Assembly (NCBI GenBank): GCA_000242935.3
Contig: CP007053.1
Location: 1,550,001 to 1,614,000 of the forward strand
Reading direction: 5' to 3'
DNA from: Opitutaceae bacterium TAV5
GTDB taxonomy: Bacteria; Verrucomicrobiota; Verrucomicrobiia; Opitutales; Opitutaceae
DNA length: 64,000 nucleotides
The notes under the pieces are model-generated. The model was not told where the DNA came from and searched no databases. It saw only the letters and a list, made by a program, of their open reading frames with translations. Below are positions 1 through 64,000 of this stretch, piece by piece. Position 1 is the first letter of the stretch. Every line of letters begins with the position of its first letter. Both the position numbers and the translations under genes were made by a program.

Positions 1-44
1 CGCACTTCCCGTTCCTTGCGGTCCGGGTAACGTGCCTGGCGTCA

Positions 45-57
45 TGCTACGTTAGCA
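45..57. promoter_or_regulatory. Candidate operator palindrome TGCTA-N3-TAGCA
   Basis: The sequence TGCTACGTTAGCA is a perfect 5-bp inverted repeat around a 3-nt centre, about 115 bp upstream of the glycosidase start at 172. The same half-sites occur at 7495-7509 upstream of the leftward pseudopilin unit. A LacI-type regulator gene lies between the two sites, so it is the natural candidate to bind them. Binding is inference. Confidence 0.45.
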
Positions 58-171
58 CGACACACGGCTGGCCGGGAGACCGACGGCATCCGAATATCCC
101 GCAATGCATTTCCCCGACCGCCTTTGCCCGTCCGGTTTCCCTTTGGCCCAAACCACGCGGACTGAAAAACG

Positions 172-2526
172 ATGAAACCTGTAAAAACCATCCTGCCTGG
201 CCTGTTTTTTTTCTGCGTCGGCCCTCTCTCCGGTTTCTGCGCGGGTATCCAGTCCCCGGCCGAATTCCACCAGGATTTCCCGGCGTCCAGTGCCGCCGAC
301 GGAAACATCGACACCTGGGCCCGCCCTCGCACATCGGGCCGCACCCCGGCAGACGATCCCCGGGTGGACTACGTGCTGACCTTCGACCAGCCGACGACCA
401 TCAACCGCATCCGTTTTTTTCAACATCCCCATGCCTTTGCAACCGCCTACCGGATTGTCGGAAGAACCCGTGCCGACTCCGCCGTCTTCGACCGCGTACT
501 GGTGACGGTGGACGATCCGCGCACTCCCGCCGGCGAGTGGGTCGAGCACCGGGTGCCGGACACCGGGCTGGTCGCGCTGAAACTGGAAACGGAAGCCGGG
601 TTTGCCGAACGTGACATCCCTTACCCCGCCATCGCCGAATTCCAGGCAGACCGGATCGACCCCGAAAACGTCAAAGACGCAGAACCCGCCCTGTCCGCCT
701 CCGTAGCGCTGGACGAGGTGCTGGCAATCAACGGCGTATCCCGCATCCATGACACGATGTTTTCCGTGTGCAACATCACCGGAGGAAAGGAGTTCGTCAG
801 AAAATACATCGAGCCGCTCAACCTCGGCGTGATTCCGGTATGGACAGAGGATTTCATGAGCACCCTGCCGGTTCCCGAGGACCCCCTGGCTCCGGGAAAA
901 TTCGACCGCCAGTTTTTCGAAAGTGAAGCCTTCGGACGCGCCTTCGCCGGAAAACGCTCCGGACTGGACTCGGTGGGCGAAGCCGGTGCGTTCGCCAACA
1001 TGTCTCTGGTCAAGGCGCCGGCCTGGATGAGACGAAACGACTTCAGGAGTACCGGCACCGGGCGCTTCAAAACCGAGACCCGGTTTTTTCCGCCCATGGA
1101 TCCGGCGGAATGGGGCGAACTCGCCGGACACACGCTCAAGGCCATCAACGACCACACCGGCGGCCTCGTCAAATGGGCCTACATCTGGAACGAGCCCAAC
1201 GCCGAACGTTACCTCCCGGTGCCGTGGCGCGAAAAATCCCGGACCTATATGGAGCTTTTCAAGGCCGCCGTGCCGCCGATCAAGCGGCTCAACCCCGGCA
1301 TCAAGGTGGGTGGTCCCGTGATCACCGGCGGCGGCGTACTGGGCTGGTCGCGCGGCGAGAAAGGCGACGAGGCCAGCTTCTGGGATAGCTGGAGCAAGCG
1401 GTTCATCGACGAATGCGGGGCTCTCGCCGATCATTTCGACGCGCACTACTACGGCGTCGATCCGGATTGCCTGAAAGCAGAGGCCAACCTGCTGGCCAAC
1501 TACGCGCACAACACCCTGGGACGCCCCTTTCCCATCGCCGGCAGCGAGAGCAACGTCATCCTTCGGGTCGCGAAGCAGGTGGACCCGGTTGCGGGCCGCT
1601 GGCGGTATGTAACCGTCAACTACGCCGACATGCTGCTCAGCGCCCTCGACCTGCCCGACCGGATCGAGTCGCTCTCGTATTTCTACATCACAGACTGGAA
1701 AGGATTTTTCGGCCTCTTCACCGACGGCGACCTGGAGCCCAATCCCGTTTACCGGTTCTATTACCTGCTCCGTCATCTCCGTGGCGAAAGGCTGCCGGGT
1801 GAAAGCGGAAGCGACCGGGTTAACCTGGTGGCGGCCCGCAACGGCGGCCGGTTCAACATCGTGATGCAAAACAAGCGGGGCTCCCGGCAAACCGTGAACC
1901 TCACGCTCGCCGGTCTCCCTGTCTCAAACCACAACGGAACCGTGGACCTGGAGCGCCTCGAATACGATCCGGCGACGCGAATGGTCGCCCTGACCGGCAC
2001 ACCTGTTCCGGTCGATAACGGGCGCGTGCATTTCAGGATGGAGCCTTACGGCATGTATTCCATAACGGGTGACACCGGCTCCGCCCTTCCAGCCAAGGCG
2101 GTGCGCTCCCGCAAGGATTATTATGGCGATTCCGTTTTTCAGGAGCTGCCCGCCGTCGATGTCACCGGCGACGCCCCGCCACTCGTGCTGAAGGTGTCCC
2201 TTCCGGACCGCTTCAGGCAGGCCGAAAAATCCATCCTGAAGCTGTCGGTCGGAGGCATTCCCTACGCCCGGCCCCGCCGGATTGTGGACCGGAGAGTGCC
2301 TCTTGTCGTGAGGATCAACGGACAGTCTCACCGTGTATTGGCCACCAATTACAACGAAATCGAACTGCCCGTGAATCTGCTGAAGGCTGACAACACAATC
2401 GAGGTTTCGCGCGATCCCGAGGCCATCCGGGTGAAAGACGATCCGCGCATCGTGAGTTCCGAAAAGATCTGGATCCTGTCCGTCTCGCTGGAACTGCGCA
2501 CGGAGGAAGAAAAAAGTTCCGGTTAG
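172..2526 (+). CDS. Secreted clan GH-A glycoside hydrolase (GH39-like)
   Basis: The product has 784 aa. A signal peptide (about residues 1-24) predicts export. Residues about 30-165 look like a discoidin-type beta-sandwich, with a conserved run about ligand geometry (YVLTFDQPTTINRIRFFQ). The central region looks like a clan GH-A barrel: WNEPN places a likely acid/base at E341, and GSESN places a candidate nucleophile at E459. The C-terminal part is probably a beta-rich accessory domain. This would hydrolyse a plant or microbial glycan outside the cytoplasm, but the exact family and substrate are not certain. A LacI-type regulator follows after 76 bp on the same strand, and a candidate operator lies upstream, suggesting sugar-controlled expression. 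Confidence 0.75.
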   Translation: MKPVKTILPGLFFFCVGPLSGFCAGIQSPAEFHQDFPASSAADGNIDTWARPRTSGRTPADDPRVDYVLTFDQPTTINRIRFFQHPHAFATAYRIVGRTRADSAVFDRVLVTVDDPRTPAGEWVEHRVPDTGLVALKLETEAGFAERDIPYPAIAEFQADRIDPENVKDAEPALSASVALDEVLAINGVSRIHDTMFSVCNITGGKEFVRKYIEPLNLGVIPVWTEDFMSTLPVPEDPLAPGKFDRQFFESEAFGRAFAGKRSGLDSVGEAGAFANMSLVKAPAWMRRNDFRSTGTGRFKTETRFFPPMDPAEWGELAGHTLKAINDHTGGLVKWAYIWNEPNAERYLPVPWREKSRTYMELFKAAVPPIKRLNPGIKVGGPVITGGGVLGWSRGEKGDEASFWDSWSKRFIDECGALADHFDAHYYGVDPDCLKAEANLLANYAHNTLGRPFPIAGSESNVILRVAKQVDPVAGRWRYVTVNYADMLLSALDLPDRIESLSYFYITDWKGFFGLFTDGDLEPNPVYRFYYLLRHLRGERLPGESGSDRVNLVAARNGGRFNIVMQNKRGSRQTVNLTLAGLPVSNHNGTVDLERLEYDPATRMVALTGTPVPVDNGRVHFRMEPYGMYSITGDTGSALPAKAVRSRKDYYGDSVFQELPAVDVTGDAPPLVLKVSLPDRFRQAEKSILKLSVGGIPYARPRRIVDRRVPLVVRINGQSHRVLATNYNEIELPVNLLKADNTIEVSRDPEAIRVKDDPRIVSSEKIWILSVSLELRTEEEKSSG

Positions 2527-2602
2527 CCGAGCGTATCTCTTCCGGTCCCGGGTCACCGGATAACGGCTTGCCATGGGATGCCTGTACATGGGCTATCGAC
2601 GC

Positions 2603-3670
2603 ATGAAATTCAGCAAGCGTGTAACGATGGCCCAGGTCGCGCAGGCCGCCAACGTTCATGTCATGACGGTTTCCCGCGCACTGAGAAACAGCCCGTCGCT
2701 ACCGCCGGAAACCCGCGAGCGTATCAAAAAAATCGCCGACAGGCTCGGCTACCGTCCTGACGCCGCACTCTCTCAACTGATGACGCGGGTACGCGCCAGC
2801 CAGTTCACCGCCAACGAGACCATCGCCTGGATCACGACCGGGCCCGCCGCGGATGCGTGGCGCGAAAACTCGGCCTCGATCGCGTTTTATCAGGGCGCGA
2901 AGGCGCACGGCGAACCGCTCGGCTACCGGCTGGAAGAATTCTGGCTGGATGCGCCGGGGATGAACGGCGCGCGCCTCGGCCGCATCCTGCGCCATCGCGG
3001 CATCCGCGGCGTCCTCGTCTCCCCGCTCGATCGCGTAGGCCATCCGCTCGGGCTCGACTGGGAACACTTCGCCGCCGCCACCTGCGGCGGTTATACACTG
3101 ACGACGCCCGATCTGCACCGCGCCTGCTGCCATCACCTGCACGCGGCGCGGACGGCGTTCCAGGCGTTGCACCGCCTGGGTTACAAACGCGTGGGCATGG
3201 CGATGTCGGAGATCAATCACCGGCGCATCGCCGGGTTGTGGCTGGCGGGGGCGCTCCTCGAGCAGCGGGAGTTGCCGCCCGCACGGCGCGTCCCTCCGCT
3301 CGTGGCTGTCCGCTGGGACGCAGCCTCGTTGCTGCGGTGGTACAGACGCCACCAACCTGACGCCGTGATCTCGTTCGACAAGGCTTGCGACTGGTTGCGC
3401 GAGGCGGGCGTGGACGTGCCCGGCGCGTGCGGATTCGCGTTGCTCGACATCACAAAACCGGGCTTCGCGAGCGTGGACGAACAGCGCCAGGATGTGGGGG
3501 CCGCGGCGCTGGATCTCGTGATCGAACAACTCAATCTCAACCGGCGCGGTCTGCCCGACAAACCGAAGATCGTGCTCGTCGAGTGCAAATGGCGCGAGGG
3601 CTCCACCGCGCCGGGCCTTCAGTCCGTATCGGTGCGGAAAGGACAGGCGGGGAAACCGGCGGCATTGTAG
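2603..3670 (+). CDS. LacI-family transcriptional regulator
   Basis: The 355-aa product starts with a LacI helix-turn-helix (VTMAQVAQAANVHVMTVSRAL) followed by the hinge region and a periplasmic-binding-protein-like sensor domain. In-frame ATGs also occur at 2573 and 2588, but the start at 2603 puts the helix-turn-helix at the usual distance from the N-terminus. No clear ribosome-binding site helps decide. The sensor domain is divergent from the classical LacI/PurR pattern and resembles forms common in Verrucomicrobiota. It probably controls the flanking glycosidase and the leftward esterase group. Its 3' end overlaps the esterase gene tail-to-tail by 52 bp. Confidence 0.85.
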   Translation: MKFSKRVTMAQVAQAANVHVMTVSRALRNSPSLPPETRERIKKIADRLGYRPDAALSQLMTRVRASQFTANETIAWITTGPAADAWRENSASIAFYQGAKAHGEPLGYRLEEFWLDAPGMNGARLGRILRHRGIRGVLVSPLDRVGHPLGLDWEHFAAATCGGYTLTTPDLHRACCHHLHAARTAFQALHRLGYKRVGMAMSEINHRRIAGLWLAGALLEQRELPPARRVPPLVAVRWDAASLLRWYRRHQPDAVISFDKACDWLREAGVDVPGACGFALLDITKPGFASVDEQRQDVGAAALDLVIEQLNLNRRGLPDKPKIVLVECKWREGSTAPGLQSVSVRKGQAGKPAAL

Positions 3671-5736
3671 AGATTGCACGTCGGATTGGAAAACCAGGCG
3701 TAGCGCACGGCCTGCGGCTTCGGCACGCGGGGAGAGGAAACCACCACCGTGTCACCGTCGATCCGGGCATCGGCCCACTCCCATTTTTCGCCGGGGGCTC
3801 CGCGGATGAGAAAACCTTCGAGCTGGCTTTCGGGGCTGTTGCGCCCGAGAGGCTTCGTCACCCGTTTCGGCACGCTGGCGTAAAGGTATTCGGCAGGAAC
3901 CGGGCGGGCGACGAGTCCGCCGCCGACGTGAGCGAAACGGACACGGATCGCGGAGCCTTCGACCTGCATCGAATCATGGACGGGGCCGGAATATTCCACC
4001 CGCTTGCCGTAGTCGTGTGCGAGGGCGAGGGCGGCGAGCCGGGCGCCAGCCTCGCGCTTGCTTTGCGGGTGGATGTCACCGGGCTCGCCGGCGTCGATGA
4101 GCACGGCCTGGCCGGTGCGGGGAAGTTTCAAGGTGAGCGTCTGCGCCTCGCGGATGCCGGCCCAGCCGGGGGAGGCGTTGGCGTTGTCGGTCTTGGCCTG
4201 GAAATTCGGCAACTGGCACCAGTAGAAGGAAAGCGGCGGCGTGGACTCCGCCGCCGCGAAATCCGCCCAGCGGGCGCGCCAGTCGTTGATGAGGAGCGGG
4301 AAGGCGGTGCGGTAACGGCCCGGATTGCCCGCGTTGTTTTCACCCTGATACCAGATGAAGCCGCGCAAGCCATAAGGCGCGAGGCCGTGGATCATGGCGT
4401 TGTAGAGCGAGGAGGAAACGTTCCACGGACGGAGCGGGGCCTTGAGCGAGCCGGGGCTGGCGTTGCGGGCAGCCGGGGTAAGCGGGGCGAAAGCGCGCTC
4501 GGTCTTGAGGAGCCATTCACCGCCGAGCTTTTGCGAACCGGCCGTGAAGTAACTGCCATTGATGCCGGACCCGCCGAGCGGAGCGTAGATGCGGATGGCC
4601 AGCGTATGTCGGCCGGCGGTGACGGCGTCGGCCGGGACACGATACGTGCGACGGACATTGAGGCGACGGAATCCGTCGCCATCGAAGGTTTCCAGCGTAC
4701 GTCCGCCCGCGGGTTTGCCGTCGAGGAATACGGTGTCGATGCCCGCGATCTCATCGAAATCAAGGACCAGGGGCTTGCCTGCGGCAGAAGACGGCACGGT
4801 GATCTCGCGACGCACCCAGAGGATGCGTTCGCCGGGAAGTTTTCCCGGGAGTTTGACGGCACTCCAGCCATCGGCGCCGGCGGATGCAGGAAGTGTGGTG
4901 AAGGCAGCAAGGTCGGCGGCCGGCGTCGGGCGGTCCTCGCGTCCGTTGGCGGCGAGCCAGGGCCGGAGCGCGGCGAGCCACGCGGCCTTTTTCTCCGGGA
5001 ATTTCCCGGCAGTCTCGATTTCGGTGACAGCGATCTTGCCGAGCGCCGGATCGGATTTCAGGGCGTCGAGGCTGGTCCAGGCCTCGACGCCGGTGCCGCC
5101 CCAACTGGAGTGGATGACGCCGACAGGCGCGCCGAGCTCGGCCTGGAGCTGGCGCGCGAAATAGTACGCGACGGCGGAGAAGCCGGGCGTGGTGTCGGGC
5201 GCGGCGACGGTCCACTTGCCGGCCACGTCATCGAGCGGAGTGAGCGAGGTCTGGCGCGCGGCGGTGAAGAAACGCAGGCGGTCGTTGGCCGAGCCGGCAA
5301 TTTCTTCCCGGGAACCGCTGGAGCTCATGGTGCGGGCCATGTTGGACTGGCCGGAGGCGAGCCAGACTTCGCCAATGAGGACATCGGGGATCGAAAGGGT
5401 ATTGCCGGCCGTGATGACAAGACGGTGCGGACCGGCGGGAATACGGGCGGCGTCGGAAAGATCGAGGTTCACCCGCCAGCGTCCGTCGGCGCCTGCCGTA
5501 GTTGACTTCACGGTACCTGATCCCGCCGGGCCTCCGGACACGCTGGCGTCGAGAGAGACGGTGATTTTCTCGCCCGACGCAGCGCGGCCCCACACGGGCG
5601 TCTGGGCGGAGCGCTGCAACACCATGTGTTCGGAAAACACGGAGGGGAGCGTGACGTCGGCGTGCAGGATGTACGGCGCAGCGGCGGTGGCGGCCAGCGA
5701 AAGAAGAAGGAGAGTCAGGGTTTTGGAGAAACGCAT
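3619..5736 (-). CDS. Secreted sialate O-acetylesterase-like SGNH esterase
   Basis: The product has 705 aa with a signal peptide (MRFSKTLTLLLLSLAATAAA). A longer in-frame start exists at 5877, but only the ATG at 5736 places the signal peptide at the N-terminus. The SGNH catalytic block is seen as GQSN (S131), WGGTG, WYQGEN and D554-I-H556, matching carbohydrate acetylesterases of the sialate O-acetylesterase family. A jelly-roll insert (about residues 280-400) separates the halves of the catalytic domain, as is usual for this family. It would remove acetyl groups from glycans outside the cytoplasm. It is the last gene of a leftward group behind a pseudopilin and a PEP-CTERM protein. Confidence 0.85.
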   Translation of the reverse strand: MRFSKTLTLLLLSLAATAAAPYILHADVTLPSVFSEHMVLQRSAQTPVWGRAASGEKITVSLDASVSGGPAGSGTVKSTTAGADGRWRVNLDLSDAARIPAGPHRLVITAGNTLSIPDVLIGEVWLASGQSNMARTMSSSGSREEIAGSANDRLRFFTAARQTSLTPLDDVAGKWTVAAPDTTPGFSAVAYYFARQLQAELGAPVGVIHSSWGGTGVEAWTSLDALKSDPALGKIAVTEIETAGKFPEKKAAWLAALRPWLAANGREDRPTPAADLAAFTTLPASAGADGWSAVKLPGKLPGERILWVRREITVPSSAAGKPLVLDFDEIAGIDTVFLDGKPAGGRTLETFDGDGFRRLNVRRTYRVPADAVTAGRHTLAIRIYAPLGGSGINGSYFTAGSQKLGGEWLLKTERAFAPLTPAARNASPGSLKAPLRPWNVSSSLYNAMIHGLAPYGLRGFIWYQGENNAGNPGRYRTAFPLLINDWRARWADFAAAESTPPLSFYWCQLPNFQAKTDNANASPGWAGIREAQTLTLKLPRTGQAVLIDAGEPGDIHPQSKREAGARLAALALAHDYGKRVEYSGPVHDSMQVEGSAIRVRFAHVGGGLVARPVPAEYLYASVPKRVTKPLGRNSPESQLEGFLIRGAPGEKWEWADARIDGDTVVVSSPRVPKPQAVRYAWFSNPTCNLYNAAGFPACPFRTDTD

Positions 5737-5815
5737 GGGCAGTCGGGAAAACCGGAAGTAAAATGCAAACGGGCGCCCGCGAGGAGGCGCGCGGACTGCC
5801 AACGATTTCAGGCGG

Positions 5816-6520
5816 TCACCGGCAGATCCGCATCCGGCGGCAGACGATAACCGCAACCAGACCACAGGCCCCGGCAATCACCGCGCAGGCGGAAGGCTCG
5901 GGAATGCCGGAAGGCGACACGGTTCCATCGATTTTGAGGTTGTCGAGATAGAGGTATTTGCTGGCGGTTCCGTTCACCTGGGACAGATAAAGCCGCACCG
6001 TGAAACGGGTGAGATCGCTGTATTCGAGAATTCCGGTCGTGAAACTTTTCAACGCTGTCGAGTTGACTGGCCCCATGGAAATCGAGCTGCTGAAATTCGT
6101 CCCGTCCGTGCTGAATTGGGCTCCGGTATAGATATACAGACCGCTTCCCTCGATCAACGCATCGAAGCTTAATCCGGTGACGCTGAATGTGTATCCGGGC
6201 GCGGCAGTGAGCGTGAAATCGATGTAGTTCCCGGCGGTTATTGCCGTTGTCTGGCGATCGGTGAGCGCCGAGCTACGGATTTTCACATACCAGCCGGCTG
6301 CGTCGCCCGGACTGTGCCGGATAGTCGCTTCACCTTGCAGACCGGCGTTGCCAAAACCGATATCGGTGGCGGCCAGCGAGGATGGCACTCCGATGGCCTT
6401 CCACGCCTCGCTTTCGCTGGTGGTGTAGTCGAATGTATATGACGCCAGTGTGTCGGCGCGGGAAGCAAGCGCGGCCAGGAAAAAGGCCATGCCAAGCGTG
6501 AGCAGGTTTTCGGTTTTCAT
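5816..6520 (-). CDS. PEP-CTERM-anchored secreted protein
   Basis: The 234-aa protein begins with a signal peptide (MKTENLLTLGMAFFLAALASRADT) and ends with a PEP-CTERM sorting signal: IPEP, a hydrophobic segment, then a basic tail (CRRMRICR). Between them is a beta-rich region with many Ser, Thr and Gly residues, with no enzyme motif that I recognise. Proteins of this class are processed by an exosortase (not in this window) and anchored or released at the envelope. It lies 79 bp upstream of the esterase gene and 131 bp downstream of the pseudopilin gene, so all three may be one transcript. Confidence 0.75.
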   Translation of the reverse strand: MKTENLLTLGMAFFLAALASRADTLASYTFDYTTSESEAWKAIGVPSSLAATDIGFGNAGLQGEATIRHSPGDAAGWYVKIRSSALTDRQTTAITAGNYIDFTLTAAPGYTFSVTGLSFDALIEGSGLYIYTGAQFSTDGTNFSSSISMGPVNSTALKSFTTGILEYSDLTRFTVRLYLSQVNGTASKYLYLDNLKIDGTVSPSGIPEPSACAVIAGACGLVAVIVCRRMRICR

Positions 6521-6560
6521 AACGGATTTGTATCTGATTTATGGATATATCAGGGGATGG

Positions 6561-6580
6561 CCGGACCACGTGCGGTCCGG
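6561..6580. terminator. GC-rich hairpin between pseudopilin and PEP-CTERM genes
   Basis: CCGGACC and GGTCCGG form a 7-bp stem around a 6-nt loop, just downstream of the pseudopilin stop on the minus strand. No U-run follows, so it may be a processing or attenuation hairpin and not a full terminator. Confidence 0.35.
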
Positions 6581-6651
6581 AAAAGCGCAGGGAGGGACTG
6601 GCCGGGGGAGAGGGGGGACGAGATGATTCGGGCGACGCGCGGGTCCGCTCG

Positions 6652-7395
6652 TTATTGTGGCAAAATCTGTTCTTTTACGATGCCGGAGAGTGCGATCCGC
6701 TCGACGTGGCCGTCGAGGAAAGCGGCGTTCAGTTTCTCGCCGTGAACGTTTTTGAGGACGGAGCTCCAGATCTTGATATAGGAACCGTCCCTGGAGGCGA
6801 ACGCCGGGGCGGCGGTGCCGGAATAACCGTCCCCTGTCGCGAGTTTTTTCGAGGGGCTCTCGATCTCGCTCAGCATGCGATAACGAAAACCGCTGCCGCC
6901 AAAAAGCTCCAGATTGATCATGTAACCGTGAGACATCTTGTTGGTCACCGGATCAACCACCTGGGCCGCAGGGCATGAAAAGGGTGCGGCTTTCTGGAAA
7001 GCCGGGATCGCCATGGTGCTGCTGTAGCCCAGCAGCGGAGCGAGAGGCCCCAGACGGGAAGTGAAAGCCACGCCGGCAGGCACCTCGGTGCCGTCCCCGA
7101 TCCCCGGGGGCAGCCGGCCCCGGTTGTCCGCAGCATACATCTGGATGCCGGTGCCGACCTGGCGGAGATTGGAAGCACATTGCGCGGCGCGGGCCTGCGC
7201 CCGCACCCGGGCGGCGGTGGGGATGATGATGGCCGCGAGGATTCCGATGATAGCGATGACGGTGAGCAGTTCGATAAGCGTAAATCCGCGACAACCCGGC
7301 GCCGGTTTCCCGGGGCAACGCGGAGCCCCGGCGGGAAGCGGAATGATCGGGGAAGGAGTCATGGCGCGGTGGAGAAATTCTGGAGCGGAATGCAT
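6652..7395 (-). CDS. Type II secretion/type IV pilin-like protein (pseudopilin)
   Basis: The 247-aa product has a prepilin leader ending in a Gly before FTLIELLTVIAIIGILAAI, the classical N-methylation and membrane segment. The C-terminal half has the FLDGHV signature that marks the large family of Verrucomicrobiota/Planctomycetota pseudopilins. A second in-frame ATG at 7362 would shorten the leader; neither start has an obvious ribosome-binding site. Such proteins are often encoded singly beside polysaccharide genes, and their role there is unproven. It would be the first gene of the leftward unit, and a palindrome lies about 100 bp upstream. Confidence 0.8.
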   Translation of the reverse strand: MHSAPEFLHRAMTPSPIIPLPAGAPRCPGKPAPGCRGFTLIELLTVIAIIGILAAIIIPTAARVRAQARAAQCASNLRQVGTGIQMYAADNRGRLPPGIGDGTEVPAGVAFTSRLGPLAPLLGYSSTMAIPAFQKAAPFSCPAAQVVDPVTNKMSHGYMINLELFGGSGFRYRMLSEIESPSKKLATGDGYSGTAAPAFASRDGSYIKIWSSVLKNVHGEKLNAAFLDGHVERIALSGIVKEQILPQ

Positions 7396-7494
7396 GGATT
7401 TGATCAGTTTGAGGTATGGCCGGAAAGAATGCGCCGGAGCGCGGTTGACTGGTTCCTTTCTGGTCGGAATGCAGGATTTGGACAGCCTCGCTCC

Positions 7495-7509
7495 ATGCTA
7501 TCGTAGCAT
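7495..7509. promoter_or_regulatory. Candidate operator palindrome ATGCTA-N3-TAGCAT
   Basis: ATGCTATCGTAGCAT is a perfect 6-bp inverted repeat with a 3-nt centre, about 100 bp upstream of the pseudopilin start. It shares both half-sites with the palindrome at 45-57, at a similar distance from the gene it precedes. Confidence 0.45.
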
Positions 7510-7596
7510 TTGCCTGCGTCGGAGGAGGCACGGTGGGCTTTTTCCTGGTCTTCCCTTTCCCGCCACCATTGTCGTTAAATCACAGCCCTTTTCCGA

Positions 7597-8397
7597 ATGA
7601 TCATCGACACGCACACGCACCTCGAAACCTTCCACCGCAAGGGCACGCTGCCCGACGCGCTCGCCCGCGCCCGCGAGGCCGGGCTCTCCGCCATGATCAC
7701 CATCGGCACGGCATCCGACGACTGGACGCTCTACCGCGACATCAGTCGCGACCATCCCGGTTTCGTCCACTACACCGTCGGCCTCCATCCGTGTTCCGTC
7801 GGCGAAACCTGGGCGGACGAGGTCGCGCAGATCGAGGCGTTCTGGAAAAAGGAAAATCCCCTTCCCGTCGCGCTCGGCGAGTGCGGGCTCGACCGTTTTC
7901 ATCTTCCGAAAAACGACCCGGCCGCCGCCGAACGCATCTTTGCGTGGCAGCGTGATGCGTTTGCCGCCCAGCTCGACATCGCCCGCCGGCTCGGCTGTCC
8001 GCTCGTCGTGCATTCGCGCGGGGCGTTTGCCGAGTGTATCGCCATGATCGATACGAGCGGCGTGCCATGGGAACGCGTGGTGTTTCACTGTTTCACCGAA
8101 GGTCCCGCGGAGATGAGCGAACTGCTCCGGCGCGGCGGCCACGGTTCCTTCACCGGAGTCCTCACCTACAAAAACGCCGGCAATGTCCGCGAAGCCGCCC
8201 GCGTGCAGGGGCTGGCGCGGCTGATGATCGAAACCGACGCCCCGTATCTCACGCCGATGCCGCACCGCGGCAAACCCAACGAACCCGCCTTCCTCCGCCA
8301 CACCGCGGACTACGCCGCCGAAGAGGTGTTTGGCGTCCCGTTCGCCACCCTGGCCGCCACGACCACGGCGAACGCCCGACAGTTTTTCGGGCTGTAG
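7597..8397 (+). CDS. tatD: TatD family metal-dependent hydrolase
   Basis: The 266-aa protein matches the TatD family, which consists of metal-dependent deoxyribonucleases of the amidohydrolase fold acting in the cytoplasm. Visible metal-binding motifs are DTHTHLE at the N-terminus, GECGLDR in the middle, VVHSRGAF, and IETDAPYL near the C-terminus. The length is typical. It is a single gene between the leftward pseudopilin unit and the HdeD-like gene. The symbol is used for family membership; paralogues such as YcfH have the same motifs. Confidence 0.88.
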   Translation: MIIDTHTHLETFHRKGTLPDALARAREAGLSAMITIGTASDDWTLYRDISRDHPGFVHYTVGLHPCSVGETWADEVAQIEAFWKKENPLPVALGECGLDRFHLPKNDPAAAERIFAWQRDAFAAQLDIARRLGCPLVVHSRGAFAECIAMIDTSGVPWERVVFHCFTEGPAEMSELLRRGGHGSFTGVLTYKNAGNVREAARVQGLARLMIETDAPYLTPMPHRGKPNEPAFLRHTADYAAEEVFGVPFATLAATTTANARQFFGL

Positions 8398-8533
8398 TGT
8401 AACCCGATGACACCGGCGCACCGCCCGCGCTCCCGGCAATAACCGGGGGCAGCCGGCCCGGCCGGTCGTCTGTCCGTCGCTCCCGGAACACTGCCGCCTC
8501 GCTTTTTCCGCCGCAACGGTCATCCTGGTTGCC

Positions 8534-9091
8534 ATGCTCCAGACAATCGCCCGTTCCTGGTGGACGTTTCTTCTTCGCGGAATCCTCACCATCGCCTTTG
8601 GCCTGCTCGCCTTCGCCAACCCGCTCCTGGCCGGACTTTCGCTCGTTCTCGTGTTTGGCGCCTGGGCGCTCGCGGACGGCATTTTTTCGCTCGCCGCCGC
8701 GTTTCACGGACGGCGCAGCGCCGGCCATATCCTGTGGCTGGTGATCATCGGCATCGTCGGCATTGCGGCCGGCGTGTTTGTCTTTGCCCGGCCCGGCCTC
8801 GCCATGGCGGTCGTCATTTACTGGATCGGCTGGTGGGCGATCTGCCGCGGCATTTTCGAGATCATTGCCGCGATCAGCCTGCGCAGGCAGATCGCCAACG
8901 AATGGGCGCTGGTCCTCGGCGGCGTGTGTTCGGTGGTGTTCGGAGTGCTCGTCGTGTTTTCACCTTTCGCCGCCGGGATCGGGCTGATCTGGATCGCCGG
9001 CATTTACGCGATTCTCGTCGGCCTGTTTTTCGTGGTGCTCTCCCTGCGCCTGCGACGCTTCGCCCGCAACGGCGCCGTTTCTACTACCTGA
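8534..9091 (+). CDS. HdeD-like membrane protein (DUF308)
   Basis: The 185-aa protein is almost wholly hydrophobic, with about six membrane segments arranged as repeated hairpins. The pattern (WTFLLRGILTIAFGLLAF, and a repeated A-D-G-I-F spacing) is that of the HdeD/DUF308 family. In Escherichia coli, HdeD is linked to acid resistance; that role is not shown here. It stands alone, 136 bp after tatD. Confidence 0.82.
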   Translation: MLQTIARSWWTFLLRGILTIAFGLLAFANPLLAGLSLVLVFGAWALADGIFSLAAAFHGRRSAGHILWLVIIGIVGIAAGVFVFARPGLAMAVVIYWIGWWAICRGIFEIIAAISLRRQIANEWALVLGGVCSVVFGVLVVFSPFAAGIGLIWIAGIYAILVGLFFVVLSLRLRRFARNGAVSTT

Positions 9092-9117
9092 TTCCGGCTG
9101 TTGCTGTTTCATGCCGC

Positions 9118-9237
9118 AAGAATAGCCACAAAAAACACGAAAAACTCGCCACGCATGAAGCTCTCCACCGCGCCTATAGGCGCACGGAAGATTTCCGTCA
9201 GGCAGAATGAAATTTTGTGTTTTTTGTGGCTATTCTT
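9118..9237. repeat. Long inverted repeat between convergent genes
   Basis: Two perfect 21-nt arms (9118-9138 and 9217-9237) read AGAATAGCCACAAAAAACAC on one side and its complement on the other. The loop holds a second palindrome (CGCCTATAGGCG, 9170-9181). It lies between the 3' ends of the HdeD-like and ClC genes, so it could serve as a bidirectional terminator or be a small REP-like element. Confidence 0.6.
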
Positions 9238-9264
9238 CTCTCCCTGACAACAGGGTGAACTTTT

Positions 9265-11022
9265 CTACCCGCGGTCACTCTCCACCAGCGTTTCCTGCCC
9301 GCGCAGCAGGTCGTGCAGCGTGAAAATGCCGACCAGCTTGCGATGCTCCTCCACGCCGATGCAGAGGAAATTGGACGGTGAATCGATGATCCGGATCTGC
9401 GCGTTGCCCAGGGGCAGCGACGCCTCCGCCCACACCGCCGGCTCCAGTTTCGGCGGCTGTTTCGTCGCCAGCGCCAGCATCGCCTCCGGCCGCGTCAGCA
9501 ATCCCGTAATCGTCCCGTCCGCGCCCTGCACGGGGAAACAGTTGAACCGGTAGTTTTCCAGCGCCGTTTTCAGTCCCGCCTCCGACAGGTCCGAGACGAC
9601 CACCGGCCGGAAATTCGCCAGCTCGCCCACCGGCATTTCACGCCATTTCCGGTAATCGCGCGGCGGCAACACACGATGCGGGTCCTCGCCATCCTGACGC
9701 ATCATGCACTCGTACATGCCTTCCTTTTCCAGCCGGCGGCTGACCACCTGGCTCACCAGCGCCGCCACCAGCAGAAACGGCACCATCACAAACTGGTGCG
9801 TCACTTCGAAAATCAGGAGGATCGCCGTCACCGGCGTGCGGATCACCGACACGAATCCCGCACACATGCCCGCCATCGCCAGCATCGCCTTGTCCGAACC
9901 GGTCAACGGCAGGAAAAGGCCCGCCCCCGCCGCCACTGCCGCGCCGAACATGCCGCCGATAAAAAAGCTCGGAGCGAAGATCCCGCCACACCCGCCCGAA
10001 CCCACCGCCAGGAACGACGCCACCAGCTTCGCCACCGCCAGCACGAGCGCCGCGTGCCACACAAAATCGCCCGAAATCGCCGACGTCACCGCGTCGTAGC
10101 CGATGCCGAAAATCCCCGTGCTCCCCGTCCACCAGAAGGCCAGCACGCCCAGCACCCATGTGCCCAGCGCCCCGGCCGTCGGCGTCAGCCAGCGCGGCAA
10201 CCACGTCAGCCCCCGCATCCGTCCGCGCGTCGCCAGCGCGCCTTTCTGGAACGCCGCCCCGCCCGCGCCCGCCAGCGCCGCCACCACCGGGCAGAGCAAC
10301 ACGCCCCACCACGACGGATCGTCGAGCGCGCCCGCCTGGAATGCCGGTTGCGGGCCGATCAACGCGTGCGCCACCAGCGCCCCGGCCACCGCCGCCAGCA
10401 GCACGCCGCCGATCAGCCGGCTCGAAAGCTCCCCGATGATCTCCTCGAGCACGAACGCGATGGCCGCCAGTGGAGCGTTGAACACCGCCGCGATCGCCGC
10501 CGCCACCCCGCTCGCGCAAAACAGCCGCCGCTTCTGCTTCGGCACGCCCAGCGCGCCCGCTCCGGCGGACATCGCCGCCGCGCCCACCTGCACCACCGGC
10601 CCTTCCGGCCCCAGGCTCACGCCGCCGCCGAGCGTGATTGCGGACGCCAGAAATTTCACCACGCCGGTCCGCAGACGGATGTAACCGAAATCTTTCCAGA
10701 ACGAGAGTTTTGTCGGCAACACCCCGCCACCGGCCGCCTCCGGCGCAAACCCTTTGATCAGAAACGTGGCGAGCAAACTCGCCCCCACGACCGCCGCGAA
10801 CGACCCGGCAAGGAACACCCCGATCCCGTGCTCCGCCAACCTGCCGATCGTGAAGTGGTGGATGCGTTCGACGACGGCGTGAAACCCCACCGCGATGACA
10901 CCCACCCCCGTTCCGAGCACGCCGACCAGGATCACCTCGCGCCCGCTCTTCGGCACCCGGTTCCAGCGCCGGAGCAGCGGGGCAAAAGGACGGCGGGCAA
11001 AAGAAACGGGACGTGTTGTCAT
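9265..11022 (-). CDS. ClC-type chloride channel/transporter with CBS pair
   Basis: The 585-aa product has the ClC membrane core (residues about 25-440) followed by a CBS-domain region (about 460-580). Visible signatures include GGVSLGPEGPVVQVG, the region normally written GREGP, here with Pro in place of the basic residue, and GGCGGIFAPSFFIGG, which matches GxFxP. A Glu in GPEGP corresponds to the gating glutamate. It moves chloride, or exchanges chloride and protons, across the inner membrane; channel or exchanger mode cannot be decided here. The CBS pair suggests control by adenine nucleotides. Confidence 0.88.
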   Translation of the reverse strand: MTTRPVSFARRPFAPLLRRWNRVPKSGREVILVGVLGTGVGVIAVGFHAVVERIHHFTIGRLAEHGIGVFLAGSFAAVVGASLLATFLIKGFAPEAAGGGVLPTKLSFWKDFGYIRLRTGVVKFLASAITLGGGVSLGPEGPVVQVGAAAMSAGAGALGVPKQKRRLFCASGVAAAIAAVFNAPLAAIAFVLEEIIGELSSRLIGGVLLAAVAGALVAHALIGPQPAFQAGALDDPSWWGVLLCPVVAALAGAGGAAFQKGALATRGRMRGLTWLPRWLTPTAGALGTWVLGVLAFWWTGSTGIFGIGYDAVTSAISGDFVWHAALVLAVAKLVASFLAVGSGGCGGIFAPSFFIGGMFGAAVAAGAGLFLPLTGSDKAMLAMAGMCAGFVSVIRTPVTAILLIFEVTHQFVMVPFLLVAALVSQVVSRRLEKEGMYECMMRQDGEDPHRVLPPRDYRKWREMPVGELANFRPVVVSDLSEAGLKTALENYRFNCFPVQGADGTITGLLTRPEAMLALATKQPPKLEPAVWAEASLPLGNAQIRIIDSPSNFLCIGVEEHRKLVGIFTLHDLLRGQETLVESDRG

Positions 11023-11215
11023 GAATCAAGCGATACGATGGCGAAAATCCGGTCGAAAAAGAGAAAAGCGGCCGAAGAAACCGGCCGCCAAGGCCGGGAA
11101 GCATCACCCGATCCCCGGCCCCGATGCAAGGCGAACGCTCGGCCGCCAGCGCGCAGCGAGCGGTCATCTGGCAGGGCCTCACCTCTCGGGAGCCCGCACA
11201 GGCCGGCGCGGCCAG

Positions 11216-11264
11216 CCCGTTTCGTTAAAAAAAGTGGCTGTTTTGTGCATTCCTCGTTGGAGCG
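11216..11264 (+). promoter_or_regulatory. Conserved 49-nt upstream block, copy 1 (ilvA)
   Basis: This block matches 18956-19004 at 41 of 49 positions without gaps. It begins CCCGTT and ends TTGGAGCG, with a GTTAAAAA run and GTGCATTCC in between. It ends 53 nt before the ilvA start. Its presence in front of two unrelated genes suggests a shared promoter or binding site. The rest of the 295-bp gap between the ClC and ilvA genes shows nothing else clear. Confidence 0.5.
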
Positions 11265-11317
11265 TCGTGGCGCGGTCCATGGATATCCCGCGCGGGATCT
11301 GTTTCCGCAGCAGCGCC

Positions 11318-12841
11318 ATGATCGACTACCTTCAGAAAGCCCTCACCGCGCGCGTCTATGACGTCGCCATCGAGAGCCCCCTCGAAAAGGCCGCGCGTCT
11401 TTCGGCGCGGCTCGACAACACGCTCCTGCTCAAACGCGAGGATTTGCAGAGCGTGTTCTCCTTCAAGCTGCGCGGCGCCTACAACAAGATGGCGCAACTG
11501 CCGCCCGAGGCGCTGGCCCGCGGCGTGGTCTGCGCCTCGGCGGGCAACCACGCCCAGGGCGTCGCCCTCGCCGCGAAACGGCTCGGCACGCGCGCCGTGG
11601 TCGTCATGCCGCTCACGACGCCCCAGGTGAAGGTGCAGGCCGTGAAGGCCCGCGGCGGCGAGGTCGTGTTGTATGGCGACGCGTTCGACGACGCGCAGGC
11701 GCACGCCCGCGAACTGGAACGGCGAGAAGGCCTGACGTTCGTGCACCCGTTCGACGATCCCGACGTGATCGCGGGCCAGGGCACGATCGGGCTGGAGATT
11801 CTGCGCCAGCACCAGGGGCCGCTGCACGCGGTGTTCATCGCCATCGGCGGCGGCGGGCTCGCGGCGGGCGTCGCGGCCTGCCTCAAGCGCGTGCGGCCCG
11901 AGGTAAAAATCATCGGCGTGGAACCGGTGGACGCCGCCTCCATGCACCGTTCGCTCCAGGAGGGCCGGCGCGTGAAACTGGATTACGCGGGGCTTTTTGC
12001 CGACGGCGTGGCGGTGCGCGAAGTGGGCGAGGAGACCTTCCGCCTCTGCCGCGAATACCTCGACGAGGTGATTCTGGTGAACACCGACGCGATCTGCGCC
12101 GCGACGAAGGACGTGTTCGATGACACGCGTGCGGTGCTCGAACCCGCCGGGGCGGTGGCCGTCGCCGGCGCGAAGGCCTGGGTGGAACGCGAACGGATAA
12201 CGGGGCAGACACTCGTCGCGATCGCCTGCGGAGCCAACGTCAACTTCGACCGGCTGCAGTTCATCGCAGAGCGCGCCAATGTCGGCGAACACCGCGAGGC
12301 CGTGCTCGCCGTGACCATTCCCGAGGGCCCCGGCAGCCTGAAGGAGTTCTGCGTGCTGGTGGGCCGCCGCAGCCTGACCGAGCTGGCCTACCGCATTGCG
12401 GGCACGCAGCGGGCGCACCTCTTTGTCGGCATCCAGGTGCAGGGCCGCGGCGAGGGCGCGAGGTTCGCGGAGTATTTCAACCGGCAGGGCTTCGGCGCGC
12501 TGGACCTCACCGACAACGAGGCGGCCAGGCTCCACCTGCGGCACCTGGTCGGCGGGCGCTCGCCGCTGGCGGAAAACGAGGTGCTCTACCGCTTCGAATT
12601 TCCCGAGCGGCCGGGCGCGTTGATGCAGTTCCTCGATTCGCTGCCGCCCCGGTGGAACGTCAGCCTTTTCCACTACCGCAACCACGGCGCGGACTACGGC
12701 CATGCGCTGGTCGGCCTGCAGGTGACGGATGCGGACAAGCCCGCGCTGGAGTCCTGCCTGAAGACGCTCGGCTATCCGTATCGGGACGAGTCCGACAACC
12801 CGGCCTGCAAACTTTTCCTGCGCCATGCCGACGCCCGCTGA
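11318..12841 (+). CDS. ilvA: Threonine ammonia-lyase, biosynthetic (IlvA)
   Basis: The 507-aa protein has the size of biosynthetic threonine deaminase. The PLP lysine is K50 in the motif FSFKLRG, preceded by LKRED, and the glycine-rich phosphate loop is GGGGLAAG. Residues about 335-500 form two ACT-like regulatory modules, as in isoleucine-sensitive IlvA. It converts threonine to 2-oxobutanoate, the first step toward isoleucine, in the cytoplasm. The reading frame is open upstream to 10895, but only the ATG at 11318 gives the family's normal N-terminus. The gene stands alone; a conserved 49-nt block lies upstream. Confidence 0.93.
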   Translation: MIDYLQKALTARVYDVAIESPLEKAARLSARLDNTLLLKREDLQSVFSFKLRGAYNKMAQLPPEALARGVVCASAGNHAQGVALAAKRLGTRAVVVMPLTTPQVKVQAVKARGGEVVLYGDAFDDAQAHARELERREGLTFVHPFDDPDVIAGQGTIGLEILRQHQGPLHAVFIAIGGGGLAAGVAACLKRVRPEVKIIGVEPVDAASMHRSLQEGRRVKLDYAGLFADGVAVREVGEETFRLCREYLDEVILVNTDAICAATKDVFDDTRAVLEPAGAVAVAGAKAWVERERITGQTLVAIACGANVNFDRLQFIAERANVGEHREAVLAVTIPEGPGSLKEFCVLVGRRSLTELAYRIAGTQRAHLFVGIQVQGRGEGARFAEYFNRQGFGALDLTDNEAARLHLRHLVGGRSPLAENEVLYRFEFPERPGALMQFLDSLPPRWNVSLFHYRNHGADYGHALVGLQVTDADKPALESCLKTLGYPYRDESDNPACKLFLRHADAR

Positions 12842-12851
12842 ACCGCGCCGC

Positions 12852-14573
12852 TCAGTGCTCGAAGCCCAGCTTCAGCCACTGCATCCCGCCCTGCCGGCCG
12901 CTGGTGAACCTGTCCGCCATGCGGCCGATGATCCGCAGCGAGAGATCGGCGGGCAGTTCGCCGCCCTCCGGCAGATCCGGCCCGGCGGCACCAGGCCCGG
13001 CGTCGGCCTTCTCCAAAGCCCGGCCGGCGTAGCGGATGGTCGCGTCGATGTGAAACTCGTCGAACGCGAGTTCGATCTCCGCCTCCCGCCCCGGCTCGAC
13101 CACCTCGCCCGCGGTTTCGGCAAACTCCGCCAGCGCCAGCGTCACCCGCTGCATCACGTCGCGCCGGGCCGCCCACGCCCCGCCCTGTGCCTGGCAAAAC
13201 GCGTGCACGCGATCCACCGCGCCGTCGCCGGGTGCCAGGGTCAGTTGCGCCCGCATCCGCGTGCCGATCCGGAAAAAGAAATTGAGCAGGATGGCCACGA
13301 GCAGCGCCTCCGCCAGCGACGAGGCGGCCAGCGGAGCCAGCAGCGGCAGGTGGTTGAAAAAATCCGGGAAGATGTCGCGGCTGAGGCCGAAAATCAGCCC
13401 CAGGCCGACGACCAGCACCTTCCGGTTGTCCAGCAGCCGCGAGAGGATGATCTGCAGGCCGTTGATCAGAATGAAGCACGAGGAAAACAGCAGGATCGCA
13501 CCCGAGACCGGCATGGGGATCGACGTGGACAGCGCGATCGCGCCGGGGAAGAACGCCAGCACGATGAAGATGATCCCGACCGCAAGGCCCACGCGGCGCG
13601 CCTTCACCCCGGTCGCGACCGAGATCCCGATGCTGCCGGAGAACGGGCTCAGCCCCATCGTGCCGAGCCCGCCGGCGATCATGTTGCCCAGACCGTCGGC
13701 CAGCAGCCCGCGCTTGAGCGAGACCATGTCGGGACGCTGCCAGCCGGGGTCGTTGATTTTCTGGCAGGTGGTGAGGTCGCCCACCGTGCGCAGGCTCGAG
13801 GCCAGCGCCGTCACCGCGAATTCGAAGGCCAGCCCGGCGTCGAACTGCGGCAGCGCCAGCGGCGGCCGCGGCAGCCCGAGCACGCCGTGACGGAAACCCT
13901 CGCGCAACGCCTCCGGATCGATCTCGCCCAGCCACGCCGCCGCCGCCCAGGCCACGACCAGCACGATCAGCACCGCATAAATGCGCAGCGGACGCGGCCC
14001 CCAGATGTTCACGAAAAAGATGCCCGCCAGCGAGCAAAGCCCGATCACCGTGCCGACCGTCATCGCCGGCCCGGCCCCGGCACTGGTCTCCGGCAGGCCG
14101 AACATCAGGCGGAAACCCAGTATGCCCAGCACCACGCCGATCATGGTCACGGCCAGCCCCGCGATCTCCGTCGGCAACCAGGGCCGCAGCCGGCCCAGCA
14201 CGCGCGACAGCAGGACCTCGCACGCCCCGGCGAAGATCATCATGCCGGCGACCAGCGGCAGGCCGCCCCGCTCGGCCGCGTGGAAACACGGCGGCAGATA
14301 CGCCGCCGTGAAGATCGCCGGCGCCAGAAACCCGGAACCGAGCCCGCCGCGCCAGCGTCCGCACTGGAGCAGGCTGGCGATGCCCAGCGCCAGCATGGAG
14401 CCGGCGAGCATGGCGTTCATCGTGGCCTGGTCGGCCCGGGCGTGCCGGGCGACGAGCACCGGCAGCACCAGCCCGGGCGGGGCGATCGCGGCCAGATGCT
14501 GGATCGCGGTGAAAAACGTGACGCCGAACGGAGGTCGGTCATCGACGCCAAACTGCTCGGTCGTCGGACGCAT
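12852..14573 (-). CDS. NCS2 nucleobase permease fused to degenerate RsbW-like domain
   Basis: Residues about 15-430 are an NCS2 (uracil/xanthine) permease core with roughly 12-14 membrane segments and motifs such as QHLAAIAPP and a Q/N-rich loop near TCQKINDP. Residues about 440-573 resemble an anti-sigma-factor kinase of the GHKL fold, as in RsbW or SpoIIAB: an N-box-like helix (VTLALAEFAETAGEVV), a central strand pair, and the usual C-terminal ending (LRIIGRMADRF...GGMQWLKLGFEH). The N-box asparagine and the D-x-G-x-G box are not visible, so ATP binding is doubtful. The gene diverges from the ABC/partner-switching array at 14778 across 204 bp, which suggests joint control. The transported base is not known. 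Confidence 0.8.
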   Translation of the reverse strand: MRPTTEQFGVDDRPPFGVTFFTAIQHLAAIAPPGLVLPVLVARHARADQATMNAMLAGSMLALGIASLLQCGRWRGGLGSGFLAPAIFTAAYLPPCFHAAERGGLPLVAGMMIFAGACEVLLSRVLGRLRPWLPTEIAGLAVTMIGVVLGILGFRLMFGLPETSAGAGPAMTVGTVIGLCSLAGIFFVNIWGPRPLRIYAVLIVLVVAWAAAAWLGEIDPEALREGFRHGVLGLPRPPLALPQFDAGLAFEFAVTALASSLRTVGDLTTCQKINDPGWQRPDMVSLKRGLLADGLGNMIAGGLGTMGLSPFSGSIGISVATGVKARRVGLAVGIIFIVLAFFPGAIALSTSIPMPVSGAILLFSSCFILINGLQIILSRLLDNRKVLVVGLGLIFGLSRDIFPDFFNHLPLLAPLAASSLAEALLVAILLNFFFRIGTRMRAQLTLAPGDGAVDRVHAFCQAQGGAWAARRDVMQRVTLALAEFAETAGEVVEPGREAEIELAFDEFHIDATIRYAGRALEKADAGPGAAGPDLPEGGELPADLSLRIIGRMADRFTSGRQGGMQWLKLGFEH

Positions 14574-14777
14574 GGCAGAGACGACTGAGTGAACGCAAAA
14601 ATGAAGTCACGATAAAACCGGCATGACCCCTGCAACCTTCACCCGCAGGCGCTCCATCAGGCGCGACGGACCGGCCAAACCCGTTGTTGCGCAGACGCCC
14701 CTTTCTTGTCATCGCGGATACCGTCTTCCCCTGGCGGATACGCGCACGACCACGCCTCGACTCCTCTTCACCACCCG

Positions 14778-15818
14778 ATGCTGGCCATCCTGAAACGCCT
14801 CTCACTCGCCCTTCTGCTCATCGCAGGCTCCGCCGCGCTGCTGCTGTTCTCGGATCTCGATTCGCGCAAGCAGCCCGCCGGTTCACCTTCGGCCGGCCCG
14901 GACAACGCCGCGACTCCCGCCGGCAAAAAGTGGAAAATCGCCGTCATCTTTTACAACGAGACCCCCTCCGTCGAACAGGTGCTCGAGGGCATGGCCGCCG
15001 CCTGGAAGCGCAGTCCGCTCCTCGCCGGTCGCGATTACGATCTCAGGCAGAGCAGCGCGCAGGGCGACATGGCCACGCTCAACACCCTGATCGACGCCGC
15101 GCTCACCGACGGCGCCGACCTGGTCGTGCCGATCACCACACCCGCCCTCCAGGCCGCCGTCCAGCGCGTCCGGCGCATCCCCATCGTGTTTTCCCTCGTG
15201 GCCAGCCCGGCGGCCGCGGGGGCCGGCGCCAGCGACACCGATCACCTGCCCAACCTCACCGGCGTCGCCGTGCCCGCGCCGTGCGACGAAGCCCTCGGAC
15301 TCATCCGGAAACACTTCCCCGGCTTCCGGCGGATCGGCAGCATTTATTGTCCCGCCGAAGCCAACTCCGTCGCGATGAAAGAAAGCCTCGAGGAGGCGTG
15401 CCGCCGGCACGGCTTCGCGCTCGAACTCGTGGCGGCCAACACCGCCAACGATCTCCCCGACGCCGCGCTCGCGCTCGTCTCGCGTCCCGTCGATGCCGTG
15501 CTCCAGATCCCCGACAATCTTTCCTCCTCCGGCTTTGCCGCGATCACACGCGCCGCGCGCCAGGCGCGCAAACCGCTGCTCAGCCTGGACAACGCGGCCA
15601 TTCCGCTCGGCGCCGCCTTCACGTTCGGCCGCGACCAGCGCGATGCCGGTGCGGCCACCGTCGCGCTGATCGAGCGCGTGATCCGGGGCGAAGACCCGGC
15701 GCGCATCCCCATCCATCCGGCGAAAATCACCACCTCCGCCAGCCCCGCCAACGCCGCCGCCGTCGGCCTGACCCTGCCGCCCGGGTTGCTCGCCGAGACC
15801 GGCCAGATCCTGAAATAA
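14778..15818 (+). CDS. ABC transporter substrate-binding protein (DUF534/TrpX-like)
   Basis: The 346-aa product has an N-terminal membrane or signal segment (RLSLALLLIAGSAALLLF) and two Rossmann-like lobes of the ABC_sub_bind (PF04392) type, seen in KIAVIFYNETPSVEQVLEGM, VVPITTPALQA and RIGSIYCPAEANSVAM. Members include the TrpX component of tryptophan-type importers; the ligand here is unknown. The ATG at 14778 is chosen because it gives a normal signal segment; an earlier in-frame ATG at 14706 does not. It is the first gene of the array and is followed after 31 bp by a STAS protein. Confidence 0.82.
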   Translation: MLAILKRLSLALLLIAGSAALLLFSDLDSRKQPAGSPSAGPDNAATPAGKKWKIAVIFYNETPSVEQVLEGMAAAWKRSPLLAGRDYDLRQSSAQGDMATLNTLIDAALTDGADLVVPITTPALQAAVQRVRRIPIVFSLVASPAAAGAGASDTDHLPNLTGVAVPAPCDEALGLIRKHFPGFRRIGSIYCPAEANSVAMKESLEEACRRHGFALELVAANTANDLPDAALALVSRPVDAVLQIPDNLSSSGFAAITRAARQARKPLLSLDNAAIPLGAAFTFGRDQRDAGAATVALIERVIRGEDPARIPIHPAKITTSASPANAAAVGLTLPPGLLAETGQILK

Positions 15819-15849
15819 TCCCGACGCAACCCGCCACACGCCTCCACCG

Positions 15850-17085
15850 ATGGACATCTCCCGCCACAAAACCGGCAACCGGCTCACCCTCCGACTCGTC
15901 GGCCGGCTCGACGCCAACTGGTGCAACCACGTCCAGGATGCCCTCGCCGCCGCCGTGCGCGACGGCGAGCACCACCTCTTCCTCGACATGGCCGGCGTCG
16001 GCTACATCAGCTCCGCCGGCCTGCGCGTGCTGCTCTCGTTCTACAAACAACTGCGCGCCATCAACGGCCGGTTCGGCGTCGTACGCAGCTCGCCGGCCAC
16101 GCGCTCCGTCATCGAACTCGCCGGGCTCGACCTGCTCTTCGCCGCCGATCCCGAAGCGACCCCCGCGGACGGTGAAACGGGCTCCGCGCACGCCTCCGCC
16201 AGCGCCCGCTACGAACTCTTCCGCCAGGAGACGCTTCCCGCCGCCATGCGCCTCGCCCTCGTCGGCGACGCCGGCGTGCTGCACCACGGCGCCGACCCGG
16301 CGCGCGTGCTGCCGGCCGGGTTCGGCGCCCACGCCTTCGCGCTCGGCGTCGGCGCGCTCGGGACCACCTGGGCCGACTGCGCGCCCCGCTTCGGCGAGTT
16401 CCTCGCCGTGGCCGGCGTGGCCGCGTTCCAGCCCTCCGACGACTCCAGCCGGCCCGACTTCGCCGTGAGCCAGGGCGCCTTCGTGCCCGAAGGCCGGCTG
16501 CTCGCCGGACTGTCCGGCGAAGGCGCGTTCCCGCTGCTCGCCCGCTTCGAGGCCACCGCCGGGGCGCGCACGGTCGGGCTCGCCGAACTGGCGGGCGCCG
16601 CGCTCGAACTCGCCGCCGCGCCCGCCGCGGCATTCGTCGCCCTCGCCGAAACCGCCGGCCTCGTCGGCGCCGCGCTGCGCCGGTCGCCCGCGCCCCCGGA
16701 TGCCGGGGAGCGCTTCGCGTTTCCGCAAATCCGCGACTGGCTCTCGTTCACCAGCGAACGCGCGTTCCGCGACTCGACGTCGCTCCTCGTCGGCGTCGTC
16801 GCCCGGCCCGGCACGCCGCTCGACCCGCTGCTGCGCCCGCTCGGCCGCGACTCCGGGCTCCACGCGCATGTGCACGCCGCGGCGTTTCCCTACCGCCCGC
16901 TGCGCAAAGGCCGCATCGAACAAAAAGCCGCCGTGACCGAACTCTTCGACGGCCACGCCCTCCAGGCCGTGCTCCACCTCCTCGCCGACCCCCGCGAATT
17001 CAACGGTGCCGGCGAAAGCGCCTTTTACCGCGGCGCGCTCTGGATCGCGCCGGTCCAATCGCAAATCACAAATCCGGAATCGTAA
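15850..17085 (+). CDS. STAS-domain protein fused to an unrecognised ~300-aa domain
   Basis: Residues 1-105 are a STAS domain of the anti-sigma antagonist type with the phosphorylation-site pattern YISSAGLRV (serines 54-55). Residues about 115-411 are rich in Ala, Gly, Leu and Phe and match no family that I recognise. The gene lies between the ABC binding protein and permease genes, ending 5 bp before the permease start. The place suggests that this protein couples the transporter or its ligand to the partner-switching proteins further along. That role is inference. Confidence 0.7.
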   Translation: MDISRHKTGNRLTLRLVGRLDANWCNHVQDALAAAVRDGEHHLFLDMAGVGYISSAGLRVLLSFYKQLRAINGRFGVVRSSPATRSVIELAGLDLLFAADPEATPADGETGSAHASASARYELFRQETLPAAMRLALVGDAGVLHHGADPARVLPAGFGAHAFALGVGALGTTWADCAPRFGEFLAVAGVAAFQPSDDSSRPDFAVSQGAFVPEGRLLAGLSGEGAFPLLARFEATAGARTVGLAELAGAALELAAAPAAAFVALAETAGLVGAALRRSPAPPDAGERFAFPQIRDWLSFTSERAFRDSTSLLVGVVARPGTPLDPLLRPLGRDSGLHAHVHAAAFPYRPLRKGRIEQKAAVTELFDGHALQAVLHLLADPREFNGAGESAFYRGALWIAPVQSQITNPES

Positions 17086-17090
17086 ATTCG

Positions 17091-18023
17091 ATGACTCTCC
17101 TCCTCGGCGCTCTCACCATCGGCCTGATCCTTTCGCTGCTCGCACTGGGCGTGCTCGTGTCGTTCCGCGTCTTCTCCATCCCCGACATCACCACCGACGG
17201 CTCGATCACCTTCGGCGCCGCCATCGCCGCGACGCTGCTCGTCCACGGCGTCAACCCCGTCCTGGCCACCCTCGCCGGTGCGGCGGGTGGCGCGCTCGCT
17301 GGCGCGATCACCGGCCTGATCCACACGAAATTCGGCATCAATTCCCTGCTTGCGGGCATCCTCGTGATGACCGCCCTCTACTCGGTCAACCTCCACGTGA
17401 TGGGCCGCAGCAACGTGCCGCTCATGCAGGCGCACACCTTCGCCAGCTACAGCGAGGCGCTGGGCGCGACGCTCTTCCGCGGCCCGACGATCAACGTCCT
17501 CGGCTGGCCGGTGAACTCGGCCGACGCCGCCATGCTGCTCCTCGCGCTTGGCGGCGCGGTGCTCGGCGGCGCGGCGCTCTTCGCGTTCTTCCGCACCCAC
17601 ATCGGCACCGCCATGCGCGCCACCGGCGACAACCCGCAGATGATCCGCGCGCTCGGCGCCAACGTCGAAGGCTACATCATCCTCGGCCTCGCGCTCTCCA
17701 ACGGCCTCGTCGCCCTCGCCGGCGCCCTCCTCGCGCAGTATCAGGGTTTCGCCGACGCGCAGATGGGCATCGGCATGATCGTGTGGGGCCTCGCCAGCGT
17801 GATCATCGGCGAGGCGCTCACCGGCACGCGCAGCCTCGGCCTCACCATCGCCGGCACGATCATGGGTTCGGTCCTCTTCCGCCTGCTCGTCGCGGTCGCC
17901 CTGCGCTGGGGCCTCAACCCCAACGACCTCAAGCTCATCACCGCCCTCTTCGTCTTTGCCGCGCTCGTCCTCCCCGGCCTGCTGAAGAAACTCCGCCGCC
18001 GCACCGTCACCCGCACTGCCTGA
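17091..18023 (+). CDS. ABC transporter permease (TrpY/COG4120-like)
   Basis: The 310-aa protein has about eight to nine membrane segments and resembles the branched-chain-amino-acid type permeases of the COG4120 group, which pair with ABC_sub_bind proteins. A conserved stretch (RVFSIPDITTDGSITFGAAI) near residue 30 is typical. It follows the STAS fusion gene by 5 bp and is followed by the ATPase gene after 5 bp, so translation is probably coupled. Inner membrane import of a small organic molecule is the likely role. Confidence 0.85.
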   Translation: MTLLLGALTIGLILSLLALGVLVSFRVFSIPDITTDGSITFGAAIAATLLVHGVNPVLATLAGAAGGALAGAITGLIHTKFGINSLLAGILVMTALYSVNLHVMGRSNVPLMQAHTFASYSEALGATLFRGPTINVLGWPVNSADAAMLLLALGGAVLGGAALFAFFRTHIGTAMRATGDNPQMIRALGANVEGYIILGLALSNGLVALAGALLAQYQGFADAQMGIGMIVWGLASVIIGEALTGTRSLGLTIAGTIMGSVLFRLLVAVALRWGLNPNDLKLITALFVFAALVLPGLLKKLRRRTVTRTA

Positions 18024-18028
18024 CCGCC

Positions 18029-18841
18029 ATGCTCACGCTCACCGGCCTCCGCAAGACCTTCAACCCCGGCACCGTCAACGAAGTCCGCGCCCTCCGGGGC
18101 GTGGACCTCGCCATCGACGACGGCTCGTTCGTGATCGTCCTCGGCATGAACGGCTCCGGCAAATCCACGCTCCTCAACGCCGTCGCCGGCTCTTTTCCCG
18201 TGGACGAAGGCCGCATCGAACTCGCCGGGCACGACGTCACCCGCTGGCCCGAGCACCGGCGCGCGCGCCTCATCGGCCGCGTCTTCCAAAATCCCTTCAG
18301 CGGCACCGCGCCCGGCATGTCCATCGCCGAGAATTTCGCCCTCGCCTCGGCCCGCGGACACCCGCGCGGGCTCGGCCGGGCGCTTTCGCCGCGCCTGACA
18401 AAACCCCTGCGCGAACGCATCGCCTCGCTCAGGATGGGCCTCGAGGACCGCCTCGACAACGCCATCGGCTCGCTCTCCGGCGGCCAGCGCCAGGCGCTCA
18501 CCCTGCTCATGGCGACCTGGCTCCGCCCGCACCTGCTGCTGCTCGACGAGCACACGGCCGCGCTCGATCCGAAGAGCGCGGACCAGGTCATCACACTCAG
18601 CGACGGGATCGTGCGCCGCGACAAGCTCACCACGCTCATGGTCACGCACTCGATGCAGCAAGCCGTCAGCCTCGGCGACCGCATCATCATGATGCACCGC
18701 GGCCGCGTCCTGCACGACTTCCGCGGGGCCGATAAAAAACGCCTGCGCCCCGAGGATCTGCTCGACCGCTTCGACGAAGTGCGCCGCCGCGAACAGCTCG
18801 ACGATTCCGCCGCCGCCATGCTGCGCGATCTGTATGTCTGA
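18029..18841 (+). CDS. ABC transporter ATP-binding protein (COG1101-like)
   Basis: The 270-aa protein has a Walker A (GMNGSGKST), Q-loop (FQNPF), signature LSGGQRQAL, Walker B (LLLLDEH) and H-loop histidine (THSM). It drives the permease and binding protein encoded just upstream. The start at 18029 lies 5 bp after the permease stop. The combination of these three genes matches TrpXYZ-like importers. Confidence 0.9.
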   Translation: MLTLTGLRKTFNPGTVNEVRALRGVDLAIDDGSFVIVLGMNGSGKSTLLNAVAGSFPVDEGRIELAGHDVTRWPEHRRARLIGRVFQNPFSGTAPGMSIAENFALASARGHPRGLGRALSPRLTKPLRERIASLRMGLEDRLDNAIGSLSGGQRQALTLLMATWLRPHLLLLDEHTAALDPKSADQVITLSDGIVRRDKLTTLMVTHSMQQAVSLGDRIIMMHRGRVLHDFRGADKKRLRPEDLLDRFDEVRRREQLDDSAAAMLRDLYV

Positions 18842-18890
18842 CGCTGCGACCCGCCGCGCCCGCTTCAGGTGAATCAACGGCGCCCGAACC

Positions 18891-18914
18891 CTGCGAGCTC
18901 ACGTTCGCAGCTAC
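18891..18914 (-). repeat. Dispersed GTAGCTGCGAACGTG repeat, copy 1
   Basis: CTGCGAGCTCACG followed by TTCGCAGCTAC matches the right arm of the repeat at 48519-48542 at 23 of 24 positions. It lies in the gap between the ABC ATPase gene and the next STAS gene, so it may serve as a terminator or REP element. A further CGGCTACGCAGGG tail follows. Confidence 0.55.
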
Positions 18915-18955
18915 GGTTCGCGGCTACGCAGGGAGTCCCCTCCGCGCGCTCCGTG

Positions 18956-19004
18956 CCCGTTCCGTTAAAAATAGTGCCCGCTTCGTGCATTCCGCATTGG
19001 AGCG
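18956..19004 (+). promoter_or_regulatory. Conserved 49-nt upstream block, copy 2 (STAS gene)
   Basis: This block is 41/49 identical to the one upstream of ilvA at 11216-11264. It ends 68 nt before the STAS start at 19073. If it contains a promoter, the STAS-RsbW-STAS part of the array can be transcribed separately from the ABC genes. Confidence 0.5.
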
Positions 19005-19072
19005 CCGGGATGCAGCCGGACAATCCGTCCCCGCCGCGATCTCGCCGACAGACCGCGCCCGCTTCATTTCCC

Positions 19073-19471
19073 ATGGCATCACTCGACACGGATTTTTTTC
19101 AGCACGAAGCCGGCCCCCTGACGATCCGGCTGGCCGGCCGGCTCGACGGCAACTCGGCTCCGGCCTTCGGTCGCCGGCTCGCGGAACACCTGTCCGCGAC
19201 GGCCACCGGCGTAGTCCTCGACGCGAGCGGACTGGAATTCATCAGCAGCGCCGGGCTGCGCGAGCTGATGACGCTGGCGAAAAAGCTGCGCCAGAACCAG
19301 GCGAAGGCCGTGCTCGCCGGCGTGACGCCTCTCGTAAACGAAGTGCTGGAAATCTCGGGCATGAACCCGCTCTTTCTCCACGCGGCCGACCAGACCGAGG
19401 CGCTGCGCCGTCTCGCGGACAACAGCGACGGGCCGCCGGACCGGTTGTTTGCCGGCGGCGCCAAGGCATGA
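19073..19471 (+). CDS. Anti-sigma factor antagonist (STAS domain)
   Basis: The 132-aa protein is a single STAS domain with the motif FISSAGLRELM, which carries the serine pair phosphorylated in SpoIIAA/RsbV homologues. It begins MASLDTDFF; the frame is open upstream but this ATG gives the expected domain start. It precedes the RsbW-like kinase gene by 24 bp and is the most likely target of that kinase. The unphosphorylated form would bind the kinase and free its partner. Confidence 0.85.
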   Translation: MASLDTDFFQHEAGPLTIRLAGRLDGNSAPAFGRRLAEHLSATATGVVLDASGLEFISSAGLRELMTLAKKLRQNQAKAVLAGVTPLVNEVLEISGMNPLFLHAADQTEALRRLADNSDGPPDRLFAGGAKA

Positions 19472-19495
19472 CCCTCCCTGCCGGCCGGCGACGCC

Positions 19496-20032
19496 ATGAA
19501 GCATCGGCTGCGGTCCGTTTTCACACGCACAGGAAATGATTGTCTCCACCACCGTTCGACGCCATGCGTGGACCGACCACATCCTGCCACCCCCCCCTTG
19601 ACTCAGGCCCGCCAACAAGTCCTCACCCTGCGCAACGACCTCGCGGAGTTGCCACGGCTCGCGGCGTTCATCGACGCGTTTTGCGCCCCGCTGCGACCGG
19701 GCGACCAGGACACGCTCGCGCTCCAGCTCGCCCTGGAGGAGACGGTGACCAACGTCATCAACCATGGCTACCGCGACGGCCTGCCCCATACCTTCAACGT
19801 CACGCTCTCGGCCGACGACAGCCGCCGGATCACCGTCATGGTGGACGACGACGCGCCCGCCTTCGACCCGCTGGCCCGCCCGCCCGTCGATACCGGCGCG
19901 CCGCTCGAAGCGCGCCCCGTCGGCGGCCTCGGCATCCACCTCGTGAGAAAGCTGGTGGACCGCGCGCGCTACGAACGCCGCGACGGGAGGAACATCCTCA
20001 CCCTCGAACGCACTCTCCGCCCCCTTTCCTGA
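19496..20032 (+). CDS. Anti-sigma regulatory factor, RsbW/SpoIIAB-type kinase
   Basis: The protein has up to 178 aa. From about residue 40 it is a complete GHKL ATPase: N-box LEETVTNVINHGY, G1-like DDDAPAFDPL and G2 GGLGIHLVRKLVD. It would phosphorylate STAS proteins on serine and in other bacteria also holds a sigma factor or other target. The N-terminus before residue 35 is unlike the family; a TTG start at 19598 would give a typical length, so the true start is open. The next STAS gene begins 4 bp after its stop. No sigma factor is encoded nearby. Confidence 0.85.
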   Translation: MKHRLRSVFTRTGNDCLHHRSTPCVDRPHPATPPLTQARQQVLTLRNDLAELPRLAAFIDAFCAPLRPGDQDTLALQLALEETVTNVINHGYRDGLPHTFNVTLSADDSRRITVMVDDDAPAFDPLARPPVDTGAPLEARPVGGLGIHLVRKLVDRARYERRDGRNILTLERTLRPLS

Positions 20033-20036
20033 CCTT

Positions 20037-20372
20037 ATGGACATCACCGAAAAACAACTGGATTCCGCCACGGTACTGGCCCTCGCGGGCCGGCTCGACG
20101 GGCTGAGCAGCCCCGCCCTGGAACAGAAGATCGACGCGTTGCTGGCCTCCGGCCTCCGGCAGCTCGTCTTCGATTGCGCCGCGCTCTCCTACGTGAGCAG
20201 CGCCGGGCTCCGCGTCTTCCTCGGCGCGGCGAAAAAATTCAAGTCGGCGGGCGGCGTCGCCGCCTTCGCCGCGCTCACCCCCGCCGTCAGCGAGGTGTTC
20301 GAACTCTCCGGCTTCAACAGCGTCCTCTCTGTCCACCCCGGCGTCGACCAGGCGGTCGCCGCGCTGCGTTGA
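20037..20372 (+). CDS. Anti-sigma factor antagonist (STAS domain)
   Basis: The 111-aa protein is a compact STAS domain with YVSSAGLRVFLGAAKKF, carrying the phosphorylatable serine pair. It starts 4 bp after the RsbW-like gene, so the two are very likely co-translated and the products interact. It differs from the STAS protein at 19073 enough to suggest a distinct partner, for example the degenerate kinase-like domain of the NCS2 permease. Confidence 0.88.
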   Translation: MDITEKQLDSATVLALAGRLDGLSSPALEQKIDALLASGLRQLVFDCAALSYVSSAGLRVFLGAAKKFKSAGGVAAFAALTPAVSEVFELSGFNSVLSVHPGVDQAVAALR

Positions 20373-20386
20373 CCGGGGCTCCCGCC

Positions 20387-21052
20387 ATGACTCCTCCCGT
20401 CCACCTCACCTTCGTCGAGGAACTCGTCCTCCTCGGCCTCGACGACCGCACCGGCGCCCTGCTGCCCATGCCTGTCATGGGTTTCAACTACGCCCTCGCC
20501 GGCGCCCTCCTCGCCGACCTCGCCCTTGCCGGCCGCATCGACACCGACCTCGAGCAACTCACTGTCATCCGCGACGAGCCCACCGGCGACAGCATGCTCG
20601 ACGCCGCGCTCGACACCATCAAGGCCGCCCCCGGGCCCCTGCCCGTCGCTCACTGGCTCGGCGTCCTGTCCTCCTGGCGCCCCACCCTGGAAAACGAAGC
20701 CCTCGCCCGCCTCGTCGGCCACGGCATCCTGCGCCGCGAGGACAAGAAAATCCTCCGGGTCTTCGGCACGCGCCGTTACCCCACGGTCAACCACCAGGAG
20801 CGCACCGAGGTGAAGACCCGCCTCTCCGCCCTCATCCTCGGCGACGACATCCCCGATCCGCGCGACGCCGTGCTCATCAGCCTCCTCACCGCCTGCCACC
20901 TCGCGCAGCACATCTTCACCGACCCCGCCTGCGCCGCCCGCTCCACCCGCCTCGCCAACCTCGCCCGCATGGACCAGGTCGGCCGCGAAGTCGGCGCCTC
21001 CCTCGACCTGCTCACCCGCGTGCTCATGTCGGCGCACCCGATGGGCATGTAG
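20387..21052 (+). CDS. GPP34 (Golgi phosphoprotein 3) family protein
   Basis: The 221-aa protein begins LTFVEELVLLGLDDRTGALL and continues with NYALAGALLADLALAGRI, the hallmark opening of the GPP34 family, with later helices including HQERTEVKTRLSALILG. Eukaryotic members bind phosphatidylinositol-4-phosphate; bacterial members, best known in actinobacteria, have no clear role. The start at 20387 lies 14 bp after the preceding STAS gene. Its place inside a signalling array is unusual and hints at a membrane-linked regulatory role, which is inference. Confidence 0.8.
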   Translation: MTPPVHLTFVEELVLLGLDDRTGALLPMPVMGFNYALAGALLADLALAGRIDTDLEQLTVIRDEPTGDSMLDAALDTIKAAPGPLPVAHWLGVLSSWRPTLENEALARLVGHGILRREDKKILRVFGTRRYPTVNHQERTEVKTRLSALILGDDIPDPRDAVLISLLTACHLAQHIFTDPACAARSTRLANLARMDQVGREVGASLDLLTRVLMSAHPMGM

Positions 21053-21144
21053 TTTGAAACAACGTACCACTCCCGTCTCCGCACGCGCGCCGGCAAAGCC
21101 TTGCCCCCGCCTCCCCGCGGAGATCGCCCGCACTACCGCTCCCG

Positions 21145-21522
21145 ATGCCCAGGATCCTCCTCGTCGAAGACAACGAAATGAACCGCGACATGCTCTCCCG
21201 CCGCCTCCTCCGCCGCGGCTACGAGATCGTCATCGCCGTGGACGGCCGGCAAGGCGTCGACCTCGCCGCCAGCGAACAACCCGCCCTCATCCTCATGGAC
21301 ATGAGCCTCCCCGTCATCGACGGCTGGGAGGCCACCCGCCGCATCAAGGCAGGGGAGACCACCCGGCACATCCCCGTCATCGCCCTCACCGCCCATGCCA
21401 TGGCCGGCGACCGCGAACAGGCCCTCGCCGCCGGCTGCGACGACTACGACACCAAGCCCATCGACCTCGCCCGGCTCCTCCCCAAGATCGAGAAATTCGC
21501 CGGTCCCGGCTCGCCTCCGTAA
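21145..21522 (+). CDS. Single-domain response regulator (CheY-like)
   Basis: The 125-aa protein is one receiver domain. The acidic pair is in LLVEDNEMN, the phosphoacceptor is D52 in LILMDMSLP, and the conserved lysine is K104 in DTKPID. There is no output domain, so it acts by protein contact or as a phosphorelay intermediate. It ends 3 bp before the HisKA-receiver-PP2C gene and is probably phosphorylated by the hybrid kinase encoded at 23045. Confidence 0.92.
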   Translation: MPRILLVEDNEMNRDMLSRRLLRRGYEIVIAVDGRQGVDLAASEQPALILMDMSLPVIDGWEATRRIKAGETTRHIPVIALTAHAMAGDREQALAAGCDDYDTKPIDLARLLPKIEKFAGPGSPP

Positions 21523-21525
21523 GCC

Positions 21526-23034
21526 ATGTCCTCACCCACCCCGCTCTCGCACCTGCGGCACGACCTCCGCACTCCGATCAACCAGATCATCGGCTACAGC
21601 GAGCTGCTCATGGAGGAGGCCGACGATGCCGGCCATGCCGCCTACGCCCCGGACCTCGAAAAAATCCGCGACGCCGCCAGGCACCTCCTCAACCTCATCA
21701 ATGACAACCTCACCGACGACCGCCTCAGGCTCGCCGGCGATGTCGTCGACGCCGGCGCGCAGACCGTCCCGGCCGGCTCCATGGAAGTCTTCCGGAATCT
21801 CCCCGGCAACTTCCCCACGCTCCTCGCCGAAAGCTCCGCCTCCTTTCCGCAGGATCGCCCCGCGCCCGTCCCCGGCCGCATCCTCGTCGTCGACGACAAC
21901 GAGGGCAACCGCGACATGCTCTCCCGCCAGCTCGAACGCCAGGGCCACGCCGTCGCCACGGCCGCCGATGGCCAGGCCGCGCTCGAGCGCCTCCGCGCCG
22001 GGCCCTTCGACCTCGTTCTCCTCGACATGATGATGCCCGTGCTCGACGGCTACGGCGCCCTCGACGCCATCAAGACCGACCCCGCTCTCCGCCACCTCCC
22101 CGTCATCATGATCTCGGCCCTCGACGAGCTCGCCAGCGTCGTCCGCTGCATCGAGCGCGGCGCCGAGGATTTTCTGCCGAAACCCTTCAACCCGACCCTC
22201 CTCCGCGCCCGCATCGGCGCCGGCCTGGAGAAAAAACGCTTCCGCGACCAGGAGCGCACCTGGATCAAGACCATCGAGGACACCCAGGCCCGCCTTCAGG
22301 CCGAACTCGCCGAGGCCGGGAACTACGTGCGCTCGATCCTCCCGCCCCCCGGCCTCTCGCGCACCATCCCCGTGGACTGGCGGTTGATCCCCTCCACCGA
22401 ACTCGGCGGCGACTCCTTCGGGTATCACTGGATCGACGACGACCACTTCGCCCTCTACCTCCTCGACGTGTGCGGACACGGCGTCGGCGCCGCCCTCCTC
22501 TCCGTCGCCGCCATCAACGTCCTGCGCAACGGCGCCCTTCCCGACGTCGATTTCCGCGATCCCGGCGCCCTGCTCACCGGGCTGAACGAGGCCTTCCTCA
22601 TGGAGAAGCAGAACGACATGTATTTCACTCTCTGGTACGGCGTCTGGCAGCCCTCCACCCGCACCCTGCGCTACGCCACCGCCGGCCACCCCCCGGCCCT
22701 TCTCGTCACCGGTTCTCCCGACCGCTCCGCCCCCGCGACCGTCGAGCCCCTCAAGGCCGCCGGCATGATCCTCGGCGGCATGAGCGGCACGACCTACAAG
22801 ACCTTCACCCGCGCCCTCCCCGACCCCGTCCGCCTCTACCTCGTGAGCGACGGCACCTTCGAAATCACCCGCGCCGACGGCACCCTCTGGCCCGTCGCCG
22901 ACTTCCACGCCTTCTTCGCCCGGCCCGTCTCCGACGGCGAATCCGACCTCGACCGCCTCCATGCCCACGTGAAAAGCCTCGGCCGCGCCGGCCCTCTCGA
23001 TGACGACTTCTCCATTGTCCGCTTCACCCTCTGA
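21526..23034 (+). CDS. HisKA-receiver-PP2C (RsbU/SpoIIE-type) phosphatase
   Basis: The 502-aa protein has three parts. Residues about 8-65 resemble a histidine kinase dimerisation domain with H12 in LRHDLRTPINQIIGYSELL, but no ATPase domain follows. Residues about 115-235 are a receiver (LVVDDNEGN; LVLLDMMMPVLDG). Residues about 260-502 are a PP2C-type phosphatase (ELGGDSFGYHWIDDD; DVCGHGVGAALLS; TAGHPPALL; SDGTFEI; LDDDFSIVRF). It should remove phosphate from STAS proteins when its receiver is activated, switching partner binding. The isolated H-box could accept phosphate or serve for dimerisation. Confidence 0.9.
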   Translation: MSSPTPLSHLRHDLRTPINQIIGYSELLMEEADDAGHAAYAPDLEKIRDAARHLLNLINDNLTDDRLRLAGDVVDAGAQTVPAGSMEVFRNLPGNFPTLLAESSASFPQDRPAPVPGRILVVDDNEGNRDMLSRQLERQGHAVATAADGQAALERLRAGPFDLVLLDMMMPVLDGYGALDAIKTDPALRHLPVIMISALDELASVVRCIERGAEDFLPKPFNPTLLRARIGAGLEKKRFRDQERTWIKTIEDTQARLQAELAEAGNYVRSILPPPGLSRTIPVDWRLIPSTELGGDSFGYHWIDDDHFALYLLDVCGHGVGAALLSVAAINVLRNGALPDVDFRDPGALLTGLNEAFLMEKQNDMYFTLWYGVWQPSTRTLRYATAGHPPALLVTGSPDRSAPATVEPLKAAGMILGGMSGTTYKTFTRALPDPVRLYLVSDGTFEITRADGTLWPVADFHAFFARPVSDGESDLDRLHAHVKSLGRAGPLDDDFSIVRFTL

Positions 23035-23044
23035 GGCCCGCCCG

Positions 23045-25585
23045 ATGACCCTGCACCGCTCCCTTCGCACCCGGTTCGCCGGCTGGTTCCTGCTGATCGG
23101 CGCCCTCGTCGTCCTCGCCCTCTGCGGCGGTTACCGCAGCCTCCGTATCAATGTCGAGGATACCCTCGGCCAGGACACGGCCTCGCGTATCGGCGAAGTG
23201 CGGCGCGAGCTCAACAACACCCACGCCCTCTATCTCGACCGCGTGAAGGCCTCCCTCCGCGTTCTCGAGCACCTCGCCACCCTCCGCGGCGCTCCCTCCG
23301 CCGGCGCGCCCGTCGACCTCGGCCCGCGCACCGTGCCCGACCTCCGCTTCGGCTCCACCCCGGTTGCCCTCGACTTCGAAATCGTCGACCAGCTCGTCCG
23401 CCTCATGGGCGGCACCGCCACCCTTTTCACCCGCGACGGCGACAACTTCGTGCGCCTCTCCACCAACATCCGGCGCGCCGACGGCACCCGCGCCGTCGGC
23501 ACCGTGCTCGACCCCGCCGGCCCGGCCATCGCCGCGATCCGGCGCGGCGAGGCCTGGTACGGCGTCGCGGACATCCTCGGCCGCTCCTACATCACCGGCT
23601 ACGAACCCGTCCGCGCCCCCTCCGGCCGCATCATCGGCGTCTACTACGTCGGCTACCTCGTCGAAACCCTCGACCGCCTCGGCGAGCAACTCGCCGACGC
23701 CCGCCTCCTCGACCACGGCTTTTTCGCCCTCATCGGCGAGCACGACCGCGTCCTCTTCAAGACCGGCGACGCCGACGACGCCCTCATCGCCGCCGCCTCC
23801 GCCCGCTATCCCGGCTCCGGGACCTCCTCCTGGACCGACGGTCCCTGGCACTGGCAGGGCGAGGATTTTCCCCTCTGGCGCTTCCACCTCCTCGCCGCCA
23901 CCTGGCGGCCCGACATCCGGCGGCACACCTGGGCCCGCATCCTGCCCGCCTTCGGCTTCATGACCCCCGCCCTCCTCGGCGCCCTCGCCCTCGGTTTCCT
24001 CTTCGCCCGCCGCCTCTCCCGTTCCCTCGAGGAAGCCGAGCGCCTCGAGGCCGAGGCCACCGCCGCCCGCGAGCTCGCCGAGGAGGCCAGCCGCACCAAG
24101 AGCGCCTTCCTCGCCAACATGAGCCACGAACTCCGCACCCCGATGAACGCCATCATCGGCTACAGCGAAATGCTCATCGAGGACGCCGGGGACACGGGCA
24201 ACGACGACGCCATCCCCGACCTGCGGAAAATCCACACCGCCGGCAAGCACCTCCTCGGCCTCATCAACGACGTCCTCGACATCTCCAAAATCGAGGCCGG
24301 CAAGATGACCCTCTACCTCGAGGACGCCGACGTCCACGCGCTCGTCTCCGAAGTCGCCGCCACCATCCGCCCTCTCGTCGAGCAAAACCGGAATACCCTC
24401 GTCGTCGAGTGCCCCCCCGACCTCGGCAGCCTCCATGCCGACATCACCAAAGTCCGCCAGACCCTTTTCAACCTCCTCGGCAACGCGGCCAAGTTCACCC
24501 ACGCCGGCCGCATCACTCTCGCCGTCGCGCGCAAGCGCCACCAGAACCGCGACTGGTTCACCTTCCGCGTCGCCGACACCGGCATCGGCATGACCCGCGA
24601 GCAACTCGGCAAGCTCTTCCAGGCCTTCGTGCAGGCCGACGCCTCCACCACCCGCAAATACGGCGGCACCGGCCTCGGCCTCGCCATCAGCCGCAAGTTC
24701 TGCCAGCTCATGGGCGGCGACATCGCCGTCGCCAGCGAGCCCGGCCAGGGCACCGCGTTCACCGCCACCCTCCCCGCGCGCGTCGAGGACCCCGCCGCCC
24801 CCGCGCCCGCCCCGGCCGCGACCGTGCCCCCCTTCGCGATGCACCGCCCGCTGATCCTCACCATCGACGACGATCCCGCCGTGCTCGACCTCCTCGGCCG
24901 CAACCTCGCCCGCGAAGGCTACGCCGTGCGCGCCGCCACCAACGGCCGCGACGCCCTCGCCCTCGCCCGCGAACTCCAGCCCCGCCTCATCACGCTCGAC
25001 GTCATGATGCCCAGCATGGACGGCTGGTCCGTCCTCACCGCGCTCAAGGCCGACCCCGCCACCGCGGACATCCCCGTCGTGATGGTCTCCATCGTCGAGG
25101 ATCGCCAGCTCGGCTTCGCCCTCGGCGCCGCCGACTACCTCACCAAGCCCGTCGACCGCGCCCGCCTCGCCCGCATCCTCGCCCGGCATGCCCTGCCGGA
25201 CCGGCCGCGCACCGCGCTCGTCATCGACGACCTGCCCGACAACCGCGCCATGCTCGCCACCCTCCTCTCCCGCGAAGGCTGGCAGGTCGTCGAGGCCGCC
25301 GACGGCCGCGCCGGTCTCGACGCCTTCGCCGCCGGCCGCCCCGCGCTCATCCTGCTCGACCTGATGATGCCCGTGATGGACGGCTTCGAGTTCCTGCGCG
25401 AGCTGCGCAGCCGCGAGGACGGCCGCGACGTGCCTGTGGTGGTTGTGACCGCCAAGGAGCTCACCCCCGAGGAGAACAACCTCCTCCGCGCCTGCGTGGA
25501 AAACATCGTGCAAAAAGGCGCGGTCAGCCACGAGGAACTCCTCGCCGACATCCGCGGCAAGATCAGCAAGCTCACGAAATCCTGA
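23045..25585 (+). CDS. Cache-domain hybrid histidine kinase with two receivers
   Basis: The 846-aa protein has an N-terminal membrane segment (about 12-30), an extracytoplasmic Cache-type sensor (about 35-290; for example YVGYLVETLDRLG), a second membrane segment (about 300-325), a short coiled region, HisKA (H361 in NMSHELRTPMN), an ATPase domain with GTGLGLAIS, and two receivers (LITLDVMMPSMDG; LILLDLMMPVMDG). A small extracytoplasmic ligand would modulate phosphorelay to the receiver proteins encoded upstream. The ATG at 23045 is preferred over 23000, which would overlap the previous gene. The gene ends the array, tail-to-tail with coaX. Confidence 0.92.
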   Translation: MTLHRSLRTRFAGWFLLIGALVVLALCGGYRSLRINVEDTLGQDTASRIGEVRRELNNTHALYLDRVKASLRVLEHLATLRGAPSAGAPVDLGPRTVPDLRFGSTPVALDFEIVDQLVRLMGGTATLFTRDGDNFVRLSTNIRRADGTRAVGTVLDPAGPAIAAIRRGEAWYGVADILGRSYITGYEPVRAPSGRIIGVYYVGYLVETLDRLGEQLADARLLDHGFFALIGEHDRVLFKTGDADDALIAAASARYPGSGTSSWTDGPWHWQGEDFPLWRFHLLAATWRPDIRRHTWARILPAFGFMTPALLGALALGFLFARRLSRSLEEAERLEAEATAARELAEEASRTKSAFLANMSHELRTPMNAIIGYSEMLIEDAGDTGNDDAIPDLRKIHTAGKHLLGLINDVLDISKIEAGKMTLYLEDADVHALVSEVAATIRPLVEQNRNTLVVECPPDLGSLHADITKVRQTLFNLLGNAAKFTHAGRITLAVARKRHQNRDWFTFRVADTGIGMTREQLGKLFQAFVQADASTTRKYGGTGLGLAISRKFCQLMGGDIAVASEPGQGTAFTATLPARVEDPAAPAPAPAATVPPFAMHRPLILTIDDDPAVLDLLGRNLAREGYAVRAATNGRDALALARELQPRLITLDVMMPSMDGWSVLTALKADPATADIPVVMVSIVEDRQLGFALGAADYLTKPVDRARLARILARHALPDRPRTALVIDDLPDNRAMLATLLSREGWQVVEAADGRAGLDAFAAGRPALILLDLMMPVMDGFEFLRELRSREDGRDVPVVVVTAKELTPEENNLLRACVENIVQKGAVSHEELLADIRGKISKLTKS

Positions 25586-25619
25586 GCCCCGTCCGCGCGC
25601 CTTGCCGGCGGCAATCCGC

Positions 25620-26396
25620 TCACCCGCCGTTTTCCAGCTCCCACGCCGCCGCCAGCCCGAGCAGCGTCAGGTCGGGGATATCGCGCGTCGGCTGCCGCAG
25701 CCGTCCCGCCACCACCGAGGCCGCTCCGCCCGACGTGATCACCACCGGCGCCGGTTCCCCGCGCCGCGCCAGTTCGGCCAGCACCGCGTCGAGCAGCGCC
25801 TGGATCAACCCCGGATAACCCACCATCGCCCCGATCCGGATCGCTTCCGACGTCGAGTGGCCGATCACGCTCTCCACCGGCGTTGCCAGATCCTCGACCA
25901 GCGGCAACTGCGCGGTGCGCTCGTGCAGGTAACGCGTCACCAGCGCCGGCCCCGGCGCGATGATGCCGCCCTCGTAGCCGCCCGATTTCGTCACGATGTC
26001 GAACGTCACCGCCGTCCCCAGGTCGATGACCACCGCCGGGCTGCCCGCGAGCGCGTGCGCCCCGACCGCATTGGCCAGACGATCCTGGCCGATCTCGGCC
26101 GGTTCCGGATACGTGATGCGCACACCCAGCCTGCTCGCATGCGTCAGTTGCCACCACGACAACCCGGCCTCCTCCGCCACCCGGCAAACCCGCGGCGTCG
26201 CCGCCGGCACCACCGAACAGAACGCGAGCGCATCGATCGCATTGCCCGTCGCGCGCAACTCCCGGATGCGCTGCGGCAACCCGAGCACCGGATCGTCGAT
26301 CGCGCGCGTGGCCACGTCGGACTGGTGCGCGGTGCGCCCGTTGGTCACGAGCCCGTAATGCGTGTTGGTGTTGCCGATATCGACGCAGAGAAGCAT
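25620..26396 (-). CDS. coaX: Type III pantothenate kinase
   Basis: The 258-aa protein has the CoaX hallmarks: DIGNTNTHYGL at the N-terminus, a central VGAHAL-type Gly-Ala segment with DRLANAVGA, and VIDLGTAVTFD. It uses ATP to phosphorylate pantothenate, the first step of coenzyme A synthesis, in the cytoplasm. The length is normal. It follows the J-domain-like gene on the same strand by 67 bp and is convergent with the hybrid kinase gene, 34 bp apart. Confidence 0.93.
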   Translation of the reverse strand: MLLCVDIGNTNTHYGLVTNGRTAHQSDVATRAIDDPVLGLPQRIRELRATGNAIDALAFCSVVPAATPRVCRVAEEAGLSWWQLTHASRLGVRITYPEPAEIGQDRLANAVGAHALAGSPAVVIDLGTAVTFDIVTKSGGYEGGIIAPGPALVTRYLHERTAQLPLVEDLATPVESVIGHSTSEAIRIGAMVGYPGLIQALLDAVLAELARRGEPAPVVITSGGAASVVAGRLRQPTRDIPDLTLLGLAAAWELENGG

Positions 26397-26463
26397 GCGG
26401 CCGCTACACTAGCGGAAAGCGCACTCCGGATTGCGAGCGGGAAAACCTCCGCCCGCCTCCCGA

Positions 26464-27804
26464 CTACCAGTCGTCATCCTCGTCCATGTCCTCGAACGGA
26501 TCCGGGCCCCAGCCATCATGAGCGTCGTCAAACACCGCCATGAATCGCCCCCTTTCGCGCTCCCGCCGCGCGAACTCCTGCTGCGTGCGAATGATAACAC
26601 GGATTTCCTTCACCGCGTTTTTCCCGTGCAGTTCGTTCACCGATTCGCGCAACGACGCCAGTATCCCCTCCAGCCGCGCCTTCTCTTCCTCACCGTCAAA
26701 CCTGCGGGTGCCGCCGGGCCCGACGCCGTACCGGTGCAACACCGCATAGCGCGGATGCGCGGCCAGCGAATAAAACTCCTGTTCCAGCGTCGCCACCTGC
26801 TCTTTCAGGACTTCGTTGTAAATCGCCAGTTTTTCGTCCGTGAGCCGCGCCGCGTGGTCCTCCTCGCGGTGAATCCACTCCAGTTCCAGCCGCAGCAACG
26901 TGTGCAGGTCGCCTGCCTTGTAGGCGGAGGTCAGCTCCTTCATCAGCGTCTCTTTTTCCGCCTTCCGCTCCTCGTCGCGTTCGAGGTCCGGATGAAGCGC
27001 GCGCGCCAGTTGCTTGTAGATGCTGCCGATGCTCCGCGTGCGCGCCTCCTCCATCGCCCGTTCGCGTTCCTCCCGTTCGAGATCCTTCTTCGTTTTCCTG
27101 CGCGGCCGGTCGCCCGCCCCCTGCCTGGCATCCCGGTTCCCCGCGCGGCCCGGGCCGTTGCCCGCCTCCGCCGCCTGCTGCATTTTCTCGTAAAGCTCGC
27201 GCTGGAATCGCGCCGCCTCCTCCGGGCTCATGTCCGCCGAAAAACCCGTCCAGTCCACGTCCACCCCCATGTCATCCAGAAACTCCTCCATGCCCTCGCG
27301 GGCTTCGGCAAACGCCTCCCGCTTCGCTTCCTCGACGGTCTGCCCGGCGACCGATGCGAAGATTTCCTGCAGGTCCTTGTCCGCCAGCCCGCCCTCGACC
27401 TCCCCGATCGAGCGGAGCTGGTCGCAGACCAGATCGCGCAACGCCTCCTTCTGCCGCTTGCCGAGCGGCGGCTTTGCCTTTTTCAGGAAAGGAAACATCA
27501 GCCGCGCCAGCGCCTTGCGCGCCTCCGCTTCCCGGCGGATCAGCGGGTGCAATTCCCCTGTGTAGAACGCCAGGGCCGCGTCGAGCCGGGCGGACTCTGC
27601 CGCCATCTCCCTGCGCAAGCCCTCCACGCGCGCCACCAGCCGGTTGAATGCCCGCTGCGCCTTGCCCAGCTTTTGTCCGGTGCTGCCGACGATCTTCAGC
27701 CCCGTCGCCGGCCGGGCCGGTGCGGAAGCCCTTCCGGCCTTGCGGGCGTCATCGGGTCCGGATTCGGGAAACATGTCTTCAAAAAGCCACTGCTGCTTGC
27801 TCAT
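26464..27804 (-). CDS. J-domain-like protein, charged and coiled-coil rich
   Basis: The 446-aa protein contains a DnaJ-like segment at about residues 275-325, with SIYKQLARALHPDLERDEERK carrying HPD. The rest is highly charged with long helices and an acidic tail (DPFEDMDEDDDW). This suggests a co-chaperone that recruits DnaK, although no substrate is evident. An ATG at 27843 exists in frame; the one at 27804 (MSKQQWLFEDMF) is more likely the start. It is upstream of coaX on the same strand. Confidence 0.7.
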   Translation of the reverse strand: MSKQQWLFEDMFPESGPDDARKAGRASAPARPATGLKIVGSTGQKLGKAQRAFNRLVARVEGLRREMAAESARLDAALAFYTGELHPLIRREAEARKALARLMFPFLKKAKPPLGKRQKEALRDLVCDQLRSIGEVEGGLADKDLQEIFASVAGQTVEEAKREAFAEAREGMEEFLDDMGVDVDWTGFSADMSPEEAARFQRELYEKMQQAAEAGNGPGRAGNRDARQGAGDRPRRKTKKDLEREERERAMEEARTRSIGSIYKQLARALHPDLERDEERKAEKETLMKELTSAYKAGDLHTLLRLELEWIHREEDHAARLTDEKLAIYNEVLKEQVATLEQEFYSLAAHPRYAVLHRYGVGPGGTRRFDGEEEKARLEGILASLRESVNELHGKNAVKEIRVIIRTQQEFARRERERGRFMAVFDDAHDGWGPDPFEDMDEDDDW

Positions 27805-28016
27805 CGGAAATCCCGCCGATCCTTCCACCGTCTCCCCGGCCACCGCGAGCTTTTGTCCCGGGCATGACCATTTTCCGGCAAACCCGCGAAAGAAGCCGCT
27901 CCTCTGCGCCGGTCACCGCCGGTTTCAAAACCTCGCATCCTGACAGGATTAACGCAGACGGGTGCAAATCGGAGGCATCAGCCCGTAAAAGAATCTCCTC
28001 CACTCCGCGCTTGCGT

Positions 28017-28045
28017 TGAAACCGGTTTGAAATTGTTTCAGAAAC
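28017..28045. promoter_or_regulatory. Overlapping LacI-type operator palindromes upstream of lacI-like gene
   Basis: TGAAACCGGTTTGA (28017-28030), TGAAA-TTG-TTTCA (28028-28040) and GTTTC-A-GAAAC (28035-28045) overlap just before the start at 28049. They resemble typical LacI-family sites, so autoregulation is likely. Related sites occur before the GH130 gene. Confidence 0.6.
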
Positions 28046-28048
28046 AGC

Positions 28049-29086
28049 ATGGCCACGATTTACGACATTGCGAAAGCCGCCGACGTCTCGCCCGCCACCG
28101 TTTCCCGGGTCATCAACGGCCGCGCCGGCGTGAAGGAGGAAACCGTCGCCCGCATCCGCAAGGCGATGGAGACCTCCGCCTTCCAGCCCCGCTGGAAAGC
28201 CATCGACCGCAACCGCCTCCTCGTCCTCGTGCCCGAACATCGCGGCGCCCTCGACAGCGGCTACACCTCGCGCATCCTCAGCGGCATCTGCGACACCGCC
28301 TTCGCCTCCGGTTTCGGCCTGCAACTGCGCCCCTTTGTCCCGCAAATCCGCAACAACCGCGACCTGAAACAGATGGTCATGAACGAGGGCGTCGCCGGCA
28401 TCCTCATCGTCACGATGTTCCAGGGCTACTCGCTCGCCGAGAAGCTCAGCCTCGCGCAGATCCCGCACGCCATCGTCGGCTACAAGACGCAGGACGACGG
28501 CGTCTCGCAAATCCTGCTCGACGACCGCGACGCCGGCCTCAACGCCACCCGTTACCTCCTTTCGCTCCGGCACCGGCACATCACGATGGTCTCCTTCAAG
28601 CATGCCGACCACGGCCACCGGCAACGCTACGCCGGCTATGCCGAGGCCCTGAAGGAAACTCGCCGGAGCGATCTCGCTCCCGCCCAGTGTATCGAGATGG
28701 ACACGACCACGATCGAGGAAGGCCGCAGCGCCGCCCGCCGCCTGCTCTCGCTCCCCGAGCGCCCCACCGCCGTGATCGTGACCAACGAGGACCTCGCGGT
28801 CGGCTTCCAGCTTGAAGCCCGCGAGATGGGGTTGAGCATCCCCGACGATCTCTCGATCGTGGCGTTCGAGGAGACGGAAAAAACGGCTTTTCTCGACACG
28901 CCCATGACGGCGATGCGCATCCCCGCGCACACGATGGGCACCGAAGCCGCAAAAATGCTTTTCTCGATGCTCAACAGCGAGGAAAGCACCGCACGACGCC
29001 CCGCCATCCAGGCTGCCGCCAGCTGCCAGACCGTGACGCTTCCCCTCTCCCTCATCGTCCGCCGCTCGACTGCCCCGGCGCCGTAG
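28049..29086 (+). CDS. LacI-family transcriptional regulator
   Basis: The 345-aa protein has a canonical LacI helix-turn-helix (ATIYDIAKAADVSPATVSRV), the hinge, and a PBP-like sensor domain (VLVPEHRGALDSGYTS; VIVTNEDLAVGFQLEA). It binds DNA as a dimer and responds to a sugar or sugar phosphate. The upstream region carries overlapping palindromes, and further sites lie before the GH130 gene, so it most likely represses the downstream mannoside-type locus. The start is set by the ATG at 28049 immediately preceding the helix-turn-helix. Confidence 0.92.
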   Translation: MATIYDIAKAADVSPATVSRVINGRAGVKEETVARIRKAMETSAFQPRWKAIDRNRLLVLVPEHRGALDSGYTSRILSGICDTAFASGFGLQLRPFVPQIRNNRDLKQMVMNEGVAGILIVTMFQGYSLAEKLSLAQIPHAIVGYKTQDDGVSQILLDDRDAGLNATRYLLSLRHRHITMVSFKHADHGHRQRYAGYAEALKETRRSDLAPAQCIEMDTTTIEEGRSAARRLLSLPERPTAVIVTNEDLAVGFQLEAREMGLSIPDDLSIVAFEETEKTAFLDTPMTAMRIPAHTMGTEAAKMLFSMLNSEESTARRPAIQAAASCQTVTLPLSLIVRRSTAPAP

Positions 29087-29145
29087 CCTGCCCGCCGGTT
29101 TCAAAATCCGCCACTCGATGACGCCCCTGCAGAGGCTCCGGACGG

Positions 29146-29424
29146 TCAAGCGGGGCGGTCGAAAACATCAGGGGAATTCAGCAAGGAACACAGATGAGGC
29201 AGCTCGCGGACGGGTGCCTCCAGCCGCTGTTCGAACACTGCCCATGCCTCATCACTCAACGCAAAAGTCCGGTGTTCCGCGATGTCCTCACGGGCGCGCG
29301 TGATGGCCGCCCGGAGAATGTAGTCGGTCAAATTAGCCGCGCCGGAAAGTTCCGCCGCCATTTGAAGAAACGACTTCGTCCCGGGTGAGGCTTTCAAGTG
29401 AATCTGTGCTAATGCTGTAGCCAT
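29146..29424 (-). CDS. DUF1778 (TacA-like) antitoxin without visible toxin
   Basis: The 92-aa protein matches the DUF1778 family, ribbon-helix-helix antitoxins that pair with GNAT-type acetyltransferase toxins. Features are IHLKASPGTKSFLQMAAELSG (DNA-binding half), NLTDYILRAAI and the toxin-neutralising C-terminal part (FALSDEAWAVFEQRL). The start at 29424 is chosen because the family starts near this point; 29448 is an alternative. The usual toxin gene should follow downstream, but the adjoining sequence is the lacI-like gene in the other orientation, so it is an orphan. Confidence 0.75.
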   Translation of the reverse strand: MATALAQIHLKASPGTKSFLQMAAELSGAANLTDYILRAAITRAREDIAEHRTFALSDEAWAVFEQRLEAPVRELPHLCSLLNSPDVFDRPA

Positions 29425-29562
29425 GAGCAAATATGTTTGGTTACACAAAAGCTACACCCACATATCTTCGCGTCAACCCTCCACACGTGTTCGCCCGGTA
29501 GCATAACCAACGTCTCCAAGCTCTGAATTTTCCCCGGGGTATTCCTCAAACTGCCCGTCAGA

Positions 29563-29574
29563 GATACCGGTATC
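29563..29574. promoter_or_regulatory. Palindrome GATACCGGTATC upstream of GH130 gene
   Basis: A perfect 12-bp palindrome shares the ACCGGT centre with the site at 28017-28030. It lies about 150 bp before the GH130 start, upstream of the predicted promoter. It is a candidate auxiliary operator. Confidence 0.35.
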
Positions 29575-29607
29575 ACTCCCGATTTCTTTTTCCTCTCAAA
29601 AAATCTG

Positions 29608-29636
29608 TTGACATAATGAAACAGTTTCTATTTGGT
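29608..29636 (+). promoter_or_regulatory. Promoter with overlapping operator for GH130 unit
   Basis: TTGACA (29608-29613) is a perfect -35 element. GAAAC-A-GTTTC (29618-29628) lies in the spacer, and a weak -10 follows near 29631. A repressor bound there would block RNA polymerase. The surrounding DNA is AT-richer than the genes. Confidence 0.55.
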
Positions 29637-29724
29637 TCCATCCGTCCTCGATTTCCCGTCCTGTTTTTCTCGCCCCTCCCTGCCTCATCCCTTTTGCCAC
29701 CCGTTATTCTTTTCCTTCCCGTCA

Positions 29725-30801
29725 ATGATCGCCACGCCACCGCCACCCCTTTCCTCCCCGACCGCCGCCCGCAACGGACACCAACCCGCCCCGCCACTGC
29801 CCGGCCTGCGGAGCACCGGCCGTTCCGGCTCGCAACGCATTTTCCAGAAGCATCCCCTCAATCCGCTGCTCACGCCTGCCGATTTCCCCGGTGGCCGCGT
29901 CATGTACGCTTTCAACCCCGGCGCGATCAAAGTTGGCGACGAGTACCTTATGATCGTCGATGCCGCCACGCTCGCGCAACCCGTGGTTTTCTGGCTCGCG
30001 CGCAGCCGCGACGGCATCCAGTGGACCGTCGATCCCGAACCGCTCGACTGGCCCGCGCCCGACCACACGCATGCCGAGGATTGCGTTTACGATCCGCGCA
30101 TCACGCCCGAACCCGGCAACCCCGGCAGTTATCTCCTCATGTACGCCAGCAGCAGCGAAGCCACCGGCTGCCGCCTCGGTCTCGTGCGCACCCGCGATTT
30201 CAAAAAATTCGAGCGCATCGGCATTGTCAGCGAGCAGGGCAACCGCAACGGCGTGCTTTTCCCCGAAAAGATCAACGGCCTCTATGCCCGCCTCGACCGC
30301 CCCTTCGGCGACCCCAACGACACCTGCGGCATCTGGCTCAGCTACTCGCCCGATCTCATTTACTGGGGACGCACCGAACCCGTCATGAGCGCGCGCCCCG
30401 GCCTCTGGGACAGTCTCAAGGTCGGCGCCGGCTGCGTCCCCATCCGCACCGGCAAGGGCTGGCTCGAAATCTATCATGGTGTCACGAATACAGGCGCCGG
30501 CCTCATCTACCGCCTCGGCGTGTGTTTGCTCGATCTGCAAAACCCGGCAAAGGTCATCGCTCGTGGCGAGGACGCCGTCCTCTGGCCCGAGCACGACTAC
30601 GAACTCACCGGCCGTGTCGGCAACGTAACCTTCACCTGTAACGCCATCGTTGAAGAACCCGACACCGACAGCGACCAAACCGTCCGCATCTACTACGGTG
30701 CAGCCGACACCTGCATCGGCCTCGCCGAGGCAAAACTCGGCGACCTCATCGACGCCTGCTTCACCAAAAATCCGATACGCCTCCAGCTGGTGAAACAGTA
30801 A
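29725..30801 (+). CDS. GH130 family beta-mannoside phosphorylase-like protein
   Basis: The 358-aa protein has the five-bladed propeller signature of GH130: NPLLTPADFPG, FNPGAIKVGDEYLMI, DPRITPEPG, then repeated beta strands ending in a YYGAADTCIGLA motif. Family members phosphorolyse beta-1,4- or beta-1,2-mannosides; subfamily and substrate cannot be fixed here. It lacks a signal peptide and is likely cytoplasmic. The ATG at 29725 is preferred over 29632. It begins the unit running to the GH5 and secreted-protein genes and is preceded by a strong -35 with overlapping operator. Confidence 0.85.
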   Translation: MIATPPPPLSSPTAARNGHQPAPPLPGLRSTGRSGSQRIFQKHPLNPLLTPADFPGGRVMYAFNPGAIKVGDEYLMIVDAATLAQPVVFWLARSRDGIQWTVDPEPLDWPAPDHTHAEDCVYDPRITPEPGNPGSYLLMYASSSEATGCRLGLVRTRDFKKFERIGIVSEQGNRNGVLFPEKINGLYARLDRPFGDPNDTCGIWLSYSPDLIYWGRTEPVMSARPGLWDSLKVGAGCVPIRTGKGWLEIYHGVTNTGAGLIYRLGVCLLDLQNPAKVIARGEDAVLWPEHDYELTGRVGNVTFTCNAIVEEPDTDSDQTVRIYYGAADTCIGLAEAKLGDLIDACFTKNPIRLQLVKQ

Positions 30802-30896
30802 ATCCTCTCCCGTGCCCCCACCCGACACCGCTGCTTCCGGAGCTTCGCCGGATGCCACCCCCCCCCTGAACCAACCCGAAAACCTCCATCCATGCC

Positions 30897-31586
30897 ATGA
30901 AAACTTCCGTCGTCAGCCGCTCCCCCCTCACCGCCTTTACGCTGATCGAATTGCTCACCGTCATCGCCATTATCGGCATTCTTGCCGCGATTATGATTCC
31001 CACGGTCGGAGCGGTGCGCAAAAAGGCTAAAAACGTCACCGCCCAATCCAACCTCCGGCAGATATTCAACGCGTTCAAACTCTACGCGCTCGATAACAAG
31101 GACGAAATCTGCCCGGGAAACGACCCGCGCGAAACAGGCCGTATGCAACACTTCCCCTGCCATTTGCAGCGTTACATAAACCAGCCTTGGGTCGCCGGGT
31201 ATCAAACGCAGAGAAACATATTTTACTGCCCCCATGAGCCCTCCCAGAGCAATCCTGACGCCTACCTGGAGGGCAGCTATACAATGAACTATTACTGCTC
31301 GGGCGAAGCAACACCCTTCCTGGGGATCATACAACCACGTCCCAAAAGATTCTCCGATTTCGAAAATCCCCAGCTCATGGCCTTTCTGTTTGAAAACATA
31401 CTGGGCAAAAGTGGAAGCAGTATCGGAATGCACGCGGCCTACAATCCCGCCAACATCATGAAACACGACGACAAGACGCTGATTCTGTTTCTCGACGGCA
31501 GAACCCAGCTTCGCTCAACCATAGAACCATGGGATTCCGGCATGTGGATCATGCAACCTCCGCCAACAACACCACCGTCCCCCTGA
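30897..31586 (+). CDS. Pseudopilin-like protein
   Basis: The 229-aa protein has the prepilin leader and AFTLIELLTVIAIIGILAAI segment, followed by a globular part with FYCPHEP and the FLDGRT signature, a variant of the common HxxxDG box. It is a second example in this window of a single pseudopilin beside carbohydrate genes. It follows the GH130 gene by 95 bp and its 3' end overlaps the region where the GH5 reading frame is open. Function in glycan degradation is not established. Confidence 0.8.
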   Translation: MKTSVVSRSPLTAFTLIELLTVIAIIGILAAIMIPTVGAVRKKAKNVTAQSNLRQIFNAFKLYALDNKDEICPGNDPRETGRMQHFPCHLQRYINQPWVAGYQTQRNIFYCPHEPSQSNPDAYLEGSYTMNYYCSGEATPFLGIIQPRPKRFSDFENPQLMAFLFENILGKSGSSIGMHAAYNPANIMKHDDKTLILFLDGRTQLRSTIEPWDSGMWIMQPPPTTPPSP

Positions 31587-31642
31587 GCTTCATCACATCC
31601 CCCGCTCGCACATTCAAGGCAATGTCACCCGCCAATAATATC

Positions 31643-33238
31643 ATGAAGCTCATTCCCCCCGCCTCGTTAATATCACGGATGCTCCTCCCCGCAGTCCTGC
31701 TGATGGCCGTCCCCCTCCCCGCCCAAACAGGAAAAGATTACCTCCCCTATTACAGCATGGAGCTTGACAACCCCATCCTCAAAAAACGGCTGGAAACACA
31801 GGGAGGCATCGTCACCGCCGACGACGCGGACGGCAAACCCTGCCTGAAAGTGGAGATTTCCGGCGGACGGAACACCAAACGCATCACGATTCCCATCACC
31901 GCTCGCGGCGTGGAAATCCTCGCCACCGGAAAAGTGCGGGGGACGGCTATCAACAACGTCGCCCAAAATTACAATGGACTCAAATTCCAGCTCTATTATC
32001 AAGCCGCCGAGGGCGGCAAAACCCACCAGGATGCCGCCAATCTGCGAGGCACCTTCCCGTGGGCGGACATGGGTGTCATTGCCTACATCCCGGAAGACGC
32101 GCAAGCCGCCGCCCTCACCATCGGCCTGGAAGCGTGCGAGGGCACCGGCTTTTTCAGGGACATCGAAATCAAAACTCGCAAGGTGAATGCTCGCAAAACG
32201 GCAACCCTGCTCGCGCCGGAGAAGCTAACCTATAACAAAACCATCCTGCGCGGCATGATGTCGCCCAATCAATATAACGAGGGCGATTTCGAGGCGCTGA
32301 AACGCTATGGTGCCAACGCCATCCGCTGGCAACTCGGCCAGAAACCCGCGTCTATAAACTATCAAACATGGCTGGCCGCCGAACTGAACGACCTCGAACG
32401 CGCCCTTGCCGCCGCGCACCGCAACGGCATCGGCGTCATAATTGACCTGCACGCGCTCCCCGGTGGACGCCTGCCCGACGGCACCCTGAACCTCGTTCTG
32501 GAACAAGCTCCCCAGGATGAGTTTATTGCCGTGTGGGAAACCATCGTCCGGCGCTTCAAGGACGCCCCCGCCTTGTGCGCCTACGATCTGCTCAACGAAC
32601 CCGTCCAGACTCGCCCCTCCCCCTCCTCGCTCGAAAACTGGCTCGGCATCCAGATAAAAGCAGCCAAAGCCATCCGCGCCATCGACCCCCGAACCCCCGT
32701 CATTATCGAGACCGACCAATGGAACGCGGCCCAGCCCTTTAAATGGCTCGAACCGGTGGACATCCCTAACGTTATTTATTCAGTCCACATGTATTGGCCC
32801 GGCACCTACACGCATCAGGGAGTGCGAACGGACCAGGGCATCGCCAAGGACAAGAACCTGAAAAACTCCGCCCTCCATTACCCCGGCGTCATTGACGGGA
32901 GGCAAGTGGACAAGGAAGCGTTGCGCCGCTACCTCGCGCCCGTGCGCGAATTTCAACGAGCCAACAACGCCCGCATCTATGTCGGTGAGTTCAGCGCCAT
33001 CCGCTGGGCACCGGGCGCGGCGCAATATCTCGATGACTGCATCTCGATATTCGAGGAATACGGCTGGGACTGGACCTACCACGCCTTCCGCGAATGGCCG
33101 GGCTGGAGCGTCGAGCACGAAAACGAACCGTATGACATCCGCAACCACACCCGCGCCACCTCGCCCACCGACCGGCTTCAGGTCCTCCTGAAATACTTTT
33201 CCAAAAACCGCCCGTTTTCACGCGAACCCGGAAAATAA
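31643..33238 (+). CDS. Secreted GH5-type glycoside hydrolase with N-terminal beta domain
   Basis: The 531-aa protein begins with a signal peptide (MLLPAVLLMAVPLPAQTG; first ATG 31643, with 31622 as an alternative). Residues about 25-180 form a beta-rich, carbohydrate-binding-like domain. Residues about 190-530 resemble a GH5 barrel: LLNEPV with acid/base E319, YSVHMYWPG, and VGEFSAIRW with nucleophile E449. Families of this type include cellulases and mannanases. Being next to a GH130 phosphorylase, a beta-mannan substrate is plausible. The protein is exported, while GH130 would act inside. Confidence 0.85.
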   Translation: MKLIPPASLISRMLLPAVLLMAVPLPAQTGKDYLPYYSMELDNPILKKRLETQGGIVTADDADGKPCLKVEISGGRNTKRITIPITARGVEILATGKVRGTAINNVAQNYNGLKFQLYYQAAEGGKTHQDAANLRGTFPWADMGVIAYIPEDAQAAALTIGLEACEGTGFFRDIEIKTRKVNARKTATLLAPEKLTYNKTILRGMMSPNQYNEGDFEALKRYGANAIRWQLGQKPASINYQTWLAAELNDLERALAAAHRNGIGVIIDLHALPGGRLPDGTLNLVLEQAPQDEFIAVWETIVRRFKDAPALCAYDLLNEPVQTRPSPSSLENWLGIQIKAAKAIRAIDPRTPVIIETDQWNAAQPFKWLEPVDIPNVIYSVHMYWPGTYTHQGVRTDQGIAKDKNLKNSALHYPGVIDGRQVDKEALRRYLAPVREFQRANNARIYVGEFSAIRWAPGAAQYLDDCISIFEEYGWDWTYHAFREWPGWSVEHENEPYDIRNHTRATSPTDRLQVLLKYFSKNRPFSREPGK

Positions 33239-33264
33239 AAACCATCAACGACCCTGAACCCGTC

Positions 33265-33909
33265 ATGACAAAACGTATGATAACCAAAATCCTCCTCCCG
33301 ATGCTCGCTGCATCCTGCGCCGCAAGCATTGCCGTAGCCGGGGTCGAAGTCCAGAAGGCGGACATAACCGACGGCAAATACCTGTTCCAGACCTCGTTTC
33401 AGGACACAGGCAAAACCCGCATCAGCACCACAGGCGGCATTCTCTCCCAAGCCGAACCCGCCCCTGCATTGACGCATGTGAACGGCACAGCGGAAAGCTG
33501 GGTCCAGACCAAGCCCGATGTCACATTCGCCGAGTTGATCATAAAATTTGATTTCGGCAAGACGGGTGCGAAACCGGCCAGCCTGGTGTTTGAAACCGCC
33601 ATCGGCGTCCATGAAGGCCATGCCTCGCTGAAAAGTTATTACAAACTCGGTGACACCGGGGAATGGACGCCGATTCCCTCCGCTGACCAGGATCGCTTTG
33701 ATGGCTGGCCTGCACTCAATTCCGGTTTCACCACCTTCCCCGTCAGTCAGTTGAACGACATTGTTTATTACAAGGTCACCATTGAAAAGGAACCCAAGGC
33801 CAAAATCCGCTGGGGCCTTGAAGGAAAGGAAGGCGGTGCGAAGGCACCCGACGATTCCGCCCTCCTGACCAAAGGCCACGGCTTCGCCATGCAATTCAAA
33901 CTCAAATAA
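33265..33909 (+). CDS. Secreted hypothetical protein, paralogue A
   Basis: The 214-aa protein has a signal peptide (MLAASCAASIAVA) and a beta-rich domain with FKFDFGKTG and Y-Y-K-L repeats. It is a clear paralogue of the protein at 33955: both contain IKFDF, SYYYKL or SYYKL, FPGWPSL or FDGWPALN, and a KGxGFxxQF ending. This copy lacks a C-terminal PEP-CTERM anchor. No enzyme motif is visible; a carbohydrate-binding or matrix role is a guess. It lies 27 bp after the GH5 gene. Confidence 0.65.
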   Translation: MTKRMITKILLPMLAASCAASIAVAGVEVQKADITDGKYLFQTSFQDTGKTRISTTGGILSQAEPAPALTHVNGTAESWVQTKPDVTFAELIIKFDFGKTGAKPASLVFETAIGVHEGHASLKSYYKLGDTGEWTPIPSADQDRFDGWPALNSGFTTFPVSQLNDIVYYKVTIEKEPKAKIRWGLEGKEGGAKAPDDSALLTKGHGFAMQFKLK

Positions 33910-33954
33910 AAACACGCTCTCCCAATTAATAATCCAGCCTCAAACCATACTAAT

Positions 33955-34701
33955 ATGAAAACCAGATACATTCCGATGACACTCGCAGGGATTCTGCACA
34001 CCGCATTAATACTCTCACCTCTAAACGCCGCCGTAACCGTCGATCCGCTTGAAATCGACGGTGGAAACTCTTATACTTTCAAGACGACCTATAATAATCC
34101 ATCAGGGTCAGCACACACTTCACGGTCTGCAGGAATACTCGCCTACGCCGATGAGATAGGAACTGCGGTGACTTATTCAAATGGAACCTCGGAAGGCTAT
34201 GTGATAGCACAAAACGCCACAGACGTGGTCATCAAGTTTGATTTCACGAACACCAGCTATCAGGCAACAGGCTTTAATTTTGAAGCCGGATTCGGGAAAA
34301 GCGGGGCCGCAGACAAATCCGTTTCGTTAAGCTATTATTATAAATTGAGTGAAGCCGGGAGCTGGGTTCACATTGATGGAGCTGACAAGAGTGGAACCAG
34401 CTTTCCCGGTTGGCCCTCCCTTAGCACAGGCGTCGTTAGCTCATTTGCAGCAAGCCAGGAGGTTTATTTCAAGGTGGCATTCACCGTCGAAAGCGGTGCC
34501 GGTCTCCGCTGGGCATACGAGAACCCCAATGCATTCGCAGGCGGTTCTGCGGGTGCATTGCTTGGCAAGGGAAATGGCTTCGGTATCCAGTTTGATCTGG
34601 CAGCCGTTCCCGAGCCTGCGACAGGAGCAATGTTTCTTGGCATTCTCACATTGCTGATTTCATTCGTTATATGGAGGCATAACAACCAAAGACATTTGTA
34701 G
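33955..34701 (+). CDS. Secreted PEP-CTERM protein, paralogue B
   Basis: The 248-aa protein has a signal peptide (GILHTALILSPLNAAV), the same beta-rich core as its neighbour at 33265, then VPEPATGAMFLGILTLLISFVIWRH, which is a complete PEP-CTERM signal. It is richer in A and T than its neighbours and its codon use differs from the genome-like pattern elsewhere. It would be anchored to the envelope by an exosortase. It is probably the last gene of the GH130-GH5 unit. Confidence 0.7.
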   Translation: MKTRYIPMTLAGILHTALILSPLNAAVTVDPLEIDGGNSYTFKTTYNNPSGSAHTSRSAGILAYADEIGTAVTYSNGTSEGYVIAQNATDVVIKFDFTNTSYQATGFNFEAGFGKSGAADKSVSLSYYYKLSEAGSWVHIDGADKSGTSFPGWPSLSTGVVSSFAASQEVYFKVAFTVESGAGLRWAYENPNAFAGGSAGALLGKGNGFGIQFDLAAVPEPATGAMFLGILTLLISFVIWRHNNQRHL

Positions 34702-34940
34702 GAGAACCTCCAATGTCCGGGCGGGAGGCGGGGCGGGACAAACATTTCACGATGGGGCCGGGCCGTTGTTTGTTGATTCTGCCGATTGACGGCCCCTCCC
34801 CTCCTCCCTGAAAAGATCGTCGCCGATCCAAGATTGTGCCCGTACTTAAGGAGTCAATACGCCCGGAATTCTCTCCGCCGCCCGCCTCGCCGCTCCCCAC
34901 CATCAGGCCAGCGACACCGCACGGGACAAACGCTAAAAAA

Positions 34941-35291
34941 TCAACGCCTCCATTTCTGATTTCGTTTCGCTCGCAATAACTTGCGTCTCGCTTCCAGCAT
35001 TTGCCGAATCCGTTTGGGCTCCTGCCGCATATCAAGCACTGCCACCACCGTCGTGACCCTTTCTTCGATCACATAATAAACCGCATAGTAACTGCGCTGA
35101 AGAATGACACGCCGGTAAAATCTGTATTTTTTCGGATACAATTCCGGATTCCATTCGATCCAGCGGATCGCATCGTCAAACTTCTCGGTAAACTTCTCTG
35201 CCCCATCAGCCAGCCACGAATCGTAAAAATCGAATGCCTGAAGCAAATCATCCTCAATACGTTCAAGGTATTCGACAGGCTGGCTTTTCAT
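34941..35291 (-). CDS. ParE/RelE-type toxin
   Basis: The 116-aa protein follows the ParE/RelE toxin plan: AFDFYDSWLADGAEKF, WIEWNPELYPKKYRFYRRV, and a strand SYYAVYYVIEERVTTVVAVLDMRQEP. ParE toxins inhibit gyrase and RelE toxins cleave mRNA; the activity here is not known. Its ATG overlaps the stop of the antitoxin gene at 35288 by 4 nt, the usual coupling of such pairs. Confidence 0.85.
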   Translation of the reverse strand: MKSQPVEYLERIEDDLLQAFDFYDSWLADGAEKFTEKFDDAIRWIEWNPELYPKKYRFYRRVILQRSYYAVYYVIEERVTTVVAVLDMRQEPKRIRQMLEARRKLLRAKRNQKWRR

Positions 35292-35506
35292 TTCCGCGCC
35301 CGATCAAGCCTGCGCTGCAATTCCTCACGCGTGATGCGCTTTATTTTCCCCGCCTTATAATCCGCCCAACGCGAGTCGAGCGTTTTCCTGTGTTCAGCCG
35401 GAACAGGCAGACGATCACTCACGCCGGAAAGCCAGAGATCTTCAGCCAGTTCAAATTTCTGTTTGCGTGTCAACTTCTGTAAATCCGGATACGTGGCAAG
35501 ACTCAT
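35288..35506 (-). CDS. Addiction-module antitoxin (TIGR02574-like)
   Basis: The 72-aa protein (LTRKQKFELAEDLWLSG; HRKTLDSRWADYKAG) resembles the putative addiction-module component family. The ATG at 35506 fits this family; the frame continues open to 35701 without support. It pairs with the toxin gene by 4-nt overlap and should neutralise it. Confidence 0.75.
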   Translation of the reverse strand: MSLATYPDLQKLTRKQKFELAEDLWLSGVSDRLPVPAEHRKTLDSRWADYKAGKIKRITREELQRRLDRARK

Positions 35507-35538
35507 GGGGTGGAAGGCTAGGCTGAACCAACTTCCGG

Positions 35539-35625
35539 TCAATCTTCTCGACTCTCCTTTTCGTAAAACGCCAGAGCCGCCAGCAAATCCACCCGCGCCC
35601 CGGGGTGCAGCGCATACGGCTTCAT
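35539..35625 (-). pseudogene. Truncated ParE/RelE-type toxin remnant
   Basis: Only 28 codons remain, reading MKPYALHPGARVDLLAALAF and YEKESRED before a stop. This matches the N-terminal helices of ParE/RelE toxins. The missing part would have filled the space that now leads directly into the next antitoxin gene. Its ATG overlaps the preceding antitoxin-like stop in TGATG, showing that the pair was once a normal unit. Confidence 0.6.
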
Positions 35626-35762
35626 CACAGCCCATACCGCCGCCGGAGCTCACCCATGACTTGTTCACCCAACTCCACCTGCGCCTCCCTGGCGAGTTCA
35701 TCCCGCGATTGCCCCGATTGAAGCAACACCGGTTCCGGAACCTGAATGGCTAACGCGCCCAT
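35625..35762 (-). CDS. Short UPF0175/antitoxin-like protein
   Basis: The 45-aa frame starts at ATG 35762 and has MGALAIQVPEPVLLQSGQS and DELAREAQ. This resembles the N-terminal half of UPF0175-type antitoxins, but the usual C-terminal helix-turn-helix is absent. It is coupled to the toxin remnant. It may be a remnant itself. Confidence 0.45.
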   Translation of the reverse strand: MGALAIQVPEPVLLQSGQSRDELAREAQVELGEQVMGELRRRYGL

Positions 35763-35830
35763 GTCGGCAACCTGCCCCAGGAATGCAGCAAAGACAAGCA
35801 CCGCGCCCGAGGCCGCGCCCGCCCCTCCCT

Positions 35831-36283
35831 TCACGCCGGCACGATCAACCTGAGCCCGACCGCCCGCACCAGGTTTTGCTGCTTCACATCAAAACTCACA
35901 AACTGCCGCATCTCCAGCTCCAGAGCGCTGGCCACATGGAGCACGTCCAGTGTCCGCGTTCCCAGCGTGCGACTGTGGTCGCGACTGAGCTGGCAGGCCC
36001 GGTTGAGCGTCGCCCTCCAGAGCAAGTCGGCCTGCCGGTATCGGCCTTGCTGGAAATCGTCATCCAGCGCCGCCAACGCGCTCCCGAACGCCTGTTCATC
36101 CAAAAAACCGCGGTGGACCGCGAGAGCCAGCGCATTGGTCAACTCTACCCGTCCGTGATGGGTTACCGCCAACGATCCGCCCACTCGCGCGCGCCAGGCA
36201 GCCATCACCCGCGATTGTGGCTCGTTGATGTAGAGCTTCAGAAGCGCGCTCGGATCAACGTAAGTTTTGTCAGCGGTCGCCAC
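35831..36283 (-). CDS. PIN-domain ribonuclease toxin (VapC-like)
   Basis: The 150-aa protein is a PIN-domain nuclease: an Asp in TYVDPSALLK, an acidic residue in GRVELTNALA, RTLDVLHVASAL and SFDVKQ supply the metal-binding acids. VapC toxins cleave tRNA or other RNA; the target here is not known. Its 5' end overlaps the antitoxin gene by 14 nt. Confidence 0.87.
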   Translation of the reverse strand: MATADKTYVDPSALLKLYINEPQSRVMAAWRARVGGSLAVTHHGRVELTNALALAVHRGFLDEQAFGSALAALDDDFQQGRYRQADLLWRATLNRACQLSRDHSRTLGTRTLDVLHVASALELEMRQFVSFDVKQQNLVRAVGLRLIVPA

Positions 36284-36521
36284 GATTGTCGTCGATCAGA
36301 GACTGCGCCTCGGCCGTGCTGATTGGCTGCGGCTGCCAGGTAGTCAAACGCGCCCAATAGTCCACATGCGGGGGGGGCTTGACCTTCGGTGGCGTGTGCA
36401 AGACGAGGCGATACTTTGTCCGGCCGTTTTCAGAAAGGAGCACCTCTCCATCCGTTTCCACAAGATGCCGTATCTTCGGAAAGTGATTTCTCAGATCGCG
36501 TATGGTAGCAGTAGCAGGCAT
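36270..36521 (-). CDS. Phd/VapB-type antitoxin
   Basis: The 83-aa protein begins MPATATIRDLRNHFPKIRHL with a YefM/Phd-like fold and continues with ETDGEVLLSENGRTKYRLVL; the C-terminal part (SLIDDNRGDR) would wrap the toxin. The start at 36521 is chosen over an open frame that continues far upstream. It precedes and overlaps vapC-like gene, as is typical. Confidence 0.82.
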   Translation of the reverse strand: MPATATIRDLRNHFPKIRHLVETDGEVLLSENGRTKYRLVLHTPPKVKPPPHVDYWARLTTWQPQPISTAEAQSLIDDNRGDR

Positions 36522-36701
36522 AAATCCGGATGGTGTGAGACAAAAATGTATCCGGGCGTTCTGTTTCGCAAGCGAAGACTTCATCGCATGCCGTGTTATC
36601 CCGAGCCGGGTTCCAGCCTGAAATCTGTTCTGCCCTCGCCCTCTCGTGGCCTCACCTTGCGCTTGGCTCATCCAGCCCCATACGCCAGGTTCTGATTCCC
36701 T

Positions 36702-37118
36702 ATGAGCACCACCACCGAAACACCGCAACCCTCCGTAACCCCCTCCTTCCGCGCCATCGAATACGCGTTCACCGTCAACCCGATCACCGACGTCGCCCGC
36801 GCCCGGAAATTCTACGAGGAAATCCTCGGCCTGAAAACCGGCTCCATCTGGGAAGACGCGCAGTTTTCCTGGATCGAATACGACCTCGGCGCGCACACCC
36901 TCGCCATCACCAAGTCCGATCCCGACTGGAAGCCGGGCAGCGGTCCGGCCATCGCTCTCGAGGTGGAAGACTACCCGGCGGCCATCGCCCACCTGCGCGC
37001 CCACAACGTGAAGTTCATCATCGAACCCACCGAGTCGCCCGTCTGCCGGATGGCCGTCGTCGCCGATCCCGACGGCAACGGCATCATCATCCACAAGCGC
37101 AACGCCCACACGCACTGA
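36702..37118 (+). CDS. VOC (glyoxalase/bleomycin resistance) family protein
   Basis: The 138-aa protein has the paired beta-alpha-beta-beta-beta modules of the VOC superfamily: DVARARKFYEEILGLKTG, FSWIEYDLG, ALEVEDYPAAIAHL and AVVADPDGNGIIIH. Metal-binding and substrate residues cannot be assigned with certainty. It is a single gene between the toxin-antitoxin cluster and the sugar symporter. Confidence 0.82.
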   Translation: MSTTTETPQPSVTPSFRAIEYAFTVNPITDVARARKFYEEILGLKTGSIWEDAQFSWIEYDLGAHTLAITKSDPDWKPGSGPAIALEVEDYPAAIAHLRAHNVKFIIEPTESPVCRMAVVADPDGNGIIIHKRNAHTH

Positions 37119-37451
37119 TTCTGCGTCTCCCCCCCCCCGGCGGGTGACGACCGCGTCACCCGCGTGATACCCCTTCGATCGCCCCTCCTTCGCCAAGACG
37201 CTGTACAAGCGTCGCCTTGCTTTCGACTGTTCCCACCGGTCTCCCGGCATTTGTTCCGCTTCTGGACAAATTCGCCCCGCTTTCGCCCTTTTACCCGCCG
37301 GCAGCCGGAACAGATTTTTCTGTGATTCCCGATTTTGCGCATGCGTTGCACTCGCTTGCTTCGCATTCCCGCGCCCGCCTCCATCCACCTTTTACGGCCT
37401 TTTCCCGTCCCGGATCCGCAATAACCGGCCAACACCTCCCTCCCGACTCCC
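37119..37451. other. 333-bp intergenic gap with two hairpins
   Basis: The gap holds a perfect 10-bp stem with a 4-nt loop (GCGGGTGACG/CGTCACCCGC, 37140-37163), likely a terminator for the VOC gene although without a U-run, and a small hairpin (GACGCT/AGCGTC, 37197-37213). The remaining sequence contains a CG-rich stretch but no clear operator or gene. The symporter promoter should lie in its right half. Confidence 0.5.
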
Positions 37452-39038
37452 ATGACCTCTCCTGCCCGCATCTCCGAAAGCGACCGCATCCCCCTTGTCC
37501 AGAAACTCTCGTTCGCCGCCGGCGTGAACATGGACTACGTCGCCACCGGCCTCATGACCGGCACGCTCTGGATGCCTTTTTTCAACATCGGCCTCGAGAT
37601 GCCGGCCGTTGTCCTCGGCCTCATCCTCATGGTGCTGCGCGCCTGGGACGCGCTCACCGATCCGATCATGGGCAACCTCTCCGACAACGCCCGCACCCGC
37701 TGGGGGCGCCGCCGTCCCTTCATGTTCGTGGCCGCCATAACGACCGCCTGCCTGTACCCGATCATGTGGCACTTCCCGGAAAGCGTGCGCGACGGCACCT
37801 CCTGGCTCGTGCATGTGGCCGACTGGATCCCCTTCATCGCCAAACTCGAACTCGCCGCCCCCGAAAAGGCTGCATCCATTTACCTGATACTCGTCGGCAT
37901 GATCTTCTTCGCCAGCTTCACCGTCTGGTCGATGCCCTACTACGGCATGCAGCTCGAGCTCACGCCCAACTACGACGAACGCACCCGCCTCACCGCGTGG
38001 ATGACGCTCTTCGGCAAGATTTCCTCCCTCGCCGGCAGCTGGCTCCTGCTCTTTGTCATCTTCGTCGGCATGCTCGCCCTCGGCGACCCCAAGGCCCTCG
38101 AAGGCAAACCCGCGTTCCTGCAAAAACTGCTGTCCGGCATCCAGCCCTGGCTCACCTCCTTCACCAACCCCCATCCCGGCGAGAAACCCATCGTCGTCGG
38201 CATGCGCCTCGTCTGCTGGCTGATCGCCCTCGGCATCGTGTGCTTCGGCCTGCTGCCCGCACTCTTCGTCAAGGAACGCTACTACAAGGCCGAGGCCAGC
38301 AAACAGGCGTCCGAACCGTTCTGGAAAAGCATCGGCGAATCCATCCGCTGCACGCCGCTGTGGGCGCTCATCAGCATCTCGTTTTTCCTCGTCCTCGGTT
38401 CCAGCTCCGTCGGCTCGCTCGGTCAGTATGTGAATTTCTACTACGTTTGCCATGGCGATCTCGCCAAGGGCGCGATGATCGCCGGCATGAAGGGCTCCGT
38501 CATCGTCGTGGCCGGCATCGCGTCGATCCCCCTCTTCACCTGGCTCGGCGAGAAGTTCGACAAACGCACCATGGTCATGACCATGCTCGCCAGCAGCATG
38601 ACCGGGCACCTGCTCAACTGGTTCCTGATGACGCCCGCGCATCCCTACTGGCAAATCATCCCCGGCGTGTTCGAGTCGAGCGCCATCGCCGCCGTCTGGC
38701 TGTTCCTGCCCTCGATGAAGGCTGACGTGGCCGACTGGGACGAGATCCACACCACCCGCCGCCGCGAGGGCGCGATCAACGCCTTCTACTCCTGGTTCAT
38801 CAAGGCCTCGCTCACCGCGTCGATGGGCATCGGCGGTGTCGTCCTGCAAATCTCGGGCTTCAATCCGAAAATCGGCGACCAGCCGCAGGAAGTGGTCAAC
38901 CGCATGTTTTTCCTCTACCTGACTCTCCCCCTCATCATCTGGTCGGTTGCCATGCTTTCCGCCTGGTTCTACCCCCTCGGCCGCGCCCGCTCCGCGCAAA
39001 TCCGCGCCGAACTGGAAGCGCGCCGCGGAGCATTATAG
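37452..39038 (+). CDS. GPH-family sugar:cation symporter
   Basis: The 528-aa protein has about 12 membrane segments and the GPH signature DALTDPIMGNLSDNARTRWGRRRPFM. Members import glycosides, pentosides or hexuronides with Na+ or H+. A long insert between segments, about residues 190-260, has charged cytoplasmic loops. The sugar is unknown. No enzyme gene is in the same direction immediately beside it. Confidence 0.9.
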   Translation: MTSPARISESDRIPLVQKLSFAAGVNMDYVATGLMTGTLWMPFFNIGLEMPAVVLGLILMVLRAWDALTDPIMGNLSDNARTRWGRRRPFMFVAAITTACLYPIMWHFPESVRDGTSWLVHVADWIPFIAKLELAAPEKAASIYLILVGMIFFASFTVWSMPYYGMQLELTPNYDERTRLTAWMTLFGKISSLAGSWLLLFVIFVGMLALGDPKALEGKPAFLQKLLSGIQPWLTSFTNPHPGEKPIVVGMRLVCWLIALGIVCFGLLPALFVKERYYKAEASKQASEPFWKSIGESIRCTPLWALISISFFLVLGSSSVGSLGQYVNFYYVCHGDLAKGAMIAGMKGSVIVVAGIASIPLFTWLGEKFDKRTMVMTMLASSMTGHLLNWFLMTPAHPYWQIIPGVFESSAIAAVWLFLPSMKADVADWDEIHTTRRREGAINAFYSWFIKASLTASMGIGGVVLQISGFNPKIGDQPQEVVNRMFFLYLTLPLIIWSVAMLSAWFYPLGRARSAQIRAELEARRGAL

Positions 39039-39079
39039 CCGGCCTTCCCGACGATTCCGGCCAACCAACCCCAGGGACT

Positions 39080-39184
39080 CCGGATTTCTGCACCAGGCCG
39101 CAAAGAACGCATACCAGCGCAAGGGATTACCCGTTATCTTCTTCGCGTCCTTTGCGGCCTTTGTGTAAAACCAGAAATATCCGG
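39080..39184. repeat. Imperfect inverted repeat in 274-bp gap
   Basis: The arms read CCGGATTTCTG...GGCCGCAAAGAACGC (39080-39110) and, in inverse complement, GCGTCCTTTGCGGCC...CCGG (39145-39184). The pattern resembles the arms at 9118-9237 and 43495-43610, so it could act as a terminator after the symporter gene. Nothing else is clear in the gap. Confidence 0.5.
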
Positions 39185-39312
39185 GACACGGGTATAACCC
39201 GCGCACGCCTGTCGCCCTTGCCGCGCCCGCCCCGAAAAATGCATTTCAACAACACGTTTGCCATCCCGCCCCGCGTCATTCCCTCTATCCGGTCAACCTG
39301 CGATCACATCGA

Positions 39313-41334
39313 ATGCTGCGAGAAACCATGACGCCAAACGGCTTGCCACACCGCGCCCGCCCTGCCTTCCGCCTCTCCCTCCCGCTGCCTGCCTCCGTTT
39401 CCGCTTTCGCCGCCGGTCTCCTCGCCGTCTCCCTCCTGCTCGCCTCCGGTTGCACCCGCTCCGCCCCGCCCGCCGCCGATATCACCCTCGCCCCCCTCCC
39501 TGCCGACGCCGAAGTTTCCCCCTTCCCGCCCGATCCCTCCCTCACCCCGCCATCGGCCGCCGCCGATGCCGATGCCACAAACCCTGCGGACAACTCCACA
39601 CCCCAAACCCCAAACCCCGAACCGCGCCGTTCAGGCGCCGCTGCCGACCTGCTCATGGTCCAGACGCAGCCCGGCGACATCGCCACGCTCAATCCGCTCA
39701 TCAGCGAAGACCAGTCCTCCTCCTCCTCCATCAGCCTCTTCCTCGAAAGCCTCGTCCGCGTCGACACCACCACCGGCGAAATCATCCCCAACCTCGCCCT
39801 CTCCTGGGACATTTCCGACGACGGCCTCCGGTACACCTTTCACCTCCGCCACGGCGTCGCCTGGAGCGATGGAAAACCCTTCACCGCCGACGACGTCGTT
39901 TTCACCTGGGAAACCTTTTATGTAAAAGAAACCGACCCCGCCACCGGCCAGCCCGTCCTCGACAAGGAGACCGGCCGCCCCCGTCTCAGGTTTCCCTCGC
40001 GCCCCGCCTATTTCCACCTCGTCGAGGGCGAGGAAGTGCGCGTCGAGAAAATCGACGACCACACCGTCCGCTTCACCACGCCCACCGTCTACGCCCCCTT
40101 CCTCCTCTTCGGCGGCGGCCAGTCCATCCTCCCTCGCCACATCCTGAAACCCTTTGCGGACGACGGCACGCTCCTCGACCAGTGGAGCATCAACACCGCC
40201 ATCAATCACCCCGCGCAACTCGTCGGCACCGGCGCCTTCATCCTCGATTCCTACCGCCCCGGCGAACGCATCGTCTTCCGCCGCAACCCCAACTACTGGA
40301 AACGCGACACCGCCGGCAACCGCCTCCCCTACATCGACCGCATCGTCACCCGCATCGTCGCCGACGCCAATGCCAGCAACGTCGCCTTCGCCCGCGGCCT
40401 CACCGACGTCGAGGGCATCCAGCCCGACAACGTCACCTGGATTTCGCGCGGATCGAAAACCTTCGACTTCACCCTCCACGACCTCGGCCCCGCCAACGCC
40501 ATCAGTTTCGTGTGGTTCAACCAGCACCCCGGCAAGGACGCCGACGGCAAACCGTACATCCCGCCGTACAAACGGAAGTGGTTCGACGATGTCCGCTTCC
40601 GCCAGGCCGTTTCCCACGCCGTCAACCGCGAAGGCATCGTCCGCGGTGTGTTCGCCGGCCGCGCCAGCCCCATCTCCAACTACGTTTCCCAAAAAAACGC
40701 CGGCTGGTACAACCCCGACGTCCGCCGCTACCCCTACGATCCCGATCGCGCCCGCGCCCTCCTCCGTGAAGCCGGCTTCACCTGGCGCGGCGACCGCCTC
40801 CACGACGCCGACGGCCACGCCGTGGAGTTCTCGCTGATGACCAACAACAGCAACAACCTCCGCACCGAGATGGCCACCGTGTTTGCCGAAAACATGGCCG
40901 CGCTCGGCATCCGCGTGGAGTTGCAGTTCATCGACTTCAACACCCTCGTCCGCCGCACCTCCGAATCCTTCAACTACGAAGCCGGCCTCCTCGGCTTCGC
41001 CGGCGGCGCCCAGGATCCCTACGCTTCGAAGGACATCATCATGAGCAACGGCCGCCTCCACGTCTGGAACCCCTCGCAGGCCAAACCCGCCACCGAATGG
41101 GAAACGCGTATCGACAAGCTCATGACCGAGATCGGCCGCGAACTGAAATACGACCGCCGCCGCGAACTCTTTTTCGAGGTCCAGGAAATCCTCGCCGAGC
41201 AGCAGCCGCTGATCTTCCTCGTCACCTCCAACGAATACACCGGCATCCGCAACCGCTGGCGCAACGTCACGCCCACCCCGCTCGGCGGCATCCTCTGGAA
41301 CCTCGATTCCCTCTGGGCCGAACTGAAACCATGA
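39313..41334 (+). CDS. Peptide ABC transporter binding lipoprotein (SBP family 5)
   Basis: The 673-aa protein has a lipobox (LLASGC, Cys about residue 51) and an extended Pro/Ala-rich linker, then a family 5 solute-binding domain: LNPLISEDQSS, TYHLR-like FHLRHGVAWSDGKPFTADDVVF, and RNPNYW. The length is somewhat above average because of the linker, which also contains a repeat (39586-39624) similar to one in the permease at 42721. An ATG at 39328 is an alternative start. It delivers oligopeptides or related ligands to the permeases encoded next; its stop overlaps the next start by 4 nt. Confidence 0.9.
   Translation: MLRETMTPNGLPHRARPAFRLSLPLPASVSAFAAGLLAVSLLLASGCTRSAPPAADITLAPLPADAEVSPFPPDPSLTPPSAAADADATNPADNSTPQTPNPEPRRSGAAADLLMVQTQPGDIATLNPLISEDQSSSSSISLFLESLVRVDTTTGEIIPNLALSWDISDDGLRYTFHLRHGVAWSDGKPFTADDVVFTWETFYVKETDPATGQPVLDKETGRPRLRFPSRPAYFHLVEGEEVRVEKIDDHTVRFTTPTVYAPFLLFGGGQSILPRHILKPFADDGTLLDQWSINTAINHPAQLVGTGAFILDSYRPGERIVFRRNPNYWKRDTAGNRLPYIDRIVTRIVADANASNVAFARGLTDVEGIQPDNVTWISRGSKTFDFTLHDLGPANAISFVWFNQHPGKDADGKPYIPPYKRKWFDDVRFRQAVSHAVNREGIVRGVFAGRASPISNYVSQKNAGWYNPDVRRYPYDPDRARALLREAGFTWRGDRLHDADGHAVEFSLMTNNSNNLRTEMATVFAENMAALGIRVELQFIDFNTLVRRTSESFNYEAGLLGFAGGAQDPYASKDIIMSNGRLHVWNPSQAKPATEWETRIDKLMTEIGRELKYDRRRELFFEVQEILAEQQPLIFLVTSNEYTGIRNRWRNVTPTPLGGILWNLDSLWAELKP
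39586..39624 (+). repeat. In-frame repeat in binding-protein linker, copy 1
   Basis: Codons GCGGACAACTCC...CCCCGAACCG encode ADNSTPQTPNPEP. They match the segment in the permease gene at 42721-42758 in position of ADNS and NPEP. It lies in a low-complexity linker, where an insertion would be tolerated. Confidence 0.55.
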
Positions 41335-42305
41335 TCGCCTTCATCATCCGCCGTTTTTTCACGCTGATCCCGTTGCTCTTCGGGATCACGCTGCTGGTGT
41401 TTCTGCTGATGTCGCTCGCCCCCGGCGATTTTCTGACACCGATCAAGATGCAGCGCGACGTGCCCGCCGAACTCATCGCCGATCTCGAGCGTCAGTTCGG
41501 TCTCGATCGCCCCTGGTATCTCCAGTATTTTTACTGGCTGCGCGAAGTCGTGCAGCTCAACTTCGGCTACTCCTGGACGTTCAAGGTTCCCGTGGTCGAT
41601 CTCCTCGGCCAGCGCCTCTTCTCGACCTTCCTGCTCTCGCTCACCTCGGTGCTTTTTTCCTGGTGCATCGCCATCCCGCTCGGCGTCCTCGCCGCCATCT
41701 ACAAGGATTCGATCTTCGACCGCGTCAGTTCGTTCCTCGCCTACGCCGCGCTTTCCATCCCGGAATTTTTCCTCGCCCTGCTCGCCGTGTATTTCGCCGC
41801 CCGCACCGGCTGGTTCCCGCTCGGCGGCTCCACCTCCATCGAATACGACTTCCTTCCCTTCGGCGCGCAGATCCTCGACCGCCTCCATCACCTCATCCTG
41901 CCGACCATCGTTCTCGGCATCGGCGGCGTCGCCGGACTCATGCGGATCATGCGTGCCAATTTCCTGGATACGATCCGCGCCGAATACGTGCAGACCGCAC
42001 GCGCCAAAGGCGTCCCGGAAGGCTGGGTCATGTTCAAGCATGTCCTGCGCAACGCGATCAACCCGCTCATCAGCGCCTTCGGCTTCGCCTTTTCGAGCCT
42101 CCTCAGCGGCGCGCTCATCGTGGAAATCGTCATGAACTATCCCGGCCTCGGCAACCTCATCTACCAGTCCCTCCTCCGCGAGGACCAGTTCGTGGTGCTC
42201 GCCTCGATCATGATGAGCTGCGTGATGCTCGTCCTCGGCAACCTCGTCGCCGACCTCTGCCTCGCCTGGTCCGATCCGCGAATCCGCCTCGAATCCAACG
42301 ACTGA
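41331..42305 (+). CDS. Peptide ABC transporter permease (OppB/DppB-like)
   Basis: The 324-aa protein has about six membrane segments and the family pattern MIAFIIRRFFTLIPLLFGIT with the EAA-like loop RAEYVQTARAKGVPEG. It forms half of the membrane channel of an Opp/Dpp-type importer. The ATG at 41331 overlaps the binding-protein stop by 4 nt. An open frame extends further upstream but is not supported. Confidence 0.92.
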   Translation: MIAFIIRRFFTLIPLLFGITLLVFLLMSLAPGDFLTPIKMQRDVPAELIADLERQFGLDRPWYLQYFYWLREVVQLNFGYSWTFKVPVVDLLGQRLFSTFLLSLTSVLFSWCIAIPLGVLAAIYKDSIFDRVSSFLAYAALSIPEFFLALLAVYFAARTGWFPLGGSTSIEYDFLPFGAQILDRLHHLILPTIVLGIGGVAGLMRIMRANFLDTIRAEYVQTARAKGVPEGWVMFKHVLRNAINPLISAFGFAFSSLLSGALIVEIVMNYPGLGNLIYQSLLREDQFVVLASIMMSCVMLVLGNLVADLCLAWSDPRIRLESND

Positions 42306-42312
42306 TCCCCGC

Positions 42313-43482
42313 ATGAGCCGCCATCTTTTCAGAGAACTCCTCCGCCGCCCTCTCGGGACCGCCGCCCTGGCCACGCTGCTGGCCCTCTACCTGTGCGCGC
42401 TCTTCGCCGGCTTCCTCGCCACCGCTCCCGTCAACCGGCAGGATCTCTCCTCCACCTATCACCCGCCCACCCAAATTTTCTGGCAGGATGGCGGCCTGCG
42501 CGTGCAGGCGTATCGCCTCGTCGATCCGAGTGCTCCAAGCTACGAAGCCGTCCCCGGCCAGTCGTTCCCGCTCCGCCTTTTCGCCCGCGGTTTCGACTAC
42601 AAGCTCCTTGGCCTCGTCCCCCTGCAACGCCACCTCCTGCAACTCGACGACGCCGCTGACGCGGCGGGAAAAGTTCAGGGTTCAGAGTTCAGGGTTCAGA
42701 GTTCCGGTAACACATCTGTAGCCGACAACTCCAAACCGGAAACCCTGAACCCCGAACCGGACGGCGAAGCCGTCCCCCCCCGCCTCTACCTGCTCGGCAG
42801 CGACTCGACCGGCCGCGACGTCTTTTCGCGTCTCGTGTACGGCTCGCGCGTGTCACTCCTCATCGGCCTGATCGGCATCACCATCACGCTCACGCTCGGC
42901 CTGCTGGTCGGCGGACTCAGCGGCTACTTCGGCGGCAAGATCGACTTCTTCGCCATGCGCGGTGTCGAGTTCCTCATGGCCATCCCCTCGCTCTATCTCC
43001 TGCTCGCGTTGCGCTCGGCCCTCGCCCCGTACTTCAAGTCCGACCAGATGTTTTTCGTGATCGTCATCATCCTCGCCTTCATCGGCTGGGCCGGCGCGGC
43101 CCGCATCCTGCGCGGCATGTCGCTCTCGATCCGCCGCCAGCAATTCGTGCTCGCCGCCGAGAGCATGGGCCAGTCGCCGCTCGCAATCCTCAAAAAACAC
43201 ATCCTCCCCAACCTCGCCAGCTACCTCCTCGTCGCCGCCACCCTGAGCATTCCCGGCTATATCCTCGGCGAAGCCGCGCTCAGCTTCCTCGGTCTCGGCA
43301 TCGCGGAGCCGGCCTCGTCCTGGGGGCTGATGCTCTCGCAGGCGCAAAGCATCAAGATCTTCATGCTCAACTTCTGGTGGCTGCTCACGCCGGGCTTCGC
43401 CATCTTTATCACCGTCATCGCCTTCAACGTCCTCGGCGATTCCCTCCGCGACATCGTCGATCCGAAAATGAAAACACAATGA
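42313..43482 (+). CDS. Peptide ABC transporter permease (OppC/DppC-like) with inserted repeat
   Basis: The 389-aa protein has the OppC signature GSDSTGRDVFSRLVYGSRVSL and the EAA loop RRQQFVLAAESMGQS, with about six membrane segments. It is about 90 aa longer than typical members. The extra region includes an inserted element (about residues 119-148) encoded by repeated GGTTCAGAG/GGAAACCCTGAACC arms. The insert lies between the first segment and the signature, in a loop that could tolerate it. It completes the channel of the Opp/Dpp-type importer. Confidence 0.9.
   Translation: MSRHLFRELLRRPLGTAALATLLALYLCALFAGFLATAPVNRQDLSSTYHPPTQIFWQDGGLRVQAYRLVDPSAPSYEAVPGQSFPLRLFARGFDYKLLGLVPLQRHLLQLDDAADAAGKVQGSEFRVQSSGNTSVADNSKPETLNPEPDGEAVPPRLYLLGSDSTGRDVFSRLVYGSRVSLLIGLIGITITLTLGLLVGGLSGYFGGKIDFFAMRGVEFLMAIPSLYLLLALRSALAPYFKSDQMFFVIVIILAFIGWAGAARILRGMSLSIRRQQFVLAAESMGQSPLAILKKHILPNLASYLLVAATLSIPGYILGEAALSFLGLGIAEPASSWGLMLSQAQSIKIFMLNFWWLLTPGFAIFITVIAFNVLGDSLRDIVDPKMKTQ
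42673..42758 (+). repeat. In-frame palindromic repeat in permease gene, copy 2
   Basis: The segment 42673-42705 has repeated GGTTCAG units, and 42737-42752 has its imperfect inverse complement, so the element can form a hairpin. The last 38 nt resemble 39586-39624 in the binding-protein gene. The reading frame is preserved through it, adding about 29 residues, including SEFRVQSSG and ADNSKPETLNPEP. Confidence 0.6.
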
Positions 43483-43494
43483 AACGTATCGAAG

Positions 43495-43610
43495 AATCAA
43501 CCACCGAGACACAAAGACACGGAGATCAAACCACAAAGCACCAGCCCCTGCTTTTCTCTTCCGCCTCCGTGCGGCCTTTTCTCTGTGTCTTCGTGCCTCT
43601 GTGGTTAATT
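43495..43610. repeat. Imperfect inverted repeat between oppC- and oppD-like genes
   Basis: The arms are AACCACCGAGACACAAAGAC (43499-43518 within 43495-43525) and its near inverse complement at 43580-43610. This is a third case of a long intergenic hairpin of similar style. It interrupts an otherwise tight operon. A run of TTCAGC-type repeats follows at 43618-43640. Confidence 0.5.
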
Positions 43611-43659
43611 CCTTTCCGTCTTCAGCCTTCAGCTTTCAGCTCTTCAACTCTTTAAAAAA

Positions 43660-44499
43660 ATGCCACTTCTCTCCGTCGAAGACCTCCGCATCACTTTCCG
43701 GCAGCGTGAGCGCACGCTCGAGGCCGTCAAGGGCATCCGTTTCTCGCTCGACGCCGGCCGCACCCTTGCCGTCGTCGGCGAAAGCGGCAGCGGCAAATCC
43801 GTCACCGCGCTCTCGCTCACCCGCCTCCTTCCCGAACCTCCCGCCTGCCAGGTCACGGGCAAAATCCTCTACAACGGCCGCGACACCCTCACCCTGCCGC
43901 CCCGCGAACTGCGCGCCATCCGCGGCAAGGAAATCGCCTACATCTTCCAGGAACCGTCCTCCTCGCTCAATCCCGTCTTCACCATCGGCTCGCAGATTGC
44001 CGAGGCGATCAAACTCCATTTCCCCGACGCCAAAAACATCCGCGAACGCGTCGTCGCCGCGCTCGAACGTGTCGGCATCCACGACGCCGCCCGCCGCTAC
44101 GGATCGTATCCGCACGAACTTTCCGGCGGCATGCAGCAACGCGTCATGATCGCCATGGCGCTGGCCTGCGAGCCGCGCATCCTCGTCGCCGACGAACCCA
44201 CCACCGCGCTCGATGTCACCATCCAGAAACAGATCATCGACCTCCTTCGCGATCTGCGCACGCGCACGCAGATGTCCGTCATTCTCATTACGCACAACTT
44301 CGGCATCGTCCACGGTTTTGCAGACGACGTCATCGTGATGTTCCGCGGCGAAATCGTCGAGGCCGGCCCCACCGAAACCGTCCTGCGCCACCCGCAACAC
44401 CCCTACACCCGCGCCCTCATCGCCTGCATCCCGAAAATTGGAGCCGGCCAGCGCCGGCTCACGACCATCGACTACGATGCGATCGCGAAAGCGTCTTGA
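43660..44499 (+). CDS. Peptide ABC transporter ATP-binding protein (OppD-like)
   Basis: The 279-aa protein has Walker A GESGSGKS, Q-loop FQEPSSSLNP, signature LSGGMQQRV, Walker B LVADEPTTALD and the H-loop THNFG. A C-terminal cysteine-bearing stretch (LIACIPKIG) follows the pattern of OppD/DppD. It partners with the permeases at 41331 and 42313. The usual next gene, OppF-like, is 2.9 kb further at 47446, separated by an opposite-strand cassette. Confidence 0.93.
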   Translation: MPLLSVEDLRITFRQRERTLEAVKGIRFSLDAGRTLAVVGESGSGKSVTALSLTRLLPEPPACQVTGKILYNGRDTLTLPPRELRAIRGKEIAYIFQEPSSSLNPVFTIGSQIAEAIKLHFPDAKNIRERVVAALERVGIHDAARRYGSYPHELSGGMQQRVMIAMALACEPRILVADEPTTALDVTIQKQIIDLLRDLRTRTQMSVILITHNFGIVHGFADDVIVMFRGEIVEAGPTETVLRHPQHPYTRALIACIPKIGAGQRRLTTIDYDAIAKAS

Positions 44500-44544
44500 A
44501 AGCCGGTTCTGGCCTTCAGCGCTCCCTGCTTCACGCCCCCGATG

Positions 44545-46098
44545 TCAGAGGCGCGGTACTGTCTGGCGTGGCGAGACAGGATCGAAAGTCCAGATCCAGT
44601 CCTTGTAGTTTCTCCCGGAAAAATTTCCGTGCTTGTCCGGTCTCCGCATTGCCGGATCTCCACCATCGTCGACGCCATCGTCGCCTGTCACATACAGCAC
44701 GTAGCTGGAATTTTCAGACGGGGGCCGATAACGGACCGGCTTGCCGGAAACCGGATCATGCAGGCCCCCGCCCCCGCCAGGCAGTTCGTCGAGCGTGAAA
44801 GGATACCTGCCAGTTTTCAAACGATGCATTTCAATCCGGCAAGCTGTCCGCACCAACACCACCCCGGACTGGTCGAACGCTGTCGTGAGTCCGCGGCTTC
44901 TGGTTGGCGCAAATGTATCAGGCAGCACTGACCACGGCATGATGTCTTTTGAATACGAAGCCATACGTTTGCGTTCCACTACGGCAACCCGGCCGTGTTC
45001 CGTATCGTAATTTTCAATATGGTGTATCGCCTTCCGGCCAAAAGCAATCGCGGTTTGCTCGCGCCATCCACGAGGCCCGTTCGCCAGCAGCCAGCAAGAC
45101 AGGCGAAACCGCCATTCCTCTTGTCGCGATGAAAAATCTCGTGTTCCAAAAAGCTCCGGCGCCTGGAGCACAACTTTTATCCAAATCGCATTTTCAACGG
45201 CGATCTGCTTGCGCATGGCCGTGATGAAATCCAGCCGGGACAAAAGCGCATCGAACCGGACAATATCCTCCGCGCGCCAGAGTTTGCGCGCCATTCCTTC
45301 CCAGATGACCGAACTCGCATCCCTTGTCAGCGAGCCTCCGCAAATTTGGGAAAGCAGGGATCTCTCGCCGGTTTCAAGCAGCGCGAGCCTGAGCAACGTG
45401 CAGACAAGCCCGGCAGCCGGTTCGGGCTCTCCCGCGTCGAGATGCTGCATGGCGCGCACCCCGTAAAGCCGGGAGAAAGTCATCAGGGCAAACACCGGCG
45501 AATACCCGATTCCGGCTTTGAAAAGATAGTCACTTTCCGGATACACGGCGGCAGGACGCTCCGCCGCACGGGCAATCTCGTCCATTTCGGACGAGACGGA
45601 GGCGAGGTGAGTGGCCAGATCCATGCCTTCTTTTTCCTGAATACCAGCAAGATCGGCCCGGATTCCATCCGCCCAGTCCGGCAATCCCCATTCAGGCCCG
45701 TGCCCGACAGCGATCGAGGCGTTGGACTGCGTCCGGCGTTCGGGGCACAATCGTTTGGACAACGCCTCGGCGTTCTTCCACATCGGGGACGACTCATACA
45801 GACGGGCAATCAATGGCGTGGCCGCAAAATTCTGACTGTCGGGAACCGGCGCGGGAATATAGTCGGCAATCTCCGGCGAGATACCGGCGGCGGCGGCCTC
45901 GCGTTTGAAGGCGGACCAAGCGCGTCCGCCGCGCCAGTTTTCCTCGACGTAAAAGATTGCCACCAATGTAGCCAGAATTGCGCTGCATAACAGGATCGTG
46001 CGGGCGGCACTCCACAAAAAAAATCGCCAGCGCTGGTGAGCAGGCGCATTGACGGCGATAGCAGAGGGGGAGGTGGGTGGAGGGTGTGGAGTACTCAT
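44545..46098 (-). CDS. Membrane-anchored hypothetical protein of ECF sigma cassette
   Basis: The 517-aa protein has one N-terminal membrane segment (about residues 30-50, LLCSAILATLVAIFYV) and a large exported part. Its C-terminal part (YPFTLDELP...DPVSGKPVRYRP...YVLYVTGDDGVDDGGD) resembles the calcium-binding tail of type II secretion pseudopilins and is widespread in Verrucomicrobiota and Planctomycetota proteins. No enzyme function is visible. Its start overlaps the preceding gene's stop by 4 nt, so it belongs to the ECF sigma operon and may be its main output or sensor. Confidence 0.65.
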   Translation of the reverse strand: MSTPHPPPTSPSAIAVNAPAHQRWRFFLWSAARTILLCSAILATLVAIFYVEENWRGGRAWSAFKREAAAAGISPEIADYIPAPVPDSQNFAATPLIARLYESSPMWKNAEALSKRLCPERRTQSNASIAVGHGPEWGLPDWADGIRADLAGIQEKEGMDLATHLASVSSEMDEIARAAERPAAVYPESDYLFKAGIGYSPVFALMTFSRLYGVRAMQHLDAGEPEPAAGLVCTLLRLALLETGERSLLSQICGGSLTRDASSVIWEGMARKLWRAEDIVRFDALLSRLDFITAMRKQIAVENAIWIKVVLQAPELFGTRDFSSRQEEWRFRLSCWLLANGPRGWREQTAIAFGRKAIHHIENYDTEHGRVAVVERKRMASYSKDIMPWSVLPDTFAPTRSRGLTTAFDQSGVVLVRTACRIEMHRLKTGRYPFTLDELPGGGGGLHDPVSGKPVRYRPPSENSSYVLYVTGDDGVDDGGDPAMRRPDKHGNFSGRNYKDWIWTFDPVSPRQTVPRL

Positions 46099-46652
46099 AT
46101 CATATAGGGTACCGCGTTGCTTCTCACATTTGCGCGGTATGTTTGGCAGATCGTTCGGGAAATGCTGCCAGCGGAAGGATTTTCCCAACGGGAGTGATCG
46201 GGGCTGGCTGCGGGAGCAGACGCGGCGGGTTTGTGTTTGTTGTGCGACGGAGGAGGGGTGGGCAATGTGTTGCCGGATATACTCTGGGCCAAGGCCATCA
46301 TCTGGCGACGTTGCTCCATCCAACAGGCAATGGCATTGGCGATGTCCGGACGTGAAGCGCCCGCGGTCGCTGGCAGCGATCTGGATGAGCTCATGGTCAG
46401 GTCGCACAACAACAATCCCGCCCATACAACGGCAAGCGTTGCCCAGGCCGGGCGGCAGGGGACAACCAGCTCCCCCCATAATGTGCGTATCACACGGGTC
46501 CACCACAGTGCGCCGGGGGCGGACACCATGGCCGTCGGAACAGAAGACGAAGCCGCCGGAAGCGCCCGGCGAAGCGCATCAATGCGGATGGCGTCGATTT
46601 GCGTATCCAATCGTCGGTGACGATCCAGCCAGTGATTGCGAAGTGTTTTCAT
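46095..46652 (-). CDS. Putative membrane anti-sigma-like protein
   Basis: The 185-aa protein has an N-terminal charged region (about 1-40), one membrane segment (about 69-88, WATLAVVWAGLLLCDLTM) and a proline/serine-rich exported part. It overlaps the sigma factor stop by 4 nt, the position expected of a cognate anti-sigma factor, but no zinc-binding anti-sigma domain is visible. Assignment rests on context. Confidence 0.5.
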   Translation of the reverse strand: MKTLRNHWLDRHRRLDTQIDAIRIDALRRALPAASSSVPTAMVSAPGALWWTRVIRTLWGELVVPCRPAWATLAVVWAGLLLCDLTMSSSRSLPATAGASRPDIANAIACWMEQRRQMMALAQSISGNTLPTPPPSHNKHKPAASAPAASPDHSRWENPSAGSISRTICQTYRANVRSNAVPYMI

Positions 46653-47242
46653 ATGTCTGATCGTGCGTCGGGTATGCGGTTTGTTTCGTTCAACCATTCG
46701 CGAAGAATGCGGCGCGCGTGGTAGAGTCGCGATTTGACGGTGCCAAGGGGCGCGCCGGTAATCCGGCTGATTTCGTCGAGGGAAAATTCCTCGATAACGT
46801 GCAGGGTGAACGCCTCGCGTTGGGCGGCGGGCAGGCGGGCGACGGTGGCAAAAAGTTCCGCGGCGTCCTCCTCCCGGAGCAACATTTCGCCGGGCAGGGG
46901 CAGACTGGCGTCGCGGAAATCCTCAAGCGAATTGCCATTGTCCCCGAGCGGGTCTTCGCGATTGCGTCCGGTCCGGCGAAAGTGAGCGAGGCAAAGCTGG
47001 CGGGCGATGCCGAAGAGCCAGCCGCCGAAGCGTGAATCCTCACGCAAGGAAGGAAGGTGCCGCACGGCCCGAATAAATGTCTCCTGTACGAGGTCGAGGC
47101 TGGCCGCTTCGTCGCGGACGAGGTCGTTGATGTAAGCGTAAAGAGGATGCTGGTAATGCCGGAGCAGGCGATCCCATGCCGCAAAATCTCCTTGCCTGGC
47201 GTGAACAACGAGGCGGGGTTCATTTTCCGGAGTAAAAGGCAT
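46649..47242 (-). CDS. ECF RNA polymerase sigma factor
   Basis: The 197-aa protein has region 2 (YAYINDLVRDEAASLDLVQETFIRA; FGGWLFGIARQLCLAHFRR) and region 4 (LPAAQREAFTLHVIEEFSL; GAPLGTVKSRLYHARRILRE), which define the ECF class. It directs transcription of a small regulon, probably including its own operon. It starts the leftward cassette inserted among peptide-transporter genes. The first residues are MPFTPENEP; the ATG at 47242 is the only good start. Confidence 0.9.
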   Translation of the reverse strand: MPFTPENEPRLVVHARQGDFAAWDRLLRHYQHPLYAYINDLVRDEAASLDLVQETFIRAVRHLPSLREDSRFGGWLFGIARQLCLAHFRRTGRNREDPLGDNGNSLEDFRDASLPLPGEMLLREEDAAELFATVARLPAAQREAFTLHVIEEFSLDEISRITGAPLGTVKSRLYHARRILREWLNETNRIPDARSDI

Positions 47243-47409
47243 AGGTTCGGCATGAAGATAAGAAAACGATGCGATTCACGAAAGGTAGAATGCGCCCCGT
47301 CGCAAAAGGTTCAATGACGGCGCAAAATTGTCGCACACCTACTTGGGGGCTGGCCGACAGCCTCTCGTTGTCCACCATTCCGGAAAAATAGAGTGTTCAA
47401 CCCCTCCGG

Positions 47410-47440
47410 TTGATTCTTCCCTGTTTGCGTACACTATAAC
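47410..47440 (+). promoter_or_regulatory. Promoter close to oppF-like start (possible leaderless mRNA)
   Basis: TATAAC (47435-47440) lies 5 nt before the ATG at 47446, and TTGATT (47410-47415) is 19 nt further upstream. Transcription would start at or next to the ATG. No ribosome-binding site is present, which fits a leaderless message. Confidence 0.45.
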
Positions 47441-47445
47441 CGCCA

Positions 47446-48276
<831 letters not shown>

Positions 48277-48280
48277 GGTT

Positions 48281-48422
48281 CCCGGAGCGGCGGCATTCCT
48301 GCCGCTGCTTTGCCGGACAGCGTTCGAGGTGCAGGGGATCTTGCAGGTACGTAATGCATTGCGGCTTCGAAGGCGAGGCGCGTTGCGCCTCGTCGCAGCG
48401 GCAGGAATGCCGCCGCTCCGGG
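48281..48422. repeat. Perfect 28-bp inverted repeat after oppF-like gene
   Basis: The arms at 48281-48308 and 48395-48422 are perfect inverse complements (GAGCGGCGGCATTCC core). The loop contains another hairpin, CGAGGCGC-GTT-GCGCCTCG (48374-48392). Lying directly after the stop, it may be a strong terminator or an inserted element. Confidence 0.6.
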
Positions 48423-48465
48423 GGGGCACTTTCATTACACTTAAGGACTGACGGCAGAAGCGACT

Positions 48466-48542
48466 GTAGCTGCAAACGTGAGTTTGCAGGCCACACGGAC
48501 AGCGTGCTCTCCGGCAGCCTGCGAACTCACGTTCGCAGCTAC
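48466..48542. repeat. Dispersed GTAGCTGCGAACGTG repeat, paired copies 2 and 3
   Basis: The arms 48466-48489 and 48519-48542 are near-perfect inverse complements (GTAGCTGC...GTTTGCAG versus CTGCGAAC...GCAGCTAC). Related copies are at 18891-18914 and 52875-52902. It sits between the oppF-like and Gfo/Idh genes, both at their 3' ends. Confidence 0.6.
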
Positions 48543-48564
48543 GGGCCGGTTTGGAATATCCTCC

Positions 48565-49896
48565 CTACTCCGGCAGCCCCGGCACCAGATCCGCCAGCCG
48601 CACCGGCAGGCCGGTCGCCAGCGAGCGGTTGCCCGCCGTGCCGCAGAGCACCGAATACAGTCCGTCGCGCACGCCCGCGGCCCGGCCCAGCGGATCAGGC
48701 TCCGCGCCCGGTTCGAAGATATCGCGCAACATGCGCGCATCGCCGCCGCCGTGTCCGCCTTCGTTGGTTTCCGGAATATGGATACGCACCGGCGGCTCCC
48801 AGTGCGGACGCAACAGCAGCGTCACCGGCTCCGGCACCGCCGCCTCGCCGCCCTCCTCCGCGCTGATCTTCAGGTTGCGGGCGAGGTTGTGGTCCTTTTC
48901 CGAACCGCTCACGTAAGCCTTTTCCACGACCTCGTATTCGAGGCGTCCCTTCGTGCCGTTGAACGACACCCGGTAGCCTTCCCAAGGCGAGTAGGCCGTC
49001 AGGTGATACGTCATCACGGCGCGGTTCCGGTACGAAACCAGCACGCCCATGTCGTCCTCGATCGAAATGCCGTCGGCAAAAACGTTGCGGTCGCGCACGT
49101 AGCCGTCGGCCGGCTCGGCGTCGAGGTAGAGCGCCTTCAGCTTCGGTTCGGAGCGCAGGTCGATGGCGAACGGGTCGGACGCCGGATCGGCCAGATCCTT
49201 GGCCCGCTCGTAAAACTTCGTCTGTCCGCGCAGTTCCGCATTCTCGCGTCCGTAGAACCGCAGCCCGCCCATGGCGAACACCGTCTCCGGCACCGTGCCC
49301 AGCCACCAGTTCACAAGATCGAAATGGTGCGTGGCCTTGTGCACGAGCAGACCGCCGCTGTTGCGCTTGTCGCGATGCCAGCGCCGGAAGTAATCGGCGC
49401 CGTGCTTGGTATCGAGCATCCACTCGAAATGCACGGAGAGCACGTCGCCGATGGCGCCGGCGGCGAGCAGTTCCTTGACCTTGCTGTTGCGCGGGGCGTA
49501 GCGGTAGTTGAACGTCACCCGCAGGTCGCGCCCGGTCGCGGCCATCGTGCGCAGGATTTGCGTGCACTTGTCGGCATCGGTCGTCATCGGTTTTTCCGAA
49601 ATCACGTCGCACCCCGCCTCCATCGCCGCACAGATGTAGCGATGGTGCGTGCGGTCCATCGAGGTGACGATCACGCGGTCGATGCGCTCCTCGCGGATCA
49701 TCCGCGCAAAATCACCCGGCGCATAAACGGGCAGTTTTTCCGGCAGATCGGCCTGCCAGGCGGCGGCGCGCAGCGGATTGATGTCGCACAGGGCGACCAG
49801 CTTGCCCTGCGGGGCATGCGGGCCGGCGAGCGCGTCGCGAAACATGAATGCTCGGGACCCGGTCCCGACGAGAGCATAGCGGAGAGGAGTGGCCAT
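48565..49896 (-). CDS. Gfo/Idh/MocA-family NAD(P)-dependent oxidoreductase
   Basis: The 443-aa protein starts with a Rossmann motif (ALVGTGSRAFMFRDAL), then EKPMTTDADKC, the conserved EKP of the family, and a substrate domain with HKATHHFDLVNWWLG. It oxidises or reduces a sugar or polyol; the substrate is unknown. The ATG at 49896 is preferred because the Rossmann motif follows at once; 49914 is possible. It diverges from the AraC gene across 95 bp. Confidence 0.88.
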   Translation of the reverse strand: MATPLRYALVGTGSRAFMFRDALAGPHAPQGKLVALCDINPLRAAAWQADLPEKLPVYAPGDFARMIREERIDRVIVTSMDRTHHRYICAAMEAGCDVISEKPMTTDADKCTQILRTMAATGRDLRVTFNYRYAPRNSKVKELLAAGAIGDVLSVHFEWMLDTKHGADYFRRWHRDKRNSGGLLVHKATHHFDLVNWWLGTVPETVFAMGGLRFYGRENAELRGQTKFYERAKDLADPASDPFAIDLRSEPKLKALYLDAEPADGYVRDRNVFADGISIEDDMGVLVSYRNRAVMTYHLTAYSPWEGYRVSFNGTKGRLEYEVVEKAYVSGSEKDHNLARNLKISAEEGGEAAVPEPVTLLLRPHWEPPVRIHIPETNEGGHGGGDARMLRDIFEPGAEPDPLGRAAGVRDGLYSVLCGTAGNRSLATGLPVRLADLVPGLPE

Positions 49897-49947
49897 AAGC
49901 CGGCATCTTGCCACATCGGCGCCCTTCCGGCCAGCACCGGTGCGGGC

Positions 49948-49962
49948 AAGTGTTTGACACTT
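49948..49962. promoter_or_regulatory. Palindrome AAGTGTTTGACACTT in divergent promoter
   Basis: AAGTGT-TTG-ACACTT is a perfect 6-bp inverted repeat between the divergent oxidoreductase and AraC genes. TTGACA within it (49954-49959) could be the -35 of the AraC promoter. A regulator bound there would control both genes. Confidence 0.45.
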
Positions 49963-49991
49963 TCGCTCACGTCCGCTGCAAACTTTCCGTC

Positions 49992-50798
49992 ATGCTTCGC
50001 TACCTCGGATACGGTGAACGACGTTACGGTGAACGGCCGGTGCTGCCCATGCAAAGGCAGGTCTGGGAATTCCAGTTCATCCTGCAAGGCACCTGCCATC
50101 CGACCACCCTCGCCGGCGGCGTGCGGACGGAAAAGCCCCGTCTCTACATCTCGCACCCGCTCTCCCGGCATGGCTGGACCGACGCGCCGGGCACCGTCTC
50201 GTCCATCCTCGTTCTGCATTTCCCGACCGCCCCGCGCGAGCTGGCGGACCTCGTTTCACCGCGCATGGCCTTGACCGTTCCGCTCCTGCCGGCCGACGTG
50301 CGCAGGTTCCGGAAACTTGTCCCCGCGCTGCTCCCGCTCGTCCAGAAACCCGATGCGTTGCAAGACCTGCGCGCGCAGCGCCTGCTGCTCGACCTGTCAC
50401 TCTTCGCGCTCGAGCGTGCGGGTTCCTCGGCGATGCCCCGCGAGGAGGACGATACCCGGCGGATCGCCCGCAGCCTCGCCTGGTTTCGCGAACACCTCAC
50501 GGATTCTCCGTCGGTGGAACAGGCTGCGCAGGCCGTCGGTTGCTCGGCCTCGCACCTGCGCCGCCTCTACCACCGCGCCGGACATCCCTCCCCGCGCAGC
50601 GTCCTGCAACGGATGCGCCTCGAAGCGGCGGCCGAGTGCCTGACGCTCGACTGGCCGCAAAAAAAAGTGGCCGGGTATCTCGGTTTCAGCGAACCCAGCG
50701 CCTTCGCCCGCGCCTTCACCCGCCACTTCGGCACGCCGCCCGGAGTCTGGCGCCACCGGGCCGCCATCACGTCGGACGGGAAAAACCGTCTCCAATAA
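49992..50798 (+). CDS. AraC-family transcriptional regulator
   Basis: The 268-aa protein has an N-terminal cupin-like sensor (about 1-150) and two helix-turn-helix motifs at the C-terminus (VEQAAQAVGCSASHLRRLYHRA and KKVAGYLGFSEPSAFARAFTRHFG). Probable inducer is a sugar. It is divergent from the Gfo/Idh/MocA gene and most likely regulates it. The ATG at 49992 places the sensor at the start. Confidence 0.9.
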   Translation: MLRYLGYGERRYGERPVLPMQRQVWEFQFILQGTCHPTTLAGGVRTEKPRLYISHPLSRHGWTDAPGTVSSILVLHFPTAPRELADLVSPRMALTVPLLPADVRRFRKLVPALLPLVQKPDALQDLRAQRLLLDLSLFALERAGSSAMPREEDDTRRIARSLAWFREHLTDSPSVEQAAQAVGCSASHLRRLYHRAGHPSPRSVLQRMRLEAAAECLTLDWPQKKVAGYLGFSEPSAFARAFTRHFGTPPGVWRHRAAITSDGKNRLQ

Positions 50799-50849
50799 AC
50801 TAATGAGCAGAGCGGCGCGGATATCCACGCCTGCATCTGCAAATGCCCC

Positions 50850-51689
50850 CTACCTGAGACTCCCGCTCTTTACTGACTCCGGCACCAGCGAGGCCTTTTC
50901 GCGCGCCCGGCGTTTGGCGCTGTCATTCATCTGCGTGAGCACTTCGTCCATAAGGCCCAACTGCCGATCAGTTCCCGAAACCAGGAGCAGGGTCGTGGCC
51001 TTGTCGTAAACAAAGCGTGGCAGTTCGTTCCCCTGCAATTTCCAGGCGGTGCTCAACGCATTAGTAATTTCATCCACCGAGTATCCGATCAAAAGAAAAT
51101 CGATATTTCTGGCCTGGCACCGCAATGACGTCGAAGGACGATTATTCTGGTCCTGCACCATCACCCACACTGCCGCCTCGTCCTGATATGCTCTGTCTTC
51201 ACAAAACAACGTGGCTCTGTTCGACGAACTTAATATCTGCGCCAACGACCTCAACAACCGGGGCGTCGTCGTACTGCCAAGCGATAACGGCGGGATCGCC
51301 AGTTCAGCCACATCGGGCGCAATGATCAGATTGCATGGTCCTTCGGATGCCTTGCGAATCGCGGCAACCAGCTGTGCCGGTGTGCCTCCAGGAAACTCCA
51401 GATCATAGCGTTTCGCCGCACTCTCTGCCGCGAGCGGGCCCGGATTCGTCACCTGCGTTGGTACCGGTCCCGCGATCCCGGCCTGCCTCGCCGCTCGTCG
51501 TCGGGCCACCTCCTCGCGGACTTGCTGACGCTGCTCTGCGTCCACTCGCTGGCTCTCCGAACCGGGTTCACTCTCCTGTCCCCACATCGCAGAGGGCACG
51601 ACCACGAGCAGCAAGCCACAAGCCAGCACGCCAAACAGACCCTTCACAGCAACAACACCAATACCAGCGGTACGGATTTTCGTTTTCAT
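50850..51689 (-). CDS. Exported protein with secretin/STN-like short domain
   Basis: The 279-aa protein has an N-terminal membrane or signal segment (LFGVLACGLLLVVVPSA), a charged linker, and a C-terminal half with RYDLEFPGGTPAQLVAAIRKA and ATTLLLVSGTDRQLGLMDEVLTQM. The latter resembles the conserved part of secretin N-domains. It probably acts in the envelope; no partner is encoded nearby. It is convergent with the AraC gene. Confidence 0.6.
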   Translation of the reverse strand: MKTKIRTAGIGVVAVKGLFGVLACGLLLVVVPSAMWGQESEPGSESQRVDAEQRQQVREEVARRRAARQAGIAGPVPTQVTNPGPLAAESAAKRYDLEFPGGTPAQLVAAIRKASEGPCNLIIAPDVAELAIPPLSLGSTTTPRLLRSLAQILSSSNRATLFCEDRAYQDEAAVWVMVQDQNNRPSTSLRCQARNIDFLLIGYSVDEITNALSTAWKLQGNELPRFVYDKATTLLLVSGTDRQLGLMDEVLTQMNDSAKRRAREKASLVPESVKSGSLR

Positions 51690-51913
51690 CGGGATTTCGG
51701 GTTAAGGGTTAAAATCTGACTGACACCGCCAACAGCAGAGCCAGCCACTAAGCCATTCCTGTTAGCGATCTGACCTTCAGACGCAACCTGTTTCCCTGTA
51801 GCCCATTGGTAGAATCACCCCAGGCTTCCGCAAAAATCGGCTTTATCCCCCGCCTGCTCCCGCCGACAGTGACGCCCTCAACCGCCCCGGCCGGCGGCTG
51901 CCACATCGTACAC

Positions 51914-52852
51914 ATGACGCTCGACGACATCACCCTGGCGCTCCTTGCCTCCTACGAATCCAGCGGAGGCATCAACCACCTTGACGGAGTCAACCTCCCC
52001 TCCGAAGAGTCGGTCAACCGCCTCGCCGTCGATTGCATGCACCTGCTGTTCCCCGGCTACTTCGAGCAGGATGGCATCAGCCGCAACGGCATCGCGGAGC
52101 ACACCGCACGCCGCCTCCGGGCCGTCCATGACCGGCTGGTGATCGAAGTCGAAAAGAGCCTGCGCTTCGCCAACTACGAAGACCCGGCCGGCCACGCCCG
52201 CCACGTGGCAATGCAGCTCCTGCGGCGTCTTCCCGAATTGCGCGCCATCGTGCAGACCGATGTGCAGGCCGCCTACAACGGCGATCCGGCGGCGCGCAGC
52301 CTGGAAGAGATCATCCTCGCCTACCCGTGCGTGCTCGTGATCTCGCTGCAACGCATCGCCCACATCCTCTACAATCTCTCCGTGCCGCTCCTCCCGCGCA
52401 TGCTCACCGAATACGCGCATGAAAAAACCGGCACCGACATCCATCCGGGCGCGCGCATCGGCTCGCACTTTTTCATCGACCACTGCACCGGCGTCGTCAT
52501 CGGCGAGACGGCCACCATCGGCGAACACGTAAAAATCTACCAGGGCGTGACGCTCGGCGCGAAGTCGTTCGAAGTCGACAACAACGGCAACCCGATCAAG
52601 GGCGTGAAACGCCATCCCGACATCGGCGACCACGTCACGATCTACTCGCACGCGACGATCCTCGGAGGCGACACACGCATCGGTGAGCACACCATCATCG
52701 GCGCCAACGTCTGGCTGCTCGAATCGATCCCCGCCCACAGCATCGCGTACTACAAGGGCGAGAACCTCGTGATCCGTTCACGCCGCAAACAGGAAAAAGC
52801 CGTCGAATCCCGCACCCAGGACGAGTTGCAGGCCTGGAACTGGTCGATCTGA
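51914..52852 (+). CDS. cysE: Serine O-acetyltransferase (EpsC/CysE-like)
   Basis: The 312-aa protein has an N-terminal helical domain (about 1-170) and a left-handed beta helix with hexapeptide repeats (IHPGARIGSHFFIDHCTGVVIG, shown only in part as ARIGSHFFIDHCTGVVIGET). It transfers acetyl from acetyl-CoA to serine for cysteine synthesis. The ATG at 51914 is chosen; the frame extends upstream without support. Located close to ahcY and metK, it forms a sulfur amino-acid neighbourhood on the opposite strand. Confidence 0.9.
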   Translation: MTLDDITLALLASYESSGGINHLDGVNLPSEESVNRLAVDCMHLLFPGYFEQDGISRNGIAEHTARRLRAVHDRLVIEVEKSLRFANYEDPAGHARHVAMQLLRRLPELRAIVQTDVQAAYNGDPAARSLEEIILAYPCVLVISLQRIAHILYNLSVPLLPRMLTEYAHEKTGTDIHPGARIGSHFFIDHCTGVVIGETATIGEHVKIYQGVTLGAKSFEVDNNGNPIKGVKRHPDIGDHVTIYSHATILGGDTRIGEHTIIGANVWLLESIPAHSIAYYKGENLVIRSRRKQEKAVESRTQDELQAWNWSI

Positions 52853-52874
52853 AACGGGTGCATTTGCCGTAGCC

Positions 52875-52902
52875 GCAGCTGCGAACGTAAATTCGCAGCT
52901 AC
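52875..52902. repeat. Dispersed GTAGCTGCGAACGTG repeat, copy 4
   Basis: CAGCTGCGAACGTAAATTCG and GCAGCTAC form a compact palindrome between the convergent cysE and ahcY genes. It matches the copies at 18891 and 48466-48542. A shared role at gene 3' ends, such as termination, is plausible. Confidence 0.55.
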
Positions 52903-52916
52903 GTCCGGCCTCAGCC

Positions 52917-54368
52917 TCAGTACCGGTAGTGCTCGGGCTTGTACGGGCCGTCGACGGGAACGCCGATATAATCGGCCTGTTCCTTGCTGAGCCGGGTGAG
53001 TTTCACGCCGATCTTTTCCAGATGCAGACGCGCAACCTCCTCGTCCAGATGCTTGGGAAGGCGATAGACATCGACCTTGTAGCTGTCCCGGTTTGTCCAG
53101 AGATCGAGCTGGGCGAGCACCTGGTTCGAAAAACTGTTGGACATCACGAACGACGGATGGCCGGTCGCGCAGCCGAGGTTCACGAGGCGGCCTTCGGCAA
53201 GCAGGTAGATGCTGCGGCCGGAGGGCAGCACGAACTGGTCATACTGCGGCTTGATGGTGATGCGCTTCAGGCCGGGCAACGCAAGCAGGCGGTCGACCTG
53301 GATCTCGTTGTCGAAATGGCCGATGTTGCAGACGATCGCCTGGTCCTTCATCGCCAGAAGATGTTCGAGCGTGATGACGTCGCGGTTGCCGGTGGTCGTC
53401 ACGTAGATATCCCCGACGCCCAGGGTGCTCTCGACGGTGTTGACTTCGAATCCTTCCATCGCGGCCTGGAGGGCATTGATCGGATCGACCTCGGTGACGA
53501 TGACGCGCGCGCCGAAACCGCGCAACGAATGCGAACACCCCTTGCCGACATCACCATAGCCGCAGACGACGGCGACCTTGCCGGCAATCATGACATCGGT
53601 GGCGCGCTTGAGGCCGTCGGCGAGCGATTCGCGGCAGCCGTAGAGGTTGTCGAATTTCGACTTGGTGACGGAGTCGTTGACGTTGATCGCGGGCACCAGG
53701 AGCTTGCCTTGCTGGTGGAGCTGGTAGAGGCGGTGGACGCCGGTGGTCGTCTCCTCGGAAACGCCGCGCCAGGCGGAAGCGATGCGGGTGAAGATGCCGG
53801 TATCTGATGCGTGGATACGCCCGAGAAGATTTTTGATGACCTGCTCCTCGTGCGAGGCGGAGGGCGTGTGGATCCAGTCGCTGCCATGCTCGAGCTCGTA
53901 GCCCTTGTGAAGGAGGAGGGTGACGTCGCCTCCGTCATCAACGACAAGTTGCGGCCCCTGCCCGCCCGGAAAGCTGAGCGCGCGCCAGGTGAGATCCCAG
54001 TACTCCTCGAGCGTTTCGCCTTTCCAGGCGAAGACAGGGACGCCGGTCGCGGCGATCGCGGCGGCGGCATGGTCCTGGGTCGAGAAAATGTTGCACGAGG
54101 CCCAGCGGACGTCCGCACCGAGAGCGGTGAGCGTTTCGATGAGGATGGCGGTCTGGATCGTCATGTGGAGCGATCCGGTGATGCGGACGCCGGCCAGCGG
54201 GCGGGAGGGGCCGAACTTTTTGCGGATGGCCATGAGGCCGGGCATTTCGTGTTCGGATACGGCGATCTCCTTGCGACCCCATTCGGCGAGGGCGATGTCG
54301 CGGATGGCGTAGTCGGTGGCAGGGACGGCGGAAGTGACGGGAGCGGCGGGTGTGGCGGTGGCGGACAT
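52917..54368 (-). CDS. ahcY: S-adenosylhomocysteine hydrolase
   Basis: The 483-aa protein has the NAD-binding motif [12 protein letters not shown], the catalytic region [16 protein letters not shown] and the C-terminal [11 protein letters not shown] ending. It splits S-adenosylhomocysteine into adenosine and homocysteine. The ATG at 54368 is preferred; an open frame continues into metK. It follows metK by 41 bp on the same strand, forming a methyl-cycle operon. Confidence 0.96.
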
Positions 54369-54409
54369 GCGGAGCGATTCTGGATATGTAATGATTTTCC
54401 GGTGACAGA

Positions 54410-55576
<1,167 letters not shown>

Positions 55577-55741
55577 GATGGATGGAAAAAGGACAACGGG
55601 AAACGGGACAGGCACCCAGCCATGAAACGGACAAGGGTGCAAGTTGAAACATCAACGCATCCGGATTCCATAATACGAATAACTGACCCTGGTTATCGGC
55701 CAGAGAACATCCCGGGGAAGCCTGCGAACATGCCGGGGAAA

Positions 55742-55801
55742 GAGGTCAGCTTCCTCCCGGTTGCTGCCGGGCTGCCGCCTGCATTTCACGCAAGATACCT
55801 C
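55742..55801 (-). promoter_or_regulatory. Possible structured leader element upstream of metK
   Basis: On the minus strand GAGGT and ACCTC close a region holding CAGC...GCTG with an inner CCCGG/CCGGG hairpin and a small TGC/GCA hairpin. This could be a three-way junction. I do not recognise a known SAM or SAH riboswitch core, so this is only a candidate. Confidence 0.3.
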
Positions 55802-55882
55802 CGGAGTGACGGAGCGAAACCGTGATCCCGTAAAACCGGTCGGCGATTCGGGTCTGAGGATGGCGGATCGGGAAATCCGGAC

Positions 55883-55979
55883 AAAAAGTTGGCCGGTCGC
55901 CTACCCCTAAGCGACCGGCCATTTGCTTTCTTAGTTACCCCAAAACTCCCGCTATGCGGGAGAAAGTGTGAATCTGATG
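55883..55979 (-). ncRNA. Candidate small RNA, copy A
   Basis: The minus-strand transcript of about 97 nt would start near GCAACATCAG, fold CTCCCGC-TAT-GCGGGAG (plus 55946-55962), then a small AGTT/AACT hairpin showing a GGGGU loop, and end with a 10-bp GGCCGGTCGC/GCGACCGGCC stem (55891-55920) whose loop also shows GGGGUA, followed by UUUUU. No known family is recognised. It reads toward metK. Confidence 0.6.
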
Positions 55980-55985
55980 TTGCTA

Positions 55986-56013
55986 GTGATAGACCGCCGG
56001 ACGGTTTCGTCAA
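55986..56013 (-). promoter_or_regulatory. Predicted promoter of candidate sRNA A
   Basis: On the minus strand TTGACG (56013-56008) is followed after 16 nt by TATCAC (55991-55986). The two boxes are conserved with copy B, while six nucleotides in the spacer differ. Confidence 0.5.
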
Positions 56014-56278
56014 CAGAAAATCGAAAAAATCTTCGTCCGATTTTTAACTAGCTCCAAACCAACATCATAAAGCTTTAGTTTTGTGAGCGGAATTCCTTCG
56101 CAACCCGGACCGAAAGACCGGGTTTCTTTATCCGGCCGGGATGTGCCGGGCCAGGAAGTCGTGAAATCATGACGGGAGCACCACAAGGAAGAACGGGAAA
56201 ACAAGTCCGGACAACCTGGTCGTGAAAAGCGGGGAGCATGTTGGCGAAAGGGAGAAAGCTTCCTTCGAACTTGCAGAC
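56014..56278. other. 265-bp spacer between sRNA copies
   Basis: This stretch contains a short AT-rich palindromic area (AAAATCG...CGATTTTT near 56017-56046) and otherwise only GC-rich sequence without a supported gene. Short open frames here are not supported by composition or homology. Confidence 0.4.
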
Positions 56279-56292
56279 CGGGAAATCCGGAC

Positions 56293-56389
56293 AAAAAGTT
56301 GGCCGGTCGCCTACCCCTAAGCGACCGGCCATTTGCTTTCTTAGTTACCCCAAAACTCCCGCTATGCGGGAGAAAGTGTGAATCTGATG
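56293..56389 (-). ncRNA. Candidate small RNA, copy B
   Basis: This is identical in sequence and predicted folding to copy A: hairpin 56356-56372, terminator stem 56301-56330 and U-run beyond. Identity of both copies over the full transcript implies recent duplication, gene conversion or strong constraint. Confidence 0.6.
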
Positions 56390-56395
56390 TTGCTA

Positions 56396-56423
56396 GTGAT
56401 AGACCGCCTCTTCCTTTCGTCAA
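56396..56423 (-). promoter_or_regulatory. Predicted promoter of candidate sRNA B
   Basis: TTGACG (56423-56418) and TATCAC (56401-56396) on the minus strand are separated by 16 nt. The boxes match copy A exactly. Any ygfZ promoter must lie in the same 60-bp gap in the other direction. Confidence 0.5.
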
Positions 56424-56462
56424 CAAAAACTTGCTGTTTTTTCGCAGCGGCATTTATGGGGC

Positions 56463-57455
56463 ATGGAAATGAATGAGTTACGAAATTTATTTTTGGACGG
56501 AAGATTCGCATGCAGAAGCCGGATTGCCGGACTCCTCCGGCTTTCGGGGGAGGACGCCGCGGTTTTCCTGCAAGGGCAGATCACGCAAGATATCCGTTCA
56601 ACTCACGACTTTACAAAAAGTTACGGATTATTCCTCAATCAGAAAGGCAAGGTCCTGGCCGATGCGCATGCGCTGAAGGTGAACCCGACGGAATGGTGGT
56701 TATGGAGCGAGGCAACGCCATCGGGCATAGTGCGGGAACATCTGGAAGACTATATCGTAGCGGATGATGTGGAAATTTCGGATTTCAGCAGTGGCTGGAC
56801 GGTAACCACATTTGCGGGGACAGGCGCAGCGGACGGGCTGCGGGCCCTCCTCGGTCGCGACCTGCCGGCCCCGGGGGAATTTGTCGCTGCGAACGAAGGG
56901 TTTGTGCTTCAGGGGCAGAGAGGCCTGGGGATTTCATGGGAGTGGCTTGCCCCTGCGGGTCGCGAGGCTCCCCTCGACGGATGGGAACCGCTGGCTGCGG
57001 AAGTGATGGAGAATGCCCGTATCGGGGCGCGGCTTCCCCGGGTGCCGGTGGATATCGGACCGGCCGATTTGCCGGCGGAGGGGGGTCTGGATGCGACGGC
57101 GATATCGTTCACCAAAGGCTGTTACCTCGGACAGGAGATCATGGCCCGGCTCAAGGCAATGGGCCAGGTGCGACGCCGGCTCCTGCGGGTGACGGGGGCG
57201 GGTCCGTTGCCGGAGACGTTGCCCGCCCCCTTGTACCGGGCCGGCAGGAAGATCGGCGAAATCCGCTCCGCGGTGGCATGCAGGACGGGATTTGCCGGCC
57301 TGGCCATGCTGTCGCTGGCGGGCCTGGAGCCGGAAGCCGTGTTCGCCTGCACGCCGGGCGGAGAGGCAGCGGTCAAGTTGTCGGACGACGATTTTTTGCC
57401 GGCGGCCCGGGCCGGACGGGCGCAAGCGGAAAGCCGTCCTGATTATCTGGTGTAA
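56463..57455 (+). CDS. ygfZ: Folate-binding protein YgfZ (iron-sulfur repair type)
   Basis: The 330-aa protein has the YgfZ signature TKGCYLGQEIMARL and an N-terminal GcvT-like domain (VFLQGQITQDI). YgfZ supports Fe-S cluster enzymes using tetrahydrofolate. The start at 56463 is preferred; MNELRN at 56469 is possible. It stands alone beyond the sRNA pair. Confidence 0.88.
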   Translation: MEMNELRNLFLDGRFACRSRIAGLLRLSGEDAAVFLQGQITQDIRSTHDFTKSYGLFLNQKGKVLADAHALKVNPTEWWLWSEATPSGIVREHLEDYIVADDVEISDFSSGWTVTTFAGTGAADGLRALLGRDLPAPGEFVAANEGFVLQGQRGLGISWEWLAPAGREAPLDGWEPLAAEVMENARIGARLPRVPVDIGPADLPAEGGLDATAISFTKGCYLGQEIMARLKAMGQVRRRLLRVTGAGPLPETLPAPLYRAGRKIGEIRSAVACRTGFAGLAMLSLAGLEPEAVFACTPGGEAAVKLSDDDFLPAARAGRAQAESRPDYLV

Positions 57456-57590
57456 CTGCCGCTCCGGGCACATGCTTCGGGGAACAGATTGCCCGGGAGA
57501 GAAAGAATCGCAGGCGTGTTTGTCGAAAATTATCTCGGCAAGCCCGGGTGCATCTGGAATGCGTTCACGGCCCTTTTAAAGGAAAACTCT

Positions 57591-59696
57591 ATGGCCCTCT
57601 GGGAATACAAAGTCATTAGCAGCGGCAAAGGCGGATTTGCTACGCCCGCCCTGCTCGAAAATTTTCTCAATCAGCTCGGCAAGGACGAGTGGGAGATCAT
57701 TGAATTTCATACGCAGCCGGACAACGCCCTCGCTTTTCAGGGGCTTGCCCGCCGCCCCACGCAGCGCGACTGGACGCTCGAGGCGGCTGTGGCCGCTGCG
57801 GCCAAGGTCGAGGCCGACAAGATCCGGGCCGAGCTCATGGCCCGTCAGCACGCCGGCGACCTTCAGGCCGGAACCGGCGACGGACAGGCGGCGAACCGCT
57901 CCGGAACCGAGAGAGCCGCTGCGGATGGCGAGGTAAACGGCCTGCGCCAGCTCCGCGACACCGACCTCGATCACGATCCCGAGGCCCTTGCCGACGAGGC
58001 TGCCGGCCTGAACGAATGGGACAACCTCGATACCGAGGAGGACGACCTCCCCAACTTTTTCGACGCGCTCAAGCCGCACCTGCGCAAAAACCAGCGCGGC
58101 CCCGGCATGTCCGTCGCCATCGATTATCTCGCCAAGCGCTGGGAGCAGCCCGAACGCGACCTCGTCGGCGCGCTCGAAGAATGCGGATTTGTCCTTCCCG
58201 AGGGCGAGGACAGCGAGCCGGTCTATCTGGAATTCGAAGGAGACCTCTACTGGCTCAACCGCAACAACCGCGGACAACTCTTTCTCAACACCCGCGAAAA
58301 ACCGCGTCCCCGCTTCAGGATCGCCACCGCCACCCGCCTCGATCCGGCCGATCCGTCCGTCGCCGCCATTGCCGAGGAGCATGCCGCCGAAGTCGCCGAG
58401 CGCGCCCGCCGCGCGCAGGAGCAAGCCGAACGTGAAGCCGAGGCGGCCGCCCGCCGGGCCGAACGCGAAACCGCCCGCCAGGCCGCCGAAACCGCGCGTC
58501 GCGAGCAACAGGAAGCGCTCCAGGCTGCGCAACAGGCCGCGCAGCAATCCGCCGCCGAAGGGTTGCCCGGCAGCGAAACCCTGCTCGAAATCCTGCAACC
58601 GTTCCTGCGTCGCAACCGGCGCGGTCCCGGCAGTTCCGGCTCCACCCATTTTCTGGCCAAGGCCCTCCACAAATCCGAGGCCGATCTCGTCGCCGTACTC
58701 GCCGCGCTCGGCCTCACCGCCCCCGCCAGATCCGGCGACAAGCCGGTCTTCACCGAAATCGGCAACAACCTCTGGTGGATCAACAAGGACAGCCGCGGCG
58801 GACTCTGGATCAATACCCGCGAAAAACGCGAACGCCCGTCGGCTCCCGCCGCCCCCGCGAATGACGTGGCTTCCGCGCCGGATGCCAAAGGCGCCGCCAC
58901 CGATGAAACCGACGCCGGTACCGACGCGGATCATTCCGAAGAGTCGTCTTCCCTCCGAAATGGCACCGAAGAACCGGCCGCCACCGTCTCCGCCTCTCCG
59001 GAATCGCAGACGCCCGAACCGGCTGCGGCCGCCACCGTGCCGGAATCATCGGAGGCCGGAAGCACCGACACACCGCCTGCGCCTGCCGGCAGTGATGCGG
59101 AACCGGCGACGACACCGGCGGTTGCCGACACCGCCGACCCTGACGACGCTGCATTGTCCGGCACCCCGGCTCCGGATGAAGCCGCCGATGCAGCAACCGA
59201 TGCGGATGATGCGGATCAGGAAGAAGAGACGGCGGCCAGCGATGCCGGCGGCGCCGAAGGCGAAAGTGCCGGCGAGCCTGAGCCCGGGCCTGATACGCCC
59301 GAAGCCGTCCCCGCATCACCGGGCGCGCCCTCGCCGCTCACCGCTCTCCGCCTGTTGCTCAAGCCAAACCGGCGTGGCACCGGTGTTTCCGGCGAGGTCG
59401 GTTTCCTCGCGCGCTCGCTCGGCAAAAGCGAACCCGAGTTGCTGGCCGCTCTGGGCGAAGCGGGCCTGGTCGTGCCGGATGATCCCGAAGCGAAACCGGT
59501 TTTTGTCGAACACGGAGCCGAGATTTTCTGGTTCAACCGGAATGCGAAAGACGAGACGCTCTGGCTCAATGCCAAGGCATCCCGCGCCTCCTCTTCCGCA
59601 CGCCGCACCGGCACCGGAGGCAAGAGCGGCGGCTCCGGCGGCTCCCGCAGCCGGCGCCCGGCCAAAAAGTCCGGACCGGAAGAGCCGGCGGCGTGA
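57591..59696 (+). CDS. DUF4177 protein with three repeated domains
   Basis: The 701-aa protein begins with a DUF4177-like domain (about 1-60, ALWEYKVISSGKGG). Three copies of an 80-90 aa module follow, at about residues 155-245, 325-410 and 580-665. Each has LxPxLRxNxRGPG or equivalent, a LAKxxxKSExDLVxxL segment and a W-x-N-x-N/D-RGxL-x-x-N ending. Long Ala/Glu-rich linkers join them. A good ribosome-binding site (AAAGGA, 57578-57583) supports the ATG at 57591. The function is unknown; the modules look like winged-helix or small beta-rich binding units. Confidence 0.7.
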   Translation: MALWEYKVISSGKGGFATPALLENFLNQLGKDEWEIIEFHTQPDNALAFQGLARRPTQRDWTLEAAVAAAAKVEADKIRAELMARQHAGDLQAGTGDGQAANRSGTERAAADGEVNGLRQLRDTDLDHDPEALADEAAGLNEWDNLDTEEDDLPNFFDALKPHLRKNQRGPGMSVAIDYLAKRWEQPERDLVGALEECGFVLPEGEDSEPVYLEFEGDLYWLNRNNRGQLFLNTREKPRPRFRIATATRLDPADPSVAAIAEEHAAEVAERARRAQEQAEREAEAAARRAERETARQAAETARREQQEALQAAQQAAQQSAAEGLPGSETLLEILQPFLRRNRRGPGSSGSTHFLAKALHKSEADLVAVLAALGLTAPARSGDKPVFTEIGNNLWWINKDSRGGLWINTREKRERPSAPAAPANDVASAPDAKGAATDETDAGTDADHSEESSSLRNGTEEPAATVSASPESQTPEPAAAATVPESSEAGSTDTPPAPAGSDAEPATTPAVADTADPDDAALSGTPAPDEAADAATDADDADQEEETAASDAGGAEGESAGEPEPGPDTPEAVPASPGAPSPLTALRLLLKPNRRGTGVSGEVGFLARSLGKSEPELLAALGEAGLVVPDDPEAKPVFVEHGAEIFWFNRNAKDETLWLNAKASRASSSARRTGTGGKSGGSGGSRSRRPAKKSGPEEPAA

Positions 59697-59846
59697 CACC
59701 GGTGGCATGGTACCGGAGTCGGCACAACCCGGCTCCCGGTTCTGTTGACACCGGTTTCGGGACGGAAAAGGCCGGCGAAAAAAACGCGGATTTTGGCTTG
59801 CGCCCCCCGCGCCCGGTCCTGCTTACTCCGCGGCTCTTTCAGCTTT

Positions 59847-59923
59847 GGACCCTTAGCTCAGTTGGTTAGAGCACTTCCTTGACATGGAAGGGGTCACTGG
59901 TTCGAGTCCAGTAGGGTCCACCA
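59847..59923 (+). tRNA. tRNA-Val (GAC)
   Basis: The 77-nt sequence folds as a cloverleaf: acceptor GGACCC/GGGTCC, D-arm AGCTCAGTTGGTTAGAGC, anticodon arm CTTCC-TTGACAT-GGAAG with GAC, and T-arm with GGTTCGAGTCC. CCA is encoded. Confidence 0.95.
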
Positions 59924-59928
59924 TTTCA

Positions 59929-59953
59929 GCCTCCGGAAAACCGGAGGCTTTTT
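59929..59953 (+). terminator. Rho-independent terminator after tRNA-Val
   Basis: GCCTCCGG-AAAA-CCGGAGGC is a perfect 8-bp stem followed by TTTTT, five nucleotides after the tRNA. Confidence 0.9.
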
Positions 59954-60133
59954 GTTGCCGGCGAAGGATCTGCGTATTCCGGCCTCATCCCGGTCCCCGC
60001 CTCCCGCACCGGTTGTTGTGCGGACGGCCTTCCCTTTTCTCACCCGTCGGCGTCACCACCCTTGCGGAGGGCGGCGAAACCCGTTTGTTCCTTTTGTTTT
60101 CTTCCTGTGAACCTGACCCGGCCAGCCGAGTGG

Positions 60134-61351
60134 ATGAGCGTCTTCAAGGTCACCACGCGCGAGCGCTGGGACTGGTGGACTCCCTGTGCCCTCGTCCTGC
60201 TCAGCGCCATCGGCGTCGCCTTTATCTACAGCGCCCAGTATTCCACGCCGCTCTCCAACTGGAAAAACCAGATCGTGTGGCTCGTCGCCGGCGCCGGCGT
60301 CTACACGGCCATCTCGCTCATCGACTACCGGTTCTGGATGGGCGTGGCCCACTGGTTCTACCTCGGCAGCCTCCTCCCGCTCATCCTCGTGCTCATCCCG
60401 GGCATCGGCCAGGAACGTTTCGGCGCCCAGCGGTGGATCGACCTCGGATTTTTTTCCCTCCAGCCCTCCGAACCCGCCAAGGCCGCCGTCCTCCTCATCA
60501 CGGCCAGCATCCTCGCGCGTTCGCAGATCGGCACCCTCCGCGAATCTTTGAACACACTTGGCAAGTTGGCGCTTGCTGTCGGATTGCCCATATTCCTTAT
60601 CCTGCTCCAGCCCGACCTCAAATCCGCCATCGTTCTCCCGCCCATGGTATTCTCCATGCTTTATGTCTCCCGGCTCTCGACCCGCTTTTTTCTGGCGGTG
60701 CTGGGCGCGTTTGCGGTCGTGGTGACGGCCGTGGCATGGGACGCGCACGGCTACATCCGGTTCATGGACGAGAACGGCTTGTCCTACAGCAGCCGCAAGG
60801 CCGGCGACCCCCGTTACGAAGACCACACCTGGTTCCCGCTGCACGATTACCAGCGCAACCGCATCGTGGCCTTTGTCGTGCCCGAAAAAATCGATCCGCA
60901 AGGCACGGGCATCAGCTGGAACCAGCGCCAGGCGCTCATCTCCGCCGGCTCGGGAGGACTGTCCGGCAAGGGCTGGACCAAGGGCACGCAGGCCCAGCTC
61001 GGCTACCTGCCCCGCGCGGTCGCGCACAATGATTTTATCGCCTCGGTCATCGCCGAGGAAGAAGGATTTCTGGGAAGCCTCACGGTTCTCGGCCTGTTTG
61101 CAGTGGTGTTGTTCAACGGCATACGCATCGCCGTCCTCGCAAGGGACCGCATGGGATCACTCATCGCCATCGGCGTGACGGTCCTGTTCGCAGTGCACGT
61201 GTTTGTGAACATCGCCATGACCATCGGGCTGGTGCCCATCACGGGCATACCACTTCCCTTTATCAGCTACGGTGGTTCCTTTGTGCTCAGTTGCTGTTTG
61301 CTGCAAGGACTGGTCCAGAGCGTCTATCGTTTCAGAAAGGACTTCACGTGA
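60134..61351 (+). CDS. rodA: Rod shape-determining SEDS glycosyltransferase RodA
   Basis: The 405-aa protein has about ten membrane segments and SEDS motifs: RWIDLGFFSLQPSEPAKAA, the loop LISAGSGGLSGKGW, HNDFIASVIAEEEG and ITGIPLPFISYGGS. RodA polymerises peptidoglycan glycan strands during elongation. The ATG at 60134 is chosen because it precedes the first segment. It is followed by the RNase G gene after about 100 bp. Confidence 0.93.
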   Translation: MSVFKVTTRERWDWWTPCALVLLSAIGVAFIYSAQYSTPLSNWKNQIVWLVAGAGVYTAISLIDYRFWMGVAHWFYLGSLLPLILVLIPGIGQERFGAQRWIDLGFFSLQPSEPAKAAVLLITASILARSQIGTLRESLNTLGKLALAVGLPIFLILLQPDLKSAIVLPPMVFSMLYVSRLSTRFFLAVLGAFAVVVTAVAWDAHGYIRFMDENGLSYSSRKAGDPRYEDHTWFPLHDYQRNRIVAFVVPEKIDPQGTGISWNQRQALISAGSGGLSGKGWTKGTQAQLGYLPRAVAHNDFIASVIAEEEGFLGSLTVLGLFAVVLFNGIRIAVLARDRMGSLIAIGVTVLFAVHVFVNIAMTIGLVPITGIPLPFISYGGSFVLSCCLLQGLVQSVYRFRKDFT

Positions 61352-61450
61352 AACTGAACCTTTCCGACGACCACGACCTCGCGACCGGGATTTCCTGCGC
61401 CGCCACTTCCGCACATCGGGGCCCCCATAAACCCGACACACACACCCGAC

Positions 61451-63262
<1,812 letters not shown>

Positions 63263-63271
63263 CGGGACGGT

Positions 63272-63314
63272 GCGACCGGAAGGGGGGGTGGCAGGCCCGG
63301 CCCCCCCCGGTCGC
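63272..63314 (+). terminator. GC-rich hairpin after RNase G gene
   Basis: GCGACCGG (63272-63279) pairs with CCGGTCGC (63307-63314), extended inside by a G-run against a C-run. GTTT follows. It probably ends the rodA-rng unit. The rest of the 284-bp gap to GAPDH holds no gene. Confidence 0.6.
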
Positions 63315-63509
63315 GTTTCCCGGGATACCTCTCTCCCCTCCTTCCCGCCGTTCGCTAACTCTTTCACCTGTCTTTCTCTTCCGCATTTCCTCGGCAAGGG
63401 GTGAGACAGATTTGTCAGTCCATGCGCAGCCAAAACCCTTGATTCCCCGGCCCGCGCCCGCTTCATTCACGCCCTTCCGCGCCTGCAAGGGTGCGTTCAC
63501 CTGTAGTAA

Positions 63510-64000
<491 letters not shown>

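Follow-up and report, generated by a model that had tools for sequence, protein, structure and literature searches.

A partner-switch array built around an ABC importer operon in Opitutaceae bacterium TAV5: a candidate for phosphorylation-controlled transport

What does a partner switch control when no sigma factor is encoded beside it? This question is raised by a 64,000-nucleotide stretch of the Opitutaceae bacterium TAV5 genome (contig CP007053.1, positions 1,550,001 to 1,614,000 of the forward strand), which we call the window and whose coordinates are used throughout. Eleven plus-strand genes form one array at 14778-25585, and a divergent NCS2 permease gene lies next to it on the minus strand. 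The genes of the array overlap or are separated by fewer than 100 bases, except that a gap of 231 bases precedes the second STAS gene. A first-pass annotation, made from the sequence alone, had listed an ABC importer, three STAS proteins, an RsbW-like kinase, a PP2C phosphatase, receivers, a Cache hybrid kinase and the permease. Pfam finds all of these families. The list was nevertheless incomplete, as it had overlooked a GPP34/GOLPH3 gene and a decarboxylase-like domain attached to the first STAS domain.

The array opens with the importer. Its first gene (14778-15818, plus strand; Met at 14778, with the longest frame starting at 14706) encodes a substrate-binding protein (SBP) of the ABC_sub_bind, TrpX-like family (PF04392, E 5e-39; solved relatives 3lft, 3lkv and 6hni). 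It is followed by the STAS fusion gene (15850-17085; STAS E 8e-16), a BPD_transp_2 permease (17091-18023; PF02653, E 1e-26) and an ABC ATPase (18029-18841; ABC_tran E 1e-25) whose Walker A, signature and Walker B motifs are readable. Next come a free STAS protein (19073-19471; E 9e-16), an RsbW-type serine kinase (19496-20032; HATPase_c_2 E 5e-23) with its N-box Glu and Asn and its G-box intact, and a third STAS protein (20037-20372; E 3e-18) that adjoins the GPP34/GOLPH3 homologue (20387-21052; PF05719, E 2e-50). The last three plus-strand genes encode a single-domain receiver (21145-21522; Response_reg E 3e-24), a SpoIIE-type HisKA-receiver-PP2C phosphatase (21526-23034; HisKA 7e-11, Response_reg 1e-28, SpoIIE 8e-36) in which Pfam finds no ATPase domain, and a Cache_3-Cache_2 hybrid histidine kinase (23000-25585) with HisKA, HATPase_c and two Response_reg domains by Pfam. 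Three marks of a partner-switching module of the SpoIIAA/AB/E type are present: STAS with its serine, GHKL kinase with N-box and G-box, and PP2C/SpoIIE with its metal-binding Asp residues.

GC content in the array is approximately 69-70%, compared to 56-66% in the other 4-kb bins of the window (68% in the bin shared at the 3' end of the array), so acquisition from elsewhere is possible. A scan for sigma-70 promoters gave 0 sites. A terminator scan found seven where 4.8 were expected, all on the minus strand. The largest repeats are the paralogous receivers and HisKA domains.

In agreement with the first-pass annotation, no sigma factor is found in or near the array; the nearest Sigma70_r2 match lies at 46964-47167, about 21 kb away. 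Relatives agree within a limited search: three queries run on the open reading frames of 80 related loci, which could miss divergent sigma factors, matched once, weakly, in L232 (E 3e-5). On these grounds we rejected "anti-sigma system" as a name for the array. A strong sigma-factor match was also seen in L160, a locus that does not contain the importer cassette. In a classical partner switch, the kinase would hold a sigma factor whose gene lies elsewhere, with the importer operon as one target. The kinase does match the anti-sigma kinase family with its motifs intact, although its best score against the NCBIfam RsbW/SpoIIAB equivalogs is 33.8 bits, below the cut-off of 145, and the genome has 22 Sigma70_r2 matches. 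However, given the distance to the nearest of them, the near absence of sigma factors from the related loci by the three queries and the fact that a sigma switch does not need a STAS domain fused into a transporter operon, we regard a classical switch as distinctly unlikely.

For the fused STAS protein, we built an AF2 model from an alignment of 26 sequences (pLDDT 90.7, pTM 0.89). Residues 1-107 form a STAS domain of the SpoIIAA/RsbV type, for which anti-sigma antagonists are the best matches and MlaB chains rank lower (Foldseek E 3e-3). The C-terminal domain models as an acetolactate-decarboxylase/C11orf54 fold: in the predicted structure, residues 133-408 superpose on acetolactate decarboxylase 6j92 (Z 17.5, rmsd 2.9, 203 residues aligned) and on human PTD012/C11orf54 1xcr (Z 14.5, rmsd 4.0, 232 residues aligned), with 9-15% identity in these structural alignments. 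From 16200 on, no Pfam family matches the gene at E<=1; this includes the acetolactate decarboxylase family PF03306, which also has no match in the genome of the window. Similarity to true decarboxylases is marginal, with a local hhalign probability of 27% and no global alignment; in the weak local alignment, a GEF motif that contains Glu183 falls opposite the GEM motif of the enzymes. Glu183, His340, His342 and His376, which might form a metal site, are kept without exception in the 26 aligned fusion proteins, and so is the STAS serine.

This domain invites the alternative that the switch controls an enzyme and not transport, with the STAS fusion acting as a regulated decarboxylase on the entering compound and the importer supplying its substrate. 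Besides the fold and the four invariant residues, two further observations are consistent with it. The cited part of a 2025 report describes C11orf54 as a 3-dehydro-L-gulonate decarboxylase with a three-histidine zinc site, structurally related to acetolactate decarboxylase (PMC12435205). In addition, true acetolactate decarboxylase genes lie downstream of PP2C-STAS-RsbW in one locus (L124) and upstream of the importer cassette in two others (L129/L218 and L130/L239). However, the marginal similarity to real decarboxylases and the missing PF03306 match in the genome count against an enzyme as the target, and the fusion gene usually sits between the genes for the SBP and the permease, which argues for a role in transport. 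We therefore consider a regulated decarboxylase unlikely.

We scanned a collection holding one genome per species (84,980 species) with a peptide pattern taken from the profile of the decarboxylase-like domain. The scan returned 218 stretches and 98 relatives, of which the best 80 are the loci counted here. Because one peptide pattern from the domain picked these loci, the residues that it covers are conserved among the 80 by that selection. By record titles and tree grouping, these best 80 of 98 relatives carry ten phylum names: Verrucomicrobiota, Lentisphaerota, Kiritimatiellota, Planctomycetota, Acidobacteriota, Pseudomonadota, Myxococcota, Thermodesulfobacteriota, Armatimonadota and one actinobacterial name, the last probably a binning error. 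The labels are submitters' titles, mostly for metagenome-assembled genomes (MAGs), and some are probably wrong.

The strict order SBP, STAS fusion, permease, ATPase is kept in 62 of the 80 loci. Among the other 18, no SBP is seen in seven and no ATPase in five, the SBP comes last in three, SBP and fusion alone are visible in two and the fusion by itself in one; many of them lie on short contigs, so that contig ends and true differences are mixed in these numbers. The window has a single binding domain; in relatives, the number of fused copies ranges from one to five. The first-pass annotation had staked its reading on the order recurring in relatives, and because the order is conserved, the reading survives on this point. 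Three properties of the sample bear on the counts: L127-L151 and L161-L240 share contigs and only L161-L240 are counted, four pairs among the 80 loci are at least 90% identical in the decarboxylase-like domain, and the genes were mapped with HMMs seeded with window proteins, which may miss weak relatives. We also observed a C-terminal extension common to the cassette ATPases, of which every fourth one was viewed. It might be a dock for STAS but may be general to the ATPase family.

Is the partner switch tied to this cassette? RsbW is present in 29 of the 80 loci, PP2C in 19, either of them in 32, both in 16 and GPP34 in 6; the 48 loci in which both RsbW and PP2C are missing from the stretch covered include some on short contigs. 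We then placed each gene at random within the flanks of its own locus in 2000 trials and measured the share that falls no more than 1.5 kb from the cassette. Of the 29 RsbW copies, 76% lie this close, compared to 28% at random (0/2000 trials), and for free STAS genes 71% of 41, compared to 25% (0/2000). PP2C (52% of 21 vs 26%; 15/2000) and GPP34 (83% of 6 vs 25%; 7/2000) are likewise concentrated at the cassette. A background of 28 loci (L037-L064, 480 kb) contained one RsbW gene, no PP2C and no STAS. The STAS zero is biased because two GPP34 loci with STAS were left out of that background, of which the placement test is independent.

Neither receivers nor histidine kinases are concentrated near the cassette: 12% lie within 1.5 kb, compared to 23% and 27% at random. 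The phosphorelay input therefore appears to be lineage-specific. Indeed, its modules differ between loci and include a dCache-HAMP-PP2C protein near an NMT1-type binding protein (L130, L151), a cNMP-PP2C protein (L150) and hybrid kinases (L142, L150). The input is variable while the output cassette is constant.

Parts of the switch also occur as single proteins. In a Lentisphaerae genome, the cassette locus L130 (same contig as L239) encodes a STAS-GPP34 protein and, by Pfam, a dCache-HAMP-PP2C-RsbW protein, and L238 is a further cassette locus in which parts are fused. The catalytic residues are well preserved. In the kinase, 28 of 30 aligned rows carry the N-box Glu and Asn (the other two are gapped) and all 30 carry the glycines; the STAS serine is found in 119 of 121 domains, a count that covers the fusions, and in all three STAS domains of the window; and the metal-binding Asp residues of PP2C are kept in 21-22 of 22. 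Judged by these motifs, the partner-switch machinery looks functional.

Closer relatives preserve more of the array. Within the family of the window, the decarboxylase-like domain was found in 6 of 120 genomes, its own included; the one listed genome of a congener (G559) has no match to it. A locus from another genus (L321) encodes, in the order of the window, two SBPs, the STAS fusion, permease, ATPase, RsbW, STAS, GPP34, receiver, HisKA-receiver-PP2C and a Cache kinase whose gene runs off the contig, with identities of 34-87%. Among the signalling genes, identity is 87% for the single-domain receiver, 65% for the phosphatase, and 51% and 70% over two segments of the hybrid kinase up to the contig end. 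In a second relative (L322), the order is kept up to GPP34, close to the end of its contig; the third STAS protein is 72% identical in L321 and 71% in L322, and GPP34 is 58% and 78% identical, respectively. In the remaining three relatives, the array reaches contig ends before that of L322. The NCS2 permease and the extra, middle STAS gene are missing from L321. The second free STAS gene (19073-19471) was rejected as a core member, because neither L321 nor L322 has a separate gene that corresponds to it.

Could an importer operon and a signalling operon merely touch here? The input genes, which vary by lineage and are not enriched beside the cassette, are what such chance neighbours would look like. 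However, the order kept in L321 and across phyla, the fusions of parts and the placement tests all speak against coincidence, which we consider highly improbable as an explanation of the array. It is unlikely for the importer, STAS, RsbW and GPP34; it may hold for the NCS2 permease, which was seen in one of the 80 other loci. Three of the six STAS matches in the 7.4 Mb genome fall in the array and the arrangement recurs in distant relatives, so the array is not a chance assembly.

The GPP34 protein of the array scores 172 bits against PF05719 (curated cut-off 29.1) and matches human GOLPH3 (3kn1) by sequence (E 1e-10). At the positions that we take to form the PI4P pocket of human GOLPH3, the residues appear not to be kept in the GPP34 alignment, which is gapped there. 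GPP34 occurs in 28 of 286 genomes of the class and 29 of 288 of the phylum, two overlapping sets. Among 51 distinct GPP34 loci from class and phylum (27 + 19 + 5 with an HMM match), nine have a same-strand STAS gene in the stretch covered; in three of the nine, the two form one reading frame, and three also carry RsbW. In a tree of the decarboxylase-like domain, loci with GPP34 appear in three places: the window, a group of L171 with L181, L190, L193 and L195, and L238.

These pairings raise the possibility that information flows in reverse, with the binding protein and ABC unit serving as a sensor and with GPP34 and other STAS partners as outputs, for example in envelope or membrane remodelling. 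STAS adjoins or is fused with GPP34 in the nine loci above, seven of which show no importer gene in the stretch covered (at most 3.6 kb; about 19 kb for two), and the Streptomyces GPP34 protein SCO4440 affects peptidoglycan dimers, according to the cited part of its description (PMC12402492). In the cassette loci, however, the importer is nearly constant and GPP34 is found in 6 of 80, and several PP2C proteins have sensor domains of their own (dCache, cNMP). Such a reversal seems quite unlikely to us.

The NCS2 permease (12852-14573, minus strand; Xan_ur_permease, E 2e-45, 155 bits vs a cut-off of 27) is of the xanthine/uracil type, and its score against the PbuX xanthine permease model TIGR03173 is 192 bits, below the cut-off of 414. 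The first-pass annotation had assigned a kinase-like domain to its C-terminal tail (12855-13253). Although no Pfam family matches the tail at E<=1, the domain is real as a predicted fold: an AF2 model from three sequences (pLDDT 83) gives UsfX, RsbW and SpoIIAB as its top Foldseek matches (best E 5e-6), with Z scores of 13-14 for anti-sigma kinases, 12.0 for LvrC, 10.9 for SiaB and at most 8.6 for histidine kinases. By hhalign, the tail matches the RsbW family of the cassette with a probability of 95. In that alignment, the N-box Asn of the window tail is substituted and the glycine box is missing; the other two tails show no evident Asn in the equivalent helix. Because these residues are not kept, the modeled tail is probably a non-catalytic, pseudokinase dock for STAS.

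The permease had also been counted as part of the locus. It is a divergent neighbor in the window, yet not a regular member, as a divergent NCS2 gene with such a tail (E 4e-10) adjoins the cassette in one of the 80 other loci, an Armatimonadetes MAG (L221), and none is found in L321. We therefore rejected NCS2 as a core member.

Given the constant cassette, the clustering of RsbW, STAS, PP2C and GPP34 around it, the single-protein fusions and the L321 array, we consider it probable that the array is a phosphorylation-controlled ABC importer, with a partner switch that acts directly on the importer and transport as its output. That transport is the output we infer from genomes. Counting against it, 48 of 80 loci lack RsbW and PP2C alike in the stretch covered, the input genes are not enriched beside the cassette, the STAS domain is closest to anti-sigma antagonists, the one listed congener has no match to the fusion domain, and in the Mla system described below a Thr52Ala change in MlaB is non-functional too. 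From the genes, their intact motifs, the predicted folds, the conserved order and the clustering, we infer the following molecular interactions. The Cache domain of the hybrid kinase would read a periplasmic ligand, and the kinase would pass phosphate on to the phosphatase receiver, with the lone receiver as a relay or sink. The RsbW-type kinase would phosphorylate the conserved STAS Ser55, and the activated phosphatase would remove the phosphate. This chain from Cache kinase through receiver-PP2C to STAS follows standard signalling logic. Once dephosphorylated, the STAS-decarboxylase-fold protein would dock on the ABC ATPase, as MlaB does on MlaF, and thereby switch import on or off with no new gene expression needed, while its decarboxylase-like domain might sense or process the imported compound. 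The free STAS proteins would compete for the kinase, and GPP34 would be a second target, linked to the membrane and served by one of them. A third docking site could be offered, in the window, by the pseudokinase tail of the NCS2 permease.

We hold more tentatively, and would sooner doubt than accept, a fuller version in which a dedicated serine-phosphorylation switch gates the importer via the STAS-decarboxylase fusion and so couples import to chemical processing, the GOLPH3 homologue acts as a STAS-linked membrane adaptor, and the pseudokinase tail brings a second transporter under the same switch. Post-translational control of ABC transporters is not well understood. If the STAS fusion does gate the importer, it would represent a new class of such control.

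Like the first-pass annotation, which knew of no system with the full set, we found no description of this variant of partner switching in the titles and abstract starts of the open-licence papers listed by our searches. Its components resemble several known systems. The array shares a STAS antagonist, a GHKL serine kinase and a PP2C phosphatase, all with intact motifs, with SpoIIAA-SpoIIAB-SpoIIE and RsbV-RsbW-RsbU. Unlike those switches, it has no nearby sigma factor, and one of its STAS copies is part of a transporter operon and is joined to a domain that resembles an enzyme. HsbR-HsbA, SypE-SypA and BtrU/V/W have multi-domain or receiver-driven PP2C proteins acting on STAS, with outputs beyond the classical stress sigma factor. 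To our knowledge, none of them has an ABC importer as its target or GPP34 among its members.

The binding protein belongs to the same family as that of the TrpXYZ tryptophan importer, and TrpX is its best NCBIfam match (NF041285), although its 134.4 bits fall below the equivalog cut-off of 390, and here the importer has a STAS fusion and, in relatives, one to five fused binding domains. With acetolactate decarboxylase and C11orf54/PTD012, the C-terminal domain of the fusion shares a predicted fold; at 9-15% identity and with no Pfam match, it differs from them in being fused to STAS, and the array thus links this fold to signalling. The GPP34 protein has the same domain, significant by sequence, as GOLPH3/Vps74 and SCO4440; here it is paired or fused with STAS. 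We found one experimental study of bacterial GPP34 proteins, which in its cited part calls GOLPH3-like proteins previously undescribed in prokaryotes (PMC12402492). For these proteins, the array offers a concrete candidate partner.

The closest precedent for a STAS protein on an ABC transporter is MlaFEDB of E. coli, in which MlaB, a single STAS domain, binds the ATPase MlaF (PMC7367683). A phosphomimetic change at MlaB Thr52, the phosphosite position in other STAS proteins, weakens this binding, and a Thr52Ala change is likewise non-functional. In the cited part of that report, the authors leave open whether and how MlaB is phosphorylated in cells, name no kinase and find no second STAS-ABC structure in the PDB (PMC7367683). 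"ABC transporter" and "MlaB" do not occur in the text of a review of STAS-only proteins (PMC8256260). The array has a STAS protein of an ABC transporter in common with Mla, encoded within the ABC operon (62 of 80 loci in strict order). It differs in having no MlaE-type permease or MlaD and a BPD_transp_2 permease and ABC_sub_bind binding protein instead. Whereas Mla transports lipids, the importer here is of the TrpX type, its STAS protein is fused to a decarboxylase-fold domain, and genes for RsbW and PP2C accompany it. Because the kinase and phosphatase are encoded next to the transporter, the question of STAS-ABC phosphorylation becomes testable with a handful of purified proteins, and the array represents a second, widespread candidate for STAS-ABC control after MlaFEDB, with a kinase and a phosphatase of its own.

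In one locus, a partner switch is linked to an acetolactate decarboxylase apart from the importer cassette (substrate-binding protein, STAS fusion, permease and ATPase). On one contig of another genome (locus L124; G349:C9:59803-63108), consecutive genes encode a PP2C phosphatase, a STAS protein, an RsbW-type kinase and an acetolactate decarboxylase, and no importer gene was found in this 3.3 kb stretch. L124 is an independent link between partner switch and decarboxylase. Additionally, a thiamine-pyrophosphate enzyme adjoins STAS and RsbW genes in L150, as assigned by Pfam, and in L146, as judged by similar sequence; both enzymes are possibly acetolactate synthase-like. A second subfamily of STAS-decarboxylase-fold proteins (L152-L155) shares 23-24% identity with the STAS fusion of the window, and about 20 kb of sequence at these loci showed no ABC cassette.

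STAS proteins are also paired with or fused to GPP34, the GOLPH3 homologue, in L117/L294, L297, L301, L303, L312, L017 and L019, some of which contain RsbW. No importer gene was found in the examined stretches of these loci, which perhaps represent a separate STAS-GOLPH3 module.

Among the cassette loci, the decarboxylase-fold domains of the pair L195/L190 are at least 90% identical, although one contig is titled Candidatus Planktophila (Actinomycetota) and the other is proteobacterial. The Planktophila assignment probably reflects a binning error.

Within the window, an inverted repeat (9118-9237; 25-nt arms, 96% complementary, 70 nt apart) is situated past the stop of a CLC channel gene (9265-11022). 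Shortly after the array, which has 69-70% GC, the region 28001-36000 falls to 56-60%; this compositional change is abrupt.

Several gene families recur in the flanks of cassettes. Families that resemble chemosensory genes (MCP, CheW) on inspection by eye recur in L168, L183, L185, L206, L210, L214 and L217. Pfam confirmation of MCPs is limited to L140 and L146, neither of which belongs to this group. A transporter resembling Na/phosphate cotransporters, also judged by eye, recurs in L181, L188, L190, L193, L195 and L197; L127 carries a PHO4 phosphate transporter. An NMT1/THI5-like binding protein recurs as a family in L189, L212, L238, L239 and L240. On the contigs of L239 and L212, Pfam places such a protein next to a dCache-HAMP-PP2C protein (L130 and L151, respectively), and it may perhaps serve as a soluble sensor for the phosphatase.
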